This document shows positions 1 to 64,000 of a stretch of 64,000 nucleotides of DNA, piece by piece. Source of the DNA: Thermoplasmata archaeon (GTDB taxonomy: Archaea > Thermoplasmatota > Thermoplasmata > Methanomassiliicoccales > Methanomethylophilaceae). Every line of letters begins with the position of its first letter. The first letter of the stretch is position 1. A model generated the notes under the pieces. It did no database searches. It had not been told where the DNA came from and saw only the letters and a list, made by a program, of their open reading frames with translations. The stretch is taken from NCBI GenBank assembly GCA_015063125.1, contig SUTB01000001.1, forward strand, positions 620,001-684,000, in the 5' to 3' direction. A program made the translations under genes and the position numbers.

Positions 1-715
1 AGGCTTTCTCCGCATCGGGCTCTATGCCCTCGATGCCCTCTGCATAGATGTAGGCAAGCCTCTCAGCGGCAAAGGGATCGTTGGAATCCGAACCTTTGGT
101 GTACCATTCCACAGCCTTCGGGATGTCCCTCTTAGTACCGTTTCCGAACTCGTATGCTATGGCGAGATGGAACATGGCATTCAGATTGCCGTTGTTGGCT
201 GCAGTGCGGTACATTTTGAAGGCCTTAGATTCATCCTTGCCCACTCCGAGACCTTCCTGGAAGAGGAACGCTAGATTTGTACGCGCCTCATCGTTCCCCT
301 GATTGGCAGCGAGACGGAACAGCCTGACAGCTTCCTTGTAGTCCTGTTTGACGGCTATACCGTCCATATAGGCTAGTCCCGCGTAAAGCTGGGCATCGGG
401 GATGCCGTCCTTGGCGGCGAGTATCGACATCTTCGCGGCCTTATCCTGATCCATGCCGTCATACTCACCCTGCATGTACATCCTGACCAGAAGGGTCATG
501 GCCTCGCTCTGGCCCTTGTCTGATGCCTCCTCGAGATACTTGTACCCCAAGGCCTCATCCTGGGGGATGTCCCAACCGAATAGATATGCCATTCCCAAAG
601 CATAGAGACCATCCGGATCGTTCTGCTTTGCGAGCTGCTTTACCTCTTCGATCGAAAGCTCCGTCTCACCCTGCGAGGAGTGGAAGACGAAGCCTCTCTT
701 CTCTTCATCCGACAT
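1..715 (-). CDS. Sel1-repeat (SLR/TPR-like) protein, 3' end cut by window edge
   Basis: About 238 codons are visible from ATG at 715 leftwards with no stop before the window edge. After a ~35-residue N-terminal segment containing GETELSIEEVKQLA the protein consists of ~36-residue helical repeats with the Sel1 pattern (A..LA..Y..G.G...D..KA..W...A...G...A); five to six copies are visible, for example AVRLFRLAANQGNDEA and AVEWYTKGSDSNDPFA. Such proteins are alpha-solenoid scaffolds for protein-protein contacts; the partner cannot be read from sequence. No signal peptide is seen, so it is probably cytosolic. The 5' leader carries nested inverted repeats (719-774), and a degraded copy of the leader and first ~40 codons lies at about 3785-4006. 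Confidence 0.85.
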   Translation of the reverse strand, partial: MSDEEKRGFVFHSSQGETELSIEEVKQLAKQNDPDGLYALGMAYLFGWDIPQDEALGYKYLEEASDKGQSEAMTLLVRMYMQGEYDGMDQDKAAKMSILAAKDGIPDAQLYAGLAYMDGIAVKQDYKEAVRLFRLAANQGNDEARTNLAFLFQEGLGVGKDESKAFKMYRTAANNGNLNAMFHLAIAYEFGNGTKRDIPKAVEWYTKGSDSNDPFAAERLAYIYAEGIEGIEPDAEKA

Positions 716-718
716 ACG

Positions 719-774
719 ATTTCCCGAACATGACACTATCAATGATTATTGATATGACGCTCAGTTCGGGAAAT
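719..774. repeat. Nested inverted repeats in Sel1 gene leader
   Basis: ATTTCCCGAAC (719-729) is perfectly inverted as GTTCGGGAAAT (764-774), and inside it TATCAAT (737-743) is inverted as ATTGATA (748-754). The structure sits just before the start codon of the minus-strand Sel1 gene, downstream of a TATA-like TTATTTAT around 789-797. It could be an RNA hairpin in the leader or a two-site operator. In the second copy (3901-3960) both arms have decayed. Confidence 0.6.
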
Positions 775-834
775 GAATCAAAAAAGCACAATAAATAACC
801 TACCCTGTCCGTCAGAACAGGGCAGGAATGCGTT

Positions 835-1311
835 TCATCCGGCCAATAGGCCTTTTCCAGCCATCTTCAAGGTGGCTTTCTTCAGCTCGGGATCGTCTCT
901 CAGATAGCACCTCACCGTGGTGACGGGATCCTCGTGTCTCATCGCTATCGCGATGTCTCCGAGCTCTGCACCGTTGTGCCTCATATTCGTGGCCGCGAAC
1001 CTCCTCAGGCTGTGTGGGGTGAACTCCTTCACACCAGACCTTTCTGCGAGATTCTTCAGCCTGGCGTAGATCACGTCCCCGGTCATAGGCATCCCGTAAG
1101 AGTTGAGGAATATCGCGTCGGGGTCGTAATCCCCCCACTTGTCAGCGATCATCTCCCTCTTCTCGAGGTATTCCTTCAAGGAATCGCTAACGCTGTCCAT
1201 TATCGGCAGCTTCGACAGTTTCCCGTTAGGGCCGAAGCCTTTGCTCCAGAACTCGAAGTTGCCGTCCTTGATATCGGAGAATCTCATCTTGCCGATCTCC
1301 CCTCTGCGCAT
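835..1311 (-). pseudogene. Tyrosine recombinase, catalytic domain only (N-terminus lost)
   Basis: The 158 residues form the catalytic half of a phage-type integrase: Arg in MRRGEIGKM (residues 2-3), H100-x2-R103 in TPHSLRRFAA, H126 in AMRHEDP and the nucleophile Y136 in TVRCYLRDD. The residues that normally precede the first Arg motif and the entire N-terminal SAM-like DNA-binding domain (~150 residues) are absent; upstream sequence instead belongs to another broken gene. The apparent ATG is merely the Met inside the motif. This is a remnant of an integrative element and lies between two copies of the Sel1 5' region. Confidence 0.8.
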
Positions 1312-1319
1312 AGGTGTGC

Positions 1320-1617
1320 TTGGTGACGATCAGCGAGTTCCCGTTCTGGCAGGGCTTTGTACGCGCTGATTCCGGCGTTTATGTCCGACGATTGGGTCTC
1401 CCCGTTGTCCTGCTTCTCGATGTAGTACTCCCACCTGCCGTCCAGCACGGTTCCGTCGCCGAAGTTCTCGGATGTCATCGTCAGCCTGGGCGTGTATCTG
1501 TAGATCGAGAGGTCGGGCTCCCCCGCGGCATCGCTGGATTCGGCCATGGGGGACGAATACCGCCAATGCAAGCACCATAACGGCCAGCAGGGCCGTCCTG
1601 GAATGCGATTCCCTCAT
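1320..1617 (-). pseudogene. Secreted-protein fragment with frameshift at a C5 run
   Basis: From ATG 1617 a typical signal peptide (RTALLAVMVLALAVFV) is read, but the frame breaks at a run of five C (1548-1552, minus strand). Removing one C joins it to a plausible continuation, MAESSDAAGEPDLSIYRYTP, followed by WEYYIEKQDNGETQSSD. That second frame then runs into the integrase fragment near 1320-1350, so the 3' end is also lost. I do not recognise the family. A sequencing indel could explain the frameshift but not the truncation. Confidence 0.5.
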
Positions 1618-1621
1618 GGGA

Positions 1622-1720
1622 TCACTCTCCGATGATTCCCACGGTGGGCTCGTCCTTCAGCCCATTCACGTGTACGTGGGAAGTACCGGACCACACCTTG
1701 TGTCCGATCATCTGCTTCAT
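1622..1720 (-). pseudogene. 32-codon remnant related to the gene at 3370-3647
   Basis: A 32-residue reading frame contains HKVWSGTSHVHVNGLKDEP, clearly related to AKVWFDSSAHVHVDGLKDQ in the gene at 3370-3647. Nothing else of that gene is preserved here. It is most likely a leftover of a duplicated block that also includes the Sel1 5' end. Confidence 0.45.
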
Positions 1721-1797
1721 ACCTCACTTTTCCCTTTGTTTGTTCTCCCCGCTTCTATAGAGTCATCCGCCTTTCATGGATGCAGAGCAAGACATCG

Positions 1798-1812
1798 ATA
1801 CATATCTATATT
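1798..1812 (+). promoter_or_regulatory. arsR promoter / ArsR half-operator
   Basis: The AT box ATATCTATATT (1802-1812) resembles an archaeal TATA element centred about 27 bp before ATG 1833, so arsR is probably leaderless. It also shares TATCTATA with the longer palindrome before arsM, as expected if ArsR represses both. Confidence 0.5.
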
Positions 1813-1832
1813 CAGTTCGACATTTGCGAGGC

Positions 1833-2093
1833 ATGCCGGACATCGATTCCGAGATCTTCAAAGCCATGTCGGATGCCAATAGGCTGAGGATACTGACCAT
1901 GCTCTCCTCGGGGGAGATCTGCGCCTGCCGGATACTGGAAGCTCTGGACATCACGCAGCCCACGCTTTCCCATCACATGAAGATTTTGTGCGGATGCGGC
2001 CTCGTCTCAGTAAGGAAGGAAGGGCAATGGTCGTATTATTCGCTCAACCGCAGCAAGCTGGAGGATCTCAAATCCTTCCTGGATTCGCTTTGA
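1833..2093 (+). CDS. arsR: ArsR-family arsenite/metal-responsive repressor
   Basis: A compact winged-helix repressor of 86 residues: DSEIFKAMSDANRLRILTML is the ArsR/SmtB helix 2-3 signature, TQPTLSHHMKIL the recognition helix, and SVRKEGQWSYYSL the wing. The metal site is represented by C30-A-C32 in GEICACRIL, with a second pair C53/C55. An in-frame ATG at 1776 would add 19 residues, but a TATA-like box lies inside that stretch, so ATG 1833 is preferred. It sits directly before arsM with a palindromic operator between them, so it probably autoregulates and represses arsM until arsenite binds. Confidence 0.9.
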   Translation: MPDIDSEIFKAMSDANRLRILTMLSSGEICACRILEALDITQPTLSHHMKILCGCGLVSVRKEGQWSYYSLNRSKLEDLKSFLDSL

Positions 2094-2103
2094 GCTGAAT
2101 TAC

Positions 2104-2132
2104 ATAGATAAATATCTATATAGATAATTATC
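2104..2132. promoter_or_regulatory. arsM promoter with three overlapping palindromes (ArsR operator)
   Basis: Three overlapping dyads are present: ATAGATA/TATCTAT (2104-2110 and 2113-2119), ATCTATATAGAT (2114-2125, perfect) and GATAATTATC (2123-2132, perfect). The middle one doubles as a TATA box about 25 bp before ATG 2144, so a bound repressor would block TBP directly and the mRNA would be leaderless. Confidence 0.6.
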
Positions 2133-2143
2133 AATGTATAATC

Positions 2144-3199
2144 ATGACTTCAATGAGACCGTCCGATGACGAGAGAATCAGGGAAGATGTCCGCGACTAC
2201 TACGGAAAGCAGCTGAAGGGTAGCTCGGACCTCAAGACCAACGCATGCACCTGCTCCGCTGCACCCGACAGCAGGATATCGTCCGTGATACCGCTGATAG
2301 ATGAGGAGATCCTCAACAGATTCTACGGTTGCGGCTCCCCTTTACCCCCGCTCTTGGACGGGCTGACCGTCCTTGACCTTGGATGCGGAACCGGAAGGGA
2401 CGTGTACATAGCATCCAAACTTGTGGGGGAGAAAGGGCACGTCATCGGCGTGGACATGACCAGGGAACAGCTGAATGTGGCCGAATCCCACATCGAGAGT
2501 CAGACTGAGAGATTCGGATATACTCGGCCGAATGTGGAGTTCAGGCAGGGCTATATAGAGGACCTGAGGTCCGTCGGCATAGAGGATGCTTCGATAGATG
2601 TGGTGATCTCCAATTGCGTGATCAACCTCTCGCCCAGAAAGGATTTGGTATTCAGAGAGATACATCGTGTGCTGAAGGAGGGCGGGGAGCTGTACTTCTC
2701 GGATGTTTTCGCAGACAGGAGGGTCCCGGATGAGGTCTACGCTGATCCCGTGATAAGAGGGGAATGCCTTGGGGGAGCGATGTATGTTGAGGATTTCCGT
2801 CGGGCGATGGAGAAGGCCGGTTTCCAGGTTGTGAGGTACGTATCGGTATCCGACGTGACCATAGACAACCCGGAGATCAGGAAGATCGTCGGAGACGTCA
2901 GATTCACCTCCCGCACGGTGAGGGCATTCAAGCTCGCCGACCTGGAGGACGAGTGCGAGGATTATGGGCAGACAGTCATCTATGACGGGGGCATAGAAGG
3001 TCATCCCGACTGGTTCGATCTGGACAACGGGCACCGCTTCTACACCAATCATCCAAAGTCAGTCTGCGGGAACACCGCCTCGATGTGCTCCGAGACGCGC
3101 TATGGTGCACATCTCTATGCGAGGGGTGACAGATCTCGTCATTACGGCTTATTCGACTGTAAGGATGACGAGCCCAGAGGAGGTTGCTGCTGCAGGTGA
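2144..3199 (+). CDS. arsM: Arsenite S-adenosylmethionine methyltransferase ArsM
   Basis: Methylates As(III) with SAM in the cytosol. The class I methyltransferase core starts at LTVLDLGCGTGRD (GCGTG 80-84) and continues through VIGVDMTREQL and SNCVINLSPRKD. The arsenic-binding cysteines expected of ArsM are in place: an N-terminal C35/C37 pair (ACTCS), C158 in NCVINL and C208 in RGECLGGAMY. The 351-residue length fits the family. The C-terminus ends in a GGCCCR cluster, which is common in ArsM and may take part in arsenite handover. It is co-regulated with arsR, probably from its own operator-promoter. Confidence 0.93.
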   Translation: MTSMRPSDDERIREDVRDYYGKQLKGSSDLKTNACTCSAAPDSRISSVIPLIDEEILNRFYGCGSPLPPLLDGLTVLDLGCGTGRDVYIASKLVGEKGHVIGVDMTREQLNVAESHIESQTERFGYTRPNVEFRQGYIEDLRSVGIEDASIDVVISNCVINLSPRKDLVFREIHRVLKEGGELYFSDVFADRRVPDEVYADPVIRGECLGGAMYVEDFRRAMEKAGFQVVRYVSVSDVTIDNPEIRKIVGDVRFTSRTVRAFKLADLEDECEDYGQTVIYDGGIEGHPDWFDLDNGHRFYTNHPKSVCGNTASMCSETRYGAHLYARGDRSRHYGLFDCKDDEPRGGCCCR

Positions 3200-3369
3200 A
3201 CGTATCGTTCAATTGTTCATCTGGTTGATCCTGCGATCTATATGACTGGCTCCCCACGACACCTGCGGCAGTCCTGTCTTGCATATAAGACGGATATTCA
3301 TAAGCTGTGAAAAATCGACGGTATACGCCCGATATGCATCTGAAGGTCTGTCGCAAGGAGCCTTTCAAT

Positions 3370-3647
3370 AGATTAAGTCGTTGGAAGAACCTGTCCTCGA
3401 GATTGCTTCTAATGATCTCCGCGGTGAGCTGGTCCTTCAGCCCGTCCACATGCACGTGCGCGGATGAATCGAACCAGACCTTGGCCCTCTTTATCTTCTC
3501 CATCGGCGGAGCGTTCCATTCGTTCTGGACGAAGGATTCCAGAACGTCGCCTATCAGATCGAACCAGTCGTTGACGTAGTAGCGTACCTCCCCTGAGGAC
3601 GATGTCCACGGGTGGAGCTCCTTCCTGATTGTTCCGATATCGCTCAC
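3370..3647 (-). CDS. Conserved protein of unknown function, probably 3'-truncated
   Basis: The first ~92 residues look protein-like (SDIGTIRKELHPWTSSSGEV, WFDLIGDVLESFV, AKVWFDSSAHVHVDGLKDQ). The open frame formally continues to 2976, but beyond about 3370 it turns into low-quality sequence antisense to arsM, so I place the real 3' limit near 3370. No catalytic motif is recognised. A 32-codon fragment related to its centre lies at 1622-1720. The gene may be broken or fast evolving. Confidence 0.45.
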
Positions 3648-3668
3648 GGCTCTGCATCAACGGCTGCA

Positions 3669-3896
3669 TTATAAAACTTGGAAGATGAGCAGATCATACG
3701 CGGCAACTGGATGGAAGCATCCCCTCAATCGCGGCCTTAAGTAAATCGTTCTGGGAGCATTGCTCGAAGTACCTCCGAGCGCGTACAATCCATCCGGATC
3801 GTTCTGCTCTGCGAGCTGCTTTACCTCTTCGATCGAAAGCTCCGTCTCCCCCTGTGATGTGTGGAAGACAAAGCCTCTTTTTCCATCATCCGACAT
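3669..3896 (-). pseudogene. Truncated duplicate of the Sel1 gene 5' end
   Basis: Its first ~40 codons (SDDGKRGFVFHTSQGETELS, EEVKQLAEQNDPDGLYAL) match the start of the Sel1 gene at 715 almost residue for residue, then identity ends abruptly and unrelated codons follow to a stop at 3669. The similarity continues upstream into the leader (AATAAATAACCTACCC and CCGTCAGAACAG occur in both copies), so a segment of about 220 bp (602-825 versus 3785-4006) was duplicated in the same orientation. Confidence 0.8.
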
Positions 3897-4173
3897 ACGA
3901 TTTCCCAAACTCTACTAACACCAATGCATCAGGTGCCACGTTCAGTTCAGGAAAAGAATCTTGAAGCGATAATAAATAACCTACCCCGTCCGTCAGAACA
4001 GTGCAGAAAATCGCCTCTTTCTTTTCCACATGCGTCTCACATCTTGTTCGGATGCTACCGTCGTTCCTGCGATGGATAATGGGTTTTACTGATAGATATG
4101 GGTAGATGAGAGGTCTGCTCCGGCTGCCGGGCGAATTGGTTATTTAACCTCCATGAGTATGGAATCATGATCG
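3897..4173. other. Intergenic region: duplicated leader plus promoter of 4174
   Basis: The left part (to about 4006) is the degraded copy of the Sel1 leader. The rest holds no credible gene; a TATA-like TTATTTAA around 4139-4146 fits a promoter for the gene starting at 4174. Confidence 0.5.
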
Positions 4174-4866
4174 ATGTCAATAAGATGCCTGAAATCGGAG
4201 ATACAGTGCCTGAACGCGGTCATAGGGTGCACCAGAGGATGCGAGTATTGCTATGCGAGAGCCGTCGCCAGAAGATATCATGTGACGGAGGACTTCTCGA
4301 TACCGCAGTTCTTCCCGACAAAACTGAGGATCCTGGACAGGAAACTCCCGCGCATCTACTTCATGACCGGGATGAGCGACCTCTCCGATTGGAAAAGGGA
4401 ATGGATAGACACTACCATGGATGCCGTCGGGAAAAACCCGCAGCACCAGTACATATTCCTGACCAAATCCCCGGACAGATTGAGGATCGGGAGCGATATA
4501 GATAACGTGTGCTTCGGTGTGACTATCACGAGGGATTCAGAGAAGGGCAGGATAAGGGAGCTTCGGAGGAATGTCCGTGCGGGAAGCTACCACATCACTT
4601 TCGAACCGATGTTCGACCGCATATCCGACATTGATTTCGAAGGGGTCGATTGGATAGTCCTCGGTACGGAGACTGGAAACCGCAGAGGAAAGACCGTATC
4701 GCAGCGTGATTGGATACAGGACATCGCCGATTCGGCCATCGGATCGGGCGTCAGCGTCTTCATGAAGGAGGATGTAAAAGACATCATGGGCGAAGAGAAC
4801 ATGATACAGGAGCTTCCCAGAGCCTACGAGGAGCTTCTGGTCAGGCAGAAGGGGCGGAGATCATGA
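4174..4866 (+). CDS. DUF5131 / Gp37-Gp68-like radical SAM-type protein
   Basis: A 230-residue protein with an N-terminal CxxxCxxC cluster in GCTRGCEYCYARA (C19, C23, C26), the three cysteines that hold the 4Fe-4S cluster of radical SAM enzymes. The blocks MTGMSDLSDW, YIFLTKSPDRL, FGVTI and WIVLGTETG are hallmarks of DUF5131 (phage Gp37/Gp68-like) proteins, whose substrate is not established. Its stop codon overlaps the start of the SPL-like radical SAM gene by ATGA, so the two are translationally coupled and probably work on the same substrate. Confidence 0.75.
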   Translation: MSIRCLKSEIQCLNAVIGCTRGCEYCYARAVARRYHVTEDFSIPQFFPTKLRILDRKLPRIYFMTGMSDLSDWKREWIDTTMDAVGKNPQHQYIFLTKSPDRLRIGSDIDNVCFGVTITRDSEKGRIRELRRNVRAGSYHITFEPMFDRISDIDFEGVDWIVLGTETGNRRGKTVSQRDWIQDIADSAIGSGVSVFMKEDVKDIMGEENMIQELPRAYEELLVRQKGRRS

Positions 4867-5759
4867 GCGATATAGTGGTTAAAGAGATAGAGACGAAGAA
4901 CATCATGACCAAATCATCCGGTCCGCTGGGTGGTTATGCGGTCAACCCGTACACCGGATGCTCCCACGGATGCAGATACTGCTATGCGTCGTTCATGAAG
5001 AGATTCACGGGACACACCGAGCCCTGGGGAAAGTTCCTGGATGTCAAGGACTGGCCGAAGGTAGACTCCTCGAAGTACGACAATCAGACTGTGCTGATCG
5101 GCACCGTCACGGACCCCTACGTCCCGCAAGAGAAGAAGTATCTCAGGACGAGGAAGCTACTCGAACAGCTTTCCGGGAGCAAGGCCGATATCACCATATG
5201 CACCAGATCAGACCTTGTTCTCAGGGACTTGGATCTTCTGAAGGGTTTCGAACGCATGACCGTTTCCTTCTCCATCAACACCCTGGACGATTCCTTCAGA
5301 TCGGACATGGACAAGGCCATGAGTATAGAGAGGCGCCTGGATGCCATGAAGAAGCTCTACGACGAGGGAATACGCACGGTCACCTTCATCTCGCCTGTCT
5401 TCCCGGGGATAACCGATATAGAAGCAATCATAAGGAGGACAAAGGACCAATGCGACCTGGTTTGGCTGGAGAATCTCAATCTCAGGGGAGGATTCAAGTC
5501 CGATATACTGTCGTACATCGAGGAGAGATATCCTAACTTAGTTCCGCTGTACAAGGAGATCTATACGAAGAAGAACCGCTCCTATTTCATCGACCAGGAA
5601 AGGAAGACGGAGAGCCTGGCCAAGGAATTGGGTTGCCCATTCACCGACAACTGGACACCATACGGGAGGGCGGAACCCGGACATCCCGTCATAGTCGATT
5701 ACTTCTATCACGAGGAGGTCAGGAAGACCAACAACTCCGGGGTCAGGAACAGGAAATGA
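4863..5759 (+). CDS. SPL-family radical SAM protein
   Basis: 298 residues from ATG 4863. C33-x3-C37-x2-C40 in YTGCSHGCRYCYASFM is the radical SAM cluster, and the spacing plus NPYTGCSHGC(R)YCYA are typical of the spore photoproduct lyase-like (SplB/COG1533) family. Later blocks IGTVTDPYVPQE and TICTRSDLVLRDLDLL fit the same family. In archaea these proteins are uncharacterised; DNA or RNA repair or modification is possible but unproven. It overlaps the DUF5131 gene by four bases, so both should be made together. Confidence 0.85.
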   Translation: MSDIVVKEIETKNIMTKSSGPLGGYAVNPYTGCSHGCRYCYASFMKRFTGHTEPWGKFLDVKDWPKVDSSKYDNQTVLIGTVTDPYVPQEKKYLRTRKLLEQLSGSKADITICTRSDLVLRDLDLLKGFERMTVSFSINTLDDSFRSDMDKAMSIERRLDAMKKLYDEGIRTVTFISPVFPGITDIEAIIRRTKDQCDLVWLENLNLRGGFKSDILSYIEERYPNLVPLYKEIYTKKNRSYFIDQERKTESLAKELGCPFTDNWTPYGRAEPGHPVIVDYFYHEEVRKTNNSGVRNRK

Positions 5760-5948
5760 TTCCGCCGCTCAGGACCTGATCAGATGCGGATCTCCTGATA
5801 CTTTGCACTCATTCGCCGTATGATCACCGTTCTGTATTGCTCCGCTCGAAGTGGTTCCATGTTCTGCCAGCGGCGAATTCATGCCGATAGTTACCTCAGC
5901 GTTACTATGTTACCCTCTGGTTTCTTATTTACCTATTAGTTTCTGTTC

Positions 5949-5979
5949 GATACTAATACTCATAGCAATATCTAGTATC
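5949..5979. promoter_or_regulatory. Inverted repeat before the 5991 gene
   Basis: GATACTA (5949-5955) and TAGTATC (5973-5979) form a perfect 7-bp dyad with a 17-bp spacer, ending 11 bp before ATG 5991. The AT-rich TTATTTACC lies further upstream. It has the layout of a repressor operator overlapping the transcription start. Confidence 0.4.
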
Positions 5980-5990
5980 GGTGAGAAACC

Positions 5991-6458
5991 ATGTCACAAC
6001 AGATAGAGAGACTCGAACATGGAATGATCACGAAGATCGCATGCGGGGACATGAACGTCCGCGTATACAGCACCAAGAACGCCATCGAGGACCAGGTCAT
6101 CATCCTGGACCGTCAAGGAAAGGGGATCATCATCGAACTGCCCTGCTTCCATGACGGCATCGCGGAGCTTACCAAGTATCTGGCCGATAACAAGCTGGAG
6201 ATCGTCGGAAAGCTGGTATCCTACCACGCGGAAGGTTCCTCCTTCCTCCCTGATGTCAAGAACTATTTGACCGAGTCAGCAGTCGCATACAACACCGACG
6301 GAGAGGGAGCACACCTGGTGCAGAACTTTTCCGGAGTCTTCGGAGCCGCTTTCGATTCCGGGATAATCAACGCCGGCGAGAAGCTCAACGGAGGAAAGAT
6401 GAACATCGCAGGGATCGACATCGAGATCATCCCCCAACGGGATACCTCTCGTGTATGA
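5991..6458 (+). CDS. Metallo-hydrolase-like N-terminal region, 3'-truncated chimera
   Basis: The 155-residue frame shows alternating strand patterns (VYSTKNAIEDQVIILDR, GIIIELPCFHDGIAEL) that recall short MBL-fold-like proteins, but it stops where the second half of such a domain should begin and no HxHxDH is seen. The truncation coincides with fusion to the 3' end of a phosphoglycerate mutase gene (6433-6522) in another frame. Expression may be controlled by the inverted repeat upstream. Function unknown; family assignment is tentative. Confidence 0.45.
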   Translation: MSQQIERLEHGMITKIACGDMNVRVYSTKNAIEDQVIILDRQGKGIIIELPCFHDGIAELTKYLADNKLEIVGKLVSYHAEGSSFLPDVKNYLTESAVAYNTDGEGAHLVQNFSGVFGAAFDSGIINAGEKLNGGKMNIAGIDIEIIPQRDTSRV

Positions 6459-6522
6459 GTTCGATAAGGATTTCAACGTCATATCGAAGAGATATCTGGA
6501 CGACAAGTCCGTTCTGGCTTGA
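6433..6522 (+). pseudogene. 3' fragment of a second phosphoglycerate mutase gene
   Basis: Reading CCC at 6433 onward gives PNGIPLVYEFDKDFNVISKR and a further few residues to TGA at 6520-6522. This matches the C-terminal part of GpmA encoded at 27926-28681 ([20 protein letters not shown]). No other part of a mutase is present. The fragment is out of frame with the preceding gene by one base at a C5 run (6431-6435); removal of one C would fuse the two. Confidence 0.75.
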
Positions 6523-6554
6523 AAATTTGGAGAGATAAGTAAAGGGGGGTTGGA

Positions 6555-6573
6555 GGACAGTTTGCTGCTGTCC
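6555..6573. terminator. Hairpin, possible terminator
   Basis: GGACAG (6555-6560) pairs with CTGTCC (6568-6573) across a 7-base loop, immediately at the 3' end of the minus-strand small gene at 6575-6721. There is no strong T tract, so the role is uncertain. Confidence 0.3.
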
Positions 6574-6574
6574 T

Positions 6575-6721
6575 TCATTGCTTGTTGCGGTTCTTGAACA
6601 TCTTGATGGCCTTGGCTGCAGCGTCGAGGTCTATGTTCAGTCCATCGCCATCTTGCTCTTCTTCCCATCTGGCCTCTTCATTGTCCGTCTCGTGCTTCTT
6701 AAGGAACTCTCTCAATCCCAT
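6575..6721 (-). CDS. Small acidic protein, 48 aa, unknown
   Basis: From ATG 6721 to TGA at 6575: a charged N-terminal helix (LREFLKKHETDNEEARWEEE), an acidic centre and a basic amphipathic end (AAAKAIKMFKNRNKQ). No known domain. A TATA-like TTTATATA element at 6753-6762 lies upstream on the correct side. The coding call depends on regular codon use and promoter position only. Confidence 0.45.
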   Translation of the reverse strand: MGLREFLKKHETDNEEARWEEEQDGDGLNIDLDAAAKAIKMFKNRNKQ

Positions 6722-6838
6722 TTTGAGTCACCGGATATGAATCCGTTTAACTGATTTATATACCTTTGACCAGGAAGGTCGGAACGAATAGAAGTTTCGG
6801 AACCTGAACCTCATATGCATTAGATCAGAACGCTGACA

Positions 6839-6955
6839 GCATGTGCAGGGCCCGCTGTCCTCGAATTCAAGCCCGACGAGGTCGAGGGGGCTTACGTCTC
6901 GATAAGGAAAGAAAAGTCCAGCGAGAATTACAGCATCGATGATGGGCATAGGTTT
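6839..6955 (+). pseudogene. Possible 3' gene remnant, no start codon
   Basis: One frame reads ACAGPAVLEFKPDEVEGAYV, then SENYSIDDGHRFSM and TAG at 6953-6955, with protein-like composition, but upstream in-frame TAG at about 6821 leaves no start. It could be the tail of a lost gene. I do not recognise the family. Confidence 0.25.
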
Positions 6956-7642
6956 TCAATGTAGACGTTTCCTCGAATAGAACGTCCTCAGGTACTCTTC
7001 GCAGGCATCGTATTCAGGGAACATATGCTCCCACGATCTGAACTGAGCGTTATGGGGGCGATGGGCCTTGGACATATCCTGCCTAAGGTGAAGGATCTCA
7101 TGATAGATGACGAAATCCAGGATCGGGTCGGGGACGCTGTCGTCATCCAACAACGGATTGACGGATACGACTCTGAAGAACTGGTTGCACTGGCCCCATT
7201 TGTACTTCTGCATATGGTCTGCCCAGGAGAAATAGGAATTCCTGATATCATCATTGAAGATGAGCTCCATATCCCTTAGCCTCTCGACTGAATCCAGAAG
7301 GTTCTTGCACTTCCCCTGCTCGGTCAGCTTGAGGGACCTGGTGCGCTGGAGGAAGATGGGTCTGCTCTTGACGATGAAATCCGGGGAGAGGATGTACTCG
7401 GTTAGCAGAGGCGACTGCTTGTACCTCTTGCCCCTGGACCACGCCACGATAGCCTTGCATTCATCACTCAGGACGTTATCAGGCGCATCCTTCAGGTAAT
7501 CGGAGAGCTCTATCTCGATGGCCTCGCCGGTGATGCGGTATGCATAATGCAGATGCATCTTGCCTTTCAGGATGACCTTGTAGGAATCATAGGGATACAT
7601 GTCCAAAGGGCGTATCCTGGATGTGACATCGATATCACGCAT
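6956..7642 (-). CDS. SprT/YgjP-like zinc metallopeptidase
   Basis: 228 residues. The C-terminal part carries H181-E182-x2-H185 in VIYHEILHLRQ followed by H197 in RPHNAQFRSWE, the zinc ligands and catalytic Glu of the YgjP/SprT (WSS1-like) group; KYKWGQCN about 30 residues earlier is the usual strand before the active helix. The N-terminal half is unlike standard YgjP and may bind the substrate. Its start overlaps the end of the YgiQ-like gene by eight bases, so it is the downstream member of that operon. Substrate unknown; DNA-protein crosslink repair is one family role. Confidence 0.75.
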   Translation of the reverse strand: MRDIDVTSRIRPLDMYPYDSYKVILKGKMHLHYAYRITGEAIEIELSDYLKDAPDNVLSDECKAIVAWSRGKRYKQSPLLTEYILSPDFIVKSRPIFLQRTRSLKLTEQGKCKNLLDSVERLRDMELIFNDDIRNSYFSWADHMQKYKWGQCNQFFRVVSVNPLLDDDSVPDPILDFVIYHEILHLRQDMSKAHRPHNAQFRSWEHMFPEYDACEEYLRTFYSRKRLH

Positions 7643-9323
7643 CCTTATCCCTCACGAGTATCCTCTTCTGGGCCTGCTTGCCCTTGATCGAATGCTCCGA
7701 GAAAACCCTGTGCCCCTCCAGATCCTCTCCGGTATGATACATCGCGGTGGAGACCGTTGAAGGCGTGGGAGTGAATATCTGCACCTGCTCAGGATTGGTC
7801 TTGAGCCTGCTATGGCAGAATCTCGAGAGCTCCTCCATATCCTCGTTCCTGCAACCTGGATGCGCAGCAATGAAGTAATATGTCAGGAACAGTTCCTTCC
7901 CGCATCTCGATGTGCACTTGTCAAACCTGTCCTTGAACTCCGTAAGCTTCTCTGGCCCAGGTTTGCCCATCGTATTCAAAACCCTTCTGCTAACATGCTC
8001 CGGGGCGATCTTCATCTGACCGGATACATGATGCCTGACGAGATTCTCGAGATACCTCTCACCGTTCTTCTCGTCTGCAAGGATCATGTCGTAACGGATA
8101 CCGGATCCCACGAAGACGCGTTTCACTCCAGGGATGGATCTGATATCCCTTAGCAACTGCACCTGTTTTCCGTGGTCAATGCAGAGCTTGGGGCATGGTT
8201 TGTCACCAAGACATGACTTGTCCTTGCATGCGCCTATGCGGAGCTTCTGACGGCATTCTATGCCGTACATGTTGGCTGTCGGTCCTCCGACATCCCTTAT
8301 GACGCCGTTGAAACCTGGCTTGGAGGCGAAACCTTTGGCCTCTTTCAGTATGGATTCCTCAGAACGGGATACGACTGTGCGTCCCTGATGCACCGCGATA
8401 GCACAGAAGGAGCAATCGCCGTAGCATCCTCTGTGGGTGGTGATGGAGTTCCTGATCGTATCCATCGCCTTCACCGGGCCGTCCTTCAGATAGTATGGGT
8501 GCACCTCGTTCTCGAAATCCAATCCATAGATGGCGTCAAGTTCCTCTGTGGTAAGCAGCCTTGACGGCGGATTCTGCACCAGATAACGGTCGCCGTGCTT
8601 CTGAACAAGACCTTTGGCGGTTATAGGATCGCAGTTGTCCCTGAACAGACTGAAGGCTTGGTTGAAGGCCTTGGGATCCTTTGAACAGTCCTCATACGAG
8701 GGCATCTCCAGATATCCCTCAGGAGCGGTATTCGATGCATAGCATACACCGTTGATCCCCTTCCAATCCGCTCCGTCCTTCATGGCATTGGCGATGGCCA
8801 GATTGCTGAGCTCTGTCATTCCGTAGGTTATCGCATCAGCTTTGGAATCGAACAGAACCGATCTCCTGACAGAATCGGACCAATAATCGTAATGGGCGAC
8901 CCTTCTCAGGCTGGCCTCTATGCCGCCGAGGATTATGGGCTTGCCCTTGGCGTACTTCTTGATGAGATTCGTGTACGCTATGCATGCCCTGTCCGGACGC
9001 CTGTTGTTCACCCCTCCTGGAGTGAAGTCATCGTCCTTGCGGAACTTGTTCACTGCGGTATAGTTGGCGACCATGGAATCCACGCATCCGGCGGAAACCG
9101 ACCAGTACAATTCGGGTGAACCCAAACGGGTGATGTCATCGGGGGCATCGATCCTCGGCTGGGCTATGATGCCGACCCTGAAACCGTTATGGATCAGCCA
9201 ATGGCCTATCAGCGCAGCGCCGTTGTACGAGTTGTCGGTGTAGGTATCCCCTGAGACGATGATGACGTCCAATGCGTCCCATCCCCTCTTGGCGACCTCC
9301 TCCCTGGTCGTTGGAATGAACAT
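7635..9323 (-). CDS. YgiQ-family radical SAM protein
   Basis: 562 residues with C300-x3-C304-x2-C307 in HRGCYGDCSFCAIAVHQGR, the radical SAM cluster site, preceded by the UPF0313/YgiQ N-terminal domain (IVSGDTYTDNSYNGAALIGH, GGIEASLRR). A second cysteine group (around residue 370: CKDKSCLGDKPCPKLC) matches the family and may bind another cluster. Function is not established experimentally. It overlaps the downstream SprT-like protease and is only seven bases from the PdxY-GNAT gene upstream, so all three may share one transcript. Confidence 0.92.
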   Translation of the reverse strand: MFIPTTREEVAKRGWDALDVIIVSGDTYTDNSYNGAALIGHWLIHNGFRVGIIAQPRIDAPDDITRLGSPELYWSVSAGCVDSMVANYTAVNKFRKDDDFTPGGVNNRRPDRACIAYTNLIKKYAKGKPIILGGIEASLRRVAHYDYWSDSVRRSVLFDSKADAITYGMTELSNLAIANAMKDGADWKGINGVCYASNTAPEGYLEMPSYEDCSKDPKAFNQAFSLFRDNCDPITAKGLVQKHGDRYLVQNPPSRLLTTEELDAIYGLDFENEVHPYYLKDGPVKAMDTIRNSITTHRGCYGDCSFCAIAVHQGRTVVSRSEESILKEAKGFASKPGFNGVIRDVGGPTANMYGIECRQKLRIGACKDKSCLGDKPCPKLCIDHGKQVQLLRDIRSIPGVKRVFVGSGIRYDMILADEKNGERYLENLVRHHVSGQMKIAPEHVSRRVLNTMGKPGPEKLTEFKDRFDKCTSRCGKELFLTYYFIAAHPGCRNEDMEELSRFCHSRLKTNPEQVQIFTPTPSTVSTAMYHTGEDLEGHRVFSEHSIKGKQAQKRILVRDKDA

Positions 9324-9329
9324 CTCAGG

Positions 9330-10673
9330 TCAGAATAAGAGTTCCATTATGTAATCGTTCATCTCGAAACCGTTGCCTATCGGCTTGTCGATGGATGCGC
9401 TTATGCTGAATCCCATATGCTTATAGGCCTCGATGGCGCGGTAGTTGTCGCGCTTGACGGTGAGGTGGATCCTGTGGATGTCCTGCTTCGTGCAGAGCTG
9501 CTTCAGGAAAGCTATGGATCTCGATGACAATCCCATTCCCCTGTGCTGGCCGTCGATGTAGAACTTGGACAGGAACATGCCACCATCATCGGGATGGATC
9601 CCGAGATAGCCGATATCGTTGCCCTCGCTGCGGATGATGTAGTATGAGTATCCGTCTGAAATCTGCTCTTTGATGGCATCGAAGCATTGCATGGTCGTGA
9701 CCATGTAGTCTATCTGCTCATCTTCTACGATCCCGTCATAGGCCTCCGGCCAAATCCTAGCGGCCAGTCCAGCCACGCGGGATATCTCCATGCTTGTGGT
9801 AGCCTTCAAGAATTCCGGTCCGTTCCTAAGGACCTCTACCTGGCGTACATACTGTCCGATGCCCTGTTCGAAATCGACTCCGTACCTGACGTCTGCGCCG
9901 GAGTAATAGGTCCTTTTGATGGATCCTACGGTGTAATCGACGGCTATGCGGACGGAATCCTTCAGGCCTATGCCCGATTCGAGTGCCCCTACCAGTGCTG
10001 AGCTGAACACATCGCCGGTGCCGTGGTAGTAGCCTTCAATCATGTCCCTCATGACCTGCCCGGTCTCCCCAGTCTCATAGTCCTTGAAGACTGCGCCGAC
10101 CTTTCCCGGCTCGAAGCTTACACCGGTGATGACGATCTTCTTCAGTCCGAAGACCTCAGCAGCATTCAGCATGGATTCGATGTATCCCCCTTCATAAGGC
10201 CCGTCCTTGTACTCCTGGCCCAGGAGGAAAGACAGCTCTGTAAGGTTGGGCATGAGTACATCCGCTCTCTCGCAGAGTTTCCTCATCTCCTTGGGGAATT
10301 CCATGTCGAACACGGAGTACAGGTTTCCCTTGTCGCCCATGACGGGATCGACATAGGCCGTGGTCCTCTTGTTGGAAAGCTTGTCCAGCAGATCGCAAAC
10401 TAGGTCAATCTGCTCGAATGAACCGAGGAAACCGGTGTAGAATGCATCGAAATCCAATCCCAAGGATCTCCAATGCTCCTGGATGGGGTGTATGTCCTCG
10501 GTCAGATCACGGTAGGTGAAACCCTGGAATCCTCCCGTATGGGTTGAGAGGACTGCGGTGGGCAGCACAGAGCATTCGATACCAATTGACGATATGATGG
10601 GCAAGGCTACGGTCAACGAGCACCTGCCGACGCATGATATATCGTGCACAGCCAACATTCTACCGTGGGACAT
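9330..10673 (-). CDS. pdxY: Pyridoxamine kinase PdxY fused to a GNAT acetyltransferase
   Basis: Residues ~5-285 are a ribokinase-fold pyridoxal/pyridoxamine kinase (HDISCVGRCSLTVALPIIS, STHTGGFQGFTYRDL, YVDPVMGDKG, MPNLTELSFLLG) with the anion-hole motif HGTGDVF at about 217-223. Residues ~290-447 form a GNAT domain with the acetyl-CoA loop in GQHRGMGLSS. The kinase makes PLP precursors; the acetyltransferase substrate is unknown. PdxY normally stops near 285 residues, so the fusion is unusual. A GTG at 10685 is in frame, but ATG 10673 lies about 30 bp after a TATA-like CTTTATCT and is preferred. Confidence 0.85.
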   Translation of the reverse strand: MSHGRMLAVHDISCVGRCSLTVALPIISSIGIECSVLPTAVLSTHTGGFQGFTYRDLTEDIHPIQEHWRSLGLDFDAFYTGFLGSFEQIDLVCDLLDKLSNKRTTAYVDPVMGDKGNLYSVFDMEFPKEMRKLCERADVLMPNLTELSFLLGQEYKDGPYEGGYIESMLNAAEVFGLKKIVITGVSFEPGKVGAVFKDYETGETGQVMRDMIEGYYHGTGDVFSSALVGALESGIGLKDSVRIAVDYTVGSIKRTYYSGADVRYGVDFEQGIGQYVRQVEVLRNGPEFLKATTSMEISRVAGLAARIWPEAYDGIVEDEQIDYMVTTMQCFDAIKEQISDGYSYYIIRSEGNDIGYLGIHPDDGGMFLSKFYIDGQHRGMGLSSRSIAFLKQLCTKQDIHRIHLTVKRDNYRAIEAYKHMGFSISASIDKPIGNGFEMNDYIMELLF

Positions 10674-10779
10674 CGGCCACTTCACAAGGATAGTAAAAGA
10701 TAAAGATTGCTATCGTACAATTCTATGCGCTGAGGCTTCGGAAGTCATAGTTTTTATCCCTCATCCACTTCCCAACGGC

Positions 10780-11691
10780 ATGGACGTTTCGGAGATCCGT
10801 TTGGAGAAGGCCCTTTCAGAGTGCAATTCTACAGTCAACATGCTGGAGTCCAACGGCACCTCTCCCGAGCTTATCGATGCTTACGTCAACCGCGGTTGCA
10901 TCCTCTACATGTTGGGGTATTTCACATCCGCCATGGAGGATCTTACAGCTGCAACAGAGATGATCGATGAACTGGAATCTGCCGGCACCTCAGTTGATGC
11001 CGGAACGTACATCAAGGCCCATGCGACGATGGGCGCCATCCTGTATGAGCAGCGTTCTGAGGTCTCCGAGGAATATGGTTATGCTATCTCCAGGCTTCCG
11101 GAGCTCAAGACCGACTCCAAGCACTACGACAAGGCAGGCATCATCAGGCTCTGCATAGAATCAGCAGAGAACCTCATAGACTGCGAGTATCCTGAGGATG
11201 CCGAGGAATTCGTCCAGAAAGGCCTTTCGTTACTCGCCAGATCGACAGACAAATGGTCAGGGAACCGTCTTATGGAGCTCCACACGCTGGAAGGGGAATG
11301 CAAGCTAGGTATGGGCGACCTTCGTGCAGCTATGGAATGCTATTCGGAAGCAATATCAAAAGGTACCGACCTGGTCGACAGCAACGAGATTGAGGATATG
11401 GAGGAACTGGTGGTCCCGATAATCTCAAGATCCCAATGCGAGAGCGAACTCGGACTGAACGACATGTACATCGCGGACCTTAACTTGGCTATCCAGCTTC
11501 TTGAGGAGATGCTCAAGGTGAACAGGCTAGAGGATCCCGAGATCCTCGTGCACATGCACCAGGATATAGCTTCGGCCCTGATGTCGCAGGGCAAGGTCCA
11601 GGAGGCTGAGAAGCACCTTGTGCGCGCTATGACCATGGGAGTGAATGGCGCCAAAGACTATCTGAACAATCAGACCAACGGCCAATTTTAA
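10780..11691 (+). CDS. TPR-repeat protein
   Basis: 303 residues from ATG 10780, built of helical pairs with TPR character (AYVNRGCILYMLGYFTSAME, LMELHTLEGECKLGMGDLRA, DIASALMSQGKVQEAEKHL). A soluble scaffold protein without signal peptide. The open frame extends upstream to 10516, but that part is antisense to pdxY and a TATA-like TTTTTATCC (10750-10758) sits about 26 bp before ATG 10780. Function unknown; it diverges from the pdxY-ygiQ operon. Confidence 0.8.
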   Translation: MDVSEIRLEKALSECNSTVNMLESNGTSPELIDAYVNRGCILYMLGYFTSAMEDLTAATEMIDELESAGTSVDAGTYIKAHATMGAILYEQRSEVSEEYGYAISRLPELKTDSKHYDKAGIIRLCIESAENLIDCEYPEDAEEFVQKGLSLLARSTDKWSGNRLMELHTLEGECKLGMGDLRAAMECYSEAISKGTDLVDSNEIEDMEELVVPIISRSQCESELGLNDMYIADLNLAIQLLEEMLKVNRLEDPEILVHMHQDIASALMSQGKVQEAEKHLVRAMTMGVNGAKDYLNNQTNGQF

Positions 11692-11839
11692 TTGCGTATC
11701 TTTTCAATAATAATTGTTAATTAATTAAGTTAATAGCTTAATTTACTAAATTAATATTCTTCATTAAGCTATTTACTAAATTTAATGACTTGAACCGGTT
11801 CGAGATAGCATTATATCCTGTCCTCGTTTCATCGAGCGC
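11692..11839. promoter_or_regulatory. AT-rich intergenic region with long inverted repeat
   Basis: ATAGCTTAAT (11733-11742) is perfectly inverted as ATTAAGCTAT (11763-11772), and TTTACTAAATT-type sequence occurs directly repeated after each arm. ATTATATCC near 11810-11818 is a TATA box about 26 bp before ATG 11840. The upstream dyad may be a terminator of the TPR gene or an operator for the helicase. Confidence 0.45.
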
Positions 11840-13906
11840 ATGCAAGGGATGTTCTGCAGCAGATGCAAGAGTTTGATGCCTCCTGGCAGCAGTAGATGCA
11901 GGTCCTGCGGAGCCACCCTGGGTCCGGGAGATATCAGCATCCAGTCATCCCTTGACGGCATCGGGCCGAAGAAGACCGCCGTTGAATACGTTCAGGAAGA
12001 GAATAAGGAGGCTCCCTACCTCCCTTACAAGCCTCGCGGATGCCAGATGGATATCATATCCGATATTCGCATCGCATTGGACGAGGGAAGGCACATCATA
12101 ATCGAATCCGGCACAGGCACAGGAAAGACTATCGTATCCCTCGCCGCGGGCCTGGAGCATGCCAAGAAGACAGGGAAGAAGATCGTCTATCTCACTAGAA
12201 CGATCTCGCAAAGCGATCAGGTCATGAGAGAGCTCAAGGCCATATCGCGCATCAAGAACGTATCCGGACTCACGATAACCGGCCGTAACAAATCCTGCCC
12301 TCTGTTCAGAGGTACGAAGGACTATGAGAATCTCTCGCCGAAGGTTCTATCCATGATGTGCGAGGAGAAGCGCTCCAAGAGCATCAAGGGATCCGCAGGC
12401 GGATGCCGCTACTTCGACAGGATCAGGACTGAGATAGATAACGTAGAGAACTACGTCCTGAACAACTTCCCCACATCTGACGAACTGGACAGATACTGCG
12501 AGAAGATAGGTGTCTGCCCATATGAGATGAAGAAACAGCTCATGAAGAAGTTCGACGTCGTAGCTGTTCCTTACGTCCATATCCTTTCCACGGACATCCG
12601 TACTACTCTAATGGCCAACCTCGGCCTTGAGGAGAGTCCGGAGAGCATGCTGCTGATAGTCGACGAGGCCCATAACCTCGTGGATGCGGCAAGGGATCAG
12701 GAGAGCTTCACGATAACCAAGGACATGGTGGACAACGCCATAGACGAATGCTCCACCATGAAAGGCAACCCGACCGTCTGGATGGAGGTCGAACTGAAGG
12801 ATTTCCTATCCTTCTTCAAGAACTGCATTCGCAACGTCGCCACAGAGAAGCTCGGCCTCAACGAGAAGGAGGTCGTTCTGAACGACGACTACATCGAGCA
12901 GCGCATGATGAAGAAGTTCGGAATGAGGTCTCAGGACCTGGATGCGGCCATCGAGAGGGTGATGGACTATGGTGAGGCCAGGACAGAGCTCCTTATGGAG
13001 CAGGGTGACAACAGGGTCTCCGAGATTCAGACTCTGGGCATAGCCATGAAGGACTGGTGCTCCTCGGCTTCAGACAGGTTCGTGAGGTCCCTTAAGATAG
13101 ATCAGGACGGCGAGTTCCTTAGCGCCAAGTGCATCGATCCCGCAGAGATTTCCGTCTTCCTGAACAGCATACCTGGGGCCATCCACATGTCCGGAACTCT
13201 GCAGCCGTTGGACCAATACGCTAGGGTTCTCGGTATCAGGGGGAACCCGAGGTTCAGGATGTACCCCTCGCCCTTCCCGCCCGAGAACAGATCGGTGCTC
13301 TATGTGAACGATGTCACGACTCAGCAGAAGGAGATGCAGAAGGACCCTGGGATGCAGAACCGCATAGAACGTTACATCACGATGCTCTGCAACTCCGTCG
13401 ACAAGAACACATTGGTATTCTTCACATCCTACTCGTTCATGCGCAGCATGCGCCCCTATCTGGAGATGCACATCAACAAGAGGCTCTACTGGGAGGAGTC
13501 CCGCAACCAGCGCAAGACCATGGAGAATTTGGCTGCGTTCCGCAACGGCCGCGACGGAGTTTTCTTCTCTGTCATGGGCGGATCGGTCGCAGAGGGCATG
13601 GATTTCCCCGGCGACGAGCTATGCTACGCCATCATTGTCGGAATCCCCTATCCTCCCCCGTCTTCCGAGCTTAAAGCCATGTCTTCGATGTTCGATCAGA
13701 GATATGGAGCAGGCAAAGGTTGGATATACACAAGCGAAGTTCCGGCTCTCAGGAAGATGAAGCAGGCGATCGGCCGTTTGATAAGGACGGAGACCGACCG
13801 CGGAATGGCAGTGATCCTAGACAACAGGGCATCCAGATACGTCAAGCAGCTGGAGGCCAAGCTAAGCGATGATCCTGCCGGAGATGCAGCGAGGTTCTTC
13901 AGATGA
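11840..13906 (+). CDS. XPD/Rad3-type DNA helicase with Fe-S cluster and N-terminal zinc ribbon
   Basis: 688-residue superfamily 2 5'-3' helicase. A small zinc ribbon opens the protein (C6, C9, C20, C23), followed by Walker A G91-TGTGKT, the four Fe-S cysteines C153 (NKSCPLF), C174 (MMCEE), C189 (GGCRYFD) and C226 (VCPYEM), DEAH at 275-278, and C-terminal motifs GGSVAEGMDFPG and QAIGRLIRTETDRG. It unwinds DNA in repair. The N-terminal zinc ribbon is an addition over minimal archaeal XPD. The 3' end overlaps the transporter gene by ATGA. Confidence 0.93.
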   Translation: MQGMFCSRCKSLMPPGSSRCRSCGATLGPGDISIQSSLDGIGPKKTAVEYVQEENKEAPYLPYKPRGCQMDIISDIRIALDEGRHIIIESGTGTGKTIVSLAAGLEHAKKTGKKIVYLTRTISQSDQVMRELKAISRIKNVSGLTITGRNKSCPLFRGTKDYENLSPKVLSMMCEEKRSKSIKGSAGGCRYFDRIRTEIDNVENYVLNNFPTSDELDRYCEKIGVCPYEMKKQLMKKFDVVAVPYVHILSTDIRTTLMANLGLEESPESMLLIVDEAHNLVDAARDQESFTITKDMVDNAIDECSTMKGNPTVWMEVELKDFLSFFKNCIRNVATEKLGLNEKEVVLNDDYIEQRMMKKFGMRSQDLDAAIERVMDYGEARTELLMEQGDNRVSEIQTLGIAMKDWCSSASDRFVRSLKIDQDGEFLSAKCIDPAEISVFLNSIPGAIHMSGTLQPLDQYARVLGIRGNPRFRMYPSPFPPENRSVLYVNDVTTQQKEMQKDPGMQNRIERYITMLCNSVDKNTLVFFTSYSFMRSMRPYLEMHINKRLYWEESRNQRKTMENLAAFRNGRDGVFFSVMGGSVAEGMDFPGDELCYAIIVGIPYPPPSSELKAMSSMFDQRYGAGKGWIYTSEVPALRKMKQAIGRLIRTETDRGMAVILDNRASRYVKQLEAKLSDDPAGDAARFFR

Positions 13907-14820
13907 GCATGGTATTCGACATCAAGGTATGGATCATCATAGGGATTGCCCTGGGGCTGGTCCTCGGATTCGACCATCCAGATGCGCCCACCATGCTCAT
14001 GATCACACTTATGATCCAGATGACACTGGCCCTCCAGGGGCTGAAGTTCGACTTCTCGGATATGAAGGAAAACAGGAAAGGGGTGCTTTTCTGTCTCCTT
14101 CTGTGCTTCGGATTCAACACGGCTATCACCCTCCTCACTGGACTGCTCTTCATAGACGATACTGCACTTTGGTACGGTTGGGTGATGCTTTCTGCCGTTC
14201 CCTGCGCAATTTCTGTCATGACCATGACCTTCTACATGAAGGGCGACATGAAGCTGGGCATGCTCGGATTCTCCGTGATCTATGTGTGCGCTCTAGCGCT
14301 CACACCGTTCATCACCCATATGCTCATGGGAGAAGCTGCTAGTTGGCTGAAGATACTGGAGTATGTCCTGCTGTTCGTAGTAATCCCCGTTGTCGCTGAT
14401 ATACCTCTAAACAGGATAACTATCCCCCCAAAGGTCAAGGTGATGATTATGAACGTCGTCATCATGGTCATGGTCTTCATCAGTGTCGGCTTCAGAAGGG
14501 ACTACATCATCGAGAATCCCGATATCGCCCTTTGGCTGCTCCTGGCCAACCTTGCCAGGATATTCATCCCCAGCCTGGCGATGATCTTCATCCTGAAGAA
14601 GATGCGTTTCGACAGGGACAAAGGCGTGGTCTACGTGGCCATCTCCACCTGGAGGAATTCCGGTCTAGCCGCAACACTGTGCATCATGATGTTCTCCGTA
14701 AGCTATCCCAATGCCCTGCTGCCTGCCGTCCTCTCGCTGATGGTCGAGAACCTGTGGTTCGTGATCATGCAAGGGTCTTTCGACAGACTGTGGCCCGCTC
14801 CTAAAACGGAGAAAAACTGA
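13903..14820 (+). CDS. BASS-family (bile acid:sodium symporter-like) membrane transporter
   Basis: 305 very hydrophobic residues in about nine membrane segments; the pattern GLVLGFDHPDAPTMLMITLM followed by LQGLKFDF, and the later WRNSGLAATLCIMMF with VENLWFVIM, fits the BASS/arsenite-permease-like fold. Members carry organic anions with sodium; the substrate here is unknown. It is translationally coupled to the helicase (ATGA), a pairing that is probably positional rather than functional. Confidence 0.75.
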   Translation: MSMVFDIKVWIIIGIALGLVLGFDHPDAPTMLMITLMIQMTLALQGLKFDFSDMKENRKGVLFCLLLCFGFNTAITLLTGLLFIDDTALWYGWVMLSAVPCAISVMTMTFYMKGDMKLGMLGFSVIYVCALALTPFITHMLMGEAASWLKILEYVLLFVVIPVVADIPLNRITIPPKVKVMIMNVVIMVMVFISVGFRRDYIIENPDIALWLLLANLARIFIPSLAMIFILKKMRFDRDKGVVYVAISTWRNSGLAATLCIMMFSVSYPNALLPAVLSLMVENLWFVIMQGSFDRLWPAPKTEKN

Positions 14821-14830
14821 TTTTTATAGT
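14820..14830 (+). promoter_or_regulatory. TATA box of tRNA-Ser
   Basis: ATTTTTATAGT lies about 28 bp before the tRNA 5' end, the usual archaeal spacing. Confidence 0.55.
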
Positions 14831-14852
14831 AGTTGCTCTATCGAGAAATCAC

Positions 14853-14935
14853 GCGGAGGTAGCCAAGCGGCCTACGGCGCCGGTCTTGAAAACCGGTGGA
14901 GCATCTCCTCGAGGGTTCAAATCCCTTCCTCCGCG
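14853..14935 (+). tRNA. tRNA-Ser (anticodon UGA)
   Basis: The acceptor stem GCGGAGG (14853-14859) pairs with CCTCCGC (14928-14934), discriminator G14935. The anticodon stem CCGGT/ACCGG closes the loop CTTGAAA, giving anticodon TGA that reads UCA serine codons. A long variable arm (GGAGCATCTCC) confirms a class II tRNA, and GGTTCAAATCC is the T loop. CCA is not encoded. No intron. The 3' end is repeated at 16436, which marks it as an integration site. Confidence 0.95.
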
Positions 14936-14941
14936 CCTTTT
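14921..14941. other. Putative att site within the tRNA-Ser 3' end
   Basis: ATCCCTTCCTCCGC (14921-14934) plus following C and T tract recurs at 16436-16455. An intact tRNA 3' end on one side and a short direct repeat on the other is the signature left by tyrosine-recombinase integration into a tRNA gene. Confidence 0.6.
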
Positions 14942-14948
14942 CGCCCAA

Positions 14949-16211
14949 TTATGGTCCAAGACATCCGATAGGGACTACGTAAACACCATCGTCCCTTTGA
15001 TAAGCCAATTCAGTTCCTGTCAGGACCATTTTGAAACTTGGCAGTTTCATCTCATGTTTCTCCAACAATGATTCCAACTTACATAGATTCTCTGCACCTT
15101 CATCGATATCCTTACTTCCAAGCTTCACTTCGATGACTCCGTATCTTCCATCATCTAACCTGACGACGGCGTCTGCCTCCAACCCATATTTATCATGAAA
15201 ATAGAGCACCTCACCCGATAAACTGGAAGAGTAGACTCTGAGGTCTCTTATGCATAACGATTCGAATAGTAAACCGAATGTATTGAAATCATCTACAAAG
15301 TTATCAGGAGTTATCCCCAGGTAATATGCAGCGATGGATGGATCAATCAATTCCCTTTTAGGACCCGCCCTTATTGCATCCTTCGATCTGATCTGCGGAT
15401 TCCACGCAGGAACATCCTCTATGAGGAAGACTCCTCTCAATGCAGCCAGATAGTCGGCGAATCTGTCCGAAGAGATAGAAACATCATTCTTGACCACATC
15501 AGCGACCATCGTTTTCATTGTTGCCATAGAGGAGACATTTCTTGCGTAAGATCTTATAATCTCTTTGGCTGTAGCGGGATCCTTAGCATATTTTCTTAAA
15601 GAGACGTCATCACTCTCATATATCTGATCGAGATAACTTTTGATTCTGATTGCGCATTTACGGTAACTCAAGCCCATATTCGCAGGCCAACCCCCACGAC
15701 ATAGACATTCAGCGATCTTTTTGACAGAAAGGTCTGATTTGACTCCGTTCTGAAAATCTCCATCAAACAATGCCTTTAAAGATACTTTTCCATTCGAGTC
15801 TTTGGATTCGTACAGGCTCATAGGATACATATCTAGAACTCCGATTCTGCCTGCTCCGCTATGTTGGATACTATCTTCTGATGGTATTCTGGAACCGGTT
15901 AGTATAAATTGTCCGTTTTTTCCGCCTTCATCCACATTGCTACGCACTGCATCCCAAATAACAGGAGAAACCTGCCACTCGTCGATGAGCCTGGGCTGTT
16001 CCCCTTCCAGAATCAAGGATACATCCGCTTCTGCTGCTGCTATATAGTCTTTGGATTTCTTTGGATCCTGCATCTTTATGGTACTGGCTGCAATATTGGA
16101 TGCTGTTGTAGTTTTTCCACACCATTTTGGCCCTCTGAGAAGTACTGCTCCAAATGAATCCAAATAGAATTCGAGCTCATTGTCGATGATACGCGGCATG
16201 TATCCTTCCAT
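14949..16211 (-). CDS. DUF4143-type AAA ATPase (P-loop, ExuI-like C-terminus) on tRNA-integrated segment
   Basis: 420 residues from ATG 16211 (a TTG at 16232 is in frame, but TATA-like AATAAATAG near 16238 favours 16211). Walker A GPKWCGKTTT (27-36), Walker B-like LIDEWQVSP, sensor-like ILTGSRIP, then a DUF4143 region with the nuclease-like ..EADAVVRLDDGRYGVIEVKLG (E..D..EVK). This family is widespread and often mobile; function unresolved. AT-rich codon use differs from neighbours, and the gene alone fills the interval between the tRNA and the repeated att sequence. Confidence 0.8.
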   Translation of the reverse strand: MEGYMPRIIDNELEFYLDSFGAVLLRGPKWCGKTTTASNIAASTIKMQDPKKSKDYIAAAEADVSLILEGEQPRLIDEWQVSPVIWDAVRSNVDEGGKNGQFILTGSRIPSEDSIQHSGAGRIGVLDMYPMSLYESKDSNGKVSLKALFDGDFQNGVKSDLSVKKIAECLCRGGWPANMGLSYRKCAIRIKSYLDQIYESDDVSLRKYAKDPATAKEIIRSYARNVSSMATMKTMVADVVKNDVSISSDRFADYLAALRGVFLIEDVPAWNPQIRSKDAIRAGPKRELIDPSIAAYYLGITPDNFVDDFNTFGLLFESLCIRDLRVYSSSLSGEVLYFHDKYGLEADAVVRLDDGRYGVIEVKLGSKDIDEGAENLCKLESLLEKHEMKLPSFKMVLTGTELAYQRDDGVYVVPIGCLGP

Positions 16212-16435
16212 GCTTCCACATATGCCTAACAACTATTTATTGCTGCCTTTTTGATTAAAATTCTGCAATATTTTAGTGCAAATTTTTGCAGTAATCTAGT
16301 GCTAATTGACTATTATAATATCTATAAATTCGATATCTATGTATGTGTCTGGCGCGGTGGCTATGGTGCAGAACCCTGATTTTCGGGGTAAAATTAAGAG
16401 GCCCGGTTTAGAGATCTGGACAGCGCTAGCTGTAC

Positions 16436-16455
16436 ATCCCTTCCTCCGCACTTTT
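16436..16455. other. Second att copy (tRNA-Ser 3' end repeat)
   Basis: ATCCCTTCCTCCGC (16436-16449) is identical over 14 bases to the tRNA-Ser 3' end, followed by AC and TTTT versus GCC and TTTT at the tRNA. The sequence before it no longer folds into a tRNA. Confidence 0.6.
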
Positions 16456-16549
16456 GACTCTCATAACCTTCATACTACTGTACATTGAGAGCTATCCTTG
16501 ACTCATGCATAGTTTCAACAAAGATCACATAATCAAAAATTCAAAATTG

Positions 16550-16600
16550 ATACGATTAAACATAAAAACTTTTGATTTTTAAAAATAAATACGATTAAAC
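16550..16600. repeat. 12-bp direct repeat upstream of second ATPase
   Basis: ATACGATTAAAC occurs at 16550-16561 and 16589-16600, 39 bp apart (close to four helical turns), just upstream of the TATA box of the gene at 16637. It may be a paired regulator site. Confidence 0.45.
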
Positions 16601-16636
16601 GAATTTATTTTATAGATTTAAAGAGTATTGATAATT

Positions 16637-17842
16637 ATGGAAGAAGTTTGGAGAAGACAATATCTCGATGAGATCCTTAAGTTCAAAGACCAAGATGTGA
16701 TCAAAATCATAACTGGGATAAGGAGATGCGGGAAATCCACTCTGCTATTCCAATACATGCAGATGCTGAAAGATTCTGGTGTCGATCCTGATAATATCCT
16801 ATACTACAACATGGAATCGATGAGGAACGATCGCTTCCGTGATGGCAAGGCCCTGTACGATGAAATCATATCAAAAAAGAATACTGAAAAGATTTACATA
16901 ATAATCGACGAGGTCCAGTTCATCAATGGCTGGGAGAGGGTTGTCAACTCTTTGAAGATAGACCTTGACTGCGACATATATGTAACCGGATCAAACGCAT
17001 ATATGCTCTCAACTGAGATCTCCACACTTCTTACCGGTCGCAACATCGAGATTGGCGTGCTTCCTCTATCGTACAACGAATTCTGTATAATCAACGATAA
17101 AGAATCTGAAAGAACGAGGCTGTTCGATTCATATCTGCACTATGGTGGAATGCCATTCATACGTCCAGACTATTCTGAAGAAGTTATTTTTCAAAGATTA
17201 GATGAGATAAAATCAGACATCATTTTGAAGGACATATGCAGTAGAAAAGAAAGAATTGATTCCGTCAAAGTCAGGAAGGTCATCGATTACATGTTCTCTG
17301 AGATAGGCAATTCCATATCGGCAGGGAATATCGCAGATTCATTGAAAATCAGCCCTTCTACAGCCAGCGATTACCTCAATATTATAACCGAATCCCTTTT
17401 GTTTTACAGGGTAGAAAGATACGATCTGAAGGGCAAGACGATACTCAAGACCGAAGCGAAATACTACTGTTCCGATTTGGGGATGAGGAATGCACAACCT
17501 CTGAAGGCGGATCGGGATTCTGGAAAGGTACTAGAGAATCTGGTATATCTGGAGCTCAGACGTAGAGGCTATAGAGTTTACGTGGGGACCATAGGTCAAT
17601 TGGAAATCGATTTCATAGCCCTTAAAGGCGAAGAGAGGAAGTACATCCAAGTATGTCAGACACTTTCGAATGATGAAACAAAGAAAAGGGAACTGAGACC
17701 GTTTAGAAAGATCGTCGGAGAAGGTTCTAGATTACTTATTACGGCAGATCCGATATCCATCACAAGAACCGAAGAAGCCACTATCCAGAACATAATTGAT
17801 TTTCTTGAGGAATCGAATCGAAAATCCATGTCTGAAGATTGA
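16637..17842 (+). CDS. DUF4143-type AAA ATPase, second paralogous family
   Basis: 401 residues from ATG 16637 (TTG 16628 is in frame but less likely given the TATA spacing of ~27 bp). Walker A TGIRRCGKSTLL (26-37), Walker B IYIIIDEVQFINGWE, sensor VTGSNAYML, then the DUF4143 winged helix (ISPSTASDYLNIITESLLFY) and a restriction-nuclease-like C-terminus (LEIDFIALKGEERKYIQVCQ). It belongs to the AAA_14/DUF4143 group and is only distantly similar to the 14949 gene. AT-rich compared with flanks. Cellular role unknown. Confidence 0.85.
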   Translation: MEEVWRRQYLDEILKFKDQDVIKIITGIRRCGKSTLLFQYMQMLKDSGVDPDNILYYNMESMRNDRFRDGKALYDEIISKKNTEKIYIIIDEVQFINGWERVVNSLKIDLDCDIYVTGSNAYMLSTEISTLLTGRNIEIGVLPLSYNEFCIINDKESERTRLFDSYLHYGGMPFIRPDYSEEVIFQRLDEIKSDIILKDICSRKERIDSVKVRKVIDYMFSEIGNSISAGNIADSLKISPSTASDYLNIITESLLFYRVERYDLKGKTILKTEAKYYCSDLGMRNAQPLKADRDSGKVLENLVYLELRRRGYRVYVGTIGQLEIDFIALKGEERKYIQVCQTLSNDETKKRELRPFRKIVGEGSRLLITADPISITRTEEATIQNIIDFLEESNRKSMSED

Positions 17843-17920
17843 GGGTTGAGCTGAGGGAGTATGTAAACAACTTCATCAGCCCTTATATCATACCGTTCCA
17901 TGAAGGTAGGTGATACCGGT

Positions 17921-18499
17921 ATGGCCACATTCAAATCTGGAGAAAAGGAGATTTTCTACTCCGCAGACCGCAAAGAATGGCGCCAGTGGCTCGAATCCAA
18001 TTTCAGAGATGCCAAAGAGATCTGGTTCGCATTCCCCATGAAATCCTCTGGATAGGAGGGGATAACCTACAACGATGCTGTCGAAGAGGCGCTCTGTTTC
18101 GGATGGATCGACAGTGTCGCTGGAAGCCTTGATGAGAGATGCCATATCAGACGTTTCACCCCTAGGAAGAACAACAGCCCTCACTCCAGGATGAACATAG
18201 AACGCCTAATCAATATGGACTCCAAAGGATTGATCCATCCTGAAATCCGTCCCCAGGTGGAATCCCTCATAACCGAAGAATATGTTTTCCCGAAGGACAT
18301 ACTGGCCAAGATCAAGAAAGATAAGGAGGCCTGGAAGAACTATCAGTCCTTTTCAGAGCCCTACAAGAGGATCAGGATAGCGTACATTGATTCTGCCAGG
18401 GACCGTCCGGAGGAATTCAAGAAACGCCTCAATAACTTCATCGCCAAGACCCGGGAGAACAAGAAGATCGGCGGCTACGGCGAGATCGACGACGATTAA
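17921..18499 (+). CDS. YdeI/OmdA-family protein with in-frame amber codon (candidate pyrrolysine protein)
   Basis: Read from ATG 17921 (AGGTGAT seven bases upstream) to TAA at 18499, the frame is interrupted once by TAG at 18053-18055 (codon 45). Upstream residues (FYSADRKEWRQWLE, EIWFAFPMKSSG) and downstream residues (EGITYNDAVEEALCFGWIDS) together make the canonical YdeI N-terminal motif, in which the interrupted position is usually Lys (SGK.SISY). The remainder (RRFTPRKNNSPHSRMNIERL and on) is intact, total 192 residues, the family's usual size. An in-frame ATG at 17900 would add seven residues. Role unknown; YdeI-like proteins are tied to stress tolerance. If not read through it is a pseudogene with a single lesion. 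Confidence 0.75.
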
Positions 18500-18647
18500 T
18501 GCTAAATGTTTTCCCAGACGTAGTCCCTTATAATGTTGGATGAATGCGGATACACGTTAATGCCGTTGCTATGGGTAGCGATCGTTTACACCAACAATAA
18601 ACAACATTTGAATTGTTTTAAATAGTGAATTCATATCTCTGTGTTCG

Positions 18648-19331
18648 ATGTCCAGGAAGTTGTTACTCCTAGCTTTGGCCGTCGTGTCATTCGCGGCGGT
18701 CTGCGTCAGCTTGGATCTAGCGGCGGCTATGGACTCGGAAGCGGAGGCAGACCGTCCCATGGATCAGCCGGATAGGAACATGCCCGGTTCGATGTGCGGC
18801 CATATGGAACCGCCTATGGACGGGCCCAGACCGCTCGGTATGATGCCGGGAGACATGGCACCCATGGACGGCGGAATGGATCCGCAGAAAAGAATCGAGC
18901 CAAGGTCCGAACCAGGGCCGATGGAACCTAGGTCCGAGCAGCCTGAATATCAGCATGATGCTTCACCCGAGGTGCTATCAGCGCATCTCAAGCCGATGAT
19001 CGACGGAGACATCTCCGAATTTGACCCCGGATTCGTCGAGGACGCCATCGATTACGCGATGGACAACGGGATGGAGGACATCGCGGAGCTTCTCATGAAG
19101 AAGCTTGCCGCCAACTACGAATCCTACCTGCACACCATTCTGCACATCGGTGCAATCGATACCCGTGCAAGCGGTTTCGACGACGAAATGGATGAGGCAT
19201 CGGATTTCGAGCTCGTCGATGAGGATGAGGAGGATCCAGTGGATCCCATGCCCTTCTCCGAGCCCGCACCTTCTCAATACAATCCGTTCAGAGAATTCTC
19301 TGAGCCCCTTTTCGTCCTTCTGGAGCTGTGA
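18648..19331 (+). CDS. Secreted Met/Pro-rich acidic protein
   Basis: 227 residues. A signal peptide (RKLLLLALAVVSFAAVCVSL) is followed by a Met-, Pro-, Asp- and Gly-rich stretch (about residues 25-90; CGHMEPPMDG, LGMMPGDMAPMDGGMDP) and a helical acidic C-terminal half with several DE clusters. Clusters of Met with His and Cys are typical of extracellular copper or silver binding, but no known domain is recognised and metal binding is inference. A TATA-like TTTTAAAT (18616-18623) lies 25-30 bp upstream. Confidence 0.7.
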   Translation: MSRKLLLLALAVVSFAAVCVSLDLAAAMDSEAEADRPMDQPDRNMPGSMCGHMEPPMDGPRPLGMMPGDMAPMDGGMDPQKRIEPRSEPGPMEPRSEQPEYQHDASPEVLSAHLKPMIDGDISEFDPGFVEDAIDYAMDNGMEDIAELLMKKLAANYESYLHTILHIGAIDTRASGFDDEMDEASDFELVDEDEEDPVDPMPFSEPAPSQYNPFREFSEPLFVLLEL

Positions 19332-19505
19332 ACGTTCTGAAACGCCAGAACCTGCGCTCAAGCGCATAAACCTCAGAACACAGCCAATAAGGAAGGAAAA
19401 GAAATGGGAAGAATGAACCAAGGAAATCATCAACCGATTCAATCGGTATCATCTGCACATCTCATCTTTTCCGGAGCTGAAGAGCTTCAGAAGGGATGAT
19501 CAGAG

Positions 19506-20192
19506 ATGGGCAGCATATTCGACAGTCTGTTCAATTCAGTGGACTCGATGGGTCCTCAGGAATTCATAATATGTGTGGCAGCAGCCCTGGCGATAGGGGC
19601 AGTGATATCTGTCATCTACATGTTCAGGAACAATTTCAGCAAGAGCTTCGCACTCACGATAGCGATCCTGCCTGCGATAGTAGCAGTCGTGATAATGGTC
19701 GTCAGCGGAGACATCGGAGCAGGAATCGCAGTAGCGGGAGCATTCAGTCTCGTCAGGTTCCGTTCGGCACCCGGATCTGCGAAGGAGATAGCCATCATCT
19801 TCCTCGCTATGGCCACTGGGCTCCTCATCGGAATGGGATTCATCGCTTACGCAGCGATATTCGCAGCGATAATCGGGCTGGTCATATTGGTGTGCAACAC
19901 TATGAAGTTCACCGAGAGGAAGACCGAGCAGGCCGAGAAGGTGCTCAGGATTACTATCCCTGAGGATCTTGATTACACATCCGACATCGACTCTGTAATA
20001 GACGAATACTCCTCATCCATGGAGCTCGTCTCCGTTAAGACGGTGAACATGGGAAGCATGTTCAAGCTCACATACAACATTACACTGAAGGATCTGAGCA
20101 AGCAGAAGGAGCTCATCGACAAGATACGCGTCAGGAACGGGAATCTGGAGGTAGCTCTCATGCGCAGGGATACGGTGGAATCCAACCTGTGA
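19506..20192 (+). CDS. DUF4956 membrane protein
   Basis: 228 residues with four membrane helices in the first ~140 residues (FIICVAAALAIGAVISVIYM, AILPAIVAVVIMVV, IFLAMATGLLIGMGFIAYAA) and the family motif AGAFSLVRFRSAPGSAKE between helices. The C-terminal ~80 residues form a cytosolic alpha/beta domain. DUF4956 proteins are regularly encoded beside VTC-domain proteins, as here (four-base gap), and probably form a membrane complex with them. Confidence 0.88.
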   Translation: MGSIFDSLFNSVDSMGPQEFIICVAAALAIGAVISVIYMFRNNFSKSFALTIAILPAIVAVVIMVVSGDIGAGIAVAGAFSLVRFRSAPGSAKEIAIIFLAMATGLLIGMGFIAYAAIFAAIIGLVILVCNTMKFTERKTEQAEKVLRITIPEDLDYTSDIDSVIDEYSSSMELVSVKTVNMGSMFKLTYNITLKDLSKQKELIDKIRVRNGNLEVALMRRDTVESNL

Positions 20193-20195
20193 GGT

Positions 20196-21059
20196 ATGGT
20201 CATGGTAGCGAAGACGATATTCAAGAGATACGAGCTGAAGTACGTGCTGGACAGGTGCCAATACGACGCTGTGGAGAAGGTTCTGCAGGAGCATATGGTC
20301 CTGGACAGGTACGGGCACAGCTCTATTCGCAACATCTACCTCGATACGGATGATTTCCTGCTTGCTAGACGCTCCATAGAGAAGCCGTTATACAAGGAGA
20401 AGCTCCGTTTGCGCAGCTACGGTGCTGCTACTGAGGATGAGGATATCTTCGTTGAACTGAAGAGGAAGTATGACGGAGTCGTCTACAAAAGACGTCTGTC
20501 AATACCATCAAAGAAGGCCATGGAATGGTTCTCCGGGAATGCGGAACCGCCAATGGGCCAGATCGCTGAAGAGATCGACTACTTCCGGGTGAGGTATCAG
20601 GGGATCGGGCCGGCTATGTACCTGTCCTATGAGCGCGATTCATACGCAGCCAAGGATGGCGGCGATCTTAGGATCACAATAGATTCCGATATCCTCTCGA
20701 GGACGGTCGACATCGATCTCGGACAGGAACCTTCGGGCAACGAGGTGTTGCCGAAGGGATACAGGGTGATGGAGGTCAAGACCATGTACGGGTATCCCTC
20801 ATGGCTGACCGAGCTCCTATCATACAACAGCCTATACAAATCATCCTTCTCCAAGTATGGGAACGCATACAAGGAGATGGTTCTGGGATTCAGACCCGAA
20901 GAGGTCTGTCTCCCCTCCTACGCCGGACAAATAAGCCGCAGCAACAGCGGGTATGCCACAGACAACCAGACTGCGGGCAAGAGGTCCGTCATCGACAAAA
21001 CCCTTTACAGCCATGCAAAGACGGCTGCTTCGATAAAGATGAGAGGAACGATAGAATGA
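20196..21059 (+). CDS. VTC-domain protein (polyphosphate polymerase-like)
   Basis: 287 residues. FKRYELKYVLDRCQYDAVEK opens the tunnel-fold VTC domain; charged strands SSIRNIYLDTDDFLLARRSI, EKLRLRSYG, EDIFVELKRKYDGVVYKRR and YRVMEVKTM provide the basic and Glu residues that bind nucleotide, phosphate and metal in VTC4 polyphosphate polymerase. Its product may be polyphosphate or another polymer; bacterial homologues next to DUF4956 are uncharacterised. It overlaps the downstream surface-protein gene by ATGA, giving a three-gene operon. Confidence 0.88.
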   Translation: MVMVAKTIFKRYELKYVLDRCQYDAVEKVLQEHMVLDRYGHSSIRNIYLDTDDFLLARRSIEKPLYKEKLRLRSYGAATEDEDIFVELKRKYDGVVYKRRLSIPSKKAMEWFSGNAEPPMGQIAEEIDYFRVRYQGIGPAMYLSYERDSYAAKDGGDLRITIDSDILSRTVDIDLGQEPSGNEVLPKGYRVMEVKTMYGYPSWLTELLSYNSLYKSSFSKYGNAYKEMVLGFRPEEVCLPSYAGQISRSNSGYATDNQTAGKRSVIDKTLYSHAKTAASIKMRGTIE

Positions 21060-22882
21060 ACGGGAGCATATTAGCGGTGATTGCTATAGCTGCTATCGCA
21101 GTCATCGGTGGAGCTGTCTTCTTCATGGGCGGGAACCAGAGCGATGATAGCTCCGAGACTACGGTCAACGAGACCACTAGGGATACTGTGAGTGAAATCG
21201 ACACAGGAGAGAGCTCAGACCAGGGCGCTTCGAATGCCGAGAACAACACCTCTTCGGATTACGCCTTCACCATAACCTATGTAAGCGGAACCGAGAACGC
21301 GTACCAGATCACCAGCAGTTCCGGACAGTACACCGTGACCTTCAGCGGGATCTCAGCAGATACTGAATACTCCATAGCCGGGGTACTGAACGGCAACATA
21401 GTCATCGATGCCGGCGACTACGATTTCGACCTGGACCTCAACGGGGTGACCATCACCTCAACAGCAGAAGTCCCTATCTGCATAACATCAGGGGAGAACG
21501 TATCGATTGCAGCCAAGAAGAACACCACCAACTACGTATACGACAAGCGTGCGGCGGTATCCGACGAGGACATCTCCGCATGCATCTACAGCAATAGCGA
21601 TCTGAAGCTCAAAGGAAACGGAAAGCTCGTTGTAGTTTCGGATAACAACAACGGAGTCCACTCCAAGGACGATCTTTCCGTCAAGAACCTAACACTCTAC
21701 GTCACATGTGTGGACAACTGCCTCAAAGGCAACGACAGCGTGAAGATCACCTCCGGAAACATAATCCTCAACGCAACATCCGGCGACGGAATCAAGACCT
21801 CCAACAGCGAGCTCAGCAGCAAGGGCGTGCAGCGCGGTTCAGTCACGATAAACTCAGACGACGGGGACACATCCCTGACCATCAGGGCATACTGCGACGG
21901 AATAGACAGCGCTTTCGACGTGATAGTCGAGGAGACTCAAGGCAACAGCGTCGACATCAACATCATAGCCGGTGTTGAGGCCACGTCTTCCGCATCCTCA
22001 GTCACCTCCAGTCCGGGAGGAATGCCCGGCGGAGGCTCAGGATGGGGAGGAAACCCCGGAGGAAGCAGCTGGGGCCAGGGAGGTCCTAACAGCGAGGGCA
22101 ACAATAACAAGGCATCCTACTCCTGCAAGGGTATCAAGGCCAACAACGCGATATACATCAATTCGGGAACACTGATCATCGATGCATTCGACGATACTCT
22201 CCATGCCAACAACGATGAAGCCATCGAGTCCGGCGTCACCCCGACAGGAAATGTCACCATCGCAGGCGGAACGGTTACCCTTAACAGCAAGGATGACGGA
22301 ATCCACGCCGACGGTACGCTGACCGTTTCGGGAGGAACCCTGAGGATCAATGGAAGCTACGAGGCACTCGAAGGCGCTTACATCGTCATATCCGGAGGCA
22401 ATACATCTCTGATCTCCTCGGATGACGGAATCAACGCCACATCCAGCGGTCTTAAGCTTTCCGGAGGATACCTCTACGTCTACGCCGGAGGCGACGGGCT
22501 CGACTGCAACAGGAGCTCCATCTCCTTCGAGGGAACGGATGTGATAATCATATCCACCAGCGGAGGTAACTCGAGCATCGATGCCGACTACAGCTACTCC
22601 TATACAGGTGGAAGCGTGCTCGCCATCTGTCCCAACGGAATGACACAGGAGGTCACCGGATCATCTGCATTCAGATCCTACGGAAGCCAGCAGTCCTTCA
22701 GCAGTCTGAACAAGGGAACAGTCGTAACAACGACGGTCAACGGTACCGCCATGCTTGCAGTGAAGATGCCCGTATCCCTGAGCAACTGCTTTGCGGTTTA
22801 CATCGGATCGACCTCTGCTACCATCAGCTCCGGAAGCTCATCGCTCAGCCTGAACGATGACGGGGCGTATGTGAGAGCATGA
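21056..22882 (+). CDS. Cthe_2159-like carbohydrate-binding beta-helix surface protein
   Basis: 608 residues from ATG 21056. A single N-terminal membrane anchor (residues ~4-27) precedes a Ser/Thr/Asn-rich stalk and two blocks of parallel beta-helix repeats (GVHSKDDLSVKNLTLYVTC, DGIHADGTLTVSGGTLRING, DDGINATSSGLKLSGGYLYV) separated by a Gly-rich linker at ~320-350. This is the Cthe_2159 (carbohydrate-binding domain-containing) architecture, known from Clostridia. It is predicted to sit outside the cell and bind acidic or plant polysaccharide. The gene is coupled to the VTC protein, so surface display and the VTC/DUF4956 system probably work together. Confidence 0.82.
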   Translation: MNGSILAVIAIAAIAVIGGAVFFMGGNQSDDSSETTVNETTRDTVSEIDTGESSDQGASNAENNTSSDYAFTITYVSGTENAYQITSSSGQYTVTFSGISADTEYSIAGVLNGNIVIDAGDYDFDLDLNGVTITSTAEVPICITSGENVSIAAKKNTTNYVYDKRAAVSDEDISACIYSNSDLKLKGNGKLVVVSDNNNGVHSKDDLSVKNLTLYVTCVDNCLKGNDSVKITSGNIILNATSGDGIKTSNSELSSKGVQRGSVTINSDDGDTSLTIRAYCDGIDSAFDVIVEETQGNSVDINIIAGVEATSSASSVTSSPGGMPGGGSGWGGNPGGSSWGQGGPNSEGNNNKASYSCKGIKANNAIYINSGTLIIDAFDDTLHANNDEAIESGVTPTGNVTIAGGTVTLNSKDDGIHADGTLTVSGGTLRINGSYEALEGAYIVISGGNTSLISSDDGINATSSGLKLSGGYLYVYAGGDGLDCNRSSISFEGTDVIIISTSGGNSSIDADYSYSYTGGSVLAICPNGMTQEVTGSSAFRSYGSQQSFSSLNKGTVVTTTVNGTAMLAVKMPVSLSNCFAVYIGSTSATISSGSSSLSLNDDGAYVRA

Positions 22883-22889
22883 CCTATAT

Positions 22890-22907
22890 GTCCCCCTTAC
22901 GGGGGAC
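22890..22907 (+). terminator. Hairpin terminator after surface-protein operon
   Basis: GTCCCCC (22890-22896), loop TTAC, GGGGGAC (22901-22907): a perfect 7-bp GC-rich stem eight bases after the stop codon. The following tract is A-rich rather than T-rich. Confidence 0.5.
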
Positions 22908-22954
22908 AATAAACCCTTTCCAATCCTTTTATACGGTCCTCCCGACACACCTTC

Positions 22955-23315
22955 ATGGCATACGACGTGAAGATGATTGACAAGGGACGCACCGAAGAGC
23001 TTCTGGGATGATGCAGTTCTCTCAATTACTACAGAGTCAAGGCCGACATTAACGGGATCTGCATCGAGCTTTTCAGCGAGAATAAGGATTACATCGACAT
23101 GTGGACGGACAACTTCTATCACATGTCCGACTCTGTTCGCTCCCATGCCAGGATCTTCTGCAACCCGCACCAGCTCATCCGCGATGACCGTATCATATCC
23201 CTCCGCAGGGAATTCTTCAGAGAGTATCTCTCCCAGTGTTCGTTGTTCATGATTAACACCATCTGTCCCGCGAAGGAGACAGGAACGCATCAGGCAGATC
23301 GTCAGCGGAAACTGA
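22955..23315 (+). pseudogene. Broken gene: in-frame TGA, frameshift and truncation
   Basis: From ATG 22955 (TATA-like TTTTATAC about 26 bp upstream) the frame meets TGA at 23009-23011, then continues with good protein sequence (LNYYRVKADINGICIELFSE, DNFYHMSDSVRSHARIFCN, REFFREYLSQCSLFMINT) up to about 23275. A one-base shift there leads to ERIRQIVSGN and TGA at 23313-23315, overlapping the convergent sfsA. TGA is not expected to be recoded in this lineage, so I read this as a decayed gene. The family is not recognised with certainty. Confidence 0.65.
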
Positions 23316-23985
23316 ACGGGAGAGGCGAATCCACCGTCATGCTATCAGGTGTGACCAGGCAGTCATAGGCCAGTATCTTCACACCTTTTCTGTAAGCTTT
23401 CTCCAGTACGATGCCGAACTCCTCATGCGTGGAGTAGTTGGGTGTGAACGATTTCATTCCCTTCATCTGCACAATGAGCGCTATGTAGCATTCGTATCCT
23501 TCATCCAGAGCCTCCATGAGGCCTTTCAGATGCTTCACACCGCGCTCGGTAGGCGCATCGGGGAACATGCAGATGCCGTCGAACTCCAGTGTCACGCCTT
23601 TGACCTCGATAAAGCACTTCCTGTCGCCGTCCTCCACATAGAAATCGAATCTGGAGTCGCCGTGAGTGAATTCCGGATGAACTACGGGATCCTGGCCGAA
23701 GAGGCCGGAAACTGGGATGAACTCCTTGAAAGCAGCGTTCGGAGCCTGTGAATCGATGTTGATCAGGATATCTCCCTTGTAGGCAGCGATAAGGTCGTAG
23801 CGGGTCTTCCTTTCGGGGTTATCGGAGTCGTAGAGAACAGCTTTGGTCCCAGGAACAAGTATCTCCTTGCATCTCCCGGTGTTCTTCACATGGACCGTCT
23901 CTATGTTGCCATCGACCTCGACCTTAGCGATGAATCTGTTCGGTCTGCTAAGGAACTTACCCTCTACAACCCTGTCGTATCTCAA
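23302..23985 (-). CDS. sfsA: SfsA family protein
   Basis: 227 residues with the complete SfsA layout: an N-terminal OB-like part (RFIAKVEVDGN, VHVKNTGRCKEIL), then a nuclease-like core with SRFDFYVEDGDRKCFIEVKG (D..E.K) and FPDAPTERGVKHLKGLMEAL. The E-V-K triad suggests a PD-(D/E)xK nuclease; the bacterial gene was named for sugar fermentation stimulation and its biochemical role is not settled. Convergent with the decayed gene to its right edge. Confidence 0.93.
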   Translation of the reverse strand: MRYDRVVEGKFLSRPNRFIAKVEVDGNIETVHVKNTGRCKEILVPGTKAVLYDSDNPERKTRYDLIAAYKGDILINIDSQAPNAAFKEFIPVSGLFGQDPVVHPEFTHGDSRFDFYVEDGDRKCFIEVKGVTLEFDGICMFPDAPTERGVKHLKGLMEALDEGYECYIALIVQMKGMKSFTPNYSTHEEFGIVLEKAYRKGVKILAYDCLVTPDSMTVDSPLPFSFR

Positions 23986-24148
23986 GATACCGCCCTTAAC
24001 TCCGTTGATATCCGACCTGCATATTGGTATTTGTCCCTATCCTTGTTCAGACGTCTTCACGTATCGGATAAATCTGAAATAAATCGGAAATTATGCCCAT
24101 ATCCAGCCATCATCCTTCTTTAATACCCTGTATGCAGGTCTTTTCCAC

Positions 24149-24382
24149 ATGAAACCGATAACGCAGGAAGAACTGCTAGCTACCATCGAGGAAAATCCGA
24201 TGATCTGCACTCGTGCGATAGTGAAGAAGCTGCGCCCTGAAGAGTTTCATGACGCAGATGCGTACGTGAAGTATGTTGATGAGATCAAACCCATGCTCAT
24301 GACTCTCTGGAAGAACGGCAAGATCGTCTCATCCAAGGTACAGTGCTGCACCTTCAATCTGAAGCAGTGGCAGATAGCCTGA
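24149..24382 (+). CDS. Small winged-helix-like protein, 77 aa, unknown
   Basis: The residues TQEELLATIEENPMICTRAI and KPMLMTLWKNGKIVSS resemble a winged helix-turn-helix in which the last strand pair forms the wing. CCTF near the C-terminus adds two adjacent cysteines. A TATA-like TTTAATAC (24117-24125) at about -27 supports a leaderless mRNA. It could be a small regulator; no family is recognised. Confidence 0.6.
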   Translation: MKPITQEELLATIEENPMICTRAIVKKLRPEEFHDADAYVKYVDEIKPMLMTLWKNGKIVSSKVQCCTFNLKQWQIA

Positions 24383-25789
24383 TCAATCCTCTACGAATTC
24401 CTCTTTCTTCAGGAGTTTGGGGTACCCTCCCCTCAGGAACTTCCTGATGGAGGTTATCCCGAACACTCCGCCGTAGATGGAACCGATCATCTCGGATGCT
24501 ACGAATCCCCACCAGATCATCTCGAGGGTTCCGAACGAGACCGCCAATGCTAGGCATATCGGGATGCGTATTAGGTTCAGCACCGCTGTGATGGAGAGTG
24601 ATTTCAGACCCCATCCCATGGACTGGAAGTAACCTACGGACGTGTATCCCAAAGGCGTGAACGGCATGTATATCGCGCTTATCAGCAGGAAGAACGCCAT
24701 CTGATCCCTCAGTCCGATCGTGGCCTCGGAATATGTGAACGGCAGGACCAGGTACTGGTTGAACAGCACCAGCACCAATGAGATGCCGATGCTGATGAGT
24801 ATTCCGTACTTCAGAGCTATGAAGTAGATCTCCTTCACTTTGCTGGCCTTCTTGGCACCCAGGGCTGCTGCGCAGATGGGCACTATGGAGAAGCCGATCG
24901 CCAGAGTCGGCATGAAGAACAGGTCCATTATCTTGAATCCGTTACCGAAGATGGCCACACCGTCGATGGGCGATACACCTTCGATGATGACGTTCATCAC
25001 CATCGCCGTGACGGACATGAGGATGATTTCCATCGATGCGGGGATTCCGACACGGAGGATATCCCAATCCAGATGAAGGTCGAACTTGAATCCCTTCAGA
25101 GGGATCTTGACGAATGTGCTCTGGTTTCCGAAATACCAGAAGAATGCGATGATTATCGGAACGGTCATCGACAGGGACGTTGCGATGGCTGCTCCGGATA
25201 TCCCCCATCCAAAGCCGAAGATGAAGATCGGGTCGAGGATCATGTTGAAGACGACCCCGATGACATGGATGATCATGGAACGCTTCGCGGCACCTTCTGA
25301 TCTGAGCAGACCGCTGAGCATGTTTCCGATCAGGATGGCGGGGGTTCCGATGAAGATCGGGATAGCGTAGGCCAAGCAAGCCTCCATGTTGGACGCGCCT
25401 CCGCTGGCGGCGATCAGTTGCTCGGCCAGCAGTATGAATACGACCGCCAGGACGATACTCATGACAAGAGTCATCATAAGTGCCTGTGCGGCGACCCTGT
25501 TGGCTCCCTGGCGATCCATGGATCCGATACGCCTGGCCAATGCCTGTGATGCTCCCACACCTATTCCGTTTCCGAAGCCGATCATCAGGAAGAACAGCGG
25601 GAAAATGACGTTGACTGCCGCCTGCGCCTCCACTCCGATCGATGTCAGCCAGACCGTGTCCACGACATTGTTGATGCTCTGGATGAAGTTGGCTATCATA
25701 ACAGGCACAGCCATGGCTATGATGGCCTTCTTGGGGTTGCCCAGCATGATCTCCACATCTTTTGTCATCCTAGCTTCGGTCTCGGACAT
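24383..25789 (-). CDS. MATE-family efflux transporter
   Basis: 468 residues with twelve predicted membrane helices in two related halves: GNPKKAIIAMAVPVMIANFI...NNVVDTVW opens the first half and LRVGIPASMEIILMSVTAMV the second. GIGVGASQALARRIG is the typical MATE loop. It probably exports cationic drugs or metabolites against sodium or protons. Monocistronic; convergent with the 24149 gene, whose stop abuts its own. Confidence 0.93.
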   Translation of the reverse strand: MSETEARMTKDVEIMLGNPKKAIIAMAVPVMIANFIQSINNVVDTVWLTSIGVEAQAAVNVIFPLFFLMIGFGNGIGVGASQALARRIGSMDRQGANRVAAQALMMTLVMSIVLAVVFILLAEQLIAASGGASNMEACLAYAIPIFIGTPAILIGNMLSGLLRSEGAAKRSMIIHVIGVVFNMILDPIFIFGFGWGISGAAIATSLSMTVPIIIAFFWYFGNQSTFVKIPLKGFKFDLHLDWDILRVGIPASMEIILMSVTAMVMNVIIEGVSPIDGVAIFGNGFKIMDLFFMPTLAIGFSIVPICAAALGAKKASKVKEIYFIALKYGILISIGISLVLVLFNQYLVLPFTYSEATIGLRDQMAFFLLISAIYMPFTPLGYTSVGYFQSMGWGLKSLSITAVLNLIRIPICLALAVSFGTLEMIWWGFVASEMIGSIYGGVFGITSIRKFLRGGYPKLLKKEEFVED

Positions 25790-25939
25790 TGTTTCCCCCT
25801 TAAGAGGAATACCTAATAAATGTTGTGAATGGCCAGCGGTGTTTTATGAATCTTCTTCCATTACCATTCGGAACAGACCGGATGATGATAGACCTTGGCT
25901 GATCAGTGATGAGCCCTATGAGTTCTGACGGTGTTCCGC

Positions 25940-26479
25940 TCATTCATCTGAAGAATAATCGGACATTCCGACATAGCTTATGAGGTCCGATAGCTTCATC
26001 CCGTTCTCCCAGCGCATGATGAAGTTCCCGTTCGCAGATGATTCGAACTTGGGTATCCTCCTGTAGAGGATGGCGTTCCTTCCCTTGAAAACGTGGTCGG
26101 TTGGGATGGTGAAGATCCTCCAAGGGTCGCCTCTGTATGCCTTGAGCCTGTATGCGTAGATGGGGACCAGATGCGACTGCGTACAGTCCGCCAACATATC
26201 GTTGGCCTGCTCGATGAGACGGGCATTCTTGCTGAAATGGAGAACGTCGTCGGCTGAGCTCTTCACCTCTATGGGGAAAGAGAAATCCCATCTCATGGCG
26301 ACCAGATCGATACCTAAAGAACCTGCGGCACGAGTGACCAGGAACGGATTCACCAGCATGCTCTTGTACGCATCCGTCTCGGAAGCGCTGCATGTCTTGA
26401 TCATCTTGTTTATGACCTTCTCGTCTCCTGAAAGGAGTCCTTTCAATTCCCTCTCGTAAGGCTCGCCCGGTGCTGCCAT
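25940..26479 (-). CDS. hjc: Holliday junction resolvase Hjc-like
   Basis: 179 residues. The N-terminal PYERELKGLLS (E9/E11), then VTRAAGSLGIDLVAMRWDFS (D58) and PIEVKSS (E71, K73) make the PD-(D/E)xK catalytic set of archaeal Hjc. The usual Hjc is about 120-135 residues; this one has an insertion before the first Asp and ~40 extra C-terminal residues. It resolves four-way DNA junctions. A TATA-like TTTATATA at 26512-26519 lies upstream. Confidence 0.8.
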   Translation of the reverse strand: MAAPGEPYERELKGLLSGDEKVINKMIKTCSASETDAYKSMLVNPFLVTRAAGSLGIDLVAMRWDFSFPIEVKSSADDVLHFSKNARLIEQANDMLADCTQSHLVPIYAYRLKAYRGDPWRIFTIPTDHVFKGRNAILYRRIPKFESSANGNFIMRWENGMKLSDLISYVGMSDYSSDE

Positions 26480-26586
26480 TTTGCATCCCTATCATCATCA
26501 CCGACTGGAGAGTATATAAAGAAAAGAGGGGGGTGGCCGAAAGTGGCGAAAGTGGAAAATCGGGGGTCATGCCCCCGGAAATCATT

Positions 26587-27891
26587 TCAAGGCGACAGTC
26601 TGCTGGGATCCCTGGGGAAGAGGATGGCTTCCCTGATGTTCGGGAGGTCCAGCATCTTGACGAGCAGCCTCTCGATACCGATTCCCCATCCGCCGTGCGG
26701 AGGCATTCCGTATCTGAAGGCGTCGAGGTAGAATCCGAAGTCGTCGGGGTTGAGCCCTTTCTTCTCCATCCTTGCGACGAGCCTGTCGTACCTGTGCTCC
26801 CTCTGTCCTCCGGATGAGATCTCCTGGCCCTTGTAGTCCAGGTCGAATGCGAAGGAGAACTCGGTGCCGTCCTTCTCCATGATGTAGAAGGGTTTGGCCT
26901 CCTCGGGGTACTCGACGATGAAGTACATCTCCTTGCCCTGCTTGGCCATGTACTCTCCGACGATCTTCTCTCCCTCGGTTCCGAGGTCGTCGCCGTTCTT
27001 CAGCGGGAGTCCTCCGTCGTTGACGATCTTCAGGCACTCGCTGTACGTGAGCTTGGGGAAGGGGCGGGAAGGGACCACGATGTCCTTTCCGATGAGCTCC
27101 AGCTGCTTGGCGCCTTTCTCCTTGAGCCCGGTGATTACGTGGTCGATGATGACCTCGATCATGTCGGTGACGTCGTCCATGCTCTGGATCCAGGACATCT
27201 CTCCGTCGAAGGAGATGAACTCGGTGACGTGACGGTTGGTGTTGGACTGCTCCGCGCGGAATGCGGGGGCGATCTCGAACACCCTGTCCAGTCCGGTGGA
27301 CATGAGCACCTGCTTGTAGAGCTGGGGGGACTGGGAGAGGAACGCGTTCTTGTCGAAGTACTTGATCTTGAACAGCTCGGCTCCTCCCTCCGCACCTGCG
27401 GCGGAGATCTTGGGGGTGTAGACCTGTGTGAAACCGTTCTCGCGGACGGCCTCCTCGATGAGAGCGACCATCATGGACTTCAGCTCGAATATGGCCTTGA
27501 TCTCGGGCTTCCTCAGGTCCATGAACCTGTTGTTTAGACGGGTGTCCATCTCTACGTTGACCTTGTCGATGACTCCCATGGGCAGAGGGACTCCGGCCTC
27601 GCTATGCATCGTGTATGCCGATGGGATGACCTCCAGGCCCAGAACGGTCTGGTTGCTCTCCTTGACCTCTCCGACGATGGAGACTACGGATTCCCTGGAC
27701 AGGGATGTGAGCTTGTCGAAGAGCTCGGGGTCGATCTTCTTCTTGGGCATTGTGACCTGGATGACTCCGTACCTGTCGCGGAGCTGGAGGAAGGCGATTC
27801 CTCCCATGTTCCTGATGTCCTGAACCCATCCGCTGATGGTGACCTCTCCGTCACCGACCGCGATGTTGCTGGAATCCTTGAAAGCTGTCAT
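26587..27891 (-). CDS. aspS: Aspartyl-tRNA synthetase (archaeal type)
   Basis: 434 residues from ATG 27891 (a TTG nine bases upstream is also in frame; a TATA-like TTATAGG near 27913-27919 favours the ATG). N-terminal OB fold (ISGWVQDIRNMGGIAFLQLR), class II core with motif 2 (FEIAPAFRAEQSNTNRHVTE) and motif 3 (GGWGIGIERLLVKML), and no bacterial GAD insertion, as expected for archaea. It charges tRNA-Asp; whether it also mischarges tRNA-Asn cannot be decided here. Confidence 0.97.
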   Translation of the reverse strand: MTAFKDSSNIAVGDGEVTISGWVQDIRNMGGIAFLQLRDRYGVIQVTMPKKKIDPELFDKLTSLSRESVVSIVGEVKESNQTVLGLEVIPSAYTMHSEAGVPLPMGVIDKVNVEMDTRLNNRFMDLRKPEIKAIFELKSMMVALIEEAVRENGFTQVYTPKISAAGAEGGAELFKIKYFDKNAFLSQSPQLYKQVLMSTGLDRVFEIAPAFRAEQSNTNRHVTEFISFDGEMSWIQSMDDVTDMIEVIIDHVITGLKEKGAKQLELIGKDIVVPSRPFPKLTYSECLKIVNDGGLPLKNGDDLGTEGEKIVGEYMAKQGKEMYFIVEYPEEAKPFYIMEKDGTEFSFAFDLDYKGQEISSGGQREHRYDRLVARMEKKGLNPDDFGFYLDAFRYGMPPHGGWGIGIERLLVKMLDLPNIREAILFPRDPSRLSP

Positions 27892-27925
27892 GATGTTCAA
27901 CCCGATTGATTCTTCCTATAACTAA

Positions 27926-28681
27926 TCACTTCTTCTTGGCCTGGTTAGCGACCGCGTCCATCTTGGCGTTCACCGCATCCTGGTCTCCCAGGTATCTCTT
28001 GGATATGACCTTGAATTCCCTGTCGAACTCGTACACCAACGGAACTCCGGTAGGGATGTTCACTCCCACGATGTCCTCGTCGGAGATGTCCTCGAAGTAC
28101 TTGACGAGGGCACGGAGGGAATTGCCGTGCGCAGCGATGATAATCCTGTCTCCCGCGAGCATCCTGGGTCTTATGACATCGTTGAAGAAGGGAACTGCCC
28201 TTGCAACGGTGTCCTTGAGACTCTCTGTGAGCGGGAGAGAATCCTTGGGAACCCCTCTGTAGGGATCCTGCAGCGCAGGGTTCCTGTCATCGTCCTCGGC
28301 GAGTGTCGGCGGAGGGATGTCGTAGGATCTGCGCCATTTCTTGACCTGATCCTCGCCGTACTTCTCGGCGGTCTCGGCCTTGTTGAGTCCCTGGAGCGCT
28401 CCGTAATGCCTCTCGTTGAGCTTCCAGGACTTGATGACAGGCAGCCATTCGCGGTCCATCTCCTCCAATGCGAGGTTGAGTGTGTGGATGGCGCGCTTGA
28501 GGTAGGATGTATAGCAGACATCGAAGTCGAATCCTTCCGCCCTCATGAGCTTACCGGCAGATCTGGCTTCCGCTTTGCCTGTGTCCGATAGGTCCACATC
28601 GGTCCAACCGGTGAAGAGATTCTGCTTGTTCCATTCGCTCTCTCCGTGGCGGAGCAGCACCAAGGTCATGTTTCCTGTCAT
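27926..28681 (-). CDS. gpmA: 2,3-bisphosphoglycerate-dependent phosphoglycerate mutase
   Basis: 251 residues. [12 protein letters not shown] contains the phospho-accepting His; [20 protein letters not shown] and [12 protein letters not shown] supply the remaining active-site residues. This is the bacterial dPGM type, unlike the cofactor-independent enzyme usual in archaea, so acquisition by transfer is likely. It interconverts 2- and 3-phosphoglycerate. A 3' fragment of a closely related copy lies at 6433-6522. Basic tail NQAKKK. Confidence 0.95.
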
Positions 28682-28860
28682 ATGGTCGGCAATCGTGAGT
28701 GTCGTTTATTAGCCTGTTGGGCGGAAACCGTCCTGAAAGATGCTCATTGATGTGCATTATGCATCGCGAATCGCCTTTTCGTTCGACTTCCAGTATAGTC
28801 CGAGTTAAAGCACTTTTTATAGAAGTCAGCCCATCAAGAAAATAATACAGGTTGTTAATC

Positions 28861-30090
28861 ATGTCTGCAGAAAAAGTCACAGTTTCTATCATCAAGGCAG
28901 ATGTGGGATCCGTCGTCGGACACGCCAGGCCCCACCCCTCGATGCTCGATGCTGCAAAGAACGTCCTCAAGGACGCTCAGAAAGCAGGAACCATAGAGGA
29001 TTTCTACGTCACCCGTGTCGGGGACGACATCAACCTCTACATGACACACTACAAGGGAGAGAACAACAAGGACGTCCACGGTGCCGCCTGGGAGTGCTTC
29101 CAGCAGGCCACCAAGATCGCCAAGAAGATGAAGCTCTACGCTGCCGGACAGGACATCCTCACGGATGCATTCTCCGGAAACGTCAAGGGAGCCGGTCCCG
29201 GTTCCGCAGAGATGACGTTCGAGGAGAGGGGATCCGAGCCTCTGCTGTTCTTCATGGCCGACAAGACCGAGCCTTCCGCATACACACTTCCCCTCACAAG
29301 GATCTTCATGGACCCCTTCACGACCACCGGACTGGTCATCGACAAGAGGGCCAAGCAGGGATTCGACTTCGAGATCCAGGACGTCATGGCCAACAAGAAG
29401 GTCGTCATGTCCGCCCCCGAGGAGTCCTGGAGCATCCTGTCCCTTCTCGGAGACACCTCCAGGTACGCCATCAAGAGGATCAACTCCAGGGCAGGAATCG
29501 GACCCGCAGCCGTCGTTTCCACCGACAAGCTCAACATGACAGCCGGAAGGTACGTCGGAAAGGACGACCCCGTCTGCATCTGCAGATGTCAGAGCGGTCT
29601 GCCCTCCGTCGGAGAGTACACCCAGCCCTTCCTCAACAACACCATGCTCGTTGCAGGATGGATGAGGGGATCGCACATCGGAGCGTTCTACCCCTGCTCG
29701 CCCGAGGACTCTGACCCCACATACTACGACGGCCCGCCAAGAGTGTGCTGTCTCGGATTCCAGCTCAACAACGGAAAGCTCCAGGGACTCGAGCCCTACG
29801 GAGCCAAGAACGGAGAGCACATACCCGTCGACTTCTTCGGAACCTCCACCTTCGACGAGGCTCGCAGGAACGCCATCAGGGCAAGCAAGTTCATGAGGTC
29901 TCAGGGACCCTTCGTCCCGTCGATCCTCGGAGCAGAGGAGATGGAATACACCTCCAGGCCCGATGTCCTCAAGGAGCTCACCAGCAGGTTCGTCTCCCTC
30001 GACGAGAAGCCCAAGAAGAAGGCAGCCGCTTCCAAGAAGGCCCCTGCCAAGAAGGCTCCCGCAAAGAAGAAGAAAGTGGAAGTCGAGTGA
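28861..30090 (+). CDS. fbp: Class V fructose-1,6-bisphosphate aldolase/phosphatase with Lys-rich tail
   Basis: Bifunctional gluconeogenic enzyme of archaea. KVTVSIIKADVGSVVGHARPHP opens the protein and the metal-binding acidic motifs (DDINLYMTHYKG, HGAAWECF, PFLNNTMLVAGWMRGSHIGAFYP) follow. The normal enzyme of ~380 residues is followed here by a tail (384-409) of PKKKAAASKKAPAKK type that resembles histone-H1 tails. ATG 28861 is chosen; a TATA-like CTTTTTATAG lies about 45 bp upstream. tpiA starts five bases after the stop, so the two form a gluconeogenic operon. Confidence 0.95.
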   Translation: MSAEKVTVSIIKADVGSVVGHARPHPSMLDAAKNVLKDAQKAGTIEDFYVTRVGDDINLYMTHYKGENNKDVHGAAWECFQQATKIAKKMKLYAAGQDILTDAFSGNVKGAGPGSAEMTFEERGSEPLLFFMADKTEPSAYTLPLTRIFMDPFTTTGLVIDKRAKQGFDFEIQDVMANKKVVMSAPEESWSILSLLGDTSRYAIKRINSRAGIGPAAVVSTDKLNMTAGRYVGKDDPVCICRCQSGLPSVGEYTQPFLNNTMLVAGWMRGSHIGAFYPCSPEDSDPTYYDGPPRVCCLGFQLNNGKLQGLEPYGAKNGEHIPVDFFGTSTFDEARRNAIRASKFMRSQGPFVPSILGAEEMEYTSRPDVLKELTSRFVSLDEKPKKKAAASKKAPAKKAPAKKKKVEVE

Positions 30091-30095
30091 TCTCG

Positions 30096-30767
30096 ATGAA
30101 ATCGAATCCAGCGGTCATCGTCAACTTCAAGGTGTACTCCGAGGTCGAGGGAGTAAAGGCCCTCGAACTGGCGGAGATCTGCGCCAAGGTTGCCGAGGAG
30201 ACCGGAGCGAACCTGGTGGTTTGCCCTCCCATGGTGGAGCTGTCCTACGTAGCGGACCAGGTAGAGATACCCGTCTACTCGCAGAACGTGGACCCCCGCA
30301 AGCCCGGTTCCGGAACTGGATTCACCACACCGTCGCTGGTCAAATCAGCGGGTGCCTCAGGCACCCTGATAAACCATTCGGAGCACAAGCAGCCCGCGTC
30401 CGACGTGGGCTCTTGTGTCCAATTATGCAAGGATCTGGACCTTGTCACCTGCGTCTGCGCGGACACCGTTGACATCGCGAAGGATCTCGCCCAATTCTCA
30501 CCTGATTACATCGCAGTGGAGCCTCCTGAACTGATAGGAGGAGACATATCCGTCACCACCGCCAACCCCGGCATCGTCTCCGGTACAGTGGAAGCGGTGA
30601 AATCCGTCGACAAGAAGATCAAGGTCCTGTGCGGGGCCGGCGTCAAGAACGGCGGGGATGTGAAGACCGCTGTTGACTTGGGTGCGGAGGGAGTTCTGCT
30701 TGCCTCGGGCGTAGTCAAAGCTGCTGATCCTGAAGCTGTCATCAGAGACCTGATCCGCAACATCTGA
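30096..30767 (+). CDS. tpiA: Triosephosphate isomerase, archaeal short type
   Basis: 223 residues, the short archaeal form. NFKVY carries the active-site Lys, INHSEHK the electrophilic His, and AVEPPELIGG the catalytic Glu; VLCGAGVKNGGDV is the phosphate-binding loop. It supplies DHAP and GAP to the adjacent aldolase/phosphatase and to EgsA for lipid backbones. Co-transcribed with fbp. Confidence 0.96.
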   Translation: MKSNPAVIVNFKVYSEVEGVKALELAEICAKVAEETGANLVVCPPMVELSYVADQVEIPVYSQNVDPRKPGSGTGFTTPSLVKSAGASGTLINHSEHKQPASDVGSCVQLCKDLDLVTCVCADTVDIAKDLAQFSPDYIAVEPPELIGGDISVTTANPGIVSGTVEAVKSVDKKIKVLCGAGVKNGGDVKTAVDLGAEGVLLASGVVKAADPEAVIRDLIRNI

Positions 30768-30805
30768 GCATCGCTATTTTCTACGAGTAACTGTTACCAT
30801 CAGCC

Positions 30806-32785
30806 ATGAGGTCAGTGCTGGCTGTATCGCTGCTGTTTCTGGTTTGCGCATTCGTGCCGCTGGCCTCGGAATATGATGCTGCGAACACAGGCATTGTTCT
30901 CTACGAGGTCAACATCTTCAACGAAGACGAGGGAGTTTCGCTGCACAACTACAGCTCGTACGACATAGATCTGAAGGATTTCTGCATCACCGACAACCCT
31001 CAGAAGAGCTCGTCCGAAGGATCCATAGGCTTCTCGCAATCTCTGATAATCCATTCGGGAGAGACACTTACCTTCATGAAGGATAAGTCCGCGGATTCGG
31101 GCTTTCCGGGACGCCATACTACCTACAGGAACGGCGAGTCCGGAGTAACCATATCGAACAACTTCGCATTGAACAACTCCAAAGACGATGTCTACCTGTT
31201 CTACGGGAACAACATAATCGACGCCTTCTTCTACGGTGACGTCGAGATCTCGGACAAGAACTTGTGGTCCGGGGACACGTTCACCCCTAAGAAGAACAGT
31301 TTCGCAGTGAGGATATCCGCGGAAGGGGGGTCTGCATCCTGCTGGACCAACTACAGGATCGGACAGACTAATCTCCAATTCGACCCGGAACTCCAATTCG
31401 ATGCCACTGTGCATCCGTTCCTGTTCCCCGAATCCGGCGGAATACCTATCTATAACGCCCTAGAGGACGCGAAGAAGTCCGTTTGCCTTACGATGTATCA
31501 ACTATCCTGCGACAACGTCTTTGCGCTGTTGCAGAAGCTTTCCTTGAAAGGAGTGGATGTCACCGTCCTGCTGGAGGAATCGCAGGGCTACACAACACAA
31601 TCCCCTTCGCCGGCAAAAGCGCTGGTCGATGCAGGGTGCACCGTGAAGCTCATAGGAGGCGTATCAGGCGACAGGTTCAACCTAGTCCATGCGAAGTACT
31701 GCATCATCGACGGCACCAGGGTGATCGTCACGTCCGAGAACTGGACCTGGGGCAATTTGAACATGGAGGTGGTGACCGATCCTATGGAAGGTCAGGGGAA
31801 CCGTGGCTGGGGAGTCCTGATCGACAGCCCGTCCTATGCGTCATACATGATGGACGTCTTCGAGAATGACATCAACGGCGAATACGGAGATGTCATCGAT
31901 TTCAGCGATGCTGCTCCCTATGCGAAAGCGAAGACACTGACCTATACTGCTCCGACGAAGAAAGTGCAGCTGCCCAGCTACAGATGCAAGGTCACCCCCA
32001 TGCTCTCCCCGGACAACGCTCAGCAGGCCCAGATCTACTACATTTCCAACTCCACTTACAGAGTCTATTCACAGCAACAGAGTCTCGACAATGATTTCCT
32101 CAGCAGAACGGACAATCCCTATTCGGCGATGGTCTCAAAGGATTCCGGTGGCGTTGATTGCAAGCTGATCCTCAGCAATAATGTGGACAGCAGAACAGTC
32201 ACATCGGTCCAAGTGTCCAGCGGGATCGGCTGTATAGTTATGGACACTCCATACGTGCATAACAAAGGAATCGTCTGCGATGATACCGTTCTAGTGGGAT
32301 CCATAAACTGGACCTATAATTCCCTGGAGAACAACAGAGAGGTCATGGTCGCCATCGATTCCAAGGAGGTCTCCGGATTCTTCGCGGGCGCATTCGTAGA
32401 CGATTTCGAGAGGAACGACAGGTCCTCCGGGCTCACACTGTCCTTCACGGAATTCTCCAGTCACTATAGCTCCCCGGGGAAGATCACGATCACCGTGGCG
32501 GTCAAGCAACCCGGAAATTACGCCTATAGATGGAACCTTGATGGGGCCGTCTCCGATTCATCGATCCCTCGCAAGGTTCTAGAGGTATCCTCAGGCAGAC
32601 ATGTCCTGAGTGTTATTGCGACCGACTCTATAGGAAACAGAGGATTCATTTATACAGAATTCACCGTTGATGAGGATTCGTCTGATTCCGTGGAATCGAT
32701 CCTCCCGTATGCCGCACCTGTGGCGTTTGTGCTTCTGGCCATAATGATCGCAGCGATCAGGATATTCAGGGGGCGTTCCGCTTGA
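30806..32785 (+). CDS. Secreted phospholipase D-superfamily protein with C-terminal membrane anchor
   Basis: 659 residues: signal peptide (RSVLAVSLLFLVCAFVPLA), lamin-tail-like beta domain (~25-165), two PLD modules with HxK motifs at H295 (HAKYCIIDGTRVIVTSENW) and H485 (HNKGIVCDDTVLVGSINWT), an Ig-like region (GKITITVAVKQPGNYAYRW) and a C-terminal membrane helix (~632-653). The PLD pair can make one nuclease or phospholipase site on the outer cell face. Lamin-tail plus PLD is a combination found in secreted nucleases. Confidence 0.85.
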   Translation: MRSVLAVSLLFLVCAFVPLASEYDAANTGIVLYEVNIFNEDEGVSLHNYSSYDIDLKDFCITDNPQKSSSEGSIGFSQSLIIHSGETLTFMKDKSADSGFPGRHTTYRNGESGVTISNNFALNNSKDDVYLFYGNNIIDAFFYGDVEISDKNLWSGDTFTPKKNSFAVRISAEGGSASCWTNYRIGQTNLQFDPELQFDATVHPFLFPESGGIPIYNALEDAKKSVCLTMYQLSCDNVFALLQKLSLKGVDVTVLLEESQGYTTQSPSPAKALVDAGCTVKLIGGVSGDRFNLVHAKYCIIDGTRVIVTSENWTWGNLNMEVVTDPMEGQGNRGWGVLIDSPSYASYMMDVFENDINGEYGDVIDFSDAAPYAKAKTLTYTAPTKKVQLPSYRCKVTPMLSPDNAQQAQIYYISNSTYRVYSQQQSLDNDFLSRTDNPYSAMVSKDSGGVDCKLILSNNVDSRTVTSVQVSSGIGCIVMDTPYVHNKGIVCDDTVLVGSINWTYNSLENNREVMVAIDSKEVSGFFAGAFVDDFERNDRSSGLTLSFTEFSSHYSSPGKITITVAVKQPGNYAYRWNLDGAVSDSSIPRKVLEVSSGRHVLSVIATDSIGNRGFIYTEFTVDEDSSDSVESILPYAAPVAFVLLAIMIAAIRIFRGRSA

Positions 32786-33246
32786 TTATCTATAGGGCCA
32801 TGAAGGCTGAGGATTCCATCAGGATCTACGCCCTTTTCAACAGCAATCTGGACGGCTCCTTCTCCCTGGACGTGATTGAGTACTTCTTCCTCTGCTGGCC
32901 CGAGGGACAGATCGTGGCTGAGGATATCTTCGGCAACATTGTTGGCGCCATATGCGGGACCAGGGTAAAACCGGGAAGAGCCTCCATAGCGCTCTATGCC
33001 GTGGATTCCAAGTACAGAGGACAGGGAATAGGGACCAAGCTCCTGGACAATTACCGCACCAGGTGCTATATGGAAGGTTTCTCAGAGGTTCAGCTGGAGG
33101 TCCGTGTGACGAACGGCAGGGCCATAGATTTCTACAAAAGACAGGGATTCGCCATCGAGGAGACTCTGCCTTCGCTCTATGCCCCAGGAGAGGACGGTTA
33201 CAGGATGGTCCTGAAGCTCTCAGGCATCAATCACGTTTCATCGTGA
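32782..33246 (+). CDS. GNAT N-acetyltransferase (RimI-like)
   Basis: 154 residues. The acetyl-CoA loop is SKYRGQGIGTKLLD, followed by LEVRVTNGRAIDFYKRQGF, which is typical of N-alpha-acetyltransferases of the RimI/Naa10 group (ribosomal or general N-termini). The TTG start at 32782 overlaps the previous stop (TTGA) and preserves the first beta strand; ATG 32800 would cut into it. A regulatory link to the upstream secreted protein is not apparent. Confidence 0.85.
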   Translation: MIIYRAMKAEDSIRIYALFNSNLDGSFSLDVIEYFFLCWPEGQIVAEDIFGNIVGAICGTRVKPGRASIALYAVDSKYRGQGIGTKLLDNYRTRCYMEGFSEVQLEVRVTNGRAIDFYKRQGFAIEETLPSLYAPGEDGYRMVLKLSGINHVSS

Positions 33247-35167
33247 CGAGCGAGTACACGGTCACCGCCAATACGCCTATGATCGCCGCTATCAGAACGT
33301 AGTCGAACCAGGTCATGTCAGTATTGATGACGATAGGCTGAGGAGGGATTGGCCTCTCGGATGTGTAGTTCAAGAGATAGAAGTCATTGTAAGTGCCTGC
33401 GGTGATGAAGACCTGCGACTCGTACTCGGCAGCGGAGATCATCTTGTACTGTCCCTCCGCCTCATCGAAGACGTATACCGCGGTGCACTGGTTGTGATCG
33501 GTGGGCAAGGTCACCTCGACTGTACAGATTGCGAGGAGGTCCCTGTCGATTCCCTTGATGTCCAGTCTGTACATTCCGTCGAAGTTCTCCGGAGGATCCA
33601 CAGGGTTGAGGGCTATCATGAACTCGTCCCCGTAGATACGCTGCGAACCCTCGATGGTGATGGTGACGGTGAGGTTATCCTCCGCCAGGATGGTCGAGAT
33701 GCTCTCCACAGGGTATTGCGTCTCCTGGTCTATCACCACGGCGTTCCTCTGCGACATGACGTTCAGGGACGATGTGGGGCTTGAATAATGGACGTAATCG
33801 GCGAGATAGCCGATCCCTTCAGGCGTACCCTCTATCTCGGATCCGGACCTGCACTGGATGACGGAATTGTTGATCAGCGTACCGCCAATGTATAGCGAAC
33901 CGCTGATGACCATGTTGTCCGAGTTGTAGAGCGTTGCGCCTTTTGAGATGTTCAGGTAACCGTCGGTCTGGACGATGTACTCGGTGTTAAGGGACACGAT
34001 CCCTCCCACCGGGATGGTACAGGAGGAGAACGACGTCCAGACACCGTCCTCTGCATAGATCTTCATGGTGGTTTTGAGATAGGAGAAGGAATCCGATATG
34101 GAGCTGGCTGAGGGGTTGCCGCCTATCTTGTAGTTACCGAAATGGTATGCTGATGTCCTCCTCTCTGCGAGGAATGCGGAATCGTTGGAGACCGTTGTGT
34201 TCTGGGCATCGATGACGACCATGTGCACTATCTCCTCGGATACGAGGGCACCGTTGCGGAGGATCCTGGGCATGTTCAGAATGCCACCTCCCATGATGCA
34301 CTTGCCGATGGTGGCGCTGGAGCCTATGTGGACCTTCACATCGCCTGTGACACAGGATGTGGCCAGATCCCCGATGTTCCTGTTGTAGCTATGCTCGGTG
34401 TTGGCACCGATGCAGAAGTAATCGATGCTTCCGGAATTGATATCGTAGATGAGGTGACCGATCCTGGATGCGATGTTGGACATGTATCCGACTGCCGCAC
34501 CGTTCATATCGATGTGGACGCTGGAGTACTTCCCGTTCTCACCGGTGGTGTACATGCGGTTGACGGACAGACCGTAGTCCAGATGGACGGTGTAGTTTGT
34601 GATGCCCAGCATCTCGGTCGTCGGGTTCAGGAGATTGACGCTGCCTCCCTTCATGTCCAGCGTTACGTTGCGGAGTGTGGTCGGGATCGAATCGTATGAA
34701 TTCCCGATGTACTGCTTCACCTGATTGGAAGCTGTCAGCATCGCAAGCGTCTGGATGGATCCGCTGTACATGGTGAAATGGACGGAGTTGGCCGAATTCA
34801 GCGACTCCTTGGTATCGACGCTGAAGATCGTGAGCTTCCTCACATTAGCACCGTCGTACACGATCTCCATGTAGTCTCCAGCTTGGGAGAGGTTCCTGAG
34901 GATGATGTCGGTGTTCTGAGAATAGGTGTGGGTGAACCATTCGGAAGGATGGTCCTTCGTGACCACGTAATCCCCGTAGGCCTTGAACGTCATCAGGGTG
35001 TTGCCCTTGGCGTCAGCGGTCAGGATGATATCAGCGTAAGGATAAAGATCCTGGGGCAATGGATCCTTGGGCGGATCGGCGGCATCGATGGGGTCGATGA
35101 CGATAGCTGAGGCTGAAACAAGCACTAGCGTGAACAGCGCCAACAAGCCCCATTTACTGCTCATCAT
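33227..35167 (-). CDS. Large cell-surface protein with N-terminal signal and C-terminal membrane helix
   Basis: 646 residues: signal peptide (WGLLALFTLVLVSASAIV), a long beta-rich ectodomain with many Asn/Ser/Thr positions (probable glycosylation), pectin-lyase-like strands (VIQCRSGSEIEG, MVISGSLYIGGTLINNS) and a C-terminal membrane helix (DYVLIAAIIGVLAVTVYSLV) with basic end. No catalytic motif is recognised. The two adjacent start codons are ATG 35167 and 35164. It converges with the GNAT gene, overlapping by 20 bp. Probably an adhesin-like surface protein. Confidence 0.7.
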   Translation of the reverse strand: MMSSKWGLLALFTLVLVSASAIVIDPIDAADPPKDPLPQDLYPYADIILTADAKGNTLMTFKAYGDYVVTKDHPSEWFTHTYSQNTDIILRNLSQAGDYMEIVYDGANVRKLTIFSVDTKESLNSANSVHFTMYSGSIQTLAMLTASNQVKQYIGNSYDSIPTTLRNVTLDMKGGSVNLLNPTTEMLGITNYTVHLDYGLSVNRMYTTGENGKYSSVHIDMNGAAVGYMSNIASRIGHLIYDINSGSIDYFCIGANTEHSYNRNIGDLATSCVTGDVKVHIGSSATIGKCIMGGGILNMPRILRNGALVSEEIVHMVVIDAQNTTVSNDSAFLAERRTSAYHFGNYKIGGNPSASSISDSFSYLKTTMKIYAEDGVWTSFSSCTIPVGGIVSLNTEYIVQTDGYLNISKGATLYNSDNMVISGSLYIGGTLINNSVIQCRSGSEIEGTPEGIGYLADYVHYSSPTSSLNVMSQRNAVVIDQETQYPVESISTILAEDNLTVTITIEGSQRIYGDEFMIALNPVDPPENFDGMYRLDIKGIDRDLLAICTVEVTLPTDHNQCTAVYVFDEAEGQYKMISAAEYESQVFITAGTYNDFYLLNYTSERPIPPQPIVINTDMTWFDYVLIAAIIGVLAVTVYSLVTMKRD

Positions 35168-35251
35168 GAATAGAACAATGGAATCGTATATGACGGTTTT
35201 CGGTGAATGGTCGGAAAAAAAGGAAAAACGGGGGATGATCCCCCTTGGTTT

Positions 35252-36769
35252 TCAAGAGAACATGGAGTCGTCCAAGTGCTCTGTCTCGAAGTAGTAGCTG
35301 GAGCGCTCCTTCTGAGCGGAAGAGACATCCTTGGAGAGACCTTTGTTGTAGGATCCGTAGCGGTCCTTGATCTGCTCCTCGACGCTGCGGGATCTCCTGA
35401 GGGCCCTGTCGATGTGCTCGCCGGTGATCAGCTTGGCGCCTTCCAGGACAGCGATGTCTCCAGCGGACCTTATGAGTCCTCCGAGCTCCCTCAGCCTGAG
35501 GGTCAGGGCGTTGTTCTGGTTGTCCAGCTTCGCACGCCTCTTTCCTTCGGCGATGATCTTCTCGACAGCCTCGATCGATGCGTGGGGTATGTGCCCGTCG
35601 AGCTGAATCTCCTGGGCTACGAACTGGGCGTACCTGGCGCGGTTGTGGGAATTGTCAGGCATGGCGATGTCGACAAGTACCTCGTAACCGTTTCCGATGA
35701 TCCTCGACCTGAGCGGAGAGAGGATGTTCTCAAGATCCTGTATGTTACAAGCGGCCACCAGGATGAAGTCGCAGGGGACGTTGTCCACCTTGACGCTTGC
35801 TCCGGCGGACTGGGGGTTCCTTCCAGTGATGGGGAACACCTTGTCCTGCATGGCGGTCAGGATGTATCTCTGGAGCTCCTTCAGATGGGATATCTCATCG
35901 ATGAATAGGACTCCCTCGTGTGCCTCGTGGATGGATCCCGCGACGATCCTCTCGTATGCGGGGGACCCGAGCTTCTCGTGCCCTCCGTAGGGGTCGTGAC
36001 GGACATCTCCTAGAAGCTCCGTCTCGGATGCTCCTGTCGCCAGGACGAACGGGTTCCTCCTGAGCTTCACCAGAACCTTCTCGTTGCTGGTGCTCTGGAG
36101 CTCGGCCCTCTTCTCGAGAGCGGCCTGGTCCAGCTTGCGGATCTTGTCTCCGGCACGCTCGAAGATGACCTGTTCGTCGTTCCTGTCGCGTGTGGTGACC
36201 TTCTCCTTTCCTGCTGTGATCTCCTGCAGGGGGACGTCCAACATACCGCTGAGGTTGCTGAGGATGTCCTGGAACGGATTACTCTTGTTCGCTGTGGAAT
36301 CCAGCTTGGACTGGTTGCAGTGAGGGCAGACCGTGTCCGTGGGGAGGGAGTATCCTCCGCAGTTCTTGCACTTGTATCCGAGGTGCTCAGCGACGTTGGC
36401 AGGAGCCTCCTCAGGTGTGAGCAGGATGCCTATGGATGCCGCCTTGATGTCCTCCTCCTTGAGGACCTCTTTGGCGTCGAGCACCGACAGCAGGGGACGC
36501 TCGGGGTTCTCCGGGTTCTTGACCACGCGGACCTCCTGCTTTGGGGCAGGGAGGTTCATGGAGAGCGCACGGGCGATCATCGACTTACCGGTTCCCGGGG
36601 GACCGACGAGCAGCAGATGCCTGCGCTGTTTGGCGGCGATCTTGGCAAGCTCGATGGCCTCCTCCTGACCGAGGACCCTGTCGAGAGGATCCTTGGGGAT
36701 CTGGATCTCGGCTGTCGATTTCAGTTCCTGGACGTCTTCCCAGGTTTCAACATGCTTCTGCTTGGCCAT
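35252..36769 (-). CDS. LonB-like AAA+ ATPase with zinc ribbon, no protease domain
   Basis: 505 residues. The N-terminus (IPKDPLDRVLGQEEAIELAK) and Walker A GPPGTGKS (56-63) with Walker B GVLFIDEISHL and sensor VAACNIQDLENILSPLRSRI are those of archaeal LonB. Where LonB inserts its membrane helices there is a zinc ribbon (C134, C137, C148, C151). The protein ends after the AAA lid with no Ser-Lys protease domain. It may unfold clients for another protease or act as a remodelling factor. It lies six bases from dnaG on the same strand. Confidence 0.8.
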   Translation of the reverse strand: MAKQKHVETWEDVQELKSTAEIQIPKDPLDRVLGQEEAIELAKIAAKQRRHLLLVGPPGTGKSMIARALSMNLPAPKQEVRVVKNPENPERPLLSVLDAKEVLKEEDIKAASIGILLTPEEAPANVAEHLGYKCKNCGGYSLPTDTVCPHCNQSKLDSTANKSNPFQDILSNLSGMLDVPLQEITAGKEKVTTRDRNDEQVIFERAGDKIRKLDQAALEKRAELQSTSNEKVLVKLRRNPFVLATGASETELLGDVRHDPYGGHEKLGSPAYERIVAGSIHEAHEGVLFIDEISHLKELQRYILTAMQDKVFPITGRNPQSAGASVKVDNVPCDFILVAACNIQDLENILSPLRSRIIGNGYEVLVDIAMPDNSHNRARYAQFVAQEIQLDGHIPHASIEAVEKIIAEGKRRAKLDNQNNALTLRLRELGGLIRSAGDIAVLEGAKLITGEHIDRALRRSRSVEEQIKDRYGSYNKGLSKDVSSAQKERSSYYFETEHLDDSMFS

Positions 36770-36774
36770 GGTAA

Positions 36775-38481
36775 TCAGACGAGGTCTTCCTTAGTCCAGA
36801 TGGTTATGTCGGCAGGCATCTTGGAGATGTTTCCCTTGCGGGTTCCGACGACGGTCTTGATTCCCTTCTCGGAAGAGACATCGATGATCCTCTGGGAGAT
36901 GACTCCGTCGAAGACGATGGCAGCGACGTTGTCCCCATCCTCCTTCAGGGAGTTGACGAGGCTCTTTACGGCGACCTGCCTGATGACTTCGTTCGAGGCA
37001 TCCAGGACCTTGGCGTTGTGGGTCGTGGAGAGCTCCAGGAGCATGTCGCGGTAGGATTCCTGCTCTGCAGTGAGGACCTTGTCGGTGATGAGCTTCTTTC
37101 CCTTCAGGGACCTTGCCTTGGCGGGTTTCTCTTCCTTGGTCTTGGTCTCCTTGGGCTTCTCCTCCTCAGCGGGTTCCTCGGCGGGCTCGGGCTCCTCTGC
37201 GGGCTCCTCGTCCTTCTTCCTCTTGGTGGACTTCTTGGGCTTGTCCTCGGCGTCCTTCTTCCTCTTGGTGGACTTCTTGGGCTTCTCCTCCTCGGAGGGC
37301 TCCTCTGCGACGATCTCCTCGGAGACCTTGACTTCCTCGGGCTCCTCGTACCTCTGGGGGACCTCGGGCTCGGTCACTTCGGCCTCGGGTGCCTCGTATG
37401 ACCTCTCCTCGCGCTCCTGGCGCTCCTCGCGCTTCTTCCTGTACTTGTCGAGGGCCTCGTTGTTGAAACGCTCCTTACGGCGCTCCTCGCGCCTTTCGTC
37501 ACGGTCACGCCTGTTGTCGCGGTCCTTCCTGTCACGGCGCTCATCGCGGTCACGCCTGTTGTCGCGGTCCTTCCTGTCGCGCCTGTCGGACCTGTAGTCT
37601 GATTCGGGCTCGAAGTTGTCGAGCTCGTCGAAAGACCTCTCCTCGAAGTTGAGGTTGTTCATCTCCATGTACTGGTCGCCGGGGACCTTGTTGCGGAGAC
37701 ACTTGATGATCTGCTTGGAGGACAGCTCCTCGACCTCATGCGCACGGGGTGCACGGGCGACGAAGTCGACCTCTGCCACCTGGAAGAGCTCCCTGAGGAT
37801 GAGCTCTCCTCCTCTGTCACCGTCTGTGAAGGCTGTGACGACTCTCTCCTTGGAGAGTTCCTGGACTGTCTTGGGGATGTTGGTTCCCTCGACTGCGATG
37901 GCGTTCTTGATTCCTGCCTTGAGGAGGTTGAGGACATCCGACCTTCCCTCCACGATGATGATTGCCTCGGAGTCCCTTACGTTGGGTCCGGCAGGGCATC
38001 TGTCAGGTCCGTAGGTGGTGATCTCCTCGACCTGGACGCTCTGCTTGACGCTGTTCATCAGGTTGGTGCTGGATCCCTCGGACTGCTTCATGAGCTCGTT
38101 GAGAAGCTCCTTTGCACGCTCGACTACCTTCTCCCTCTTGGTCACACGGACATCCTCGATTCCGAGGACGTGCACGGATGCTTTGCAGGGACCTACGCGG
38201 TCGACGGTCTCCAACGCTGAAGCGAGGATGACGGTCTCGACCTGGTCCAGGCTCGATGACATGTAGATGATTCCCTCGGACTTTCCGCCCTTGGTTACTG
38301 TCTCGACCTCTATCCTTCCGATCCTTCCGGATTTCTGGAGGTCTCTCAGGTCAAGCTCGTCACCGAGGAGTCCCTCGGTCTGACCAAAAATGGCTCCGAC
38401 GACGTCGGGCCTGTCTATAACTCCGTCAGCGCTAATCTTAGCCTTGACCATGTATTTCGTTGCATTAGGATCAATGTTCAT
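36775..38481 (-). CDS. dnaG: Archaeal DnaG-like primase with long charged repeat-rich linker
   Basis: 568 residues from ATG 38481. The N-terminal domain (TKYMVKAKISADGVIDRPD) and TOPRIM core (IIIVEGRSDVLNLL with E178; FTDGDRGGEL with D220/D222) are those of archaeal DnaG, which primes DNA and associates with the exosome. Residues ~280-475 are an unusual linker of Arg/Asp and Lys/Glu repeats encoded by near-perfect tandem DNA repeats. A conserved C-terminal domain (~480-568) follows. Upstream lies a 300-bp leader. Confidence 0.93.
   Translation of the reverse strand: MNIDPNATKYMVKAKISADGVIDRPDVVGAIFGQTEGLLGDELDLRDLQKSGRIGRIEVETVTKGGKSEGIIYMSSSLDQVETVILASALETVDRVGPCKASVHVLGIEDVRVTKREKVVERAKELLNELMKQSEGSSTNLMNSVKQSVQVEEITTYGPDRCPAGPNVRDSEAIIIVEGRSDVLNLLKAGIKNAIAVEGTNIPKTVQELSKERVVTAFTDGDRGGELILRELFQVAEVDFVARAPRAHEVEELSSKQIIKCLRNKVPGDQYMEMNNLNFEERSFDELDNFEPESDYRSDRRDRKDRDNRRDRDERRDRKDRDNRRDRDERREERRKERFNNEALDKYRKKREERQEREERSYEAPEAEVTEPEVPQRYEEPEEVKVSEEIVAEEPSEEEKPKKSTKRKKDAEDKPKKSTKRKKDEEPAEEPEPAEEPAEEEKPKETKTKEEKPAKARSLKGKKLITDKVLTAEQESYRDMLLELSTTHNAKVLDASNEVIRQVAVKSLVNSLKEDGDNVAAIVFDGVISQRIIDVSSEKGIKTVVGTRKGNISKMPADITIWTKEDLV
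37209..37284. repeat. Tandem 42-bp repeat within dnaG
   Basis: A 34-bp identical block at 37209-37242 recurs at 37251-37284 (42-bp period), encoding two KPKKSTKRKKD units in the DnaG linker. Confidence 0.85.
37502..37578. repeat. Tandem 45-bp repeat within dnaG
   Basis: A 32-bp identical block at 37502-37533 recurs at 37547-37578 (45-bp period), encoding two RKDRDNRRDRDER units in the linker. The repeats keep the frame. Confidence 0.85.
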
Positions 38482-38790
38482 TTGTACCCTCCATGGGGCT
38501 GATGGGTAGAACCTTGTCCCTGCTCTGCGCATCCCTTTCGCAGCCCTACTGTCCTTCGGGCTACGTCCCAATTTTAACCAAACCGAGAAGATCTTTCGTA
38601 TGTCGGGTCGGCGCTCCGTTGCCCGGATATCTCGGCTTTCGCCATCATAGGCGAGTGATGATCGTGATATTGTTATGTGTGAACAGGGAACACTGTGTCT
38701 CCCTGCTATCGACATTTAAAATCCTATATATAAAGAGAATGTAGACGACAATTGACTACCAGGCAAAGAACAATTCTCTGTGTGCTACAC
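38482..38790. other. Intergenic leader of dnaG, no gene seen
   Basis: About 310 bp between dnaG and the end of the YhaN-like gene. An AT-rich TATATATA-type element is at 38722-38730, and GCAGCCC/GGGCTAC can pair near 38557-38577. No coding frame is convincing. It could be a long 5' leader or hold a small RNA. Confidence 0.4.
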
Positions 38791-40860
38791 TCACATCCTT
38801 ATCAGATTGCATCCATCGATACGTTCTGCCATCTCAGCGATATCGTCGTCGCAGGTGAAGAGCAGCACCTGCATATCCGATGAGACCTGCATTAGAGCCT
38901 CCATGGCTCCCTCCTTCCTCTCCGAGTCGAATGGGAGCAATACATCATCCAATATCATCGGGATATCGCCGTCACCCATCTCCCTGGCCACCGCCAGTTT
39001 CAGTGATAGCAATATCTGGGCCCTCAGCCCGGTGCTCCACTGCCTGGGGCCCTTGGCCTCTCCGTTGGAGATAACCGATAGGTCGGTGTTCCTCGGATCG
39101 AGATCCAAACGGCAGGTGCCTTTGGTCATAAGTGATAGATAACTGTCAGCGGTGGTGACCACCTCGGGATGTACGTTCTCATAAAGTTCGGTGCATGCCT
39201 CCTGCACTATGGCGGATGCGAGGACTGCTGTTGCCCCTTCCCTCAATGCTATCTCCATCTCGTCATGAATCGCATAGGACCTATCGATCAGAGCATCTAG
39301 CTCTGCAGTGTCCAGGACCGCCTTCATCTTCTCTTCGACGGTTCCCAGTTCGGAGGCGATGGAGGTCTGTAAAGTGGTGTCCAGATCGATCTTCTCGACT
39401 ACTGGAAGAGGCTGATCGGGATCGAAACCGGCAGTACGGATGTTGTTGCAGAGCATGCTGATGTTCGCATCGACTTTCTTCAGCTCATCGGCGTTCGAGA
39501 CCGCTGTCCTGTATCCCTGTTCGCCGCCGTATGCTGAGAGGAACCTCAGAAGATTGTTTTCAGCCTGCATAGATTGCCCATGGAGCTCGTTGCGCTTTAC
39601 CGAAGTCCTGTCCAGGTCGTCTATCTTCCTGATCAGCTGCTCGAAATGCTGCAGGTCCGAATGAACCGAGCCCAGACTGCCTCCGAATAATCTCGCCTCC
39701 GAGGTTACATCCCTTTCGTAGATCTCAATCCATTCCAGATTCCCGTAGTCAACTGCAGGTCCGAGTTTACGGGTGAATAGCAAGAAAACGATGATTCCGG
39801 CAACCATGGCTCCGGCCACAGCGTAGCGCACGATGTCATCCAAACCGGGAATGATCAGGGCGACGACTGCCACCACGATCAGAAGCAGGGATACGATTAT
39901 GCGCACTATCGGCACAGTTGTGTTCACCGGAGCTGGACGGTTGAGCCTCGCATCGTATTCCGGGCGTTTGGAGATCAATTCCCTCATCAGCGGGATTTGC
40001 TCCCTGACGGTCTTCTCGTCCGCACCGAGGTCAGCTACGGCTGTGCGCCTGGATTCCTCGAAGCTGCTGAATGTTCCCTTCTTGATCTGAGAATCGCTCA
40101 CCAGACGGTCATGCTCCCTGATGTCCTCAGGTGTCGGTAGCTTCGAAGCGGAGAGCTCCTTCTTCCTTTGACGGTTCTGCTGCAGACTGCTGTAAGCTCC
40201 CTTCTGCGATTCGATCTTCGCATAGAGCTGATTGTTCTCTATCGCCGAGCTGTTCTCCTTGTTGATGGCCTCCAGCTCGGATTCGAGGCGCTCCTTCTTC
40301 TCGGTTAGAACAGAATAGGATTCAGCATTGGAACGCATCGAGGATATGCTCTCCATCACTTCCTGCTCCGAATCCTGAAGCCCGTTGACCTTCGAAGGTG
40401 AGCTGCTGGTCTTCCCCAGCAAGGTGGCCACCTCATCCTCTAAGGAATCGATCACCTTGGGCATCTCCTCCCCGCCAGGTATCGTCAGGAACCTGGAGCG
40501 GATGTCTCCGCTGGAAAGCGGGACCTGATTGTCAAGCCCGGATGTGTTCATGGCGAAAATATTGCGGTAGAGCTCCGGCTCCATGCCTACCAGGCACTTC
40601 GGGATCCCTTGAGCGGACCCCAGTTCTGCCTTGCACTGCACATCGTCCTCGGTATATTCGATGTATCCTTCATCCCTCTTGTTCCTCTCGGGATAGAGCT
40701 TCCTTCCGTTTGACGGGACCAGTACAGAGCGTATGAACTCCATGGTAGTGGTCTTACCGGATTCGTTAGGACCGTAGAAAACATTCAGCTTGGGATCGAG
40801 CTCGAAAGTCCTGTCCCTCAGCTTGCCGAATGATGCGATATTGACTCTGGAGATCCTCAT
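38791..40860 (-). CDS. YhaN/Rad50-like AAA ATPase with central membrane helices
   Basis: 689 residues. N-terminal P-loop YGPNESGKTTTMEF (29-42) and C-terminal Walker B IPMILDDVLLPFD give an ABC-type ATPase with coiled coils (ERLESELEAINKENSSAIE) between. Midway (about residues 325-375) are two hydrophobic helices (IVSLLLIVVAVVALIIPGL, VAGAMVAGIIVFLLF), as in Firmicute YhaN and unlike Rad50, suggesting membrane attachment at the coiled-coil apex. The start overlaps the YhaO-like gene stop by ATGA; together they form a nuclease complex of SbcCD type. Confidence 0.85.
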   Translation of the reverse strand: MRISRVNIASFGKLRDRTFELDPKLNVFYGPNESGKTTTMEFIRSVLVPSNGRKLYPERNKRDEGYIEYTEDDVQCKAELGSAQGIPKCLVGMEPELYRNIFAMNTSGLDNQVPLSSGDIRSRFLTIPGGEEMPKVIDSLEDEVATLLGKTSSSPSKVNGLQDSEQEVMESISSMRSNAESYSVLTEKKERLESELEAINKENSSAIENNQLYAKIESQKGAYSSLQQNRQRKKELSASKLPTPEDIREHDRLVSDSQIKKGTFSSFEESRRTAVADLGADEKTVREQIPLMRELISKRPEYDARLNRPAPVNTTVPIVRIIVSLLLIVVAVVALIIPGLDDIVRYAVAGAMVAGIIVFLLFTRKLGPAVDYGNLEWIEIYERDVTSEARLFGGSLGSVHSDLQHFEQLIRKIDDLDRTSVKRNELHGQSMQAENNLLRFLSAYGGEQGYRTAVSNADELKKVDANISMLCNNIRTAGFDPDQPLPVVEKIDLDTTLQTSIASELGTVEEKMKAVLDTAELDALIDRSYAIHDEMEIALREGATAVLASAIVQEACTELYENVHPEVVTTADSYLSLMTKGTCRLDLDPRNTDLSVISNGEAKGPRQWSTGLRAQILLSLKLAVAREMGDGDIPMILDDVLLPFDSERKEGAMEALMQVSSDMQVLLFTCDDDIAEMAERIDGCNLIRM

Positions 40861-42035
40861 CTGGAAGCCTCCATCATGACGATAACGTTCCTGACTGCCT
40901 GCTTTACCATATTCTTGAGTTCATCTTCCGAGAGAGCAGAATAACGGTCGCGGTACCTAGCGGCGATCTTGTTCGTGCAGATGATGTCTAGCAGCTCATC
41001 CTTGGAAAGGGAGCTGAACCTGTCGCCGGTACGTATGACGGCCGAGGCCATGTCCTTACCGCCGGCTCTGGAATCCAGATCGACCTCCGGACTCGTGTCG
41101 ACTACGATTGATGAGATTATGCTTCCGGTAGCATCAGAAATGGCCCTGCTGACGTCCGATGGATTGGAACGGAGCATGGTGTCCAGCTTCCCAGATCCTC
41201 TGAACGTGACCCTGGCCAGCGATGAGCCGTTGAGGCTTCCCTTCAGAGTGTTGACCACGTCGTTCAGATCCCATCCGGTTATGTTCACGTTGAGGTCCTT
41301 CCACACGAATCCCTGTGTCGGGATGAAATCGGCTGAACGGATCCTGCCCGAGTATACGGTTATCAGGTAGCATCCCTTCTCGCCAGTCTCCTTGAAGCTG
41401 CGTCCTTGGATGTTCCCGGGATAGACGACATACGGTGCGGTGGAGACCACATTCCTTCTGTGTATGTGCCCTAAAGCCCAGTAGTCAACGGACCTCCCCT
41501 GGAGATCGCGGCTCGAACAGGGGGCGTATGGATAACCCTCTGAATAGGAATCTATGTCGCAATGCACGCATGCTATGGTGAATCTCTCCGGATCTCCTTC
41601 AATCATGGATACGAGATTACGGGTCTCGTGCGGGGTGGAGTAGCTGACTCCGATGATCTCCACATCGTCAAGGACCAACTTTTCGGGCTCGGTTCCGAAC
41701 TCCTTGACATTCTCTGGATAGGGGATTGCTGAATCCCAAGCGGTCTCCGAATCGTGGTTGCCCCTGCAGATGTACACGGGGATGCTCAGCCTGGAGAACT
41801 GCTGAGAAAGCCATAGCCTAGTGGATGGGAGCTCGTTGCTGTCATCGTACAGGTCGCCGGAGATGATCAGGGCGTCCGCCTGCTTCTCGATAGCGATATC
41901 GACTATCCTGGCGAAGGATTCGAACACCGATTCCCTGAGCCTTCTTGCCAAGGCAGGGTCGTCGATCTCCAACCCTTTGAAACGAGACCCGAGATGCAGG
42001 TCTGCGCAGTGAACGAATCTGAAGAGTTTTCCCAT
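40857..42035 (-). CDS. YhaO/Mre11-like metallophosphoesterase (exonuclease)
   Basis: 392 residues. The five phosphoesterase motifs are visible: CADLHLGS (D12, H14), ISGDLYDD, CRGNHDSE, ACVHCDI and ALGHIHRR. The order and the ~200-residue catalytic part fit the SbcD/YhaO DNA exonuclease family; the C-terminal half is a capping domain with helical end (LSKDELLDIICTN, LSEDELKNMVKQAVR). It partners with the coupled YhaN-like ATPase in DNA end processing. Confidence 0.88.
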   Translation of the reverse strand: MGKLFRFVHCADLHLGSRFKGLEIDDPALARRLRESVFESFARIVDIAIEKQADALIISGDLYDDSNELPSTRLWLSQQFSRLSIPVYICRGNHDSETAWDSAIPYPENVKEFGTEPEKLVLDDVEIIGVSYSTPHETRNLVSMIEGDPERFTIACVHCDIDSYSEGYPYAPCSSRDLQGRSVDYWALGHIHRRNVVSTAPYVVYPGNIQGRSFKETGEKGCYLITVYSGRIRSADFIPTQGFVWKDLNVNITGWDLNDVVNTLKGSLNGSSLARVTFRGSGKLDTMLRSNPSDVSRAISDATGSIISSIVVDTSPEVDLDSRAGGKDMASAVIRTGDRFSSLSKDELLDIICTNKIAARYRDRYSALSEDELKNMVKQAVRNVIVMMEASR

Positions 42036-42082
42036 CGGCAGGCGCTACGTGTTGTGACTATAAGAACTTGAAAGGGAGATCA

Positions 42083-42140
42083 CCGAAAGTGGACTGTACA
42101 CTTCAACATCTGGATGGGAAAAGTGTCGCCGAAAGTGGAC
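42083..42140. repeat. Short direct repeat CCGAAAGTGGAC
   Basis: CCGAAAGTGGAC occurs at 42083-42094 and 42129-42140 between two divergent genes, and a related CCGAAAGTGG is at 26537-26546. It may be a regulator site or a trace of an insertion sequence end. Confidence 0.4.
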
Positions 42141-42175
42141 CGAATCCCCTATAACTGAATTCGACGATACTGCCA

Positions 42176-44008
42176 ATGATACCCATGGAGAAGATCGCGA
42201 AGAAGGTCAACGAGGAGATTCAGAGGGGATGGCTAGGACCTAACCTTTCATGCCCTTATCACCCTGCCCACTTCACAGGACAGGACTGTTCCTTCTGTTA
42301 CTGCCCGTTCTTCCCATGCAACGACAAGACTTTCGGCTGGGAGCTCCAGGGCAGGCACGGACCGGTTTGGAACTGCTCCGACTGCCTGTTCATTCACAGA
42401 ACCCCGGTGGTCAAGTTCATCTACTCGGAGATCGAGAGATTGGGTATCAAGGATGCGAAGGACCCGCGCTTCGACGATATCTTCAGGGATGCCAAGGCGA
42501 AATTCTGGAAGAAAGGAAAGGCTCTGATGGTGGTTGGAGCTACATCCGATGCAGGAAAATCCGTCACAGTGGCGGCTATCTGCAGGATACTTCACAACAA
42601 GGGATATCTGGTAGCACCGTTCAAATCGCAGAACATGAGCCTCAACTCCAAGGTCACCAGGGCCGGGGCCGAGATCGCCATGATACAGGTCCTGCAAGCC
42701 AAGGCCGCAGGCATAAAGAATCCCGATGCGCACATGAATCCGATTCTGCTGAAACCGAAAGGTGACACGGTGTCGCAGGTCATGGTATGCGGGAAGCCTT
42801 TCGCAGACTACGATGTCGACGGATATTACAACGAATTCGTTCCCGGACCCGGCATCGGGATCGTCAAGGAGCATGTGGAATTCCTGAAGGACAGATACGA
42901 CTGCGTGGTCATGGAAGGTGCCGGATCGCCTGCCGAGATCAACATCTACGATAGGGACATCGCCAATATGGGGGCGGCCAATATCGCGGATGCCAATGTC
43001 ATTCTGGTTGTCAATGTGGAATGGGGAGGCTCCTTCGCATACGCAATCGGTACAGTCGAGCTGATCCCCGAGAATGACAGGAAGCGCATCAAAGGAATCA
43101 TCCTAAACAACGTCAGAGGCGACACGAAGAAACTGCTACCAGGAGCCGAAGAACTGGAGAGGCTCACCGGCATCCCCGTCATCGGAATCATCCCCCATGC
43201 GGACGTGGTCCTTCCGAGTGAGGATTCAGAGGCGCTCAGGGGAGTTCGCAAGAAGGGCGAGGGCAAATCGCTGATCGGAGTGATCAAATTCCCGCGCATG
43301 GCCAACTTCACGGATCTGGACCCACTCTTCCTAGAGGATGTCTCCACCGTGTTCGTGGAGAAGGTCGAGGACCTGAAAGGCGTCGATGCCATCGTCATGC
43401 CCGGAACCAAGAACACGGTCTCCGACTACCTGTGGATGCAGGAAAAAGGACTCGATAAAGAAATCAAGAAGCTCTGGAAGAAGATCCCGATCGTCGGAAT
43501 ATGCGGAGGCTACCAGATGATGGGTAAGGTCCTGGACGACAGCAACGGTATCGAAGCCGGGAAAAAGGCTGTTTACGAGGGGTTGGGCTTCTTCGACAAC
43601 ACCACGACGTTCGGCGAATACGCCAAACAGATCATCCAGAACGAGGGCAAACTGGCGGTTGGCAACGGCGGGGAGATCACGGGATACGAGCTCCACATGG
43701 GTATTTCCGAGGTCAGGGAGAAACAGCCCCTTGTCCTCCTGGACAGATTCCATGCGGACCCGCTGCCAGAAGGCTCCGTCAGGGAAGAGGATCTGACGTT
43801 CGGAACCTATCAGCACGGAATATTCGACAAGCCCGCCTTCAGGAAGTACTTCCTTTCATTCGTGAAGCACAATGGAGAGCCCGTCAACACCGAGGGTGCT
43901 GAGGACTACGAGGCAATCTTAGAGGAGAACCTCCAGAAGCTGGCGGATGTCTTCGCCGAGAACATGGATGTGGAGAAGCTCATCGAGATCGCGGGGGTGA
44001 AGGAATGA
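42176..44008 (+). CDS. cobQ: Cobyric acid synthase CobQ with N-terminal Cys-rich domain
   Basis: 610 residues. Residues 20-75 form a cysteine-rich small domain (C26, C38, C41, C43, C48, C67, C70; CPYHPAHFTGQDCSFCYCPF), probably metal binding. Then the synthetase domain with P-loop GATSDAGKS (121-129) and a class I glutaminase with nucleophile C443 in VGICGGYQMMG and His in TYQHGIF. CobQ amidates the corrin ring, needed here for the corrinoid methyltransferases. CobQ alone is ~480-500 residues, so the N-terminal domain is an extra. A second CobQ-like gene overlaps its end by ATGA. Confidence 0.9.
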   Translation: MIPMEKIAKKVNEEIQRGWLGPNLSCPYHPAHFTGQDCSFCYCPFFPCNDKTFGWELQGRHGPVWNCSDCLFIHRTPVVKFIYSEIERLGIKDAKDPRFDDIFRDAKAKFWKKGKALMVVGATSDAGKSVTVAAICRILHNKGYLVAPFKSQNMSLNSKVTRAGAEIAMIQVLQAKAAGIKNPDAHMNPILLKPKGDTVSQVMVCGKPFADYDVDGYYNEFVPGPGIGIVKEHVEFLKDRYDCVVMEGAGSPAEINIYDRDIANMGAANIADANVILVVNVEWGGSFAYAIGTVELIPENDRKRIKGIILNNVRGDTKKLLPGAEELERLTGIPVIGIIPHADVVLPSEDSEALRGVRKKGEGKSLIGVIKFPRMANFTDLDPLFLEDVSTVFVEKVEDLKGVDAIVMPGTKNTVSDYLWMQEKGLDKEIKKLWKKIPIVGICGGYQMMGKVLDDSNGIEAGKKAVYEGLGFFDNTTTFGEYAKQIIQNEGKLAVGNGGEITGYELHMGISEVREKQPLVLLDRFHADPLPEGSVREEDLTFGTYQHGIFDKPAFRKYFLSFVKHNGEPVNTEGAEDYEAILEENLQKLADVFAENMDVEKLIEIAGVKE

Positions 44009-44841
44009 GCTGCGTGCTCTTCCTCGGTACATCCTCCGGGGCCGGCAAGACCACGGTCTGTGCGATGATGTGCAGGTACCTCAACAAATCAGGCATAGAT
44101 GTCGCCCCGTTCAAGGGATCAAACCTATCGCTCAACTCCATCGCGACCAAGGACGGAGGGGAGATAGGCATCGGACAGGCATTCCAGGCCTGGGCGGCAG
44201 GGATCGAGCCCGAGACGGATATGAACCCTGTTCTCTTGAAACCGTCAGGCAAAGGCGTCATGCAGCTCGTCCTGAACGGAAAGCCCTACATGGATATCAC
44301 GAAGGACAACCCGCTTGACCGCGACATGGCCATCGTAGAGGTGAAGAAAGCATATGACAGGATGACCTCCAAGCACAGCATGGTACTCTGTGAAGGCTCG
44401 GGTTCCCCTGTGGAGCTCAACCTCATGAAAAGCGATCTCGCCAACGTCGGGCTGATGAAGGTCACAGGAGTCCCTTCGATCATCGTGGGAGACATAGAGA
44501 GGGGCGGCGTCTTCGCTGCAATATACGGCACATGGAGGCTCATCCCCGATGATCTGAAACCTCAACTCAAAGGATTCATCATCAACAGGTTCAGAGGGGA
44601 CGGCTCCATCCTGGCCGACGGAATCAAGAAGGTCGAGGAGCTCACAGGAATGAAGTGCTTAGGCGTGCTGAGGTACGAGTATCTCAGATTCCCCGAGGAG
44701 GATTCGCTTTCATCATCGGACGGTAAGCTAGAAGGCAATGACGTACATTCGGCATTCATCGCGAATCTTGATGAGATGATCGAACACGCTATCGAAGACG
44801 GATTCGACTTCGAATCGATGAAGAAGATCGCGGGACTCTGA
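44005..44841 (+). CDS. CobQ-like synthetase domain without glutaminase domain
   Basis: 278 residues corresponding to the ATP-dependent half of CobQ: P-loop LGTSSGAGKTTV (8-19), PFKGSNLSLNSIATKDGGEIG, MNPVLLKPSGKGVMQLVLNG, VGDIERGGVFAAIYGTWRL. The protein stops where the linker to the class I amidotransferase begins, so it lacks its own glutaminase. It overlaps full-length cobQ by four bases and may borrow that glutaminase, use ammonia, or have another substrate such as an alternative corrinoid or amide. Confidence 0.85.
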   Translation: MSCVLFLGTSSGAGKTTVCAMMCRYLNKSGIDVAPFKGSNLSLNSIATKDGGEIGIGQAFQAWAAGIEPETDMNPVLLKPSGKGVMQLVLNGKPYMDITKDNPLDRDMAIVEVKKAYDRMTSKHSMVLCEGSGSPVELNLMKSDLANVGLMKVTGVPSIIVGDIERGGVFAAIYGTWRLIPDDLKPQLKGFIINRFRGDGSILADGIKKVEELTGMKCLGVLRYEYLRFPEEDSLSSSDGKLEGNDVHSAFIANLDEMIEHAIEDGFDFESMKKIAGL

Positions 44842-45033
44842 TCATCCGCCGGAAGCAACCTTAACGGCCTTTATGACCATGCTGTCCTGAATAAGGGTGT
44901 CCATAGGAACAGGCTTCCCATCGACAAGATAGAGGAACGAATCCGGATGGAAACCGTTCTGGTGCATGGCATCCTCTATCGTGATTCCGTTACCAGCATC
45001 GATCTCCTGACCTGCTATCTTGATCGTTCCCAT
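44842..45033 (-). CDS. Ubiquitin-like small modifier / ThiS-MoaD-like sulfur carrier
   Basis: 63 residues from ATG 45033 (TATA-like GGTTTATACC at about 45050-45060). A beta-grasp pattern (GTIKIAGQEIDAG, TIEDAMHQNG, FLYLVDGKPVPMDTLIQD) ends in VKVASGG, the C-terminal Gly-Gly that is adenylated by E1 enzymes in SAMP/ThiS/MoaD/Urm1 proteins. It may serve as sulfur donor or protein modifier. A matching small E1-like enzyme is encoded at 55360. Convergent with the CobQ-like gene, with no gap. Confidence 0.8.
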   Translation of the reverse strand: MGTIKIAGQEIDAGNGITIEDAMHQNGFHPDSFLYLVDGKPVPMDTLIQDSMVIKAVKVASGG

Positions 45034-45211
45034 GACTGTGTGATTCCCCTTCCGGTATAAACCGATTGAGGACGATGATCGCCTATCAGTCAACGGTCAG
45101 ATGTAAAACTTCATCTGTCCAGACTATGCAGTGTCTGATATGAAACACAAATGTTCTCAAACAATCATGTTGAAAGCGAACATACTATATGGCATTGGTT
45201 TCCGATAATAG

Positions 45212-45222
45212 TCTTTTATAAT
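45212..45222 (+). promoter_or_regulatory. Citrate synthase promoter (TATA box)
   Basis: TCTTTTATAAT (45212-45222) is a good TATA element. Transcription should begin near 45245, leaving a ~20-base leader that carries the Shine-Dalgarno site. Confidence 0.5.
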
Positions 45223-45251
45223 GTCATCCATTTATTCACCAGGTCGATAAC

Positions 45252-45259
45252 GGAGGTGA
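45252..45259 (+). promoter_or_regulatory. Ribosome binding site that fixes the citrate synthase start
   Basis: GGAGGTGA (45252-45259) is fully complementary to the archaeal 16S rRNA 3' end, four bases before GTG 45264. It places translation start upstream of the in-frame TAG; ATG 45438, the first start after the TAG, has no comparable site. Confidence 0.8.
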
Positions 45260-45263
45260 CTGC

Positions 45264-46613
45264 GTGAAAAAGGTTTACCATGATTTCATCGAGTCCAAGT
45301 AGAAACTGTGCGTCGAGAACGACAGCTTCCAGGTCAGCGAATACTCCAAGTATGATGTCAAGAAGGGTCTTCGTGACGCTAACGGAAACGGAGTCATCGT
45401 AGGTCTCACCGAGGTCTCCCAGGTCGACGGAACCATCATGGTCGATGGTGTCAAGACCGAATGCGAAGGAATCCTCCGCTACCGCGGATACTCGATCGAG
45501 GACCTCACCAACGGATTCCTCAGGAAGAGGTACGGGTTCGAAGAGGTCGCATTCCTGGTCCTGTTCGGCAAACTGCCTACAGAGAAGGAGCTCTCGGAGT
45601 TCAAGGAAATCCTGAACAAGAACCGCAAACTCCCCAGGACTTTCACCAGGGACGTCATCATGAAGGCGGCCAGCAAGGACGTCATGAACGCCATCTCCAG
45701 AGAAGTGCTGTTCCTCGCATCCTATGATGAGGATGCCCTCAACAACGACCTCGAGAACGTCTTGAGGCAGTGCCTCTACCTTATCACGGTATTCCCCATG
45801 CTCACGGTGTACAGCTATCACGCCTACAACCACTACCTCAACGGCCAGAGCATGTACATTCATCACCCCGATCCAAAGCTCTCCGCGGCAGAGAACTTCC
45901 TGCGCATGCTGAGGCCTGACAAGAAGTACACTCAGCTCGAGGCCACCGTCCTCGATCTCGCTCTTGTTCTGCACATGGAGCACGGCGGAGGGAACAACTC
46001 GACATTCACAACCAGGGTGACCACTTCCAGCGGTTCCGACACCTATGCAGTCATAGCCGCGGCGATGTCCTCGCTCAAAGGCCCCAAGCACGGAGGAGCC
46101 AACCTGAAGGTCATGGACATGATGTCCGACATCAGGAAGCACGTGAAGGATCCCGACGACAAAGATGCCCTCAAAGCCTATCTGAACAAGATACTCGACA
46201 AAGAGGCCTTCGACAAATCCGGACTCATCTACGGTATGGGCCACGCGATCTACACCAAATCAGATCCCCGTGCCAACGTCTTCAAATCATTCGTCCAGGA
46301 CCTGGCCAAGGAGAAGGGCCGCCTCAGGGACTTCAAGTACTACCACAACATCGAGGAGATCGCACCCGGGCTCATCATGGAGCACAAGCACAACAACAAG
46401 AGCGTCTGTGCGAACGTGGATTTCTACAGCGGTTTCGTCTATGATATGCTGGACATCCCGAAGGAGGTCTATACCCCTCTGTTCGCCACGGCTAGGATCA
46501 TCGGATGGAGCGCCCACCGCATTGAGGAGCTCATCTCCTCCAACAAGATTCTCAGGCCCGCCTATGTCAACATCCACGAACCCCGCGACTACATCCCCCT
46601 CGAGAAGAGATGA
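45264..46613 (+). CDS. gltA: Citrate synthase with in-frame amber codon (candidate pyrrolysine protein)
   Basis: From GTG 45264 (Shine-Dalgarno GGAGGTGA at 45252-45259) to TGA at 46613, one in-frame TAG occurs at 45300-45302 (codon 13); without it the enzyme is 449 residues, the usual size of the Clostridia-type citrate synthase. Residues after the TAG (KLCVENDSFQVSEYSKYDVK, GLRDANGNGVIVGLTEVSQV) are the conserved N-terminus of this group, so the frame before ATG 45438 is genuine. Active-site motifs: HMEHGGGNNSTFTTR, GPKHGGANLK, YGMGHAIYTKSDPRA. It condenses acetyl-CoA and oxaloacetate for glutamate synthesis. The pylBCD genes at the window end make UAG read-through plausible; internal start at 45438 would lose 58 residues. 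Confidence 0.9.
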
Positions 46614-46993
46614 CGATGACGTCCAGAGAGAAAACCGCCAACGACAAGTTCTCCTGCACCGAGAGGGAGCGCGCAATCTTCGAAGCCGGTATCAAGCTCG
46701 CAACGGTCTACCATCAGTTCGTGGGCACTCCGGTGAACATCGATACGGTGAAACAGCTCGAGGACACCATCTCCAGGACCGTCGAGGTACAACCGTACGT
46801 AGAATGCGCGGAGATCAAGATCGATCGCGATTCATTCGTCTCCGACGGGGACACCTACTCTTATGTTTCCCTGACAGGGGACATGATCGATGCCAAGGTC
46901 GTCATAGCCCTCGGTGACTCCAGGGTGACCGCCGAGATGAGATACGACGAGGATCTTGAGTACCCCCTCATGTACGTCTCCAAGATCGAATGA
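46610..46993 (+). CDS. mptD: Archaeal dihydroneopterin aldolase MptD-like
   Basis: 127 residues. FSCTERERAIFEAGIKLATVYHQF with FVGTPVN matches the archaeal DHNA (MptD, DUF381) family, small tetrameric aldolases that cleave 7,8-dihydroneopterin in tetrahydromethanopterin synthesis. It overlaps the citrate synthase stop by ATGA, so it is translationally coupled; ATG 46616 is an alternative start. The link fits C1 metabolism of a methanogen. Confidence 0.8.
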   Translation: MTMTSREKTANDKFSCTERERAIFEAGIKLATVYHQFVGTPVNIDTVKQLEDTISRTVEVQPYVECAEIKIDRDSFVSDGDTYSYVSLTGDMIDAKVVIALGDSRVTAEMRYDEDLEYPLMYVSKIE

Positions 46994-46998
46994 ACCGA

Positions 46999-47595
46999 TC
47001 AGAAGGTAATTCCGTCCACGCCGATTATCACTGTTGACGATACCTTTCCCGATGCACCGAACTTCTCATTCAGGTGATCTGCCGATGCAGCACAGGGATA
47101 GTACACCCTTGGGCAGATACCATCATCGAGGCCCTCGACATTCAATGCTAGCGAGTGGATTGCGCACTTCAGATGGTGCTCCCCCATCATGGTCATGTCG
47201 AAAAACAGGTTGTTTGTAAGCCAGATGTAATCCTTAGAATCATATTCGGCCTTCTCGGAATCCAGCACGTCATGGCCGATCATCATACCTCTGCTGTCCA
47301 CGATATCCATGAACCTCTCTGTGAACATCGGGAATTCTGTGCTGCAGAAAGCTATGAGCTTGAGCTTCTTGGAGCATACCTCTCCGTAGCCCACGGGGTC
47401 GATGGGCATGAATCCTACGTTTAATGGGGAATTCTCTATCGATCTCACTTCCGCCATGAGATCCTTGGTCAGCAGCTCCAGACGGATGATGCCGGGGTGG
47501 AGAAGCAACGCCTTCGAGAATTCCGTATAGTGCACGTAATTTGGTATTGTTTGATTGTAATAATTGGTTGCGGAAGTGGAGGTGAGAATGGACAT
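46999..47595 (-). CDS. Unknown protein, LysR effector-domain-like, no DNA-binding part
   Basis: 198 residues. The first ~120 (SILTSTSATNYYNQTIPNYV, HPGIIRLELLTKDLMAEVRS, LNVGFMPID) resemble the start of a LysR-type ligand-binding domain, but no winged helix precedes it and the upstream frames do not supply one. The C-terminal part has four cysteines or histidines (GEHHLKCAIHS, YYPCAASADHLN). It may be a ligand-binding protein or a remnant regulator. Assignment is weak. Confidence 0.4.
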   Translation of the reverse strand: MSILTSTSATNYYNQTIPNYVHYTEFSKALLLHPGIIRLELLTKDLMAEVRSIENSPLNVGFMPIDPVGYGEVCSKKLKLIAFCSTEFPMFTERFMDIVDSRGMMIGHDVLDSEKAEYDSKDYIWLTNNLFFDMTMMGEHHLKCAIHSLALNVEGLDDGICPRVYYPCAASADHLNEKFGASGKVSSTVIIGVDGITF

Positions 47596-47759
47596 TATTG
47601 ACCATCGATTTTTGTCCTCTGGGTAGTGATGTAGTTATTCCTATCATCCAACTAAAATCCGATGAAAAGTATCGGATTTTGAATCGAAAAATCAACATCG
47701 CTATGATTGTCTGGGGTACCATAAAAATTTAATATACTTTGTTTACGATATATACGTAG

Positions 47760-47775
47760 CTAGTCTATAGACTAG
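47760..47775. promoter_or_regulatory. Perfect 16-bp palindrome at the THEP1 gene promoter
   Basis: CTAGTCTATAGACTAG is a perfect dyad, 10 bp before ATG 47786 and directly after a TATA-like GATATATAC (47748-47756). It covers the expected transcription start, so a bound repressor would block initiation. Confidence 0.65.
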
Positions 47776-47785
47776 TCAGGTTACT

Positions 47786-48334
47786 ATGATCACCGATATC
47801 AAAATTGGTATAACAGGACTTCCCGGATCGGGAAAGACCTATGCTCTTCTGCGTGTAGTGGACATGCTAAGGTCGGAAGAGGAGATTTCTATCGGCGGCA
47901 TGGTCGATGAGCCCATCCAAAAAGATAGGAAGAAGGTGGGTTTCACCGTCAGGAATCTTCTAACTGGACAGCAACAGGTCTTCGCCAGCACCGAAATTGA
48001 AAGCAAGATCATGGTGGGGAAGATAGGAGTGGACCTGGCCAAACTGGAAGAGGTCGGAGTCCAGGCCATCAGGGATGCCATGGAGCAATGCGATGTCATC
48101 GTCATCGACGAAGTCGGAAAGATGGAGGTCGAGAGCGAGGCATTCGTCAACATCGTCAAAGAGTCCCTCGAGGTCGACAAACCGATGATCATCACTCTCC
48201 ACAAGAAATCCAGGAACCCCCTCCTTCAGGACATAAGGAGGAGGGATGACGTCAGGATTCTGGAGGTCACCCCTACGAACAGGAACCTCCTTCCCTACAA
48301 AATCGTCCGCCTGATGCACGGAGAGAATGTTTGA
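47786..48334 (+). CDS. THEP1-type nucleoside triphosphatase
   Basis: 182 residues: Walker A TGLPGSGKT (10-18), GGMVDEPIQKDRKKVGF, Walker B VIVIDEVGKMEVES and ITLHKKSRNP, which together define the THEP1/NTPase_1 family (archaeal and eukaryotic NTPases related to AAA kinases). Cellular substrate is unknown. Controlled by the palindrome before its start. Its TGA overlaps ATG of trm1 (TGATG), so the two are coupled. Confidence 0.92.
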   Translation: MITDIKIGITGLPGSGKTYALLRVVDMLRSEEEISIGGMVDEPIQKDRKKVGFTVRNLLTGQQQVFASTEIESKIMVGKIGVDLAKLEEVGVQAIRDAMEQCDVIVIDEVGKMEVESEAFVNIVKESLEVDKPMIITLHKKSRNPLLQDIRRRDDVRILEVTPTNRNLLPYKIVRLMHGENV

Positions 48335-49440
48335 TGCCTGACGGTATCATCATCCACGAAGGATCCACAGATATCCTGGTGCCGGAATTGCATTCTGCCG
48401 GAGGCCCGGGCAAGATACAGGGCGGAGTTTTCTTCAACGAACAGATGGCATTCAATCGCGACGTGAGCGTAATGCTCCTTCGCGCTGTCGGAAGGGATCT
48501 GACAGTAGCCGATGCAATGACGGCTACAGGCTCCAGAGCAGTGAGGATAGCTAACGAGGTCAAAGGTACGCAGGTAACGGCCAACGACATCAGCCCCGAC
48601 GCCATCCCTTTCATAACTGCCAACATCGGTCTGAACAATCTGGACAACTGCTGGTCATCAAACCGCAACCTACATTCGCTCTTCGCAGAGGAGACGTTCG
48701 ACTATGTCGATCTGGATCCATTCGGCTCACCTGCCCCGTTCGTTCAATCGGCCATCCTCGGATGTAGGAAAAGAGGGATTCTAGCAATCACCGCTACGGA
48801 TACCGCTCCTCTTGCCGGCGCACATGCGCCCAAATGCAGGCGCAGATACCAGTCTGAGCCTGTTAGGGGCTACATGTGCCATGAAGGCGGCCTGCGCATC
48901 CTAATGAGTTCCATCGCCAGGGAGCTCGCCAAGTTCGACAGGGGCATGAAACCGCTGCTTTCGTTCTATGCGGACCACTACTTCCGCACATACATCCAGG
49001 TTGAAGAAGGAGCCGAGAAGGCCGACCAGATGATGTCGCAGCTCGGATACATGGAGTACAACATGGAGACTCTGGAGAGGTCCACCTCCCAGCATTACGA
49101 CCCGACCCATAAGTATGGCCCGTTCTGGTTGGGCCCACTGCACGACCAGGAATTCGTCTCGAAGATGGACCCTACAGGCATGGCTGCGGAGAAGAGATGC
49201 ACAAAGTACCTGGACCTTTGGAAGAACGAGCTCGATTCCGAGGTATTCGTCTACGACATGAGCGAACTGTCCTCCCACATCAAGATGTCCCCGGCTAAAC
49301 TGGCGGACTTCATCGACCTCATGAACACCAACGGAAAGGCCTCCTTCACCCACATCTGCCCAACTTCTTTCAAGACAGATCTCCCGCTGAAGGACATCAT
49401 AGCGCTCTACAAGGAGTGCAGCCCCGATTCGAAGAAGTGA
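48334..49440 (+). CDS. trm1: tRNA (guanine-26-N2) dimethyltransferase Trm1
   Basis: 368 residues from ATG 48334. VFFNEQMAFNRDVSVMLLRA, MTATGSRAVRIANEV (SAM site), DYVDLDPFGSPAPF (motif IV) and ITATDTAPLAGAHAPKCRRR are Trm1 hallmarks; the C-terminal domain (residues ~270-368) is the winged-helix part that binds tRNA. It methylates G26 of tRNA in the cytosol. Coupled to the THEP1 gene. Confidence 0.95.
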   Translation: MPDGIIIHEGSTDILVPELHSAGGPGKIQGGVFFNEQMAFNRDVSVMLLRAVGRDLTVADAMTATGSRAVRIANEVKGTQVTANDISPDAIPFITANIGLNNLDNCWSSNRNLHSLFAEETFDYVDLDPFGSPAPFVQSAILGCRKRGILAITATDTAPLAGAHAPKCRRRYQSEPVRGYMCHEGGLRILMSSIARELAKFDRGMKPLLSFYADHYFRTYIQVEEGAEKADQMMSQLGYMEYNMETLERSTSQHYDPTHKYGPFWLGPLHDQEFVSKMDPTGMAAEKRCTKYLDLWKNELDSEVFVYDMSELSSHIKMSPAKLADFIDLMNTNGKASFTHICPTSFKTDLPLKDIIALYKECSPDSKK

Positions 49441-49495
49441 GGCACGTAATTCCTTATATCGTTCATCGCCCTTCCCCAGACTAGGTGCCTATCAC

Positions 49496-50800
49496 ATGCC
49501 GAGTCTAGCTATCATCGGCTCCCAGTGGGGAGACGAAGGGAAAGGAAAGCTCACAGATTATTTGGACGAGAAATCGGACCTCATCGTACGTTTCCAGGGC
49601 GGGAACAACGCGGGACACACAATCATCGTCGATGACAAGGTGTTCAAGCTGCACGGACTCCCCTCGGGTGTCGTGAGGCCGGGAAAGCTCGCGGTCATCG
49701 GAAACGGTGTCGTCGTCAACCTGGAGGAGCTCAGCGACGAGATCAACCAGGTCATCGAGAACGGCGGATCCATCGACGGGCTGAGGATCTCGGACAGGGC
49801 CCACCTCATCATGGGATACCACAAGAAGCTGGACGGAGCCGAGGAGAAGTATCGCGGAAAGAACAACGTCGGTACCACCAAGAAGGGAATCGGTCCGACC
49901 TACCAGGACAAGATAGCGAGGATCGGATTCAGGGCCGGCGACCTGCTAGAGGACGATCTCCTGAAGGAGAAGATCTCATTCATCCTCCCTTACAAGAAGG
50001 ACCTCATGAAGATGATGGACGCCGAGCAGTGCTGCTGCACAACAGAATCCCTGTACGACAAGATGGTCGGATGGAGGGATCAGATAGGCAAGTACATCTG
50101 CGACACATCCGTTCTGATCAACGAGGCACTCGATGCCAACAAGAAGGTCGTGTTCGAAGGCGCTCAGGGAGCTATGCTGGACATCGACCACGGAACATAC
50201 CCCTACGTTACATCCTCGGCTACATGCGGAGGAGGAATCTGCACCGGATCCGGAGTGGCACCCAACAGGATCGACAAGGTCGTAGGAATCGTGAAGGCAT
50301 ACACAACCCGTGTCGGTGAGGGACCGTTCGTATCGGAGATCCACGACGACTTCGGAGTCGAGCTCCAGAAGAAAGGAGGAGAGTTCGGAGTCACAACCGG
50401 CAGGGGAAGGAGATGCGGATGGCTGGACCTCGTTGTCGTCGAGCATGCTTCCAGGCTCTGCGGATTCACATCCCTCGGAATCACCAAGATCGATGTCCTC
50501 AACGACATCCCCGAGCTTCCCGTCTGCGTCGCTTACGAGATCGACGGAGAGGAGGTCAAGCACTTCCCCGCTTCCATCGCCAAGCTCAACAGGGCCAAGC
50601 CCATCTACGAGAACTTCAAAGGATGGGAGGGCTGGAGCAACACTATGGATGTAGTCAAGGCAGGCTACGACAACCTCCCCGGCGAGATGAGGGAGTACAT
50701 CGAATTCATCGAGAAGTACCTGAAGGTACCCGCTGATCTCATCAGCCTCGGACCTGACAGGGATGAGACCATCGACCGCAAGAAGGATTGGTGGAACTGA
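49496..50800 (+). CDS. purA: Adenylosuccinate synthetase
   Basis: 434 residues. GSQWGDEGKGKLTDYL (GTP loop and catalytic Asp), QGGNNAGHTI, GTTKKGIGPTYQDKIAR, FEGAQGAMLDIDHGTYPYVT and TTGRGRRCGWLD are the ordered PurA motifs. It joins IMP and aspartate to adenylosuccinate with GTP in purine synthesis. SD-like AGGTG and TATA-like TTATATC lie upstream. The small gene at 50810 follows after nine bases. Confidence 0.97.
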   Translation: MPSLAIIGSQWGDEGKGKLTDYLDEKSDLIVRFQGGNNAGHTIIVDDKVFKLHGLPSGVVRPGKLAVIGNGVVVNLEELSDEINQVIENGGSIDGLRISDRAHLIMGYHKKLDGAEEKYRGKNNVGTTKKGIGPTYQDKIARIGFRAGDLLEDDLLKEKISFILPYKKDLMKMMDAEQCCCTTESLYDKMVGWRDQIGKYICDTSVLINEALDANKKVVFEGAQGAMLDIDHGTYPYVTSSATCGGGICTGSGVAPNRIDKVVGIVKAYTTRVGEGPFVSEIHDDFGVELQKKGGEFGVTTGRGRRCGWLDLVVVEHASRLCGFTSLGITKIDVLNDIPELPVCVAYEIDGEEVKHFPASIAKLNRAKPIYENFKGWEGWSNTMDVVKAGYDNLPGEMREYIEFIEKYLKVPADLISLGPDRDETIDRKKDWWN

Positions 50801-50809
50801 GGTAATATC

Positions 50810-51124
50810 ATGGCAACAGTGGTAAACGTACAGGCTGGAGTCTGCGGAATGGTCTCCAAGATCACCGCTACAATGAATGATGATATGATGTCCGCTAACG
50901 TGGTCATCGAGAGCAACTGCCCCATGGTGCAGAAGCTGTCCCCCATAGAGAACGTGGCAGCATTCTCGGCTGTTGGCGAGCCTTTCACCGAGTCCGAGGT
51001 GTACAAGAAGGCAGCGACATGCCTCCGTCACACAGCATGCCCCGTGCCCTGCGGAGTCATCAAGGCCATCGAGGCCGAGGCTGGACTTGGGCTGAAGAAA
51101 CCCGTCAGCATCACTTTCGAGTGA
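50810..51124 (+). CDS. Small conserved Cys-containing protein (DUF6951-like)
   Basis: 104 residues: VNVQAGVCGMVSKITATMND, VVIESNCPMV and HTACPVPCGVIKAIEAEAGL. Four or five spaced cysteines suggest a metal or redox site. Similar small proteins occur in methanogens and anaerobes; function is unknown. Ends just before a strong terminator, so it closes the purA transcript. Confidence 0.7.
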   Translation: MATVVNVQAGVCGMVSKITATMNDDMMSANVVIESNCPMVQKLSPIENVAAFSAVGEPFTESEVYKKAATCLRHTACPVPCGVIKAIEAEAGLGLKKPVSITFE

Positions 51125-51130
51125 GATCAA

Positions 51131-51166
51131 ACGGCATCGGTACGGTGTACCGGTGCCGTTCTTTTT
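51131..51166 (+). terminator. Strong hairpin plus T tract terminator
   Basis: ACGGCATCGGTAC (51131-51143) pairs with GTACCGGTGCCGT (51147-51159) over a three-base loop with one G-U pair, followed by TCTTTTTT. It ends the purA transcript. Confidence 0.8.
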
Positions 51167-51176
51167 TGAAAAGGTA

Positions 51177-51192
51177 CTCCCCCGAAGGGGAG
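51177..51192 (-). terminator. Hairpin terminator of superoxide reductase gene
   Basis: CTCCCC, loop CGAA, GGGGAG (51177-51192) lies 20 bases after the minus-strand gene's stop; on that strand it is followed by TACCTTTTC. Confidence 0.5.
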
Positions 51193-51211
51193 AATGTGTT
51201 TTATGTGAACT

Positions 51212-51583
51212 TCACTGGTTGGACTTCCAGAGCCCGTGCTTGTTGCAGTACTCCCATGCCCTGACTTCCTTGGCATCTGTCTTGAAGAATGCCTCAGGCT
51301 TGTCTCCGGGTTTGAGGTACTTCCTCATCATAACACCGTCAGCGCATATCTGGATGTAGACGATGTAGTGATCCTCTTCCATCGGGTGTGCGGTCTCCTT
51401 TCCGACCTTGACCAGGAATCCTCCGTCCTGCTTCTCGATGTAGGGCACATGCTTCTCATTCTTGAAGTCGTCCGTCTTGGGCTCGAGAGCGATCATGGGC
51501 TCTCCGCAGCACTGGGGTGTGCACGCGGCCTTGAAGATGACCTCGACTGCGTTGGGGCATTTTGCGCATTTGTAGATTACCAT
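51212..51583 (-). CDS. Desulfoferrodoxin-type superoxide reductase
   Basis: 123 residues, two metal sites. Center I: C6, C9, C25, C26 (YKCAKCP, TPQCCGEPM) for a rubredoxin-like iron. Center II: H45 in EKHVPYIE, H66 and H72 in AHPMEEDHYI, with C113 and H116 in YCNKHGLW, the Fe(His)4Cys site that reduces superoxide to peroxide without making oxygen. Glu-Lys before H45 is the family catalytic loop. Complete 2Fe-SOR, part of anaerobic oxygen defence. Confidence 0.95.
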   Translation of the reverse strand: MVIYKCAKCPNAVEVIFKAACTPQCCGEPMIALEPKTDDFKNEKHVPYIEKQDGGFLVKVGKETAHPMEEDHYIVYIQICADGVMMRKYLKPGDKPEAFFKTDAKEVRAWEYCNKHGLWKSNQ

Positions 51584-51657
51584 TATTGCACCTCAGACAC
51601 CGAATCGACTGCTGTCATTATTATAGTTCGCTCCCGCATGGCTGAATTGAAGCGAAG

Positions 51658-52317
51658 ATGATTGTTTATAGAGCGATCATCATCCAGACCTTCATGGAAA
51701 TCCCCGCTCTGTTCACATTCTACGAGGATAAGGAGATCAGGATAACCGACGGTTACTTCTCCTCCGCCTCGCCCAGGAGAGGGGACAGGGTGAAACCCAT
51801 CACCTACTTCACATCCGCTCAGGATACTGGTGTCAAGCCTCCGGTTGTCATAATCGACTGCAATAGCTTCGAGGTACGCGAATTCTCAGAGAAGGTGATG
51901 AAGCATCTCGTGATCAAGGGCACCCCGATTTGGTTCATGACCTACATCGAGACGGTTGAGGATGTGTTCGATGCTTTCAACAAGGATGCCGAATTCGTCT
52001 TCGCACCGTACCATTTCGTTGCATCGGATTACGAGCTGAAGGACATCTGCGACGTCTCCGATTCGGTTATCCCCACGGTGTTCATCCATAAGGGCAAAGC
52101 CGTGCTTCCCGGAGGGAAGAAAGGTGATGTGGTGAAGGTGCTCGAGAAGCTGGTCGGATTAGGGTTCTACAAGAACTGCGTATTGGATACCGACCGCAGC
52201 CTGGATGCCTACACATGGTCAGTGATCGCAGAGGACTATCCTTCGACGATCCCGTTCATCGATTCAGCGAACGGCCCGGAAGGATTCGAGAACTTCATAT
52301 CTCCATATCTTCTGTGA
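51658..52317 (+). CDS. Conserved hypothetical protein, 219 aa
   Basis: An alternating beta/alpha protein (PPVVIIDCNSFEVREFSEKV, TPIWFMTYIETVEDVFDAF, VIPTVFIHKGKAVLPGGKKG, SVIAEDYPSTIPFIDSANG) with TIM-barrel-like spacing and GGKKGDVV phosphate-loop-like sequence. Resemblance to HisA/HisF-like archaeal proteins is possible but not secure. No signal peptide. Ends overlap the convergent flavoprotein gene by 23 bp. Confidence 0.6.
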   Translation: MIVYRAIIIQTFMEIPALFTFYEDKEIRITDGYFSSASPRRGDRVKPITYFTSAQDTGVKPPVVIIDCNSFEVREFSEKVMKHLVIKGTPIWFMTYIETVEDVFDAFNKDAEFVFAPYHFVASDYELKDICDVSDSVIPTVFIHKGKAVLPGGKKGDVVKVLEKLVGLGFYKNCVLDTDRSLDAYTWSVIAEDYPSTIPFIDSANGPEGFENFISPYLL

Positions 52318-52831
52318 TCCTCAGGAAGGATTCGACCTTCTCCTGCAGATCTTCCACACCCTTATCTGTGTGGGGGATCCCCAGATTTCCTAGCAGCTCC
52401 ATGCCCATGGTTATGCAGAATGCACGGACGATCTTCTCTGTAATCGAAAAATCCGGATTCTCGCTACCGCCGCACATCATCAGAAGACAGTATTCCGGAT
52501 GGGGCAGGGACTTGTTGCTCCAATAGGGCTGGAAGCGGTCCATTACGGTCTTCAATATGGACGATGGTCCGCTGAAATGGATAGGTGTCGCGAGAATCAG
52601 GAGATCCGCGGAAGACACCGACGAATAGATCCTGGCCATATCGTCTTGGATTATGCATTCCCCGGAACTGCAGCTGTCGCAATCGCGACAGTGGCCGATG
52701 TCCATCTCCGAAGGAAGCAGCATGTCCACATCGAAACCCTTCCCCTTCAGGAATCTGGAAGCATGGAAGCACATGGAATGCGTGGTCCCTGACCTGTCTG
52801 CTGTACCGCAGATTATAGACACTCTGGCCAT
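52295..52831 (-). CDS. Iron-sulfur flavoprotein (NADPH-dependent FMN reductase fold)
   Basis: 178 residues. Flavodoxin-like fold with FMN loop GTADRSGTTHSM and ATPIHFSGPSSILKTVMDR. C48, C51, C54 and C59 in HCRDCDSCSSGECI give the compact CX2CX2CX4C motif of archaeal iron-sulfur flavoproteins, which bind 4Fe-4S and FMN and shuttle electrons to oxygen or peroxide in methanogens. Consistent with the nearby superoxide reductase. Confidence 0.88.
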   Translation of the reverse strand: MARVSIICGTADRSGTTHSMCFHASRFLKGKGFDVDMLLPSEMDIGHCRDCDSCSSGECIIQDDMARIYSSVSSADLLILATPIHFSGPSSILKTVMDRFQPYWSNKSLPHPEYCLLMMCGGSENPDFSITEKIVRAFCITMGMELLGNLGIPHTDKGVEDLQEKVESFLRITEDMEI

Positions 52832-52914
52832 AGTATTGCATCATCTTCTCCGATATTAAGGGCTGGCATAGCATTTTATGATTAGTGGGCATTTCCTGAA
52901 ACATAGGTGGATCG

Positions 52915-53973
52915 ATGGAAAAGGACTTCTTGAAGGCCAAGATGGTGGAGTTCCCACGCAATGTGATAGCAGGGCATGACGTGCTGAGCAGCGTCAGGGA
53001 CATCTGCGTCAACATCCACTCGGGGACCACAGGGACCATCATTACCGGAGAGAACACCGATATCGCCGCCGGGAAAGCTGTGAGAAGCTATCTAGACGGA
53101 TACGACATCGACACCTGCATAACGGGAAACGCCACCGCTGAGAACATCGAATCTACCAAGGATCAGATCCTTGAGCACGATTCGACATTCATCCTTGCGG
53201 TTGGAGGCGGAAGCAAGATCGACATCGCGAAGATCCTGTCGCTCCAGCTCAACATCCCGTTCCTCAGCATACCGACTTCTGCTGCCCACGACGGAATAGC
53301 GTCAAACAGGGCATCGATCAAATCCGAGAAGGGCTCCAAATCCATATCTGGAGCATCCCCTATGGGGGTCATCGCCGACACCTCCATCATTTCTAAGGCA
53401 TCGTACCGCTCACTCGCATCGGGATGTGCGGACGTGCTTTCCAACTTCAGCTCATTGCGCGACTGGAAGCTTGCGTACAACCTAAAGGATGAGTCCTTCA
53501 GCAGATCCGCATACTCCTTCGCAATGTTCTCCGCCGAGTCCATGATGGATGCCGCGGATTACATCAGGCCTCACCTGGAAGAGAGCGTCTGGCTGGCGAT
53601 CAAGCCCATCATCGTATCGGGGATTTCAATGTGCATAGCAGGAAGCTCCAGGCCCACCAGCGGTTCCGAGCACATGATCTCCCACACGATCGACATGATG
53701 TATCCCGGAAGGGCGATGCACGGTGAGCAGTGCGGAGTCGCTTCCATAATCACCACATATCTCCAGAAGGGAGACTGGGAAGAGCTCAAGCATGCCCTTG
53801 TGAAGATCGGAGCGCCCACGAAGGCATCAGAACTGAACCTCTCGGATGAGGAGTTCATAGATGCCGTGTGCAATGCCCACAAGATACGCAAGGACAGGTT
53901 CACCATCCTTGGAGATAAGGGTGTTCCCCGTGATGTCGTCGAGGACGTGTGCATAAGAACGGGGGTCATCTGA
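52915..53973 (+). CDS. egsA: sn-Glycerol-1-phosphate dehydrogenase
   Basis: 352 residues. LAVGGGSKIDIAKI is the NAD(P)-binding glycine motif and SIPTSAAHDGIASNRASI, SGSEHMISH and AMHGEQCGVA hold the zinc ligands. The enzyme makes the archaeal glycerol-1-phosphate lipid backbone, a lineage-diagnostic trait. SD AGGTGG and TATA TTTTATGA are upstream. TGA overlaps the following ATG (TGATG). Confidence 0.96.
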   Translation: MEKDFLKAKMVEFPRNVIAGHDVLSSVRDICVNIHSGTTGTIITGENTDIAAGKAVRSYLDGYDIDTCITGNATAENIESTKDQILEHDSTFILAVGGGSKIDIAKILSLQLNIPFLSIPTSAAHDGIASNRASIKSEKGSKSISGASPMGVIADTSIISKASYRSLASGCADVLSNFSSLRDWKLAYNLKDESFSRSAYSFAMFSAESMMDAADYIRPHLEESVWLAIKPIIVSGISMCIAGSSRPTSGSEHMISHTIDMMYPGRAMHGEQCGVASIITTYLQKGDWEELKHALVKIGAPTKASELNLSDEEFIDAVCNAHKIRKDRFTILGDKGVPRDVVEDVCIRTGVI

Positions 53974-54401
53974 TGGCCCAGATCACTCTGATCGGCAAGG
54001 ATCATGCCACCGTGGATTCCGAATTCTACTATCTCGGACCCATGGAGGAATGCGCAGAATGCAAGTTCAACAAGGTCTGCTTCAACCTAGAGGAGGGCGC
54101 CAGATACAAGGTCGTCTCCATCAGGCTCCAGGAACATGAATGCCACGAATTCGACGGCGATTCGGTTACCGCGGTTGAAGTGGAGAAGGTGTGCACCCCG
54201 GCTACAGTCGGCAAGAGGCAGGCGATGGAGGGCAGCAAGATCACGTACAAGGGATCCGAATGCAAGAACCTGTCATGCGAGAACTATGCGCTCTGCCATC
54301 CGATAGGTAAGGTCCCGGGGACGAAGTACGTCGTCCAGAAGGTGAACGGCGACCTCGACTGTCCCCTGGGAGAGAAATTGGTTTTGGTCGATCTTTTCTG
54401 A
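53973..54401 (+). CDS. UPF0179 family protein
   Basis: 142 residues with four cysteine pairs (EECAECKFNKVC, HECHEF, SECKNLSCENYALCHP, LDCPLG), the layout of UPF0179, an archaeal family thought to bind metal or iron-sulfur. Function unknown. Translationally coupled to egsA, which is convergent with purC. Confidence 0.9.
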   Translation: MAQITLIGKDHATVDSEFYYLGPMEECAECKFNKVCFNLEEGARYKVVSIRLQEHECHEFDGDSVTAVEVEKVCTPATVGKRQAMEGSKITYKGSECKNLSCENYALCHPIGKVPGTKYVVQKVNGDLDCPLGEKLVLVDLF

Positions 54402-55304
54402 TCAGAACTTCTCGCCGGTAATCCTCTCGAACATGTCGACGTAGAGCTTGCTCACGCGATCGACGATCTCCTGAGGAAGAGCGGGGATGTCCGGTTCGGG
54501 CTCGCCCTTCGCACGTGCGTCATAGAGAGCCTTGTGGTAACCGGTCTCGCGATAGTACTGGCGGACGAACTCCTTGGAAAGCTGCACGATGTTGCCCTTG
54601 GCGTACTCGTTTGCGTCCCACCAGCGGTCCTCGTCCAATGTTCCGAATGTGTCTATGACCATCAGCTTCCTGTTCTTGTCGAAGGCGAACTCCTTCTTTC
54701 CGTCGCAGTGGATGAGTCCCCTCTTGGAGCACTCCCTGTCGATGATAGCATCGATCTTGAGGACGGTCCTCTTGATCTCCTCGAACTCCTCATCAGAGAG
54801 TCCGGCCATCTTCTTTGCCTCCTCGTCCGTGAGGTTCTCGTCGTGGGCCTCCAGCTTCGTTGTGCACTCGATGAAGGGTTTGGGGAGCTTCTCTCCCTCC
54901 TTCACTACGTGACCTGCGGGGAATCCGAGATCGGTCTCCTTGACCTTTCCATCCTTGATCCTGTCCATGAGGGATCCTGCTGCATAGTACCTGCAGATGA
55001 CCTCGAGAGGGATCAGGTAGTTGGTCGTGGAACCATTGATCTTGCTGTAATCCCTGATGATGTCGACCCTCTTGACCCTCATCCTGTCGGGGGAGGGCTC
55101 GCTGATGTAGTGGTTGTTGATGCCTTCCTTCGTCAGGAGTGTGAACCAGTACTTCGCGGTCCTGCAGAGTGTCTCACCCTTGTGGGGGACCTGCGAGGGG
55201 ATGATCTTGTCGAAAACGGAGATGTTGTTGGTGTATGCGAACTCCAACGTGTCATCGTCCACTTTGTACACTTCTTTGACCTTTCCGGTCATAATGTGCT
55301 GCAT
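54402..55304 (-). CDS. purC: SAICAR synthetase PurC
   Basis: 300 residues. MTGKVKEVYKVDDDTLEFAY starts the family; later SDRMRVKR-like, NYLIPLEVICRYYAAGSLMD, LIHCDGKKEFAFD and DTFGTLDEDRWW hold ATP, CAIR and Asp sites. It converts CAIR and Asp to SAICAR. With purA it shows de novo purine synthesis. Longer than bacterial PurC (~240) by extra loops near 150-180. Convergent with the UPF0179 gene, no gap. Confidence 0.95.
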   Translation of the reverse strand: MQHIMTGKVKEVYKVDDDTLEFAYTNNISVFDKIIPSQVPHKGETLCRTAKYWFTLLTKEGINNHYISEPSPDRMRVKRVDIIRDYSKINGSTTNYLIPLEVICRYYAAGSLMDRIKDGKVKETDLGFPAGHVVKEGEKLPKPFIECTTKLEAHDENLTDEEAKKMAGLSDEEFEEIKRTVLKIDAIIDRECSKRGLIHCDGKKEFAFDKNRKLMVIDTFGTLDEDRWWDANEYAKGNIVQLSKEFVRQYYRETGYHKALYDARAKGEPEPDIPALPQEIVDRVSKLYVDMFERITGEKF

Positions 55305-55359
55305 GTCCTGATGTATCTAGAAGCTAATAGATAATCGTGCGCTTCAGCGTGCGCGATGA

Positions 55360-55983
55360 TCAGGATTTCTCATTGAAATCGACGGCATCTGTGGACCAGT
55401 CTGTCATGTCGATGGTTATCAGCTTGCCCTCGTTATCGGTTCCCAGTCCCGAGATGATCTTCAGGACTTCCAACGCCTCCATAGAAGCTATTGCGGAAAC
55501 AGCCGCTCCAACAGATGGAACGGTTCCATCCTGATCCTTCATGGTGCCTATCATATCGCGAAGGCTCTTGGTCTTCCCGGGGATGCATACGGCGATCTGA
55601 CCCGTGAATCCGCTTACACCTCCGTGAACGAGAGGTACATTCATCTTCTCTGCCAGATCGGATAGGGCCATCCTTGATTCGAAGGAATCAAGACAATCGA
55701 CCAATATGTCGCATCCCTCGAAGAGGTTGCCGTTGATCTCCGTCAAAGGCTCCGAATTGGCCTGTATCTCCGCTCCCGGGTTCAATGCGAGGATCCACTC
55801 GGCTGAGATCACGGATTTGGGCCTGAAGTCTCCGGCGCTGTAGATGAACTGACGGTTGAGATTGGTGACATCCGGCGTCTGGTGGTCGCACAGGACGAAG
55901 TGTGTGACGCCTGCGGCGGTGAGCTGCGTTATGACATTGACTCCCAGCCCTCCGCATCCGACGATACCTACGACAGCGGACAT
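55360..55983 (-). CDS. ThiF/MoeB/HesA-type E1-like adenylyltransferase
   Basis: 207 residues. GIVGCGGLGVNVITQLTAAG is the ATP loop; CDHQTPDVTNLNRQFIY carries Asp and the Asn-Arg finger; ILVDCLDSFESRMALSD supplies the adenylation Asp. The zinc CxxC pairs of MoeB are absent, so it is a minimal HesA/ThiF-like E1. The GG-tailed beta-grasp protein at 44842 is its best local partner. The start overlaps the pncC stop (TAATG). Confidence 0.88.
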   Translation of the reverse strand: MSAVVGIVGCGGLGVNVITQLTAAGVTHFVLCDHQTPDVTNLNRQFIYSAGDFRPKSVISAEWILALNPGAEIQANSEPLTEINGNLFEGCDILVDCLDSFESRMALSDLAEKMNVPLVHGGVSGFTGQIAVCIPGKTKSLRDMIGTMKDQDGTVPSVGAAVSAIASMEALEVLKIISGLGTDNEGKLITIDMTDWSTDAVDFNEKS

Positions 55984-56516
55984 TATCTTCTGCTGTCCCT
56001 CTTCTCCGAATATCGGTAACTGTCTCTCGAATCTCGTAGTCTTCCCTCCGCCAATTCGGTGAGCAATCTGATGGCTTCCATGGCAGTCTGCTCCCTTACG
56101 GATTGTCTGTCCCCTTTGAAAAGGTTCCTGGTCACGATGGTCCTGGGGCCGTCGGCGACCGCGATATAGACAAGACCGACGGGTTTTGTTTCGGTGGCTC
56201 CTCCGGGACCAGCTATCCCCGTGACGGCCACGGCGACATCGCTTCCGTAAGCCTCTATCGATCCAAGGGCCATCTCCCTCGCCGTCTCCTCGCTGACCGC
56301 CCCATGCTGGAGAAGCGTTTCATGGGATACCTTCAGAAGGGCTTCCTTTGACTCGTTGGAATATGTGACTGCGCTGCCCAGGAAAACATCGGATGCTCCG
56401 GGTAGATCCGTTATGAGGGAACCTATCATCCCTCCGGTGCATGATTCCGCAGCGGACATCCTCAGACCCTTGGACCTGAGCACATCCAATAATGACTCAA
56501 CCTCGGAGCGGGGCAT
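55983..56516 (-). CDS. pncC: CinA C-terminal domain / NMN amidohydrolase PncC
   Basis: 177 residues from ATG 56516 (GTG 56528 is in frame but overlaps nadM further). SAAESCTGGMIGSLITDLPG with the catalytic Ser, GSAVTYSNESKEALL, HGAVSEETAREMA and VTGIAGPGGATETKPVGLVY are the CinA-C motifs. It deamidates NMN to NaMN for NAD recycling. It lies directly after nadM in the NAD operon. Confidence 0.93.
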   Translation of the reverse strand: MPRSEVESLLDVLRSKGLRMSAAESCTGGMIGSLITDLPGASDVFLGSAVTYSNESKEALLKVSHETLLQHGAVSEETAREMALGSIEAYGSDVAVAVTGIAGPGGATETKPVGLVYIAVADGPRTIVTRNLFKGDRQSVREQTAMEAIRLLTELAEGRLRDSRDSYRYSEKRDSRR

Positions 56517-57042
56517 CGTTACCGCCACGGCTGATCTGCTTTATCCTGTTCACGCCGTCGATGTCGTCGATGATCTTCGCCACGGGCTCGGGGACGAGCG
56601 AGCGCCATTCCTCATCGCAGATGATCCTGCGCCTGATCTCGGTACCAGAGAAGACCTCCCTGTTGTACAGAGGGGATTCGCGTACCTCGTAACCTGATTC
56701 CACGAAGAGACGCCTGGTGAGAGGGTTGTTGGAGTACACCCTTCTGAAAGGGGGTACCAGCGAAGTGACGTGAGCGACCCATACTGGGTACCTGTTGATA
56801 TCCTCGATGGGGACTATGCTGTAGTTCTCTATTCCCTCGTCCCTAAGCGTCTTGTTGATCATCATATACCTCTCACCGGCGGTGAAAGGGTTCTCGGGTG
56901 TGTGCGAATACTGCGCGCTTCCGATACCGATGGTCAGATGCTCGGATTCCTCCGCGCACTTGCGGATAACGTCCATGTGACCCTTGTGCAGGGGCTGGAA
57001 ACGGCCTACCACAAGGGAGTAGTTGTCATAATTACGCTTCAT
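56497..57042 (-). CDS. nadM: Nicotinamide-nucleotide adenylyltransferase NadM
   Basis: 181 residues from ATG 57042. VVGRFQPLHKGHMDVIRKC is the HxGH-type nucleotidyltransferase motif, and the later SGTEIRRRI is the ISSTxxR-equivalent. Archaeal NadM type. It adenylates NMN to NAD+. The 5' end overlaps the HTH gene by 11 bp and the 3' end overlaps pncC, so all are one operon and the regulator may sense NAD state. Confidence 0.95.
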   Translation of the reverse strand: MKRNYDNYSLVVGRFQPLHKGHMDVIRKCAEESEHLTIGIGSAQYSHTPENPFTAGERYMMINKTLRDEGIENYSIVPIEDINRYPVWVAHVTSLVPPFRRVYSNNPLTRRLFVESGYEVRESPLYNREVFSGTEIRRRIICDEEWRSLVPEPVAKIIDDIDGVNRIKQISRGGNDAPLRG

Positions 57043-57478
57043 TGTTGTCACAGTTGATTATCATATGGCGTGGACAATCGAACTTGGCAATATCTTCCGG
57101 AGAGTAGCCGTCGTTGACGTAGAGTGCCTTCAGCAGTCCGCTCTCCTTCACGAAGTTGCAGACCTGACAGAGTGCCTCGACCAGATTCCCGTCGGCGGCG
57201 ATGCCGTTGGCGAGCCCCTCGATCAGCTTGTAGAAATCATCCCTGTATGCGCTCTTGTCGATGATGCTGTTCTGTCCGCGGATCCCTTTGAGATACTGGG
57301 AGACTGCGGCGCTGGTGACTCCGAAGATCTTCGCCACCTGGACCTGTGTCATACCGTGATTGATAACAAGCTCTTTGGCAAGAGCTCCTTTCGCTGTTGG
57401 TAGTACATAAGTCACTATCATTTCACACGGTACTTTCACGGGGTTTTCAACTCCAGGCTGTTCGATGTTGTCCAACAT
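57032..57478 (-). CDS. HTH (XRE-type) transcriptional regulator
   Basis: 148 residues. LAKELVINHGMTQVQVAKIF and VTSAAVSQYLKGIRG is a Cro/XRE helix-turn-helix; PCEMIVTYVLPTAKGALAKE and the C-terminal Cys-containing part (LCQVCNFVKESGLL, FDCPRHMIINC) match an archaeal family of such regulators. Start at ATG 57478 keeps the conserved PCEMIV segment. First gene of the NAD operon, so a regulator of it is plausible. Confidence 0.85.
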   Translation of the reverse strand: MLDNIEQPGVENPVKVPCEMIVTYVLPTAKGALAKELVINHGMTQVQVAKIFGVTSAAVSQYLKGIRGQNSIIDKSAYRDDFYKLIEGLANGIAADGNLVEALCQVCNFVKESGLLKALYVNDGYSPEDIAKFDCPRHMIINCDNNEA

Positions 57479-57523
57479 TAAAATGGTTTTGGGAAAGTAA
57501 GCTAATTTTTACGAATTTCGTAG

Positions 57524-58237
57524 TCAAACATACCATGGGTTACTCCATTCCCAAGGCTTGATGACTTCCGTATACATCGCAAGACCTACGACAGCGCCCT
57601 CCGCTCCAGCTTCCGAGAGGATCCTAGCATCATCAATGGAAGTGACTCCTCCTGATGCTATCACCTTGGCGGGACATCTCTTGATGAAGTCCTCCGCCTG
57701 CTGCCTGTCGATGCCTTTCCTCTGCCCTTCGACGTCTACATTGGTGTTGAGGACGGCTGCCAAGGGAACATCGCGGATCCTGTCGAACATGTCCTCGATG
57801 GTGATCTGTGCGGATTCCTGCCATCCCTTGATGGCGATCCTTCCTGCCTTGGTGTCCATTGAGAGGACGATCTTCCCGGGGTGACGGTCCGCCATCTCGA
57901 TAAGCCATTCCGGTTCCTTTACCGCCTTGGTGCCGACGATTATCCTATCGACCCCTGCGGATACCAGATCATCGATGGTGGCCGCATCCCTGATGCCTCC
58001 GCCGATCTCCGTGGGGACACCGAGCTCTGCGGTTATCTTCTTGAAGACCTCGAGGTTGTTCGGATTGCCGAATGCCGCATCGAGATCCACCAGATGGAGG
58101 TAGTCGGCTCCCTTGTCGATCCACATCTGTGCGACCTTGAGAGGGTCGGGCATTACTATCTGCTGGCTTCCGGGCTTTCCGCCTACCAGCTGGACCACCT
58201 GATGGTCCATGACATCGACTGCGGGGATAATCCTCAT
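57524..58237 (-). CDS. hisA: HisA phosphoribosyl-formimino-AICAR-P isomerase
   Basis: 237 residues. IPAVDVMDHQVVQLVGGKPG (catalytic Asp), LHLVDLDAAFG, GGGIRDAATIDDLVSAGVDR and IVGTKAV are the HisA TIM-barrel motifs; VIASGGVTSIDDA is the second phosphate loop. Fourth histidine enzyme of the group. Starts four bases before hisH ends. Confidence 0.95.
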   Translation of the reverse strand: MRIIPAVDVMDHQVVQLVGGKPGSQQIVMPDPLKVAQMWIDKGADYLHLVDLDAAFGNPNNLEVFKKITAELGVPTEIGGGIRDAATIDDLVSAGVDRIIVGTKAVKEPEWLIEMADRHPGKIVLSMDTKAGRIAIKGWQESAQITIEDMFDRIRDVPLAAVLNTNVDVEGQRKGIDRQQAEDFIKRCPAKVIASGGVTSIDDARILSEAGAEGAVVGLAMYTEVIKPWEWSNPWYV

Positions 58238-58836
58238 AGGTTCTCCTCCGCGAATGAGATGAAATTCTGCAGCACCTTCCTGCCTGATGAGCTGCTCTTC
58301 TCGGGATGGAACTGCGTCCCGTATGTGTTGAACTTCCTGAAGAACGACGGGAACGTCTTCCCCTCGTATTCGGTGGTGCCCAGAGTTATGTCCTCTTTGG
58401 GATTGCCGAAGTAGGAGTGGACGAAGTAGTAGTTGTTGTCAGGCGTGCCATTCAGCAATGGATCATCCGACACGACCTGGTTCCATCCCATGTGGGGTAT
58501 GGTCTCGCGGTCCAGCTTCTCGACCCAGCCCTTGTAGAGTCCGAGCCCAGGGGATTTGCCCTCCTCGCTGCCCTCGAACAGTATCTGCATTCCGATGCAT
58601 ATTCCGAGTGCGGGCATGCCTCCCCTCAGCATGTCGCATATCTGGTCCCTGTACGGAAGGAGCTTCTCCATGGTCTTGTCGAATGCCCCCACTCCGGGGA
58701 ACACAATGCATTCGGCGTCCATGAGGTCCTTGATGTCCTCGACCACGGTGACCTTTGCACCGCAGTTCTCGAGGGACCTGCGAATGGAGTAGAGGTTCCC
58801 AACTCCGTAATCTGTGATGTGGATGCTCAGCGGCAT
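58234..58836 (-). CDS. hisH: HisH imidazole glycerol phosphate synthase glutaminase
   Basis: 200 residues. ITDYGVGNLYSIRRSLE, FPGVGAFDKTMEKL, LGICIGMQILFEGSEEG (Cys nucleophile) and GTQFHPEKSS (His) make the class I glutaminase. It feeds ammonia to HisF, which is not in the window. Overlaps hisA and hisC. Confidence 0.96.
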   Translation of the reverse strand: MPLSIHITDYGVGNLYSIRRSLENCGAKVTVVEDIKDLMDAECIVFPGVGAFDKTMEKLLPYRDQICDMLRGGMPALGICIGMQILFEGSEEGKSPGLGLYKGWVEKLDRETIPHMGWNQVVSDDPLLNGTPDNNYYFVHSYFGNPKEDITLGTTEYEGKTFPSFFRKFNTYGTQFHPEKSSSSGRKVLQNFISFAEENL

Positions 58837-59876
58837 TTGGAGATCACCTCTTCGGCTTTCTCCAAGAGCAGTCTGTTGTCCTCTTCGGTACCCACGGTGG
58901 TCCTGATGCAGTTCTCGGTCCTGCGCTTGGCTCCGAAGTCCCTAATGAGGACACCGCGCTCCTTCAGACCGTCCACGAGGACCTTGTGGTCTATAGGGGA
59001 CCTTGCGAGTATGAAATTGGAATCGGAAGGGAACGTCTCGAATCCGAGCTTCCTCAGGCCGGCATCGAGCTTAGGCCTCTGCTCCCTGACCATCTGGACG
59101 CTCCTCCTGACGAAATCCTGGTCCTTCACTGCCGCAATGGCTGCGCCTTCGCTGACCATGTTGAGCGAATAGGGGATCTTGACGCATATCATCATGTCCG
59201 CCAGCTTCTTGTTGGTAGCGGCGTATCCTACGCGCAGGGCCGCCATGGCGTATGCCTTGGAGAACGTCCTGAGGACGATGAGGTTGTCGAACTCCTCCAC
59301 CCTGTTGATGAAGGGATCGTCGGAGTACTCGGCATATGCCTCGTCCACGACGACGATGCCGTTGAATCTGAAGAGGATCTCCTCGATGTCCTTCTTCCTG
59401 AAGCAGTTGCCGGTGGGATTGTTTGGCGAGGGCATGATTGCGACCTTCGCATCCTGCTTGACCATGGCATCGACGTCCAGCTGGAAGTCGTCCGTGAGAT
59501 CGACCTCGATCGCCCTTCCGCCGTTGAGCTTGACGAAGTAGTCATAGAGCGTGTAGGACGGAACGGGGACGACGGAATTGTCGCCCATGTTGGTGAATGT
59601 CTTGAACACCACATCCAGGAGCTCGTCGGAACCGTTCCCTGCGATGATGTTGTCCGTATCTAGCCCGTAAAGCTCTGCCAGAGCTCCTCTGAGCCCGTCG
59701 GAGTAGGTGTTGGGGTATCCGTTGAGGTCCCATGTGTGCTCCTTCAGGTACTTCTCCGCCGCAGGGTTGGAACCGAGCACGTTAGTGTTGGTATCCAATC
59801 TGAGCTCGCCGTTGAGCTTGGGATTGTAGTACTTGACGAAATCCCTGGTGGTCTCCCTCATCACCTGTCTGTCCAT
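58827..59876 (-). CDS. hisC: Histidinol-phosphate aminotransferase HisC
   Basis: 349 residues. KLNGELRLDTNTNVLGSNPA at the start, VPSYTLYDYF, MPSPNNPTGN, VVDEAYAEYS and RTFSKAYAMAALRVGY (PLP Lys) are the class I aminotransferase motifs of HisC. It makes histidinol phosphate. Coupled by overlaps to hisG (start) and hisH (end). Confidence 0.95.
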   Translation of the reverse strand: MDRQVMRETTRDFVKYYNPKLNGELRLDTNTNVLGSNPAAEKYLKEHTWDLNGYPNTYSDGLRGALAELYGLDTDNIIAGNGSDELLDVVFKTFTNMGDNSVVPVPSYTLYDYFVKLNGGRAIEVDLTDDFQLDVDAMVKQDAKVAIMPSPNNPTGNCFRKKDIEEILFRFNGIVVVDEAYAEYSDDPFINRVEEFDNLIVLRTFSKAYAMAALRVGYAATNKKLADMMICVKIPYSLNMVSEGAAIAAVKDQDFVRRSVQMVREQRPKLDAGLRKLGFETFPSDSNFILARSPIDHKVLVDGLKERGVLIRDFGAKRRTENCIRTTVGTEEDNRLLLEKAEEVISKCR

Positions 59877-60739
59877 CAGTTCACCAGCCTCTCGATGGGC
59901 GTGGTGAGGATGCCTTTGGCTCCGAGCCTCTTGAGCTCGGCGATGGTGGAGAAGACATCCTTTCCGTCTATGACGGCGTGTACTGCGAGGTAGTCCTTGT
60001 TGCCTGCGATCTCAAGGACCGTAGGTCCTCCTATGCCGGGGATGATCTTCTCGATCGCGCTGAGCTTGTCCTTGGGGATGTCGGCCATGAGATACTTCTT
60101 GTTCTCTGCCAGTATGACGCTCTGAAGCGAATCCACGACATCCTGGATGGCCTGTCCGTTCTTGGCCATCGCCTTGTCCGAGGACAGCACGACTGCTTGT
60201 GACTCGATGATGGATCCGACCTCCCTGAGCCTGTTGGTCTTCAGAGTGGATCCGGTGGAGACGAGATCCGTTATCAGATCCGAGACCCCCATGTAGGGCA
60301 TGATCTCGCATGCTCCGGTGACGGTGATGATCTCGACCTTCTTTCCGAGATCGTCAAAATACTTCTTGGTGAGGTTGGGGAAGGATGTGGCTACCCTGCT
60401 CCCGTCCTTGATCTGTGATGCATCCGTGATTCCTGATGCCTCGGGGACAGCGACTGCGAGGTGACAGTATCCGAACTGAAGGTCGAGCATCTTCTTCAGA
60501 TCCTTTCCGGACTCTGCGGTCTCATCGATTCCCGTGATTCCCATGTCTATGGCGCCTTCGGCAATGAAGACGGGGACATCCTGGGCCCTGATGAATATGA
60601 CCTCGATATCCTGATTCTTGGCCTTGATGTAGAGCCTCCTGCCGATGTCCTCTCCGAGGTCGATTCCCGCCCTGGTGAGAAGCTCAACAGTCCTCTCGTT
60701 CAATCTGCCCTTGTTCGGAACTCCTAGTTTGAGTGTCAT
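59876..60739 (-). CDS. hisG: ATP phosphoribosyltransferase HisG (long form)
   Basis: 287 residues. LGVPNKGRLNERTVELL, DIGITGIDETAE, YCHLAVAVPEAS and VTGACEIMPYMGVSDLITDLVSTGSTLK (split motif: VTGACEIMP, LITDLVSTG) are the HisG motifs; the C-terminal ACT-like HisG_C domain (ADIPKDKLSAIEKIIPGIGG) binds histidine for feedback. It commits PRPP and ATP to histidine. Promoter TTTAAATATTATATA at about 60756-60770, first gene of hisGCHA. Confidence 0.95.
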   Translation of the reverse strand: MTLKLGVPNKGRLNERTVELLTRAGIDLGEDIGRRLYIKAKNQDIEVIFIRAQDVPVFIAEGAIDMGITGIDETAESGKDLKKMLDLQFGYCHLAVAVPEASGITDASQIKDGSRVATSFPNLTKKYFDDLGKKVEIITVTGACEIMPYMGVSDLITDLVSTGSTLKTNRLREVGSIIESQAVVLSSDKAMAKNGQAIQDVVDSLQSVILAENKKYLMADIPKDKLSAIEKIIPGIGGPTVLEIAGNKDYLAVHAVIDGKDVFSTIAELKRLGAKGILTTPIERLVN

Positions 60740-60794
60740 TTCTGTCCTCGTCTCGCCATTAAATATATAATATTTAAAGCACAGGGGACGGACA

Positions 60795-61118
60795 TCATTC
60801 TGAGACCAGGTTCAGTCCTATGACTCCAGCTATAAGGACGCCCAGGAAAAAGAATCCCATGAGGTTAGGTACGTCGCCCATGATGATGCTGACGATGACG
60901 GCTCCGATGGCACCAATACCGACCCACACGGAATAGGACTGTCCCGATGGCAGCCCGCCGTCCAGCGCCTTGTACAGGAATATCACGCTGATGGGCAGAA
61001 TGAGTATGGTGACTATGGTCCAGAAGGGATCCGTGAAGACGTTAGAGAAGCTCATCGTGGTGGCCCAGAGGGTCTCGAATATCCCGCCTATGAATATGTA
61101 GAGCCAAAGCTTGTTCAT
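60795..61118 (-). CDS. SMR-family transporter subunit (EmrE/SugE-like)
   Basis: 107 residues with four helices: WLYIFIGGIFETLWATTMSF (Glu in helix 1), FTDPFWTIVTILILPISVIF, SYSVWVGIGAIGAVIVSIIM and GFFFLGVLIAGVIGLNLV. Second member of a paired SMR; the start overlaps the first member's stop by ATGA. Paired SMR proteins act as antiparallel heterodimers exporting cations such as guanidinium derivatives or drugs. Confidence 0.88.
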   Translation of the reverse strand: MNKLWLYIFIGGIFETLWATTMSFSNVFTDPFWTIVTILILPISVIFLYKALDGGLPSGQSYSVWVGIGAIGAVIVSIIMGDVPNLMGFFFLGVLIAGVIGLNLVSE

Positions 61119-61450
61119 CCTATCACCGACGACAATTCCAAACCGACCACGCCTATGATGATCATGGTCACGAGTACGATCTTGATGCGGTCAAGCCTCT
61201 CCTTGAAGAGGACGAACCCGGATATGACTGCGAACACAGAACCGAGTCCCGTCCAAAGGGAGTATGCGATCCCCACTGAGAATCCCTCTCCCATCGCGAA
61301 AGCGAGACATGACGGGCTGGCGTACATCATTGCGATTGTGAAGAGCAACCAGAATTTGGAGTGCTTCTCGCTGTACTTCTTGAGCCCTATGACCCAAAGA
61401 GGTTCTAGCACACCTCCCAATATGACCCAAGCCAGCCCGATCAGTTCCAT
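61115..61450 (-). CDS. SMR-family transporter subunit (EmrE/SugE-like), first of pair
   Basis: 111 residues, four helices: LAWVILGGVLEPLWVIGLKK (Glu in helix 1), FWLLFTIAMMYASPSCLAFA, GIAYSLWTGLGSVFAVISGF and VLVTMIIIGVVGLELSS. It and the downstream subunit differ in sequence and overlap, the sign of an obligate heterodimer. Substrate unknown. Confidence 0.88.
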   Translation of the reverse strand: MELIGLAWVILGGVLEPLWVIGLKKYSEKHSKFWLLFTIAMMYASPSCLAFAMGEGFSVGIAYSLWTGLGSVFAVISGFVLFKERLDRIKIVLVTMIIIGVVGLELSSVIG

Positions 61451-61488
61451 AGAATCTACCGATGACCCCGTATGATGGTCTGTTCATA

Positions 61489-62298
61489 TCACTTTTTAAT
61501 CGAGAACATGGCGCTGTTTACGGCCATCATGGCGGTTCCTATCTCAAGGGGATCGTGGATGATCGCTTTGGCCTTCTTCCTGCTCTCCTCATCGAAGTAG
61601 TGGGGCACTCCCGGAGTGGAGATGACTGCTCCCTCCTGGATGAGCCTTCCGGGGAAGATGGCGGGGGCTGCATTGAGGATGTACTGATGGGCTGCCAGAG
61701 CCGCTTCCACATCCTCCAGTGCCTTTACTCCGAACCTCTGCTCAAGGGCTTTGGCCTTCTCGAACTTGATATCCGTGACGGATACGTTAGCACCCCATCC
61801 TTTGAGAATCTGGACTGCTTCCGTGCCGACAAGTCCCGCTCCGATGACGAGGACGTCCTTGCCCTGGACACCGTCAGCGGCATTCTTCAGAGCAACGGCG
61901 TAACCCATGGCGGTTCCCCAGGAGTTGTTGGTGCTCCTGGCCTCATGGACGTTGTATGCGACGAACATGGCATCGTCGGCCATCATGATCATGTCGACCT
62001 TGTCCAGGATCCCCTGCTGGAATCCGTTCACATCCGTGCCTGCGGTGACATAGCTGTCCATGCCCAGGCGCTTGACGATGGCGTCGACCGATTTCGAGAA
62101 TCCGCTGATTACACCCATTCCTGACGTGATGGGAACGACTGCGACCCTGACCTTGGAGAAATCCACATCGTGATCCACTCCGGCACCCTCCAGCGCCAGC
62201 TGCTTCACGGTCTTTCCGCACATCTTCATCAGCCTGGAATCCAGGTCCAGCTTGTCATCGGGTACGCCTTCAATCAGATCGGGTGTTAGCCTTGTCAT
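61489..62298 (-). CDS. pylD: PylD pyrrolysine biosynthesis dehydrogenase
   Basis: 269 residues. VLVIGAGLVGTEAVQILKGW is the NAD Rossmann loop; the N-terminal part (TRLTPDLIEGVPDDKLDLD, VAVVPITSGMGVISGFSKSV) and the C-terminal KKAKAIIHDPLEIGTAMMAV fit PylD. It oxidises 3R-3-methylornithyl-N6-lysine so that it cyclises to pyrrolysine. Overlaps pylC (ATG at 62298). Its presence implies UAG decoding. Confidence 0.95.
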   Translation of the reverse strand: MTRLTPDLIEGVPDDKLDLDSRLMKMCGKTVKQLALEGAGVDHDVDFSKVRVAVVPITSGMGVISGFSKSVDAIVKRLGMDSYVTAGTDVNGFQQGILDKVDMIMMADDAMFVAYNVHEARSTNNSWGTAMGYAVALKNAADGVQGKDVLVIGAGLVGTEAVQILKGWGANVSVTDIKFEKAKALEQRFGVKALEDVEAALAAHQYILNAAPAIFPGRLIQEGAVISTPGVPHYFDEESRKKAKAIIHDPLEIGTAMMAVNSAMFSIKK

Positions 62299-63458
62299 CA
62301 GATCATCTCCGGGGTTCCGTCGAGGAACCTCTCAATAGAACATTCGTCAAGGATCCTCTGGATGCAGGCATCGCATTTCTGGTCTACCTCCTGCTCCGTC
62401 CTTCCTTTGACGATGAGGGTGGCATGCCACTCCTCCTTACCGTTTTCATAATCGGAAATGGTGTTGTCAGCACCGAACAGTCCCTTCTCGAACCTCGGTT
62501 TCACCACATGTCCGAACTCCTTCTCTCCGCTCGACCTCAGGACACCGTCCTTGAAGTACACGTGACGGTAGATTGAGCATCCTTCCTCGGCCTTCCTGTC
62601 CTTGGGCTTGCCAAGGGCGGTGGTGGTCAGCTCCTCCAAGAGATTGACTCCTGTAGCCGCCTCGATGGCCGCGGGGGTCTGGCTGGGGATACGGGCATCG
62701 ATCTCCAGCACGCGGAGTCCCTTGGGTGTGAGGATGGCTTCCACATCCATGAGTGCATTGAGCTTAATCGCTTCAGCAACATCCTTTCCGATATCCGCGA
62801 ACTTCCTGCATTCCTCATCGGACATTATGTTGGGGTTGCAGCGGACCATCTTGCAGTCGTAGTTGGAATCGAGGCAGACCTCGGTGGTGACGTATGATTT
62901 TGCGGTCTCACCGTTGCCGATCACCTCGATTGAGACGCTCTTGCCGTGGACGAACTCCTGGATGACCGGTTCGTCTCCCAGGCCCCTGACGATCTGCAGA
63001 CCGTTCTCGAGGTCGTGCTCGTTATGGGCTACCGTGACACCGATGCTTCCGCTCTGGGATGCTGGTTTCACAATAGCAGGATAGCCGCAGTACGGCCAGG
63101 GTTCCGGAAGAGGTACTCCAACCGACGCCATGATGTTGTTCGATTTGTTCTTCGAACTCGAGATGTTGTATGATGCTAGGTCGAACAGAAGAGGAGCATC
63201 CATACGTCCTTTGATCGAGTCCAGCGTTGTCAGGAGATCCATCTCCTCGCATGCGGGAATCACCGCATCGCATCCTTTGAAGACCTCCAACGCAGCTTCC
63301 GCATCCTTGGTGGGGTCTAAGACTATCGGTTCGTCGCACAATGACATTGCCGGGGCGGATGCCTTCCTATCCAGGACGACGGTCTCGTAACCGGCGGCCT
63401 TGGCCAGTAGAACCGCTTCCATGCCCTGAAGGGCCCCGCCGACTATTGCGATCCTCAT
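62298..63458 (-). CDS. pylC: PylC ATP-grasp ligase
   Basis: 386 residues. IAIVGGALQGMEAVLLAKAA opens the biotin carboxylase-like preATP domain; ATP-grasp motifs are GYPAIVKPASQSGSIGVTVA, VIQEFVHGKSVSIEVIGNG and LRVLEIDARIPSQTP. It ligates 3R-3-methyl-D-ornithine to the epsilon amine of lysine. Stop of pylB and start of pylC overlap (TGATG). Confidence 0.96.
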   Translation of the reverse strand: MRIAIVGGALQGMEAVLLAKAAGYETVVLDRKASAPAMSLCDEPIVLDPTKDAEAALEVFKGCDAVIPACEEMDLLTTLDSIKGRMDAPLLFDLASYNISSSKNKSNNIMASVGVPLPEPWPYCGYPAIVKPASQSGSIGVTVAHNEHDLENGLQIVRGLGDEPVIQEFVHGKSVSIEVIGNGETAKSYVTTEVCLDSNYDCKMVRCNPNIMSDEECRKFADIGKDVAEAIKLNALMDVEAILTPKGLRVLEIDARIPSQTPAAIEAATGVNLLEELTTTALGKPKDRKAEEGCSIYRHVYFKDGVLRSSGEKEFGHVVKPRFEKGLFGADNTISDYENGKEEWHATLIVKGRTEQEVDQKCDACIQRILDECSIERFLDGTPEMI

Positions 63459-64000
63459 CAGGCCACTCTCTTCGGGCGGTGTGCGTTCAGGAATGATTGG
63501 TATTCCGCGGATGATGCGTGGTGGTGGCCCATGTCCTCGAGAAGCTCGAACACGTGCTCGACGGAACGGTTTCCGTTCTCGATGTCCAGCTCGTGCTGCG
63601 CCACACCAGCGAGATGCTTGCTCGGAGGAACTATGGACGTGACCACGTTGGCTCCGGCGTTGATCCTTGTCTTTAGACCTGCGATGCCTTCAACGTCGAG
63701 GCTGCAGGGGATGAGCTTGTCCTGGTTCAGGAGCCTCATGATGGCGATGGCCTTCAGCTCCTCGGTGGAATCGTAGGGCGTGAAATCCTGCATGGGCGTT
63801 CCCACCTGGGGGACGAACGTCATGGCGCGGACCTGACCGCATCCCAGGGAGCTCATCTCTGCGATGGTCTCCGCACGGTCCCTGACGTTCTCTCCGAGTC
63901 CGATCATCATACCGTCCTCGGCCAGCAGTCCTGCCTCCATGGCCCAGATCTTCTGGTTCCTGCGGTCGTCGAAGCTCTGGTTGAGCCTCAGTGATTTGAA
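63458..64000 (-). CDS. pylB: PylB methylornithine synthase, 5' end beyond window
   Basis: The last 180 residues are visible (the frame is open to 64000). Blocks EAGLLAEDGMMIGLGENVRD, FVPQVGTPMQDF, AIMRLLNQDKLIPCSLDVEG and ITRINAG-like NVVTSIVPPS are the C-terminal half of the radical SAM lysine mutase PylB, related to BioB. The iron-sulfur CxxxCxxC lies outside the window. It starts pyrrolysine synthesis by turning lysine into 3-methylornithine. pylS and pylT are expected further right. Confidence 0.93.
   Translation of the reverse strand, partial: FKSLRLNQSFDDRRNQKIWAMEAGLLAEDGMMIGLGENVRDRAETIAEMSSLGCGQVRAMTFVPQVGTPMQDFTPYDSTEELKAIAIMRLLNQDKLIPCSLDVEGIAGLKTRINAGANVVTSIVPPSKHLAGVAQHELDIENGNRSVEHVFELLEDMGHHHASSAEYQSFLNAHRPKRVA

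Follow-up and report, generated by a model that had tools for sequence, protein, structure and literature searches.

A 64,000-nucleotide stretch of the genome of a Thermoplasmata archaeon of the family Methanomethylophilaceae (the window hereafter) encodes a cassette of four genes, namely those for an acidic secreted protein, a DUF4956 membrane protein, a VTC-domain enzyme and a Cthe_2159-type beta-helix, the last three of which are common to gut Clostridia. Based on sequence comparisons and structural models, we propose that this might be a cell-surface polyanion cassette, which would combine the synthesis, export and holding of the polymer, be exchanged as a block between related gut methanogens and have likely reached the lineage by exchange with gut Clostridia; we give this proposal an even chance of being right. 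The DUF4956, VTC and Cthe_2159 genes form one tight operon on the plus strand (19506-22882; Table 1), and the three-gene set named here by an earlier sequence-only reading is upheld both by the respective matches to PF16316, PF09359 and PF14262 and by the gene spacing: 3 bp between DUF4956 and VTC, and a 4 bp overlap (ATGA, 21056-21059) of the VTC stop with the Cthe_2159 start.

Table 1. Features of the cassette and its flanks (window coordinates).
Feature	Position	Strand	Remarks
Stretch without counterpart in same-species genome G054	18493..23343		54 bp in its place in G054
TATA-box-like sequence TTTAAATA	18617..18624	+	Upstream of secreted gene; consensus match only
Secreted acidic Met/Pro-rich protein	18648..19331	+	227 aa; signal-like segment 5-23; 50 D+E, 14 K+R
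DUF4956 membrane protein	19506..20192	+	PF16316 E 1.1e-20; proposed as exit channel and as docking site
VTC-domain triphosphate tunnel enzyme resembling polyphosphate polymerases	20196..21059	+	PF09359; Vtc4 profile and model matches
Cthe_2159-type beta-helix, N-terminal membrane anchor	21056..22882	+	608 aa; PF14262; PDB 4peu
HprK-like P-loop gene remnant	22955..23368	+	Codon 19 is TGA; lacks about residues 70-260 of 313
sfsA, convergent neighbour	23302..23985	-	Likely right-hand recombination site of incoming block

Across the 102 genomes of the family, VTC is present in 20, at 22 loci. It lies directly downstream of DUF4956 on the same strand at 18 of these loci, this arrangement being absent at the other four, and Cthe_2159 directly follows VTC at 15 of the 18; one of the three loci without an adjoining Cthe_2159 gene (G091) has a contig end about 600 bp away and Cthe_2159 on another contig. 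By these counts, the co-occurrence of the three genes is more than chance. At the genome level, the linkage of Cthe_2159 and VTC is not strict: 7 of the 22 family genomes matching Cthe_2159 have no VTC (G065, G068, G072, G073 and G008, and with weak matches G030 and G044), and Cthe_2159 is missing from 5 of the 20 genomes with VTC (G052, G012, G013, G017 and G021), some of the assemblies being incomplete. As for the Met-rich secreted gene, which the sequence-only reading had suspected of belonging to the unit, relatives were found at eight loci in 7 of the 102 genomes and all eight sit directly before DUF4956, which confirms it as the fourth cassette gene; this locus check covered the 22 family loci other than G052, G017, G013, G021 and G091. 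The secreted protein has no match in Pfam and NCBIfam at E 0.001, its best hit in a PDB profile search is at E 0.54, and the type A and type B versions of these genes have an hhalign probability of 29% for being one family. The TATA-box-like sequence recurs upstream of the secreted gene of a related genome, G057.

The enzymatic heart of the proposal is the VTC protein, which matches PF09359 at E 1.8e-42 (residues 10-228 against profile positions 1-234 of 235) and yeast Vtc4 at E 1.7e-6 in a profile comparison. The best PDB match of its structural model (mean pLDDT 81.5) is Vtc4 (3g3r, E 1.5e-14), ahead of tunnel enzymes of the adenylate-cyclase and triphosphatase types; by predicted fold it models as a Vtc4-like tunnel enzyme. 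In the profile alignment, R71 and R73 align with R264 and R266 of Vtc4 (chain numbering minus 3), and a second segment, whose match alone is not significant, pairs E193 with E426; all three are invariant across 19 VTC rows. Their Vtc4 counterparts are those mutated in the R264A/R266A/E426N complex of PMC9911596. The fold and these residues together point to a predicted activity of making polyphosphate from ATP. The protein has no membrane segment, and its gene is 3 bp from that of a membrane protein.

Polyphosphate storage is widespread, and the VTC enzyme could accordingly be a maker of intracellular storage or stress polyphosphate, with DUF4956 acting as membrane anchor or as sensor and co-regulation as the only link to the surface protein, a reading favored by the 6 of 20 VTC genomes that have no PPK1 match. 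However, PPK1 is found in the other 14, including the window genome, and in 74 of the 102 family genomes; hence, storage polyphosphate is not dependent on VTC, and a role for VTC as the sole source of polyphosphate was rejected. Moreover, the VTC gene stands in tight linkage with those for one membrane protein and for two that are secreted or anchored, and we consider the storage reading quite improbable.

The DUF4956 protein has four strong membrane-like segments in its sequence, and its model, of medium confidence (mean pLDDT 71.8), combines a helical membrane part with a ferredoxin/ACT-like soluble domain at the C-terminus. A PDB fold search with this model returned no match at E <= 0.001, the best being short ferredoxin/ACT-like domains, and the MgtC family (PF02308) was matched by 5 of 22 DUF4956 rows at E <= 1 (best E 0.26). 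An FSLVRFRS motif is invariant across the 22 rows. The yeast Vtc1/Vtc3/Vtc4 complex is one of the nearest known parallels: like the cassette, it couples a tunnel polymerase with matching catalytic residues to a membrane component, whereas in the window the membrane partner is DUF4956, surface proteins are added, and SPX and Vtc1-type domains find no Pfam match in the cassette.

The beta-helix protein most likely starts at 21056 (a mechanical open reading frame from 20801 is too long), which places its N-terminal membrane segment at residues 5-23. It matches PF14262 at E 4.4e-64 over two family stretches, and the solved structure 4peu at E 2e-20. A near counterpart is Cthe_2159 of Clostridium thermocellum (PDB 4peu and 4phb), a member of the same Pfam family that, according to PMC6712302, binds cellulose and polygalacturonic acid, and for whose family archaeal homologues are already recorded there; the window protein differs in its 608 residues with two family stretches, its membrane anchor and its place in a polymerase operon. 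One cluster of predicted adhesive domains also overlaps PF14262 (PMC9210967). These observations favor a rival in which plant pectin or cellulose is the target of the beta-helix, an adhesin, and VTC and DUF4956 modify or charge a surface glycan that works with it, no free polyphosphate being exported. This rival also draws on the Pel exopolysaccharide loci of Gram-positive bacteria, which PMC7112168 describes as accompanied by CotH, a poly-phosphate polymerase and DUF4956, and on a rumen plasmid where we found CotH, the polymerase and DUF4956 among glycosyltransferase genes. In the Pel accessory set, as in the cassette, the polymerase and DUF4956 stand beside a third protein. However, that partner is the kinase CotH, the Pel genes are contiguous, and it is the VTC-DUF4956 pair only that the window cassette resembles. 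The ten window proteins scanned, the four of the cassette plus six from adjoining genes (16.6-26.5 kb), include no CotH or pel family. Nor do they include a glycosyltransferase or polysaccharide-synthesis family, and the VTC model finds its nearest PDB match in the polymerase Vtc4; these last two points count against the adhesin, which we see as a serious if rather unlikely contender. The paper listings searched hold no experimental account linking DUF4956 or Cthe_2159 to a polyphosphate polymerase.

The archaeal identity of the host is supported by a PylS catalytic (C-terminal) domain that scores above cut-off 525 bp beyond the window end; the PylS N-terminal family gave no match. The same genome (G000) carries a second, divergent cassette copy 68 kb from the window copy (VTC identity 58%), and neither copy is present in the same-species genome G054. 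TAG codons, candidate sites for pyrrolysine, occur in cassette genes of G050 and of the second G000 copy. Against the latter, the window shows 98-99% identity outside the block and lower values at its edges, in sfsA and the HprK-like remnant; in the sfsA region from 23.4 to 23.9 kb identity is 72-77% per 100 bp, against 96-100% outside. The window copy and that of G057 pair in all three trees (VTC, DUF4956 and beta-helix), with 74.8% identity between the VTC proteins. The second copy clusters with G059, G058 and G064 in the trees of VTC and of DUF4956; in that of the beta-helix, it is alone on a long branch. A recent duplication of the second copy as the source of the window copy was rejected, given the VTC identities (57.9% between the copies against 74.8% to G057) and the separate grouping of the two copies by VTC and by DUF4956. 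The drop in identity at the block edges thus argues that the window copy was probably recombined in as a block from a G057-like relative, the synteny being observed and the direction our reading of it. The HprK-like remnant would be a neighbour gene carried in with the block, a spare that has since decayed; we discarded it as a fifth cassette member since HprK-like genes occur in 83 of the 102 family genomes, including the cassette-less G054. Alternatively, both copies may be ancestral and have been lost in G054, which applies most of all to the second locus. On these comparisons, close relatives seem to acquire, drop and exchange the cassette as a block.

At greater evolutionary distances, the question is where the lineage obtained these genes. 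The sequence-only reading had suggested transfer, the set being best known from Clostridia. That the trio is common there is borne out by a genome scan with two peptide patterns, whose best 80 loci listed comprise 76 bacterial and 4 archaeal ones; the latter (L049, L050, L051 and L071) are the family loci G058, G056, G061 and G021, and were counted once. DUF4956 is directly downstream of VTC at 75 of the 76 bacterial loci listed (a contig end truncates the remaining one), and 62 of them have a Cthe_2159-like gene downstream. The clostridial and archaeal sets thus share three families that adjoin on one strand, as they do in the window copy, but differ in order: VTC-DUF4956-Cthe_2159 in Clostridia, as against DUF4956-VTC-Cthe_2159 with the acidic secreted gene in front in archaea. 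VTC in first place, usual in bacteria and not treated here as defining, is not seen in the window copy.

The suggested transfer is in part sustained. VTC is patchy: 20 of the 102 family genomes have it, and so do 9 of 300 genomes sampled from the class Thermoplasmata, all nine belonging to this family. Among the matches listed, the nearest kin outside the family are gut Clostridia, with VTC 43-53% identical across the 76 bacterial loci, rather than the genes being placed deep within archaea with no Firmicute relatives nearby. What did not survive is the nesting of archaeal VTC within Clostridia, as a first tree had drawn it: the AU test retains Clostridia as one clade (p 0.897), and the tree constrained to that clade beat the unconstrained search by 56.7 log units. 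These trees are quick searches with SH-aLRT branch support only, from which tblastn pieces below 180 aa (VTC) or 150 aa (DUF4956, Cthe_2159) were dropped, leaving 22 archaeal and 76 bacterial rows for VTC, 19 and 74 for DUF4956, and 14 and 51 for Cthe_2159; the VTC AU-test tree left out the plasmid outgroups L154 and L155 as long branches. Archaeal VTC copies form one clade, and the DUF4956 tree gives no resolution on archaeal copies inside Clostridia. Four gut Clostridia group with the archaeal proteins in the beta-helix tree (SH-aLRT 100); two origins of the archaeal beta-helices were rejected, as the AU test keeps one clade (p 0.876).

The single archaeal VTC clade and the retained clostridial clade would also suit an old presence of VTC and DUF4956 in archaea, with loss in most Thermoplasmata, the clostridial likeness reflecting transfer to bacteria or common ancestry. 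The control genome, Methanosarcina acetivorans, indeed scores for both VTC and DUF4956. However, it has no Cthe_2159 match, no Methanosarcina is among the best 80 loci of the two-pattern scan, and the 9 of 300 class genomes with VTC belong to a single family; we regard such antiquity as unlikely. The cassette was likely exchanged between the family and gut Clostridia, with either side a possible donor, because the trees do not nest the archaea in Clostridia and Methanosarcina has VTC and DUF4956.

Returning to the surface polyanion cassette, we advance the following mechanism. The cytosolic VTC enzyme would make polyphosphate from ATP, as its fold and residues suggest, and DUF4956 would pass the nascent chain through the membrane, akin to the helices of yeast Vtc1/3/4, with its soluble domain docking the polymerase. 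The anchored beta-helix, which shares its family with a protein that binds polygalacturonate, itself a polyanion, might then retain at the surface the exported chain or else a glycan to which that chain is cross-linked, with the acidic secreted protein as a probable accessory surface component. Block exchange between related gut methanogens would proceed by homologous recombination in flanking genes, and the lineage likely got the unit by exchange with gut Clostridia. The best function that we can offer is hence polyphosphate that would be made, exported and surface-held, with the polymer, its export and the beta-helix ligand all predicted. A bolder version, which we hold to be doubtful, is that polyphosphate is extruded via DUF4956 and worn tethered, that the beta-helix family is truly one of polyphosphate (polyanion) receptors, and that polymerase-receptor cassettes are swapped by recombination like bacterial capsule loci.

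The proposal supplies gut methanogens of this order with a concrete candidate for a polymer that they would make and send to the surface, encoded by an archaeal form of a little-studied bacterial gene set with a changed order and an extra secreted gene. The comparisons also present archaeal surface loci moving as blocks, and G000 and G054 provide a natural same-species pair with and without the cassette genes. If true, the proposal would assign functions to DUF4956 and Cthe_2159, both of which are widespread families among gut Clostridia.

The membrane DUF4956, VTC (polyphosphate-polymerase-like) and Cthe_2159 beta-helix genes that the sequence-only reading had reported from the window (host genome 1.65 Mb, eight contigs, 99% complete) are confirmed by matches to all three Pfam families, on one strand and at spacings of 3 bp (DUF4956/VTC) and minus 4 bp (VTC/Cthe_2159). 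The Cthe_2159 protein most likely begins at 21056 rather than at the mechanical ORF start, 20801.

Features of the cassette in the window, in its second copy within the same genome (L005) and in the locus of a related genome (L040)
Feature	Position	Strand	Remarks
TATA-like TTTAAATA	18617		precedes the secreted gene
Secreted protein gene, D/E-, P- and M-rich	18648-19331		174 bp 5' of DUF4956
DUF4956	19506-20192	+	PF16316, E 1.1e-20; four strong membrane-like segments
VTC	20196-21059	+	PF09359, E 1.8e-42; zero membrane-like segments
Cthe_2159	21056-22882	+	PF14262, E 4.4e-64; one membrane-like segment, residues 5-23
In-frame TAG	L005:4443-4445		second copy, G000 contig C4
In-frame TAG	L040 (G050), secreted gene codon 134		
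In-frame TAG	L040 (G050), VTC codon 182		

The set extends to the secreted gene upstream, whose family bears no Pfam or NCBIfam name. Among the 17 of 22 family loci examined, a secreted acidic gene (18-22% D+E) stands 5' of DUF4956 in 15, ending at most 193 bp away and overlapping it at one locus; L031 and L046 have no counterpart there. These genes fall into two sequence types, for which comparison did not demonstrate a common family. Across the 102 family genomes, a profile of the window type found eight loci in seven genomes, and all eight lie in front of DUF4956; hence, the earlier hunch that the Met-rich upstream gene may belong to the set was right.

Within these 102 genomes, VTC occurs in 20, DUF4956 in 19 and Cthe_2159 in 22 (20 of the latter above the curated cut-off). 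All 19 DUF4956 genomes have VTC, and in the 20th VTC genome (G052) DUF4956 is cut at a contig end. The linkage of Cthe_2159 is looser: VTC is present in 15 of the 22 genomes coding for it; among the 20 genomes with VTC, 5 lack a Cthe_2159 match. Occurrence in the window's genus is patchy, since 14 of its 31 genomes have VTC; in a class-wide sample, all nine positive genomes (of 300) belong to the window's family. The control, Methanosarcina acetivorans, scored for VTC and DUF4956 and not for Cthe_2159. At 18 of the 22 family loci, DUF4956 shares a strand with VTC and lies directly 5' of it, and at 15 of these 18 the next gene is Cthe_2159. In genus g7 (L044, L046, L047) and on contig C6 of G017, VTC and DUF4956 have divergent orientations and no adjacent Cthe_2159; in G017 they lie ~110 kb apart. 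A gene that we label ferredoxin-nitroreductase-like, as read off the sequence and not via family search, is often found 5' of the cassette (L005:3340-4218; also L030, L032, L033 and L043).

The window genome carries a second cassette (C4, ~570-575 kb), 68 kb from the first, with protein identities of 34% (secreted), 71% (DUF4956), 58% (VTC) and 57% (Cthe_2159) between the copies. An intact HprK-like P-loop gene lies 3' of the second copy, and a remnant of one, with one TGA and about residues 70-260 missing, at 22955-23368 of the window. Members of this family do not reach the Pfam cut-off of Hpr_kinase_C; as nearly all of the genomes have one (83 of 102), we regard the gene as a neighbour and not as a cassette part.

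The conspecific genome G054 has no matches to the DUF4956, VTC or Cthe_2159 families. It matches the window at 98% over 9177-18492 and at 97% overall over 23344-33888, and the 4.85 kb between these tracts faces 54 bp in G054. Beside this gap, sfsA drops to 72-77% per 100 bp, returning to 96-100% from about 23.9 kb; at the DNA level, the window sfsA is closer to that of a cassette-bearing relative, G057 (81.4%), than to that of G054 (75.2%). Likewise, over its first 206 bp the HprK-like remnant shows 87.4% identity to G057 as against 70.4% to the intact gene of the window genome, and the order in G057 is cassette, HprK-like gene, sfsA. The simplest reading is that a G057-like block was acquired through homologous recombination at sfsA, with subsequent decay of the redundant HprK-like copy. 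At the second locus, where the tract around the cassette shows 68-89% per 100 bp and the flanks 94-100%, it is harder to decide between gain and loss. Two AAA/DUF4143-type ATPase genes (14949-17842; G+C about 0.38-0.43; the first recognised by reading alone) adjoin a tRNA-Ser; this stretch is 98% shared with G054 and thus lies outside the cassette block.

As for more distant relatives, a scan of 84,980 species genomes driven by two peptide patterns yielded, among its 80 best loci, four archaeal and 76 bacterial ones, the latter nearly all titled Clostridia and many from rumen or hindgut. In these 76, VTC is 43-53% identical; DUF4956 lies directly 3' of VTC in 75 (in L087 it overlaps a long VTC match and was counted by coordinates), while the 76th is truncated at the end of its contig. 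The next gene is Cthe_2159-like in 62, and six of the 14 other loci end within 1.3 kb. In trees from quick searches, the 22 archaeal VTC rows form one clade (SH-aLRT 95-97), with a separate clade of Clostridia not rejected by the AU test (p 0.897), and the archaeal DUF4956 rows form two groups with no resolved base. In the Cthe_2159 N-domain tree, 14 archaeal rows and four gut Clostridia (L065, L092, L093 and L107) form a clade with support of 100 that stands apart from the 47 remaining clostridial rows; archaeal monophyly, which bears on whether the four nest within archaea, was not rejected (AU p 0.876). These four combine an archaeal-type Cthe_2159 with VTC and DUF4956 of the usual clostridial kind, which points to exchange between the domains one gene at a time. 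From the gene-order counts, trees and AU tests, between-domain exchange has good support in the case of the beta-helix; for the whole unit it is likely, without an assigned direction.

Concerning function, the VTC model (mean pLDDT 81.5) best matches Vtc4 polyphosphate polymerase chains in the PDB (E 1.5e-14), ahead of tunnel enzymes of the adenylate-cyclase and triphosphatase types. R71 and R73 align with Vtc4 R264 and R266 (chain numbering minus 3), and E193 with E426 in a further segment not significant alone; all three are invariant across 19 family rows, and their Vtc4 equivalents are those altered in the R264A/R266A/E426N complex (PMC9911596). For the yeast complex, it is proposed that the growing chain crosses the membrane by way of helices that bear basic residues (PMC9911596). 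In DUF4956, FSLVRFRS at a membrane-helix end is invariant across 22 archaeal and clostridial rows, and the soluble domain is modeled as ferredoxin/ACT-like; we propose that this protein might serve as exit route and docking site. Ligands of the C. thermocellum Cthe_2159 are cellulose and polygalacturonic acid (PMC6712302); the latter being a polyanion, polyphosphate is a plausible alternative ligand by analogy. The genome also codes for PPK1, and hence VTC would not be needed for plain storage.

The host is taken to be a gut methanogen of the Methanomassiliicoccales, probably of the Methanomethylophilaceae; its genome codes for a PylS catalytic domain just beyond the end of the window (260 bits against a cut-off of 178). 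In genomes with this domain, three otherwise intact cassette genes each contain one in-frame TAG, and a polyphosphate polymerase as well as a secreted protein may carry pyrrolysine; in Ca. M. alvus, 16 further TAG-containing genes were predicted (PMC4153887).

In Gram-positive Pel loci, CotH, a poly-phosphate polymerase and DUF4956 have been reported as a group of accessory genes (PMC7112168). The rumen plasmid pNP95 of Pseudobutyrivibrio xylanivorans (L155) bears these three amid glycosyltransferase and pyruvyl transferase genes, and might help them to spread. Homologues of Cthe_2159 in archaea were known before (PMC6712302), adhesins were noted in gut archaea (PMC8727293), and a comparison of Methanomassiliicoccales adhesion proteins included parallel beta-helix adhesin-like proteins, few in the host-associated clade, with VTC and polyphosphate unmentioned in its available text (PMC7883539). 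The accessible portions of the open-licence literature on DUF4956, Cthe_2159 and VTC yielded no archaeal report of the cassette. Overall, the observation made from sequence holds and is extended, and its interpretation is partly supported: the cassette represents an archaeal form of a gene set of bacteria, with a putative function. What stands out most is that it is linked to a secreted gene family that Pfam and NCBIfam do not name and that, within a single species, it is present in one genome and absent from another, next to recombination tracts.
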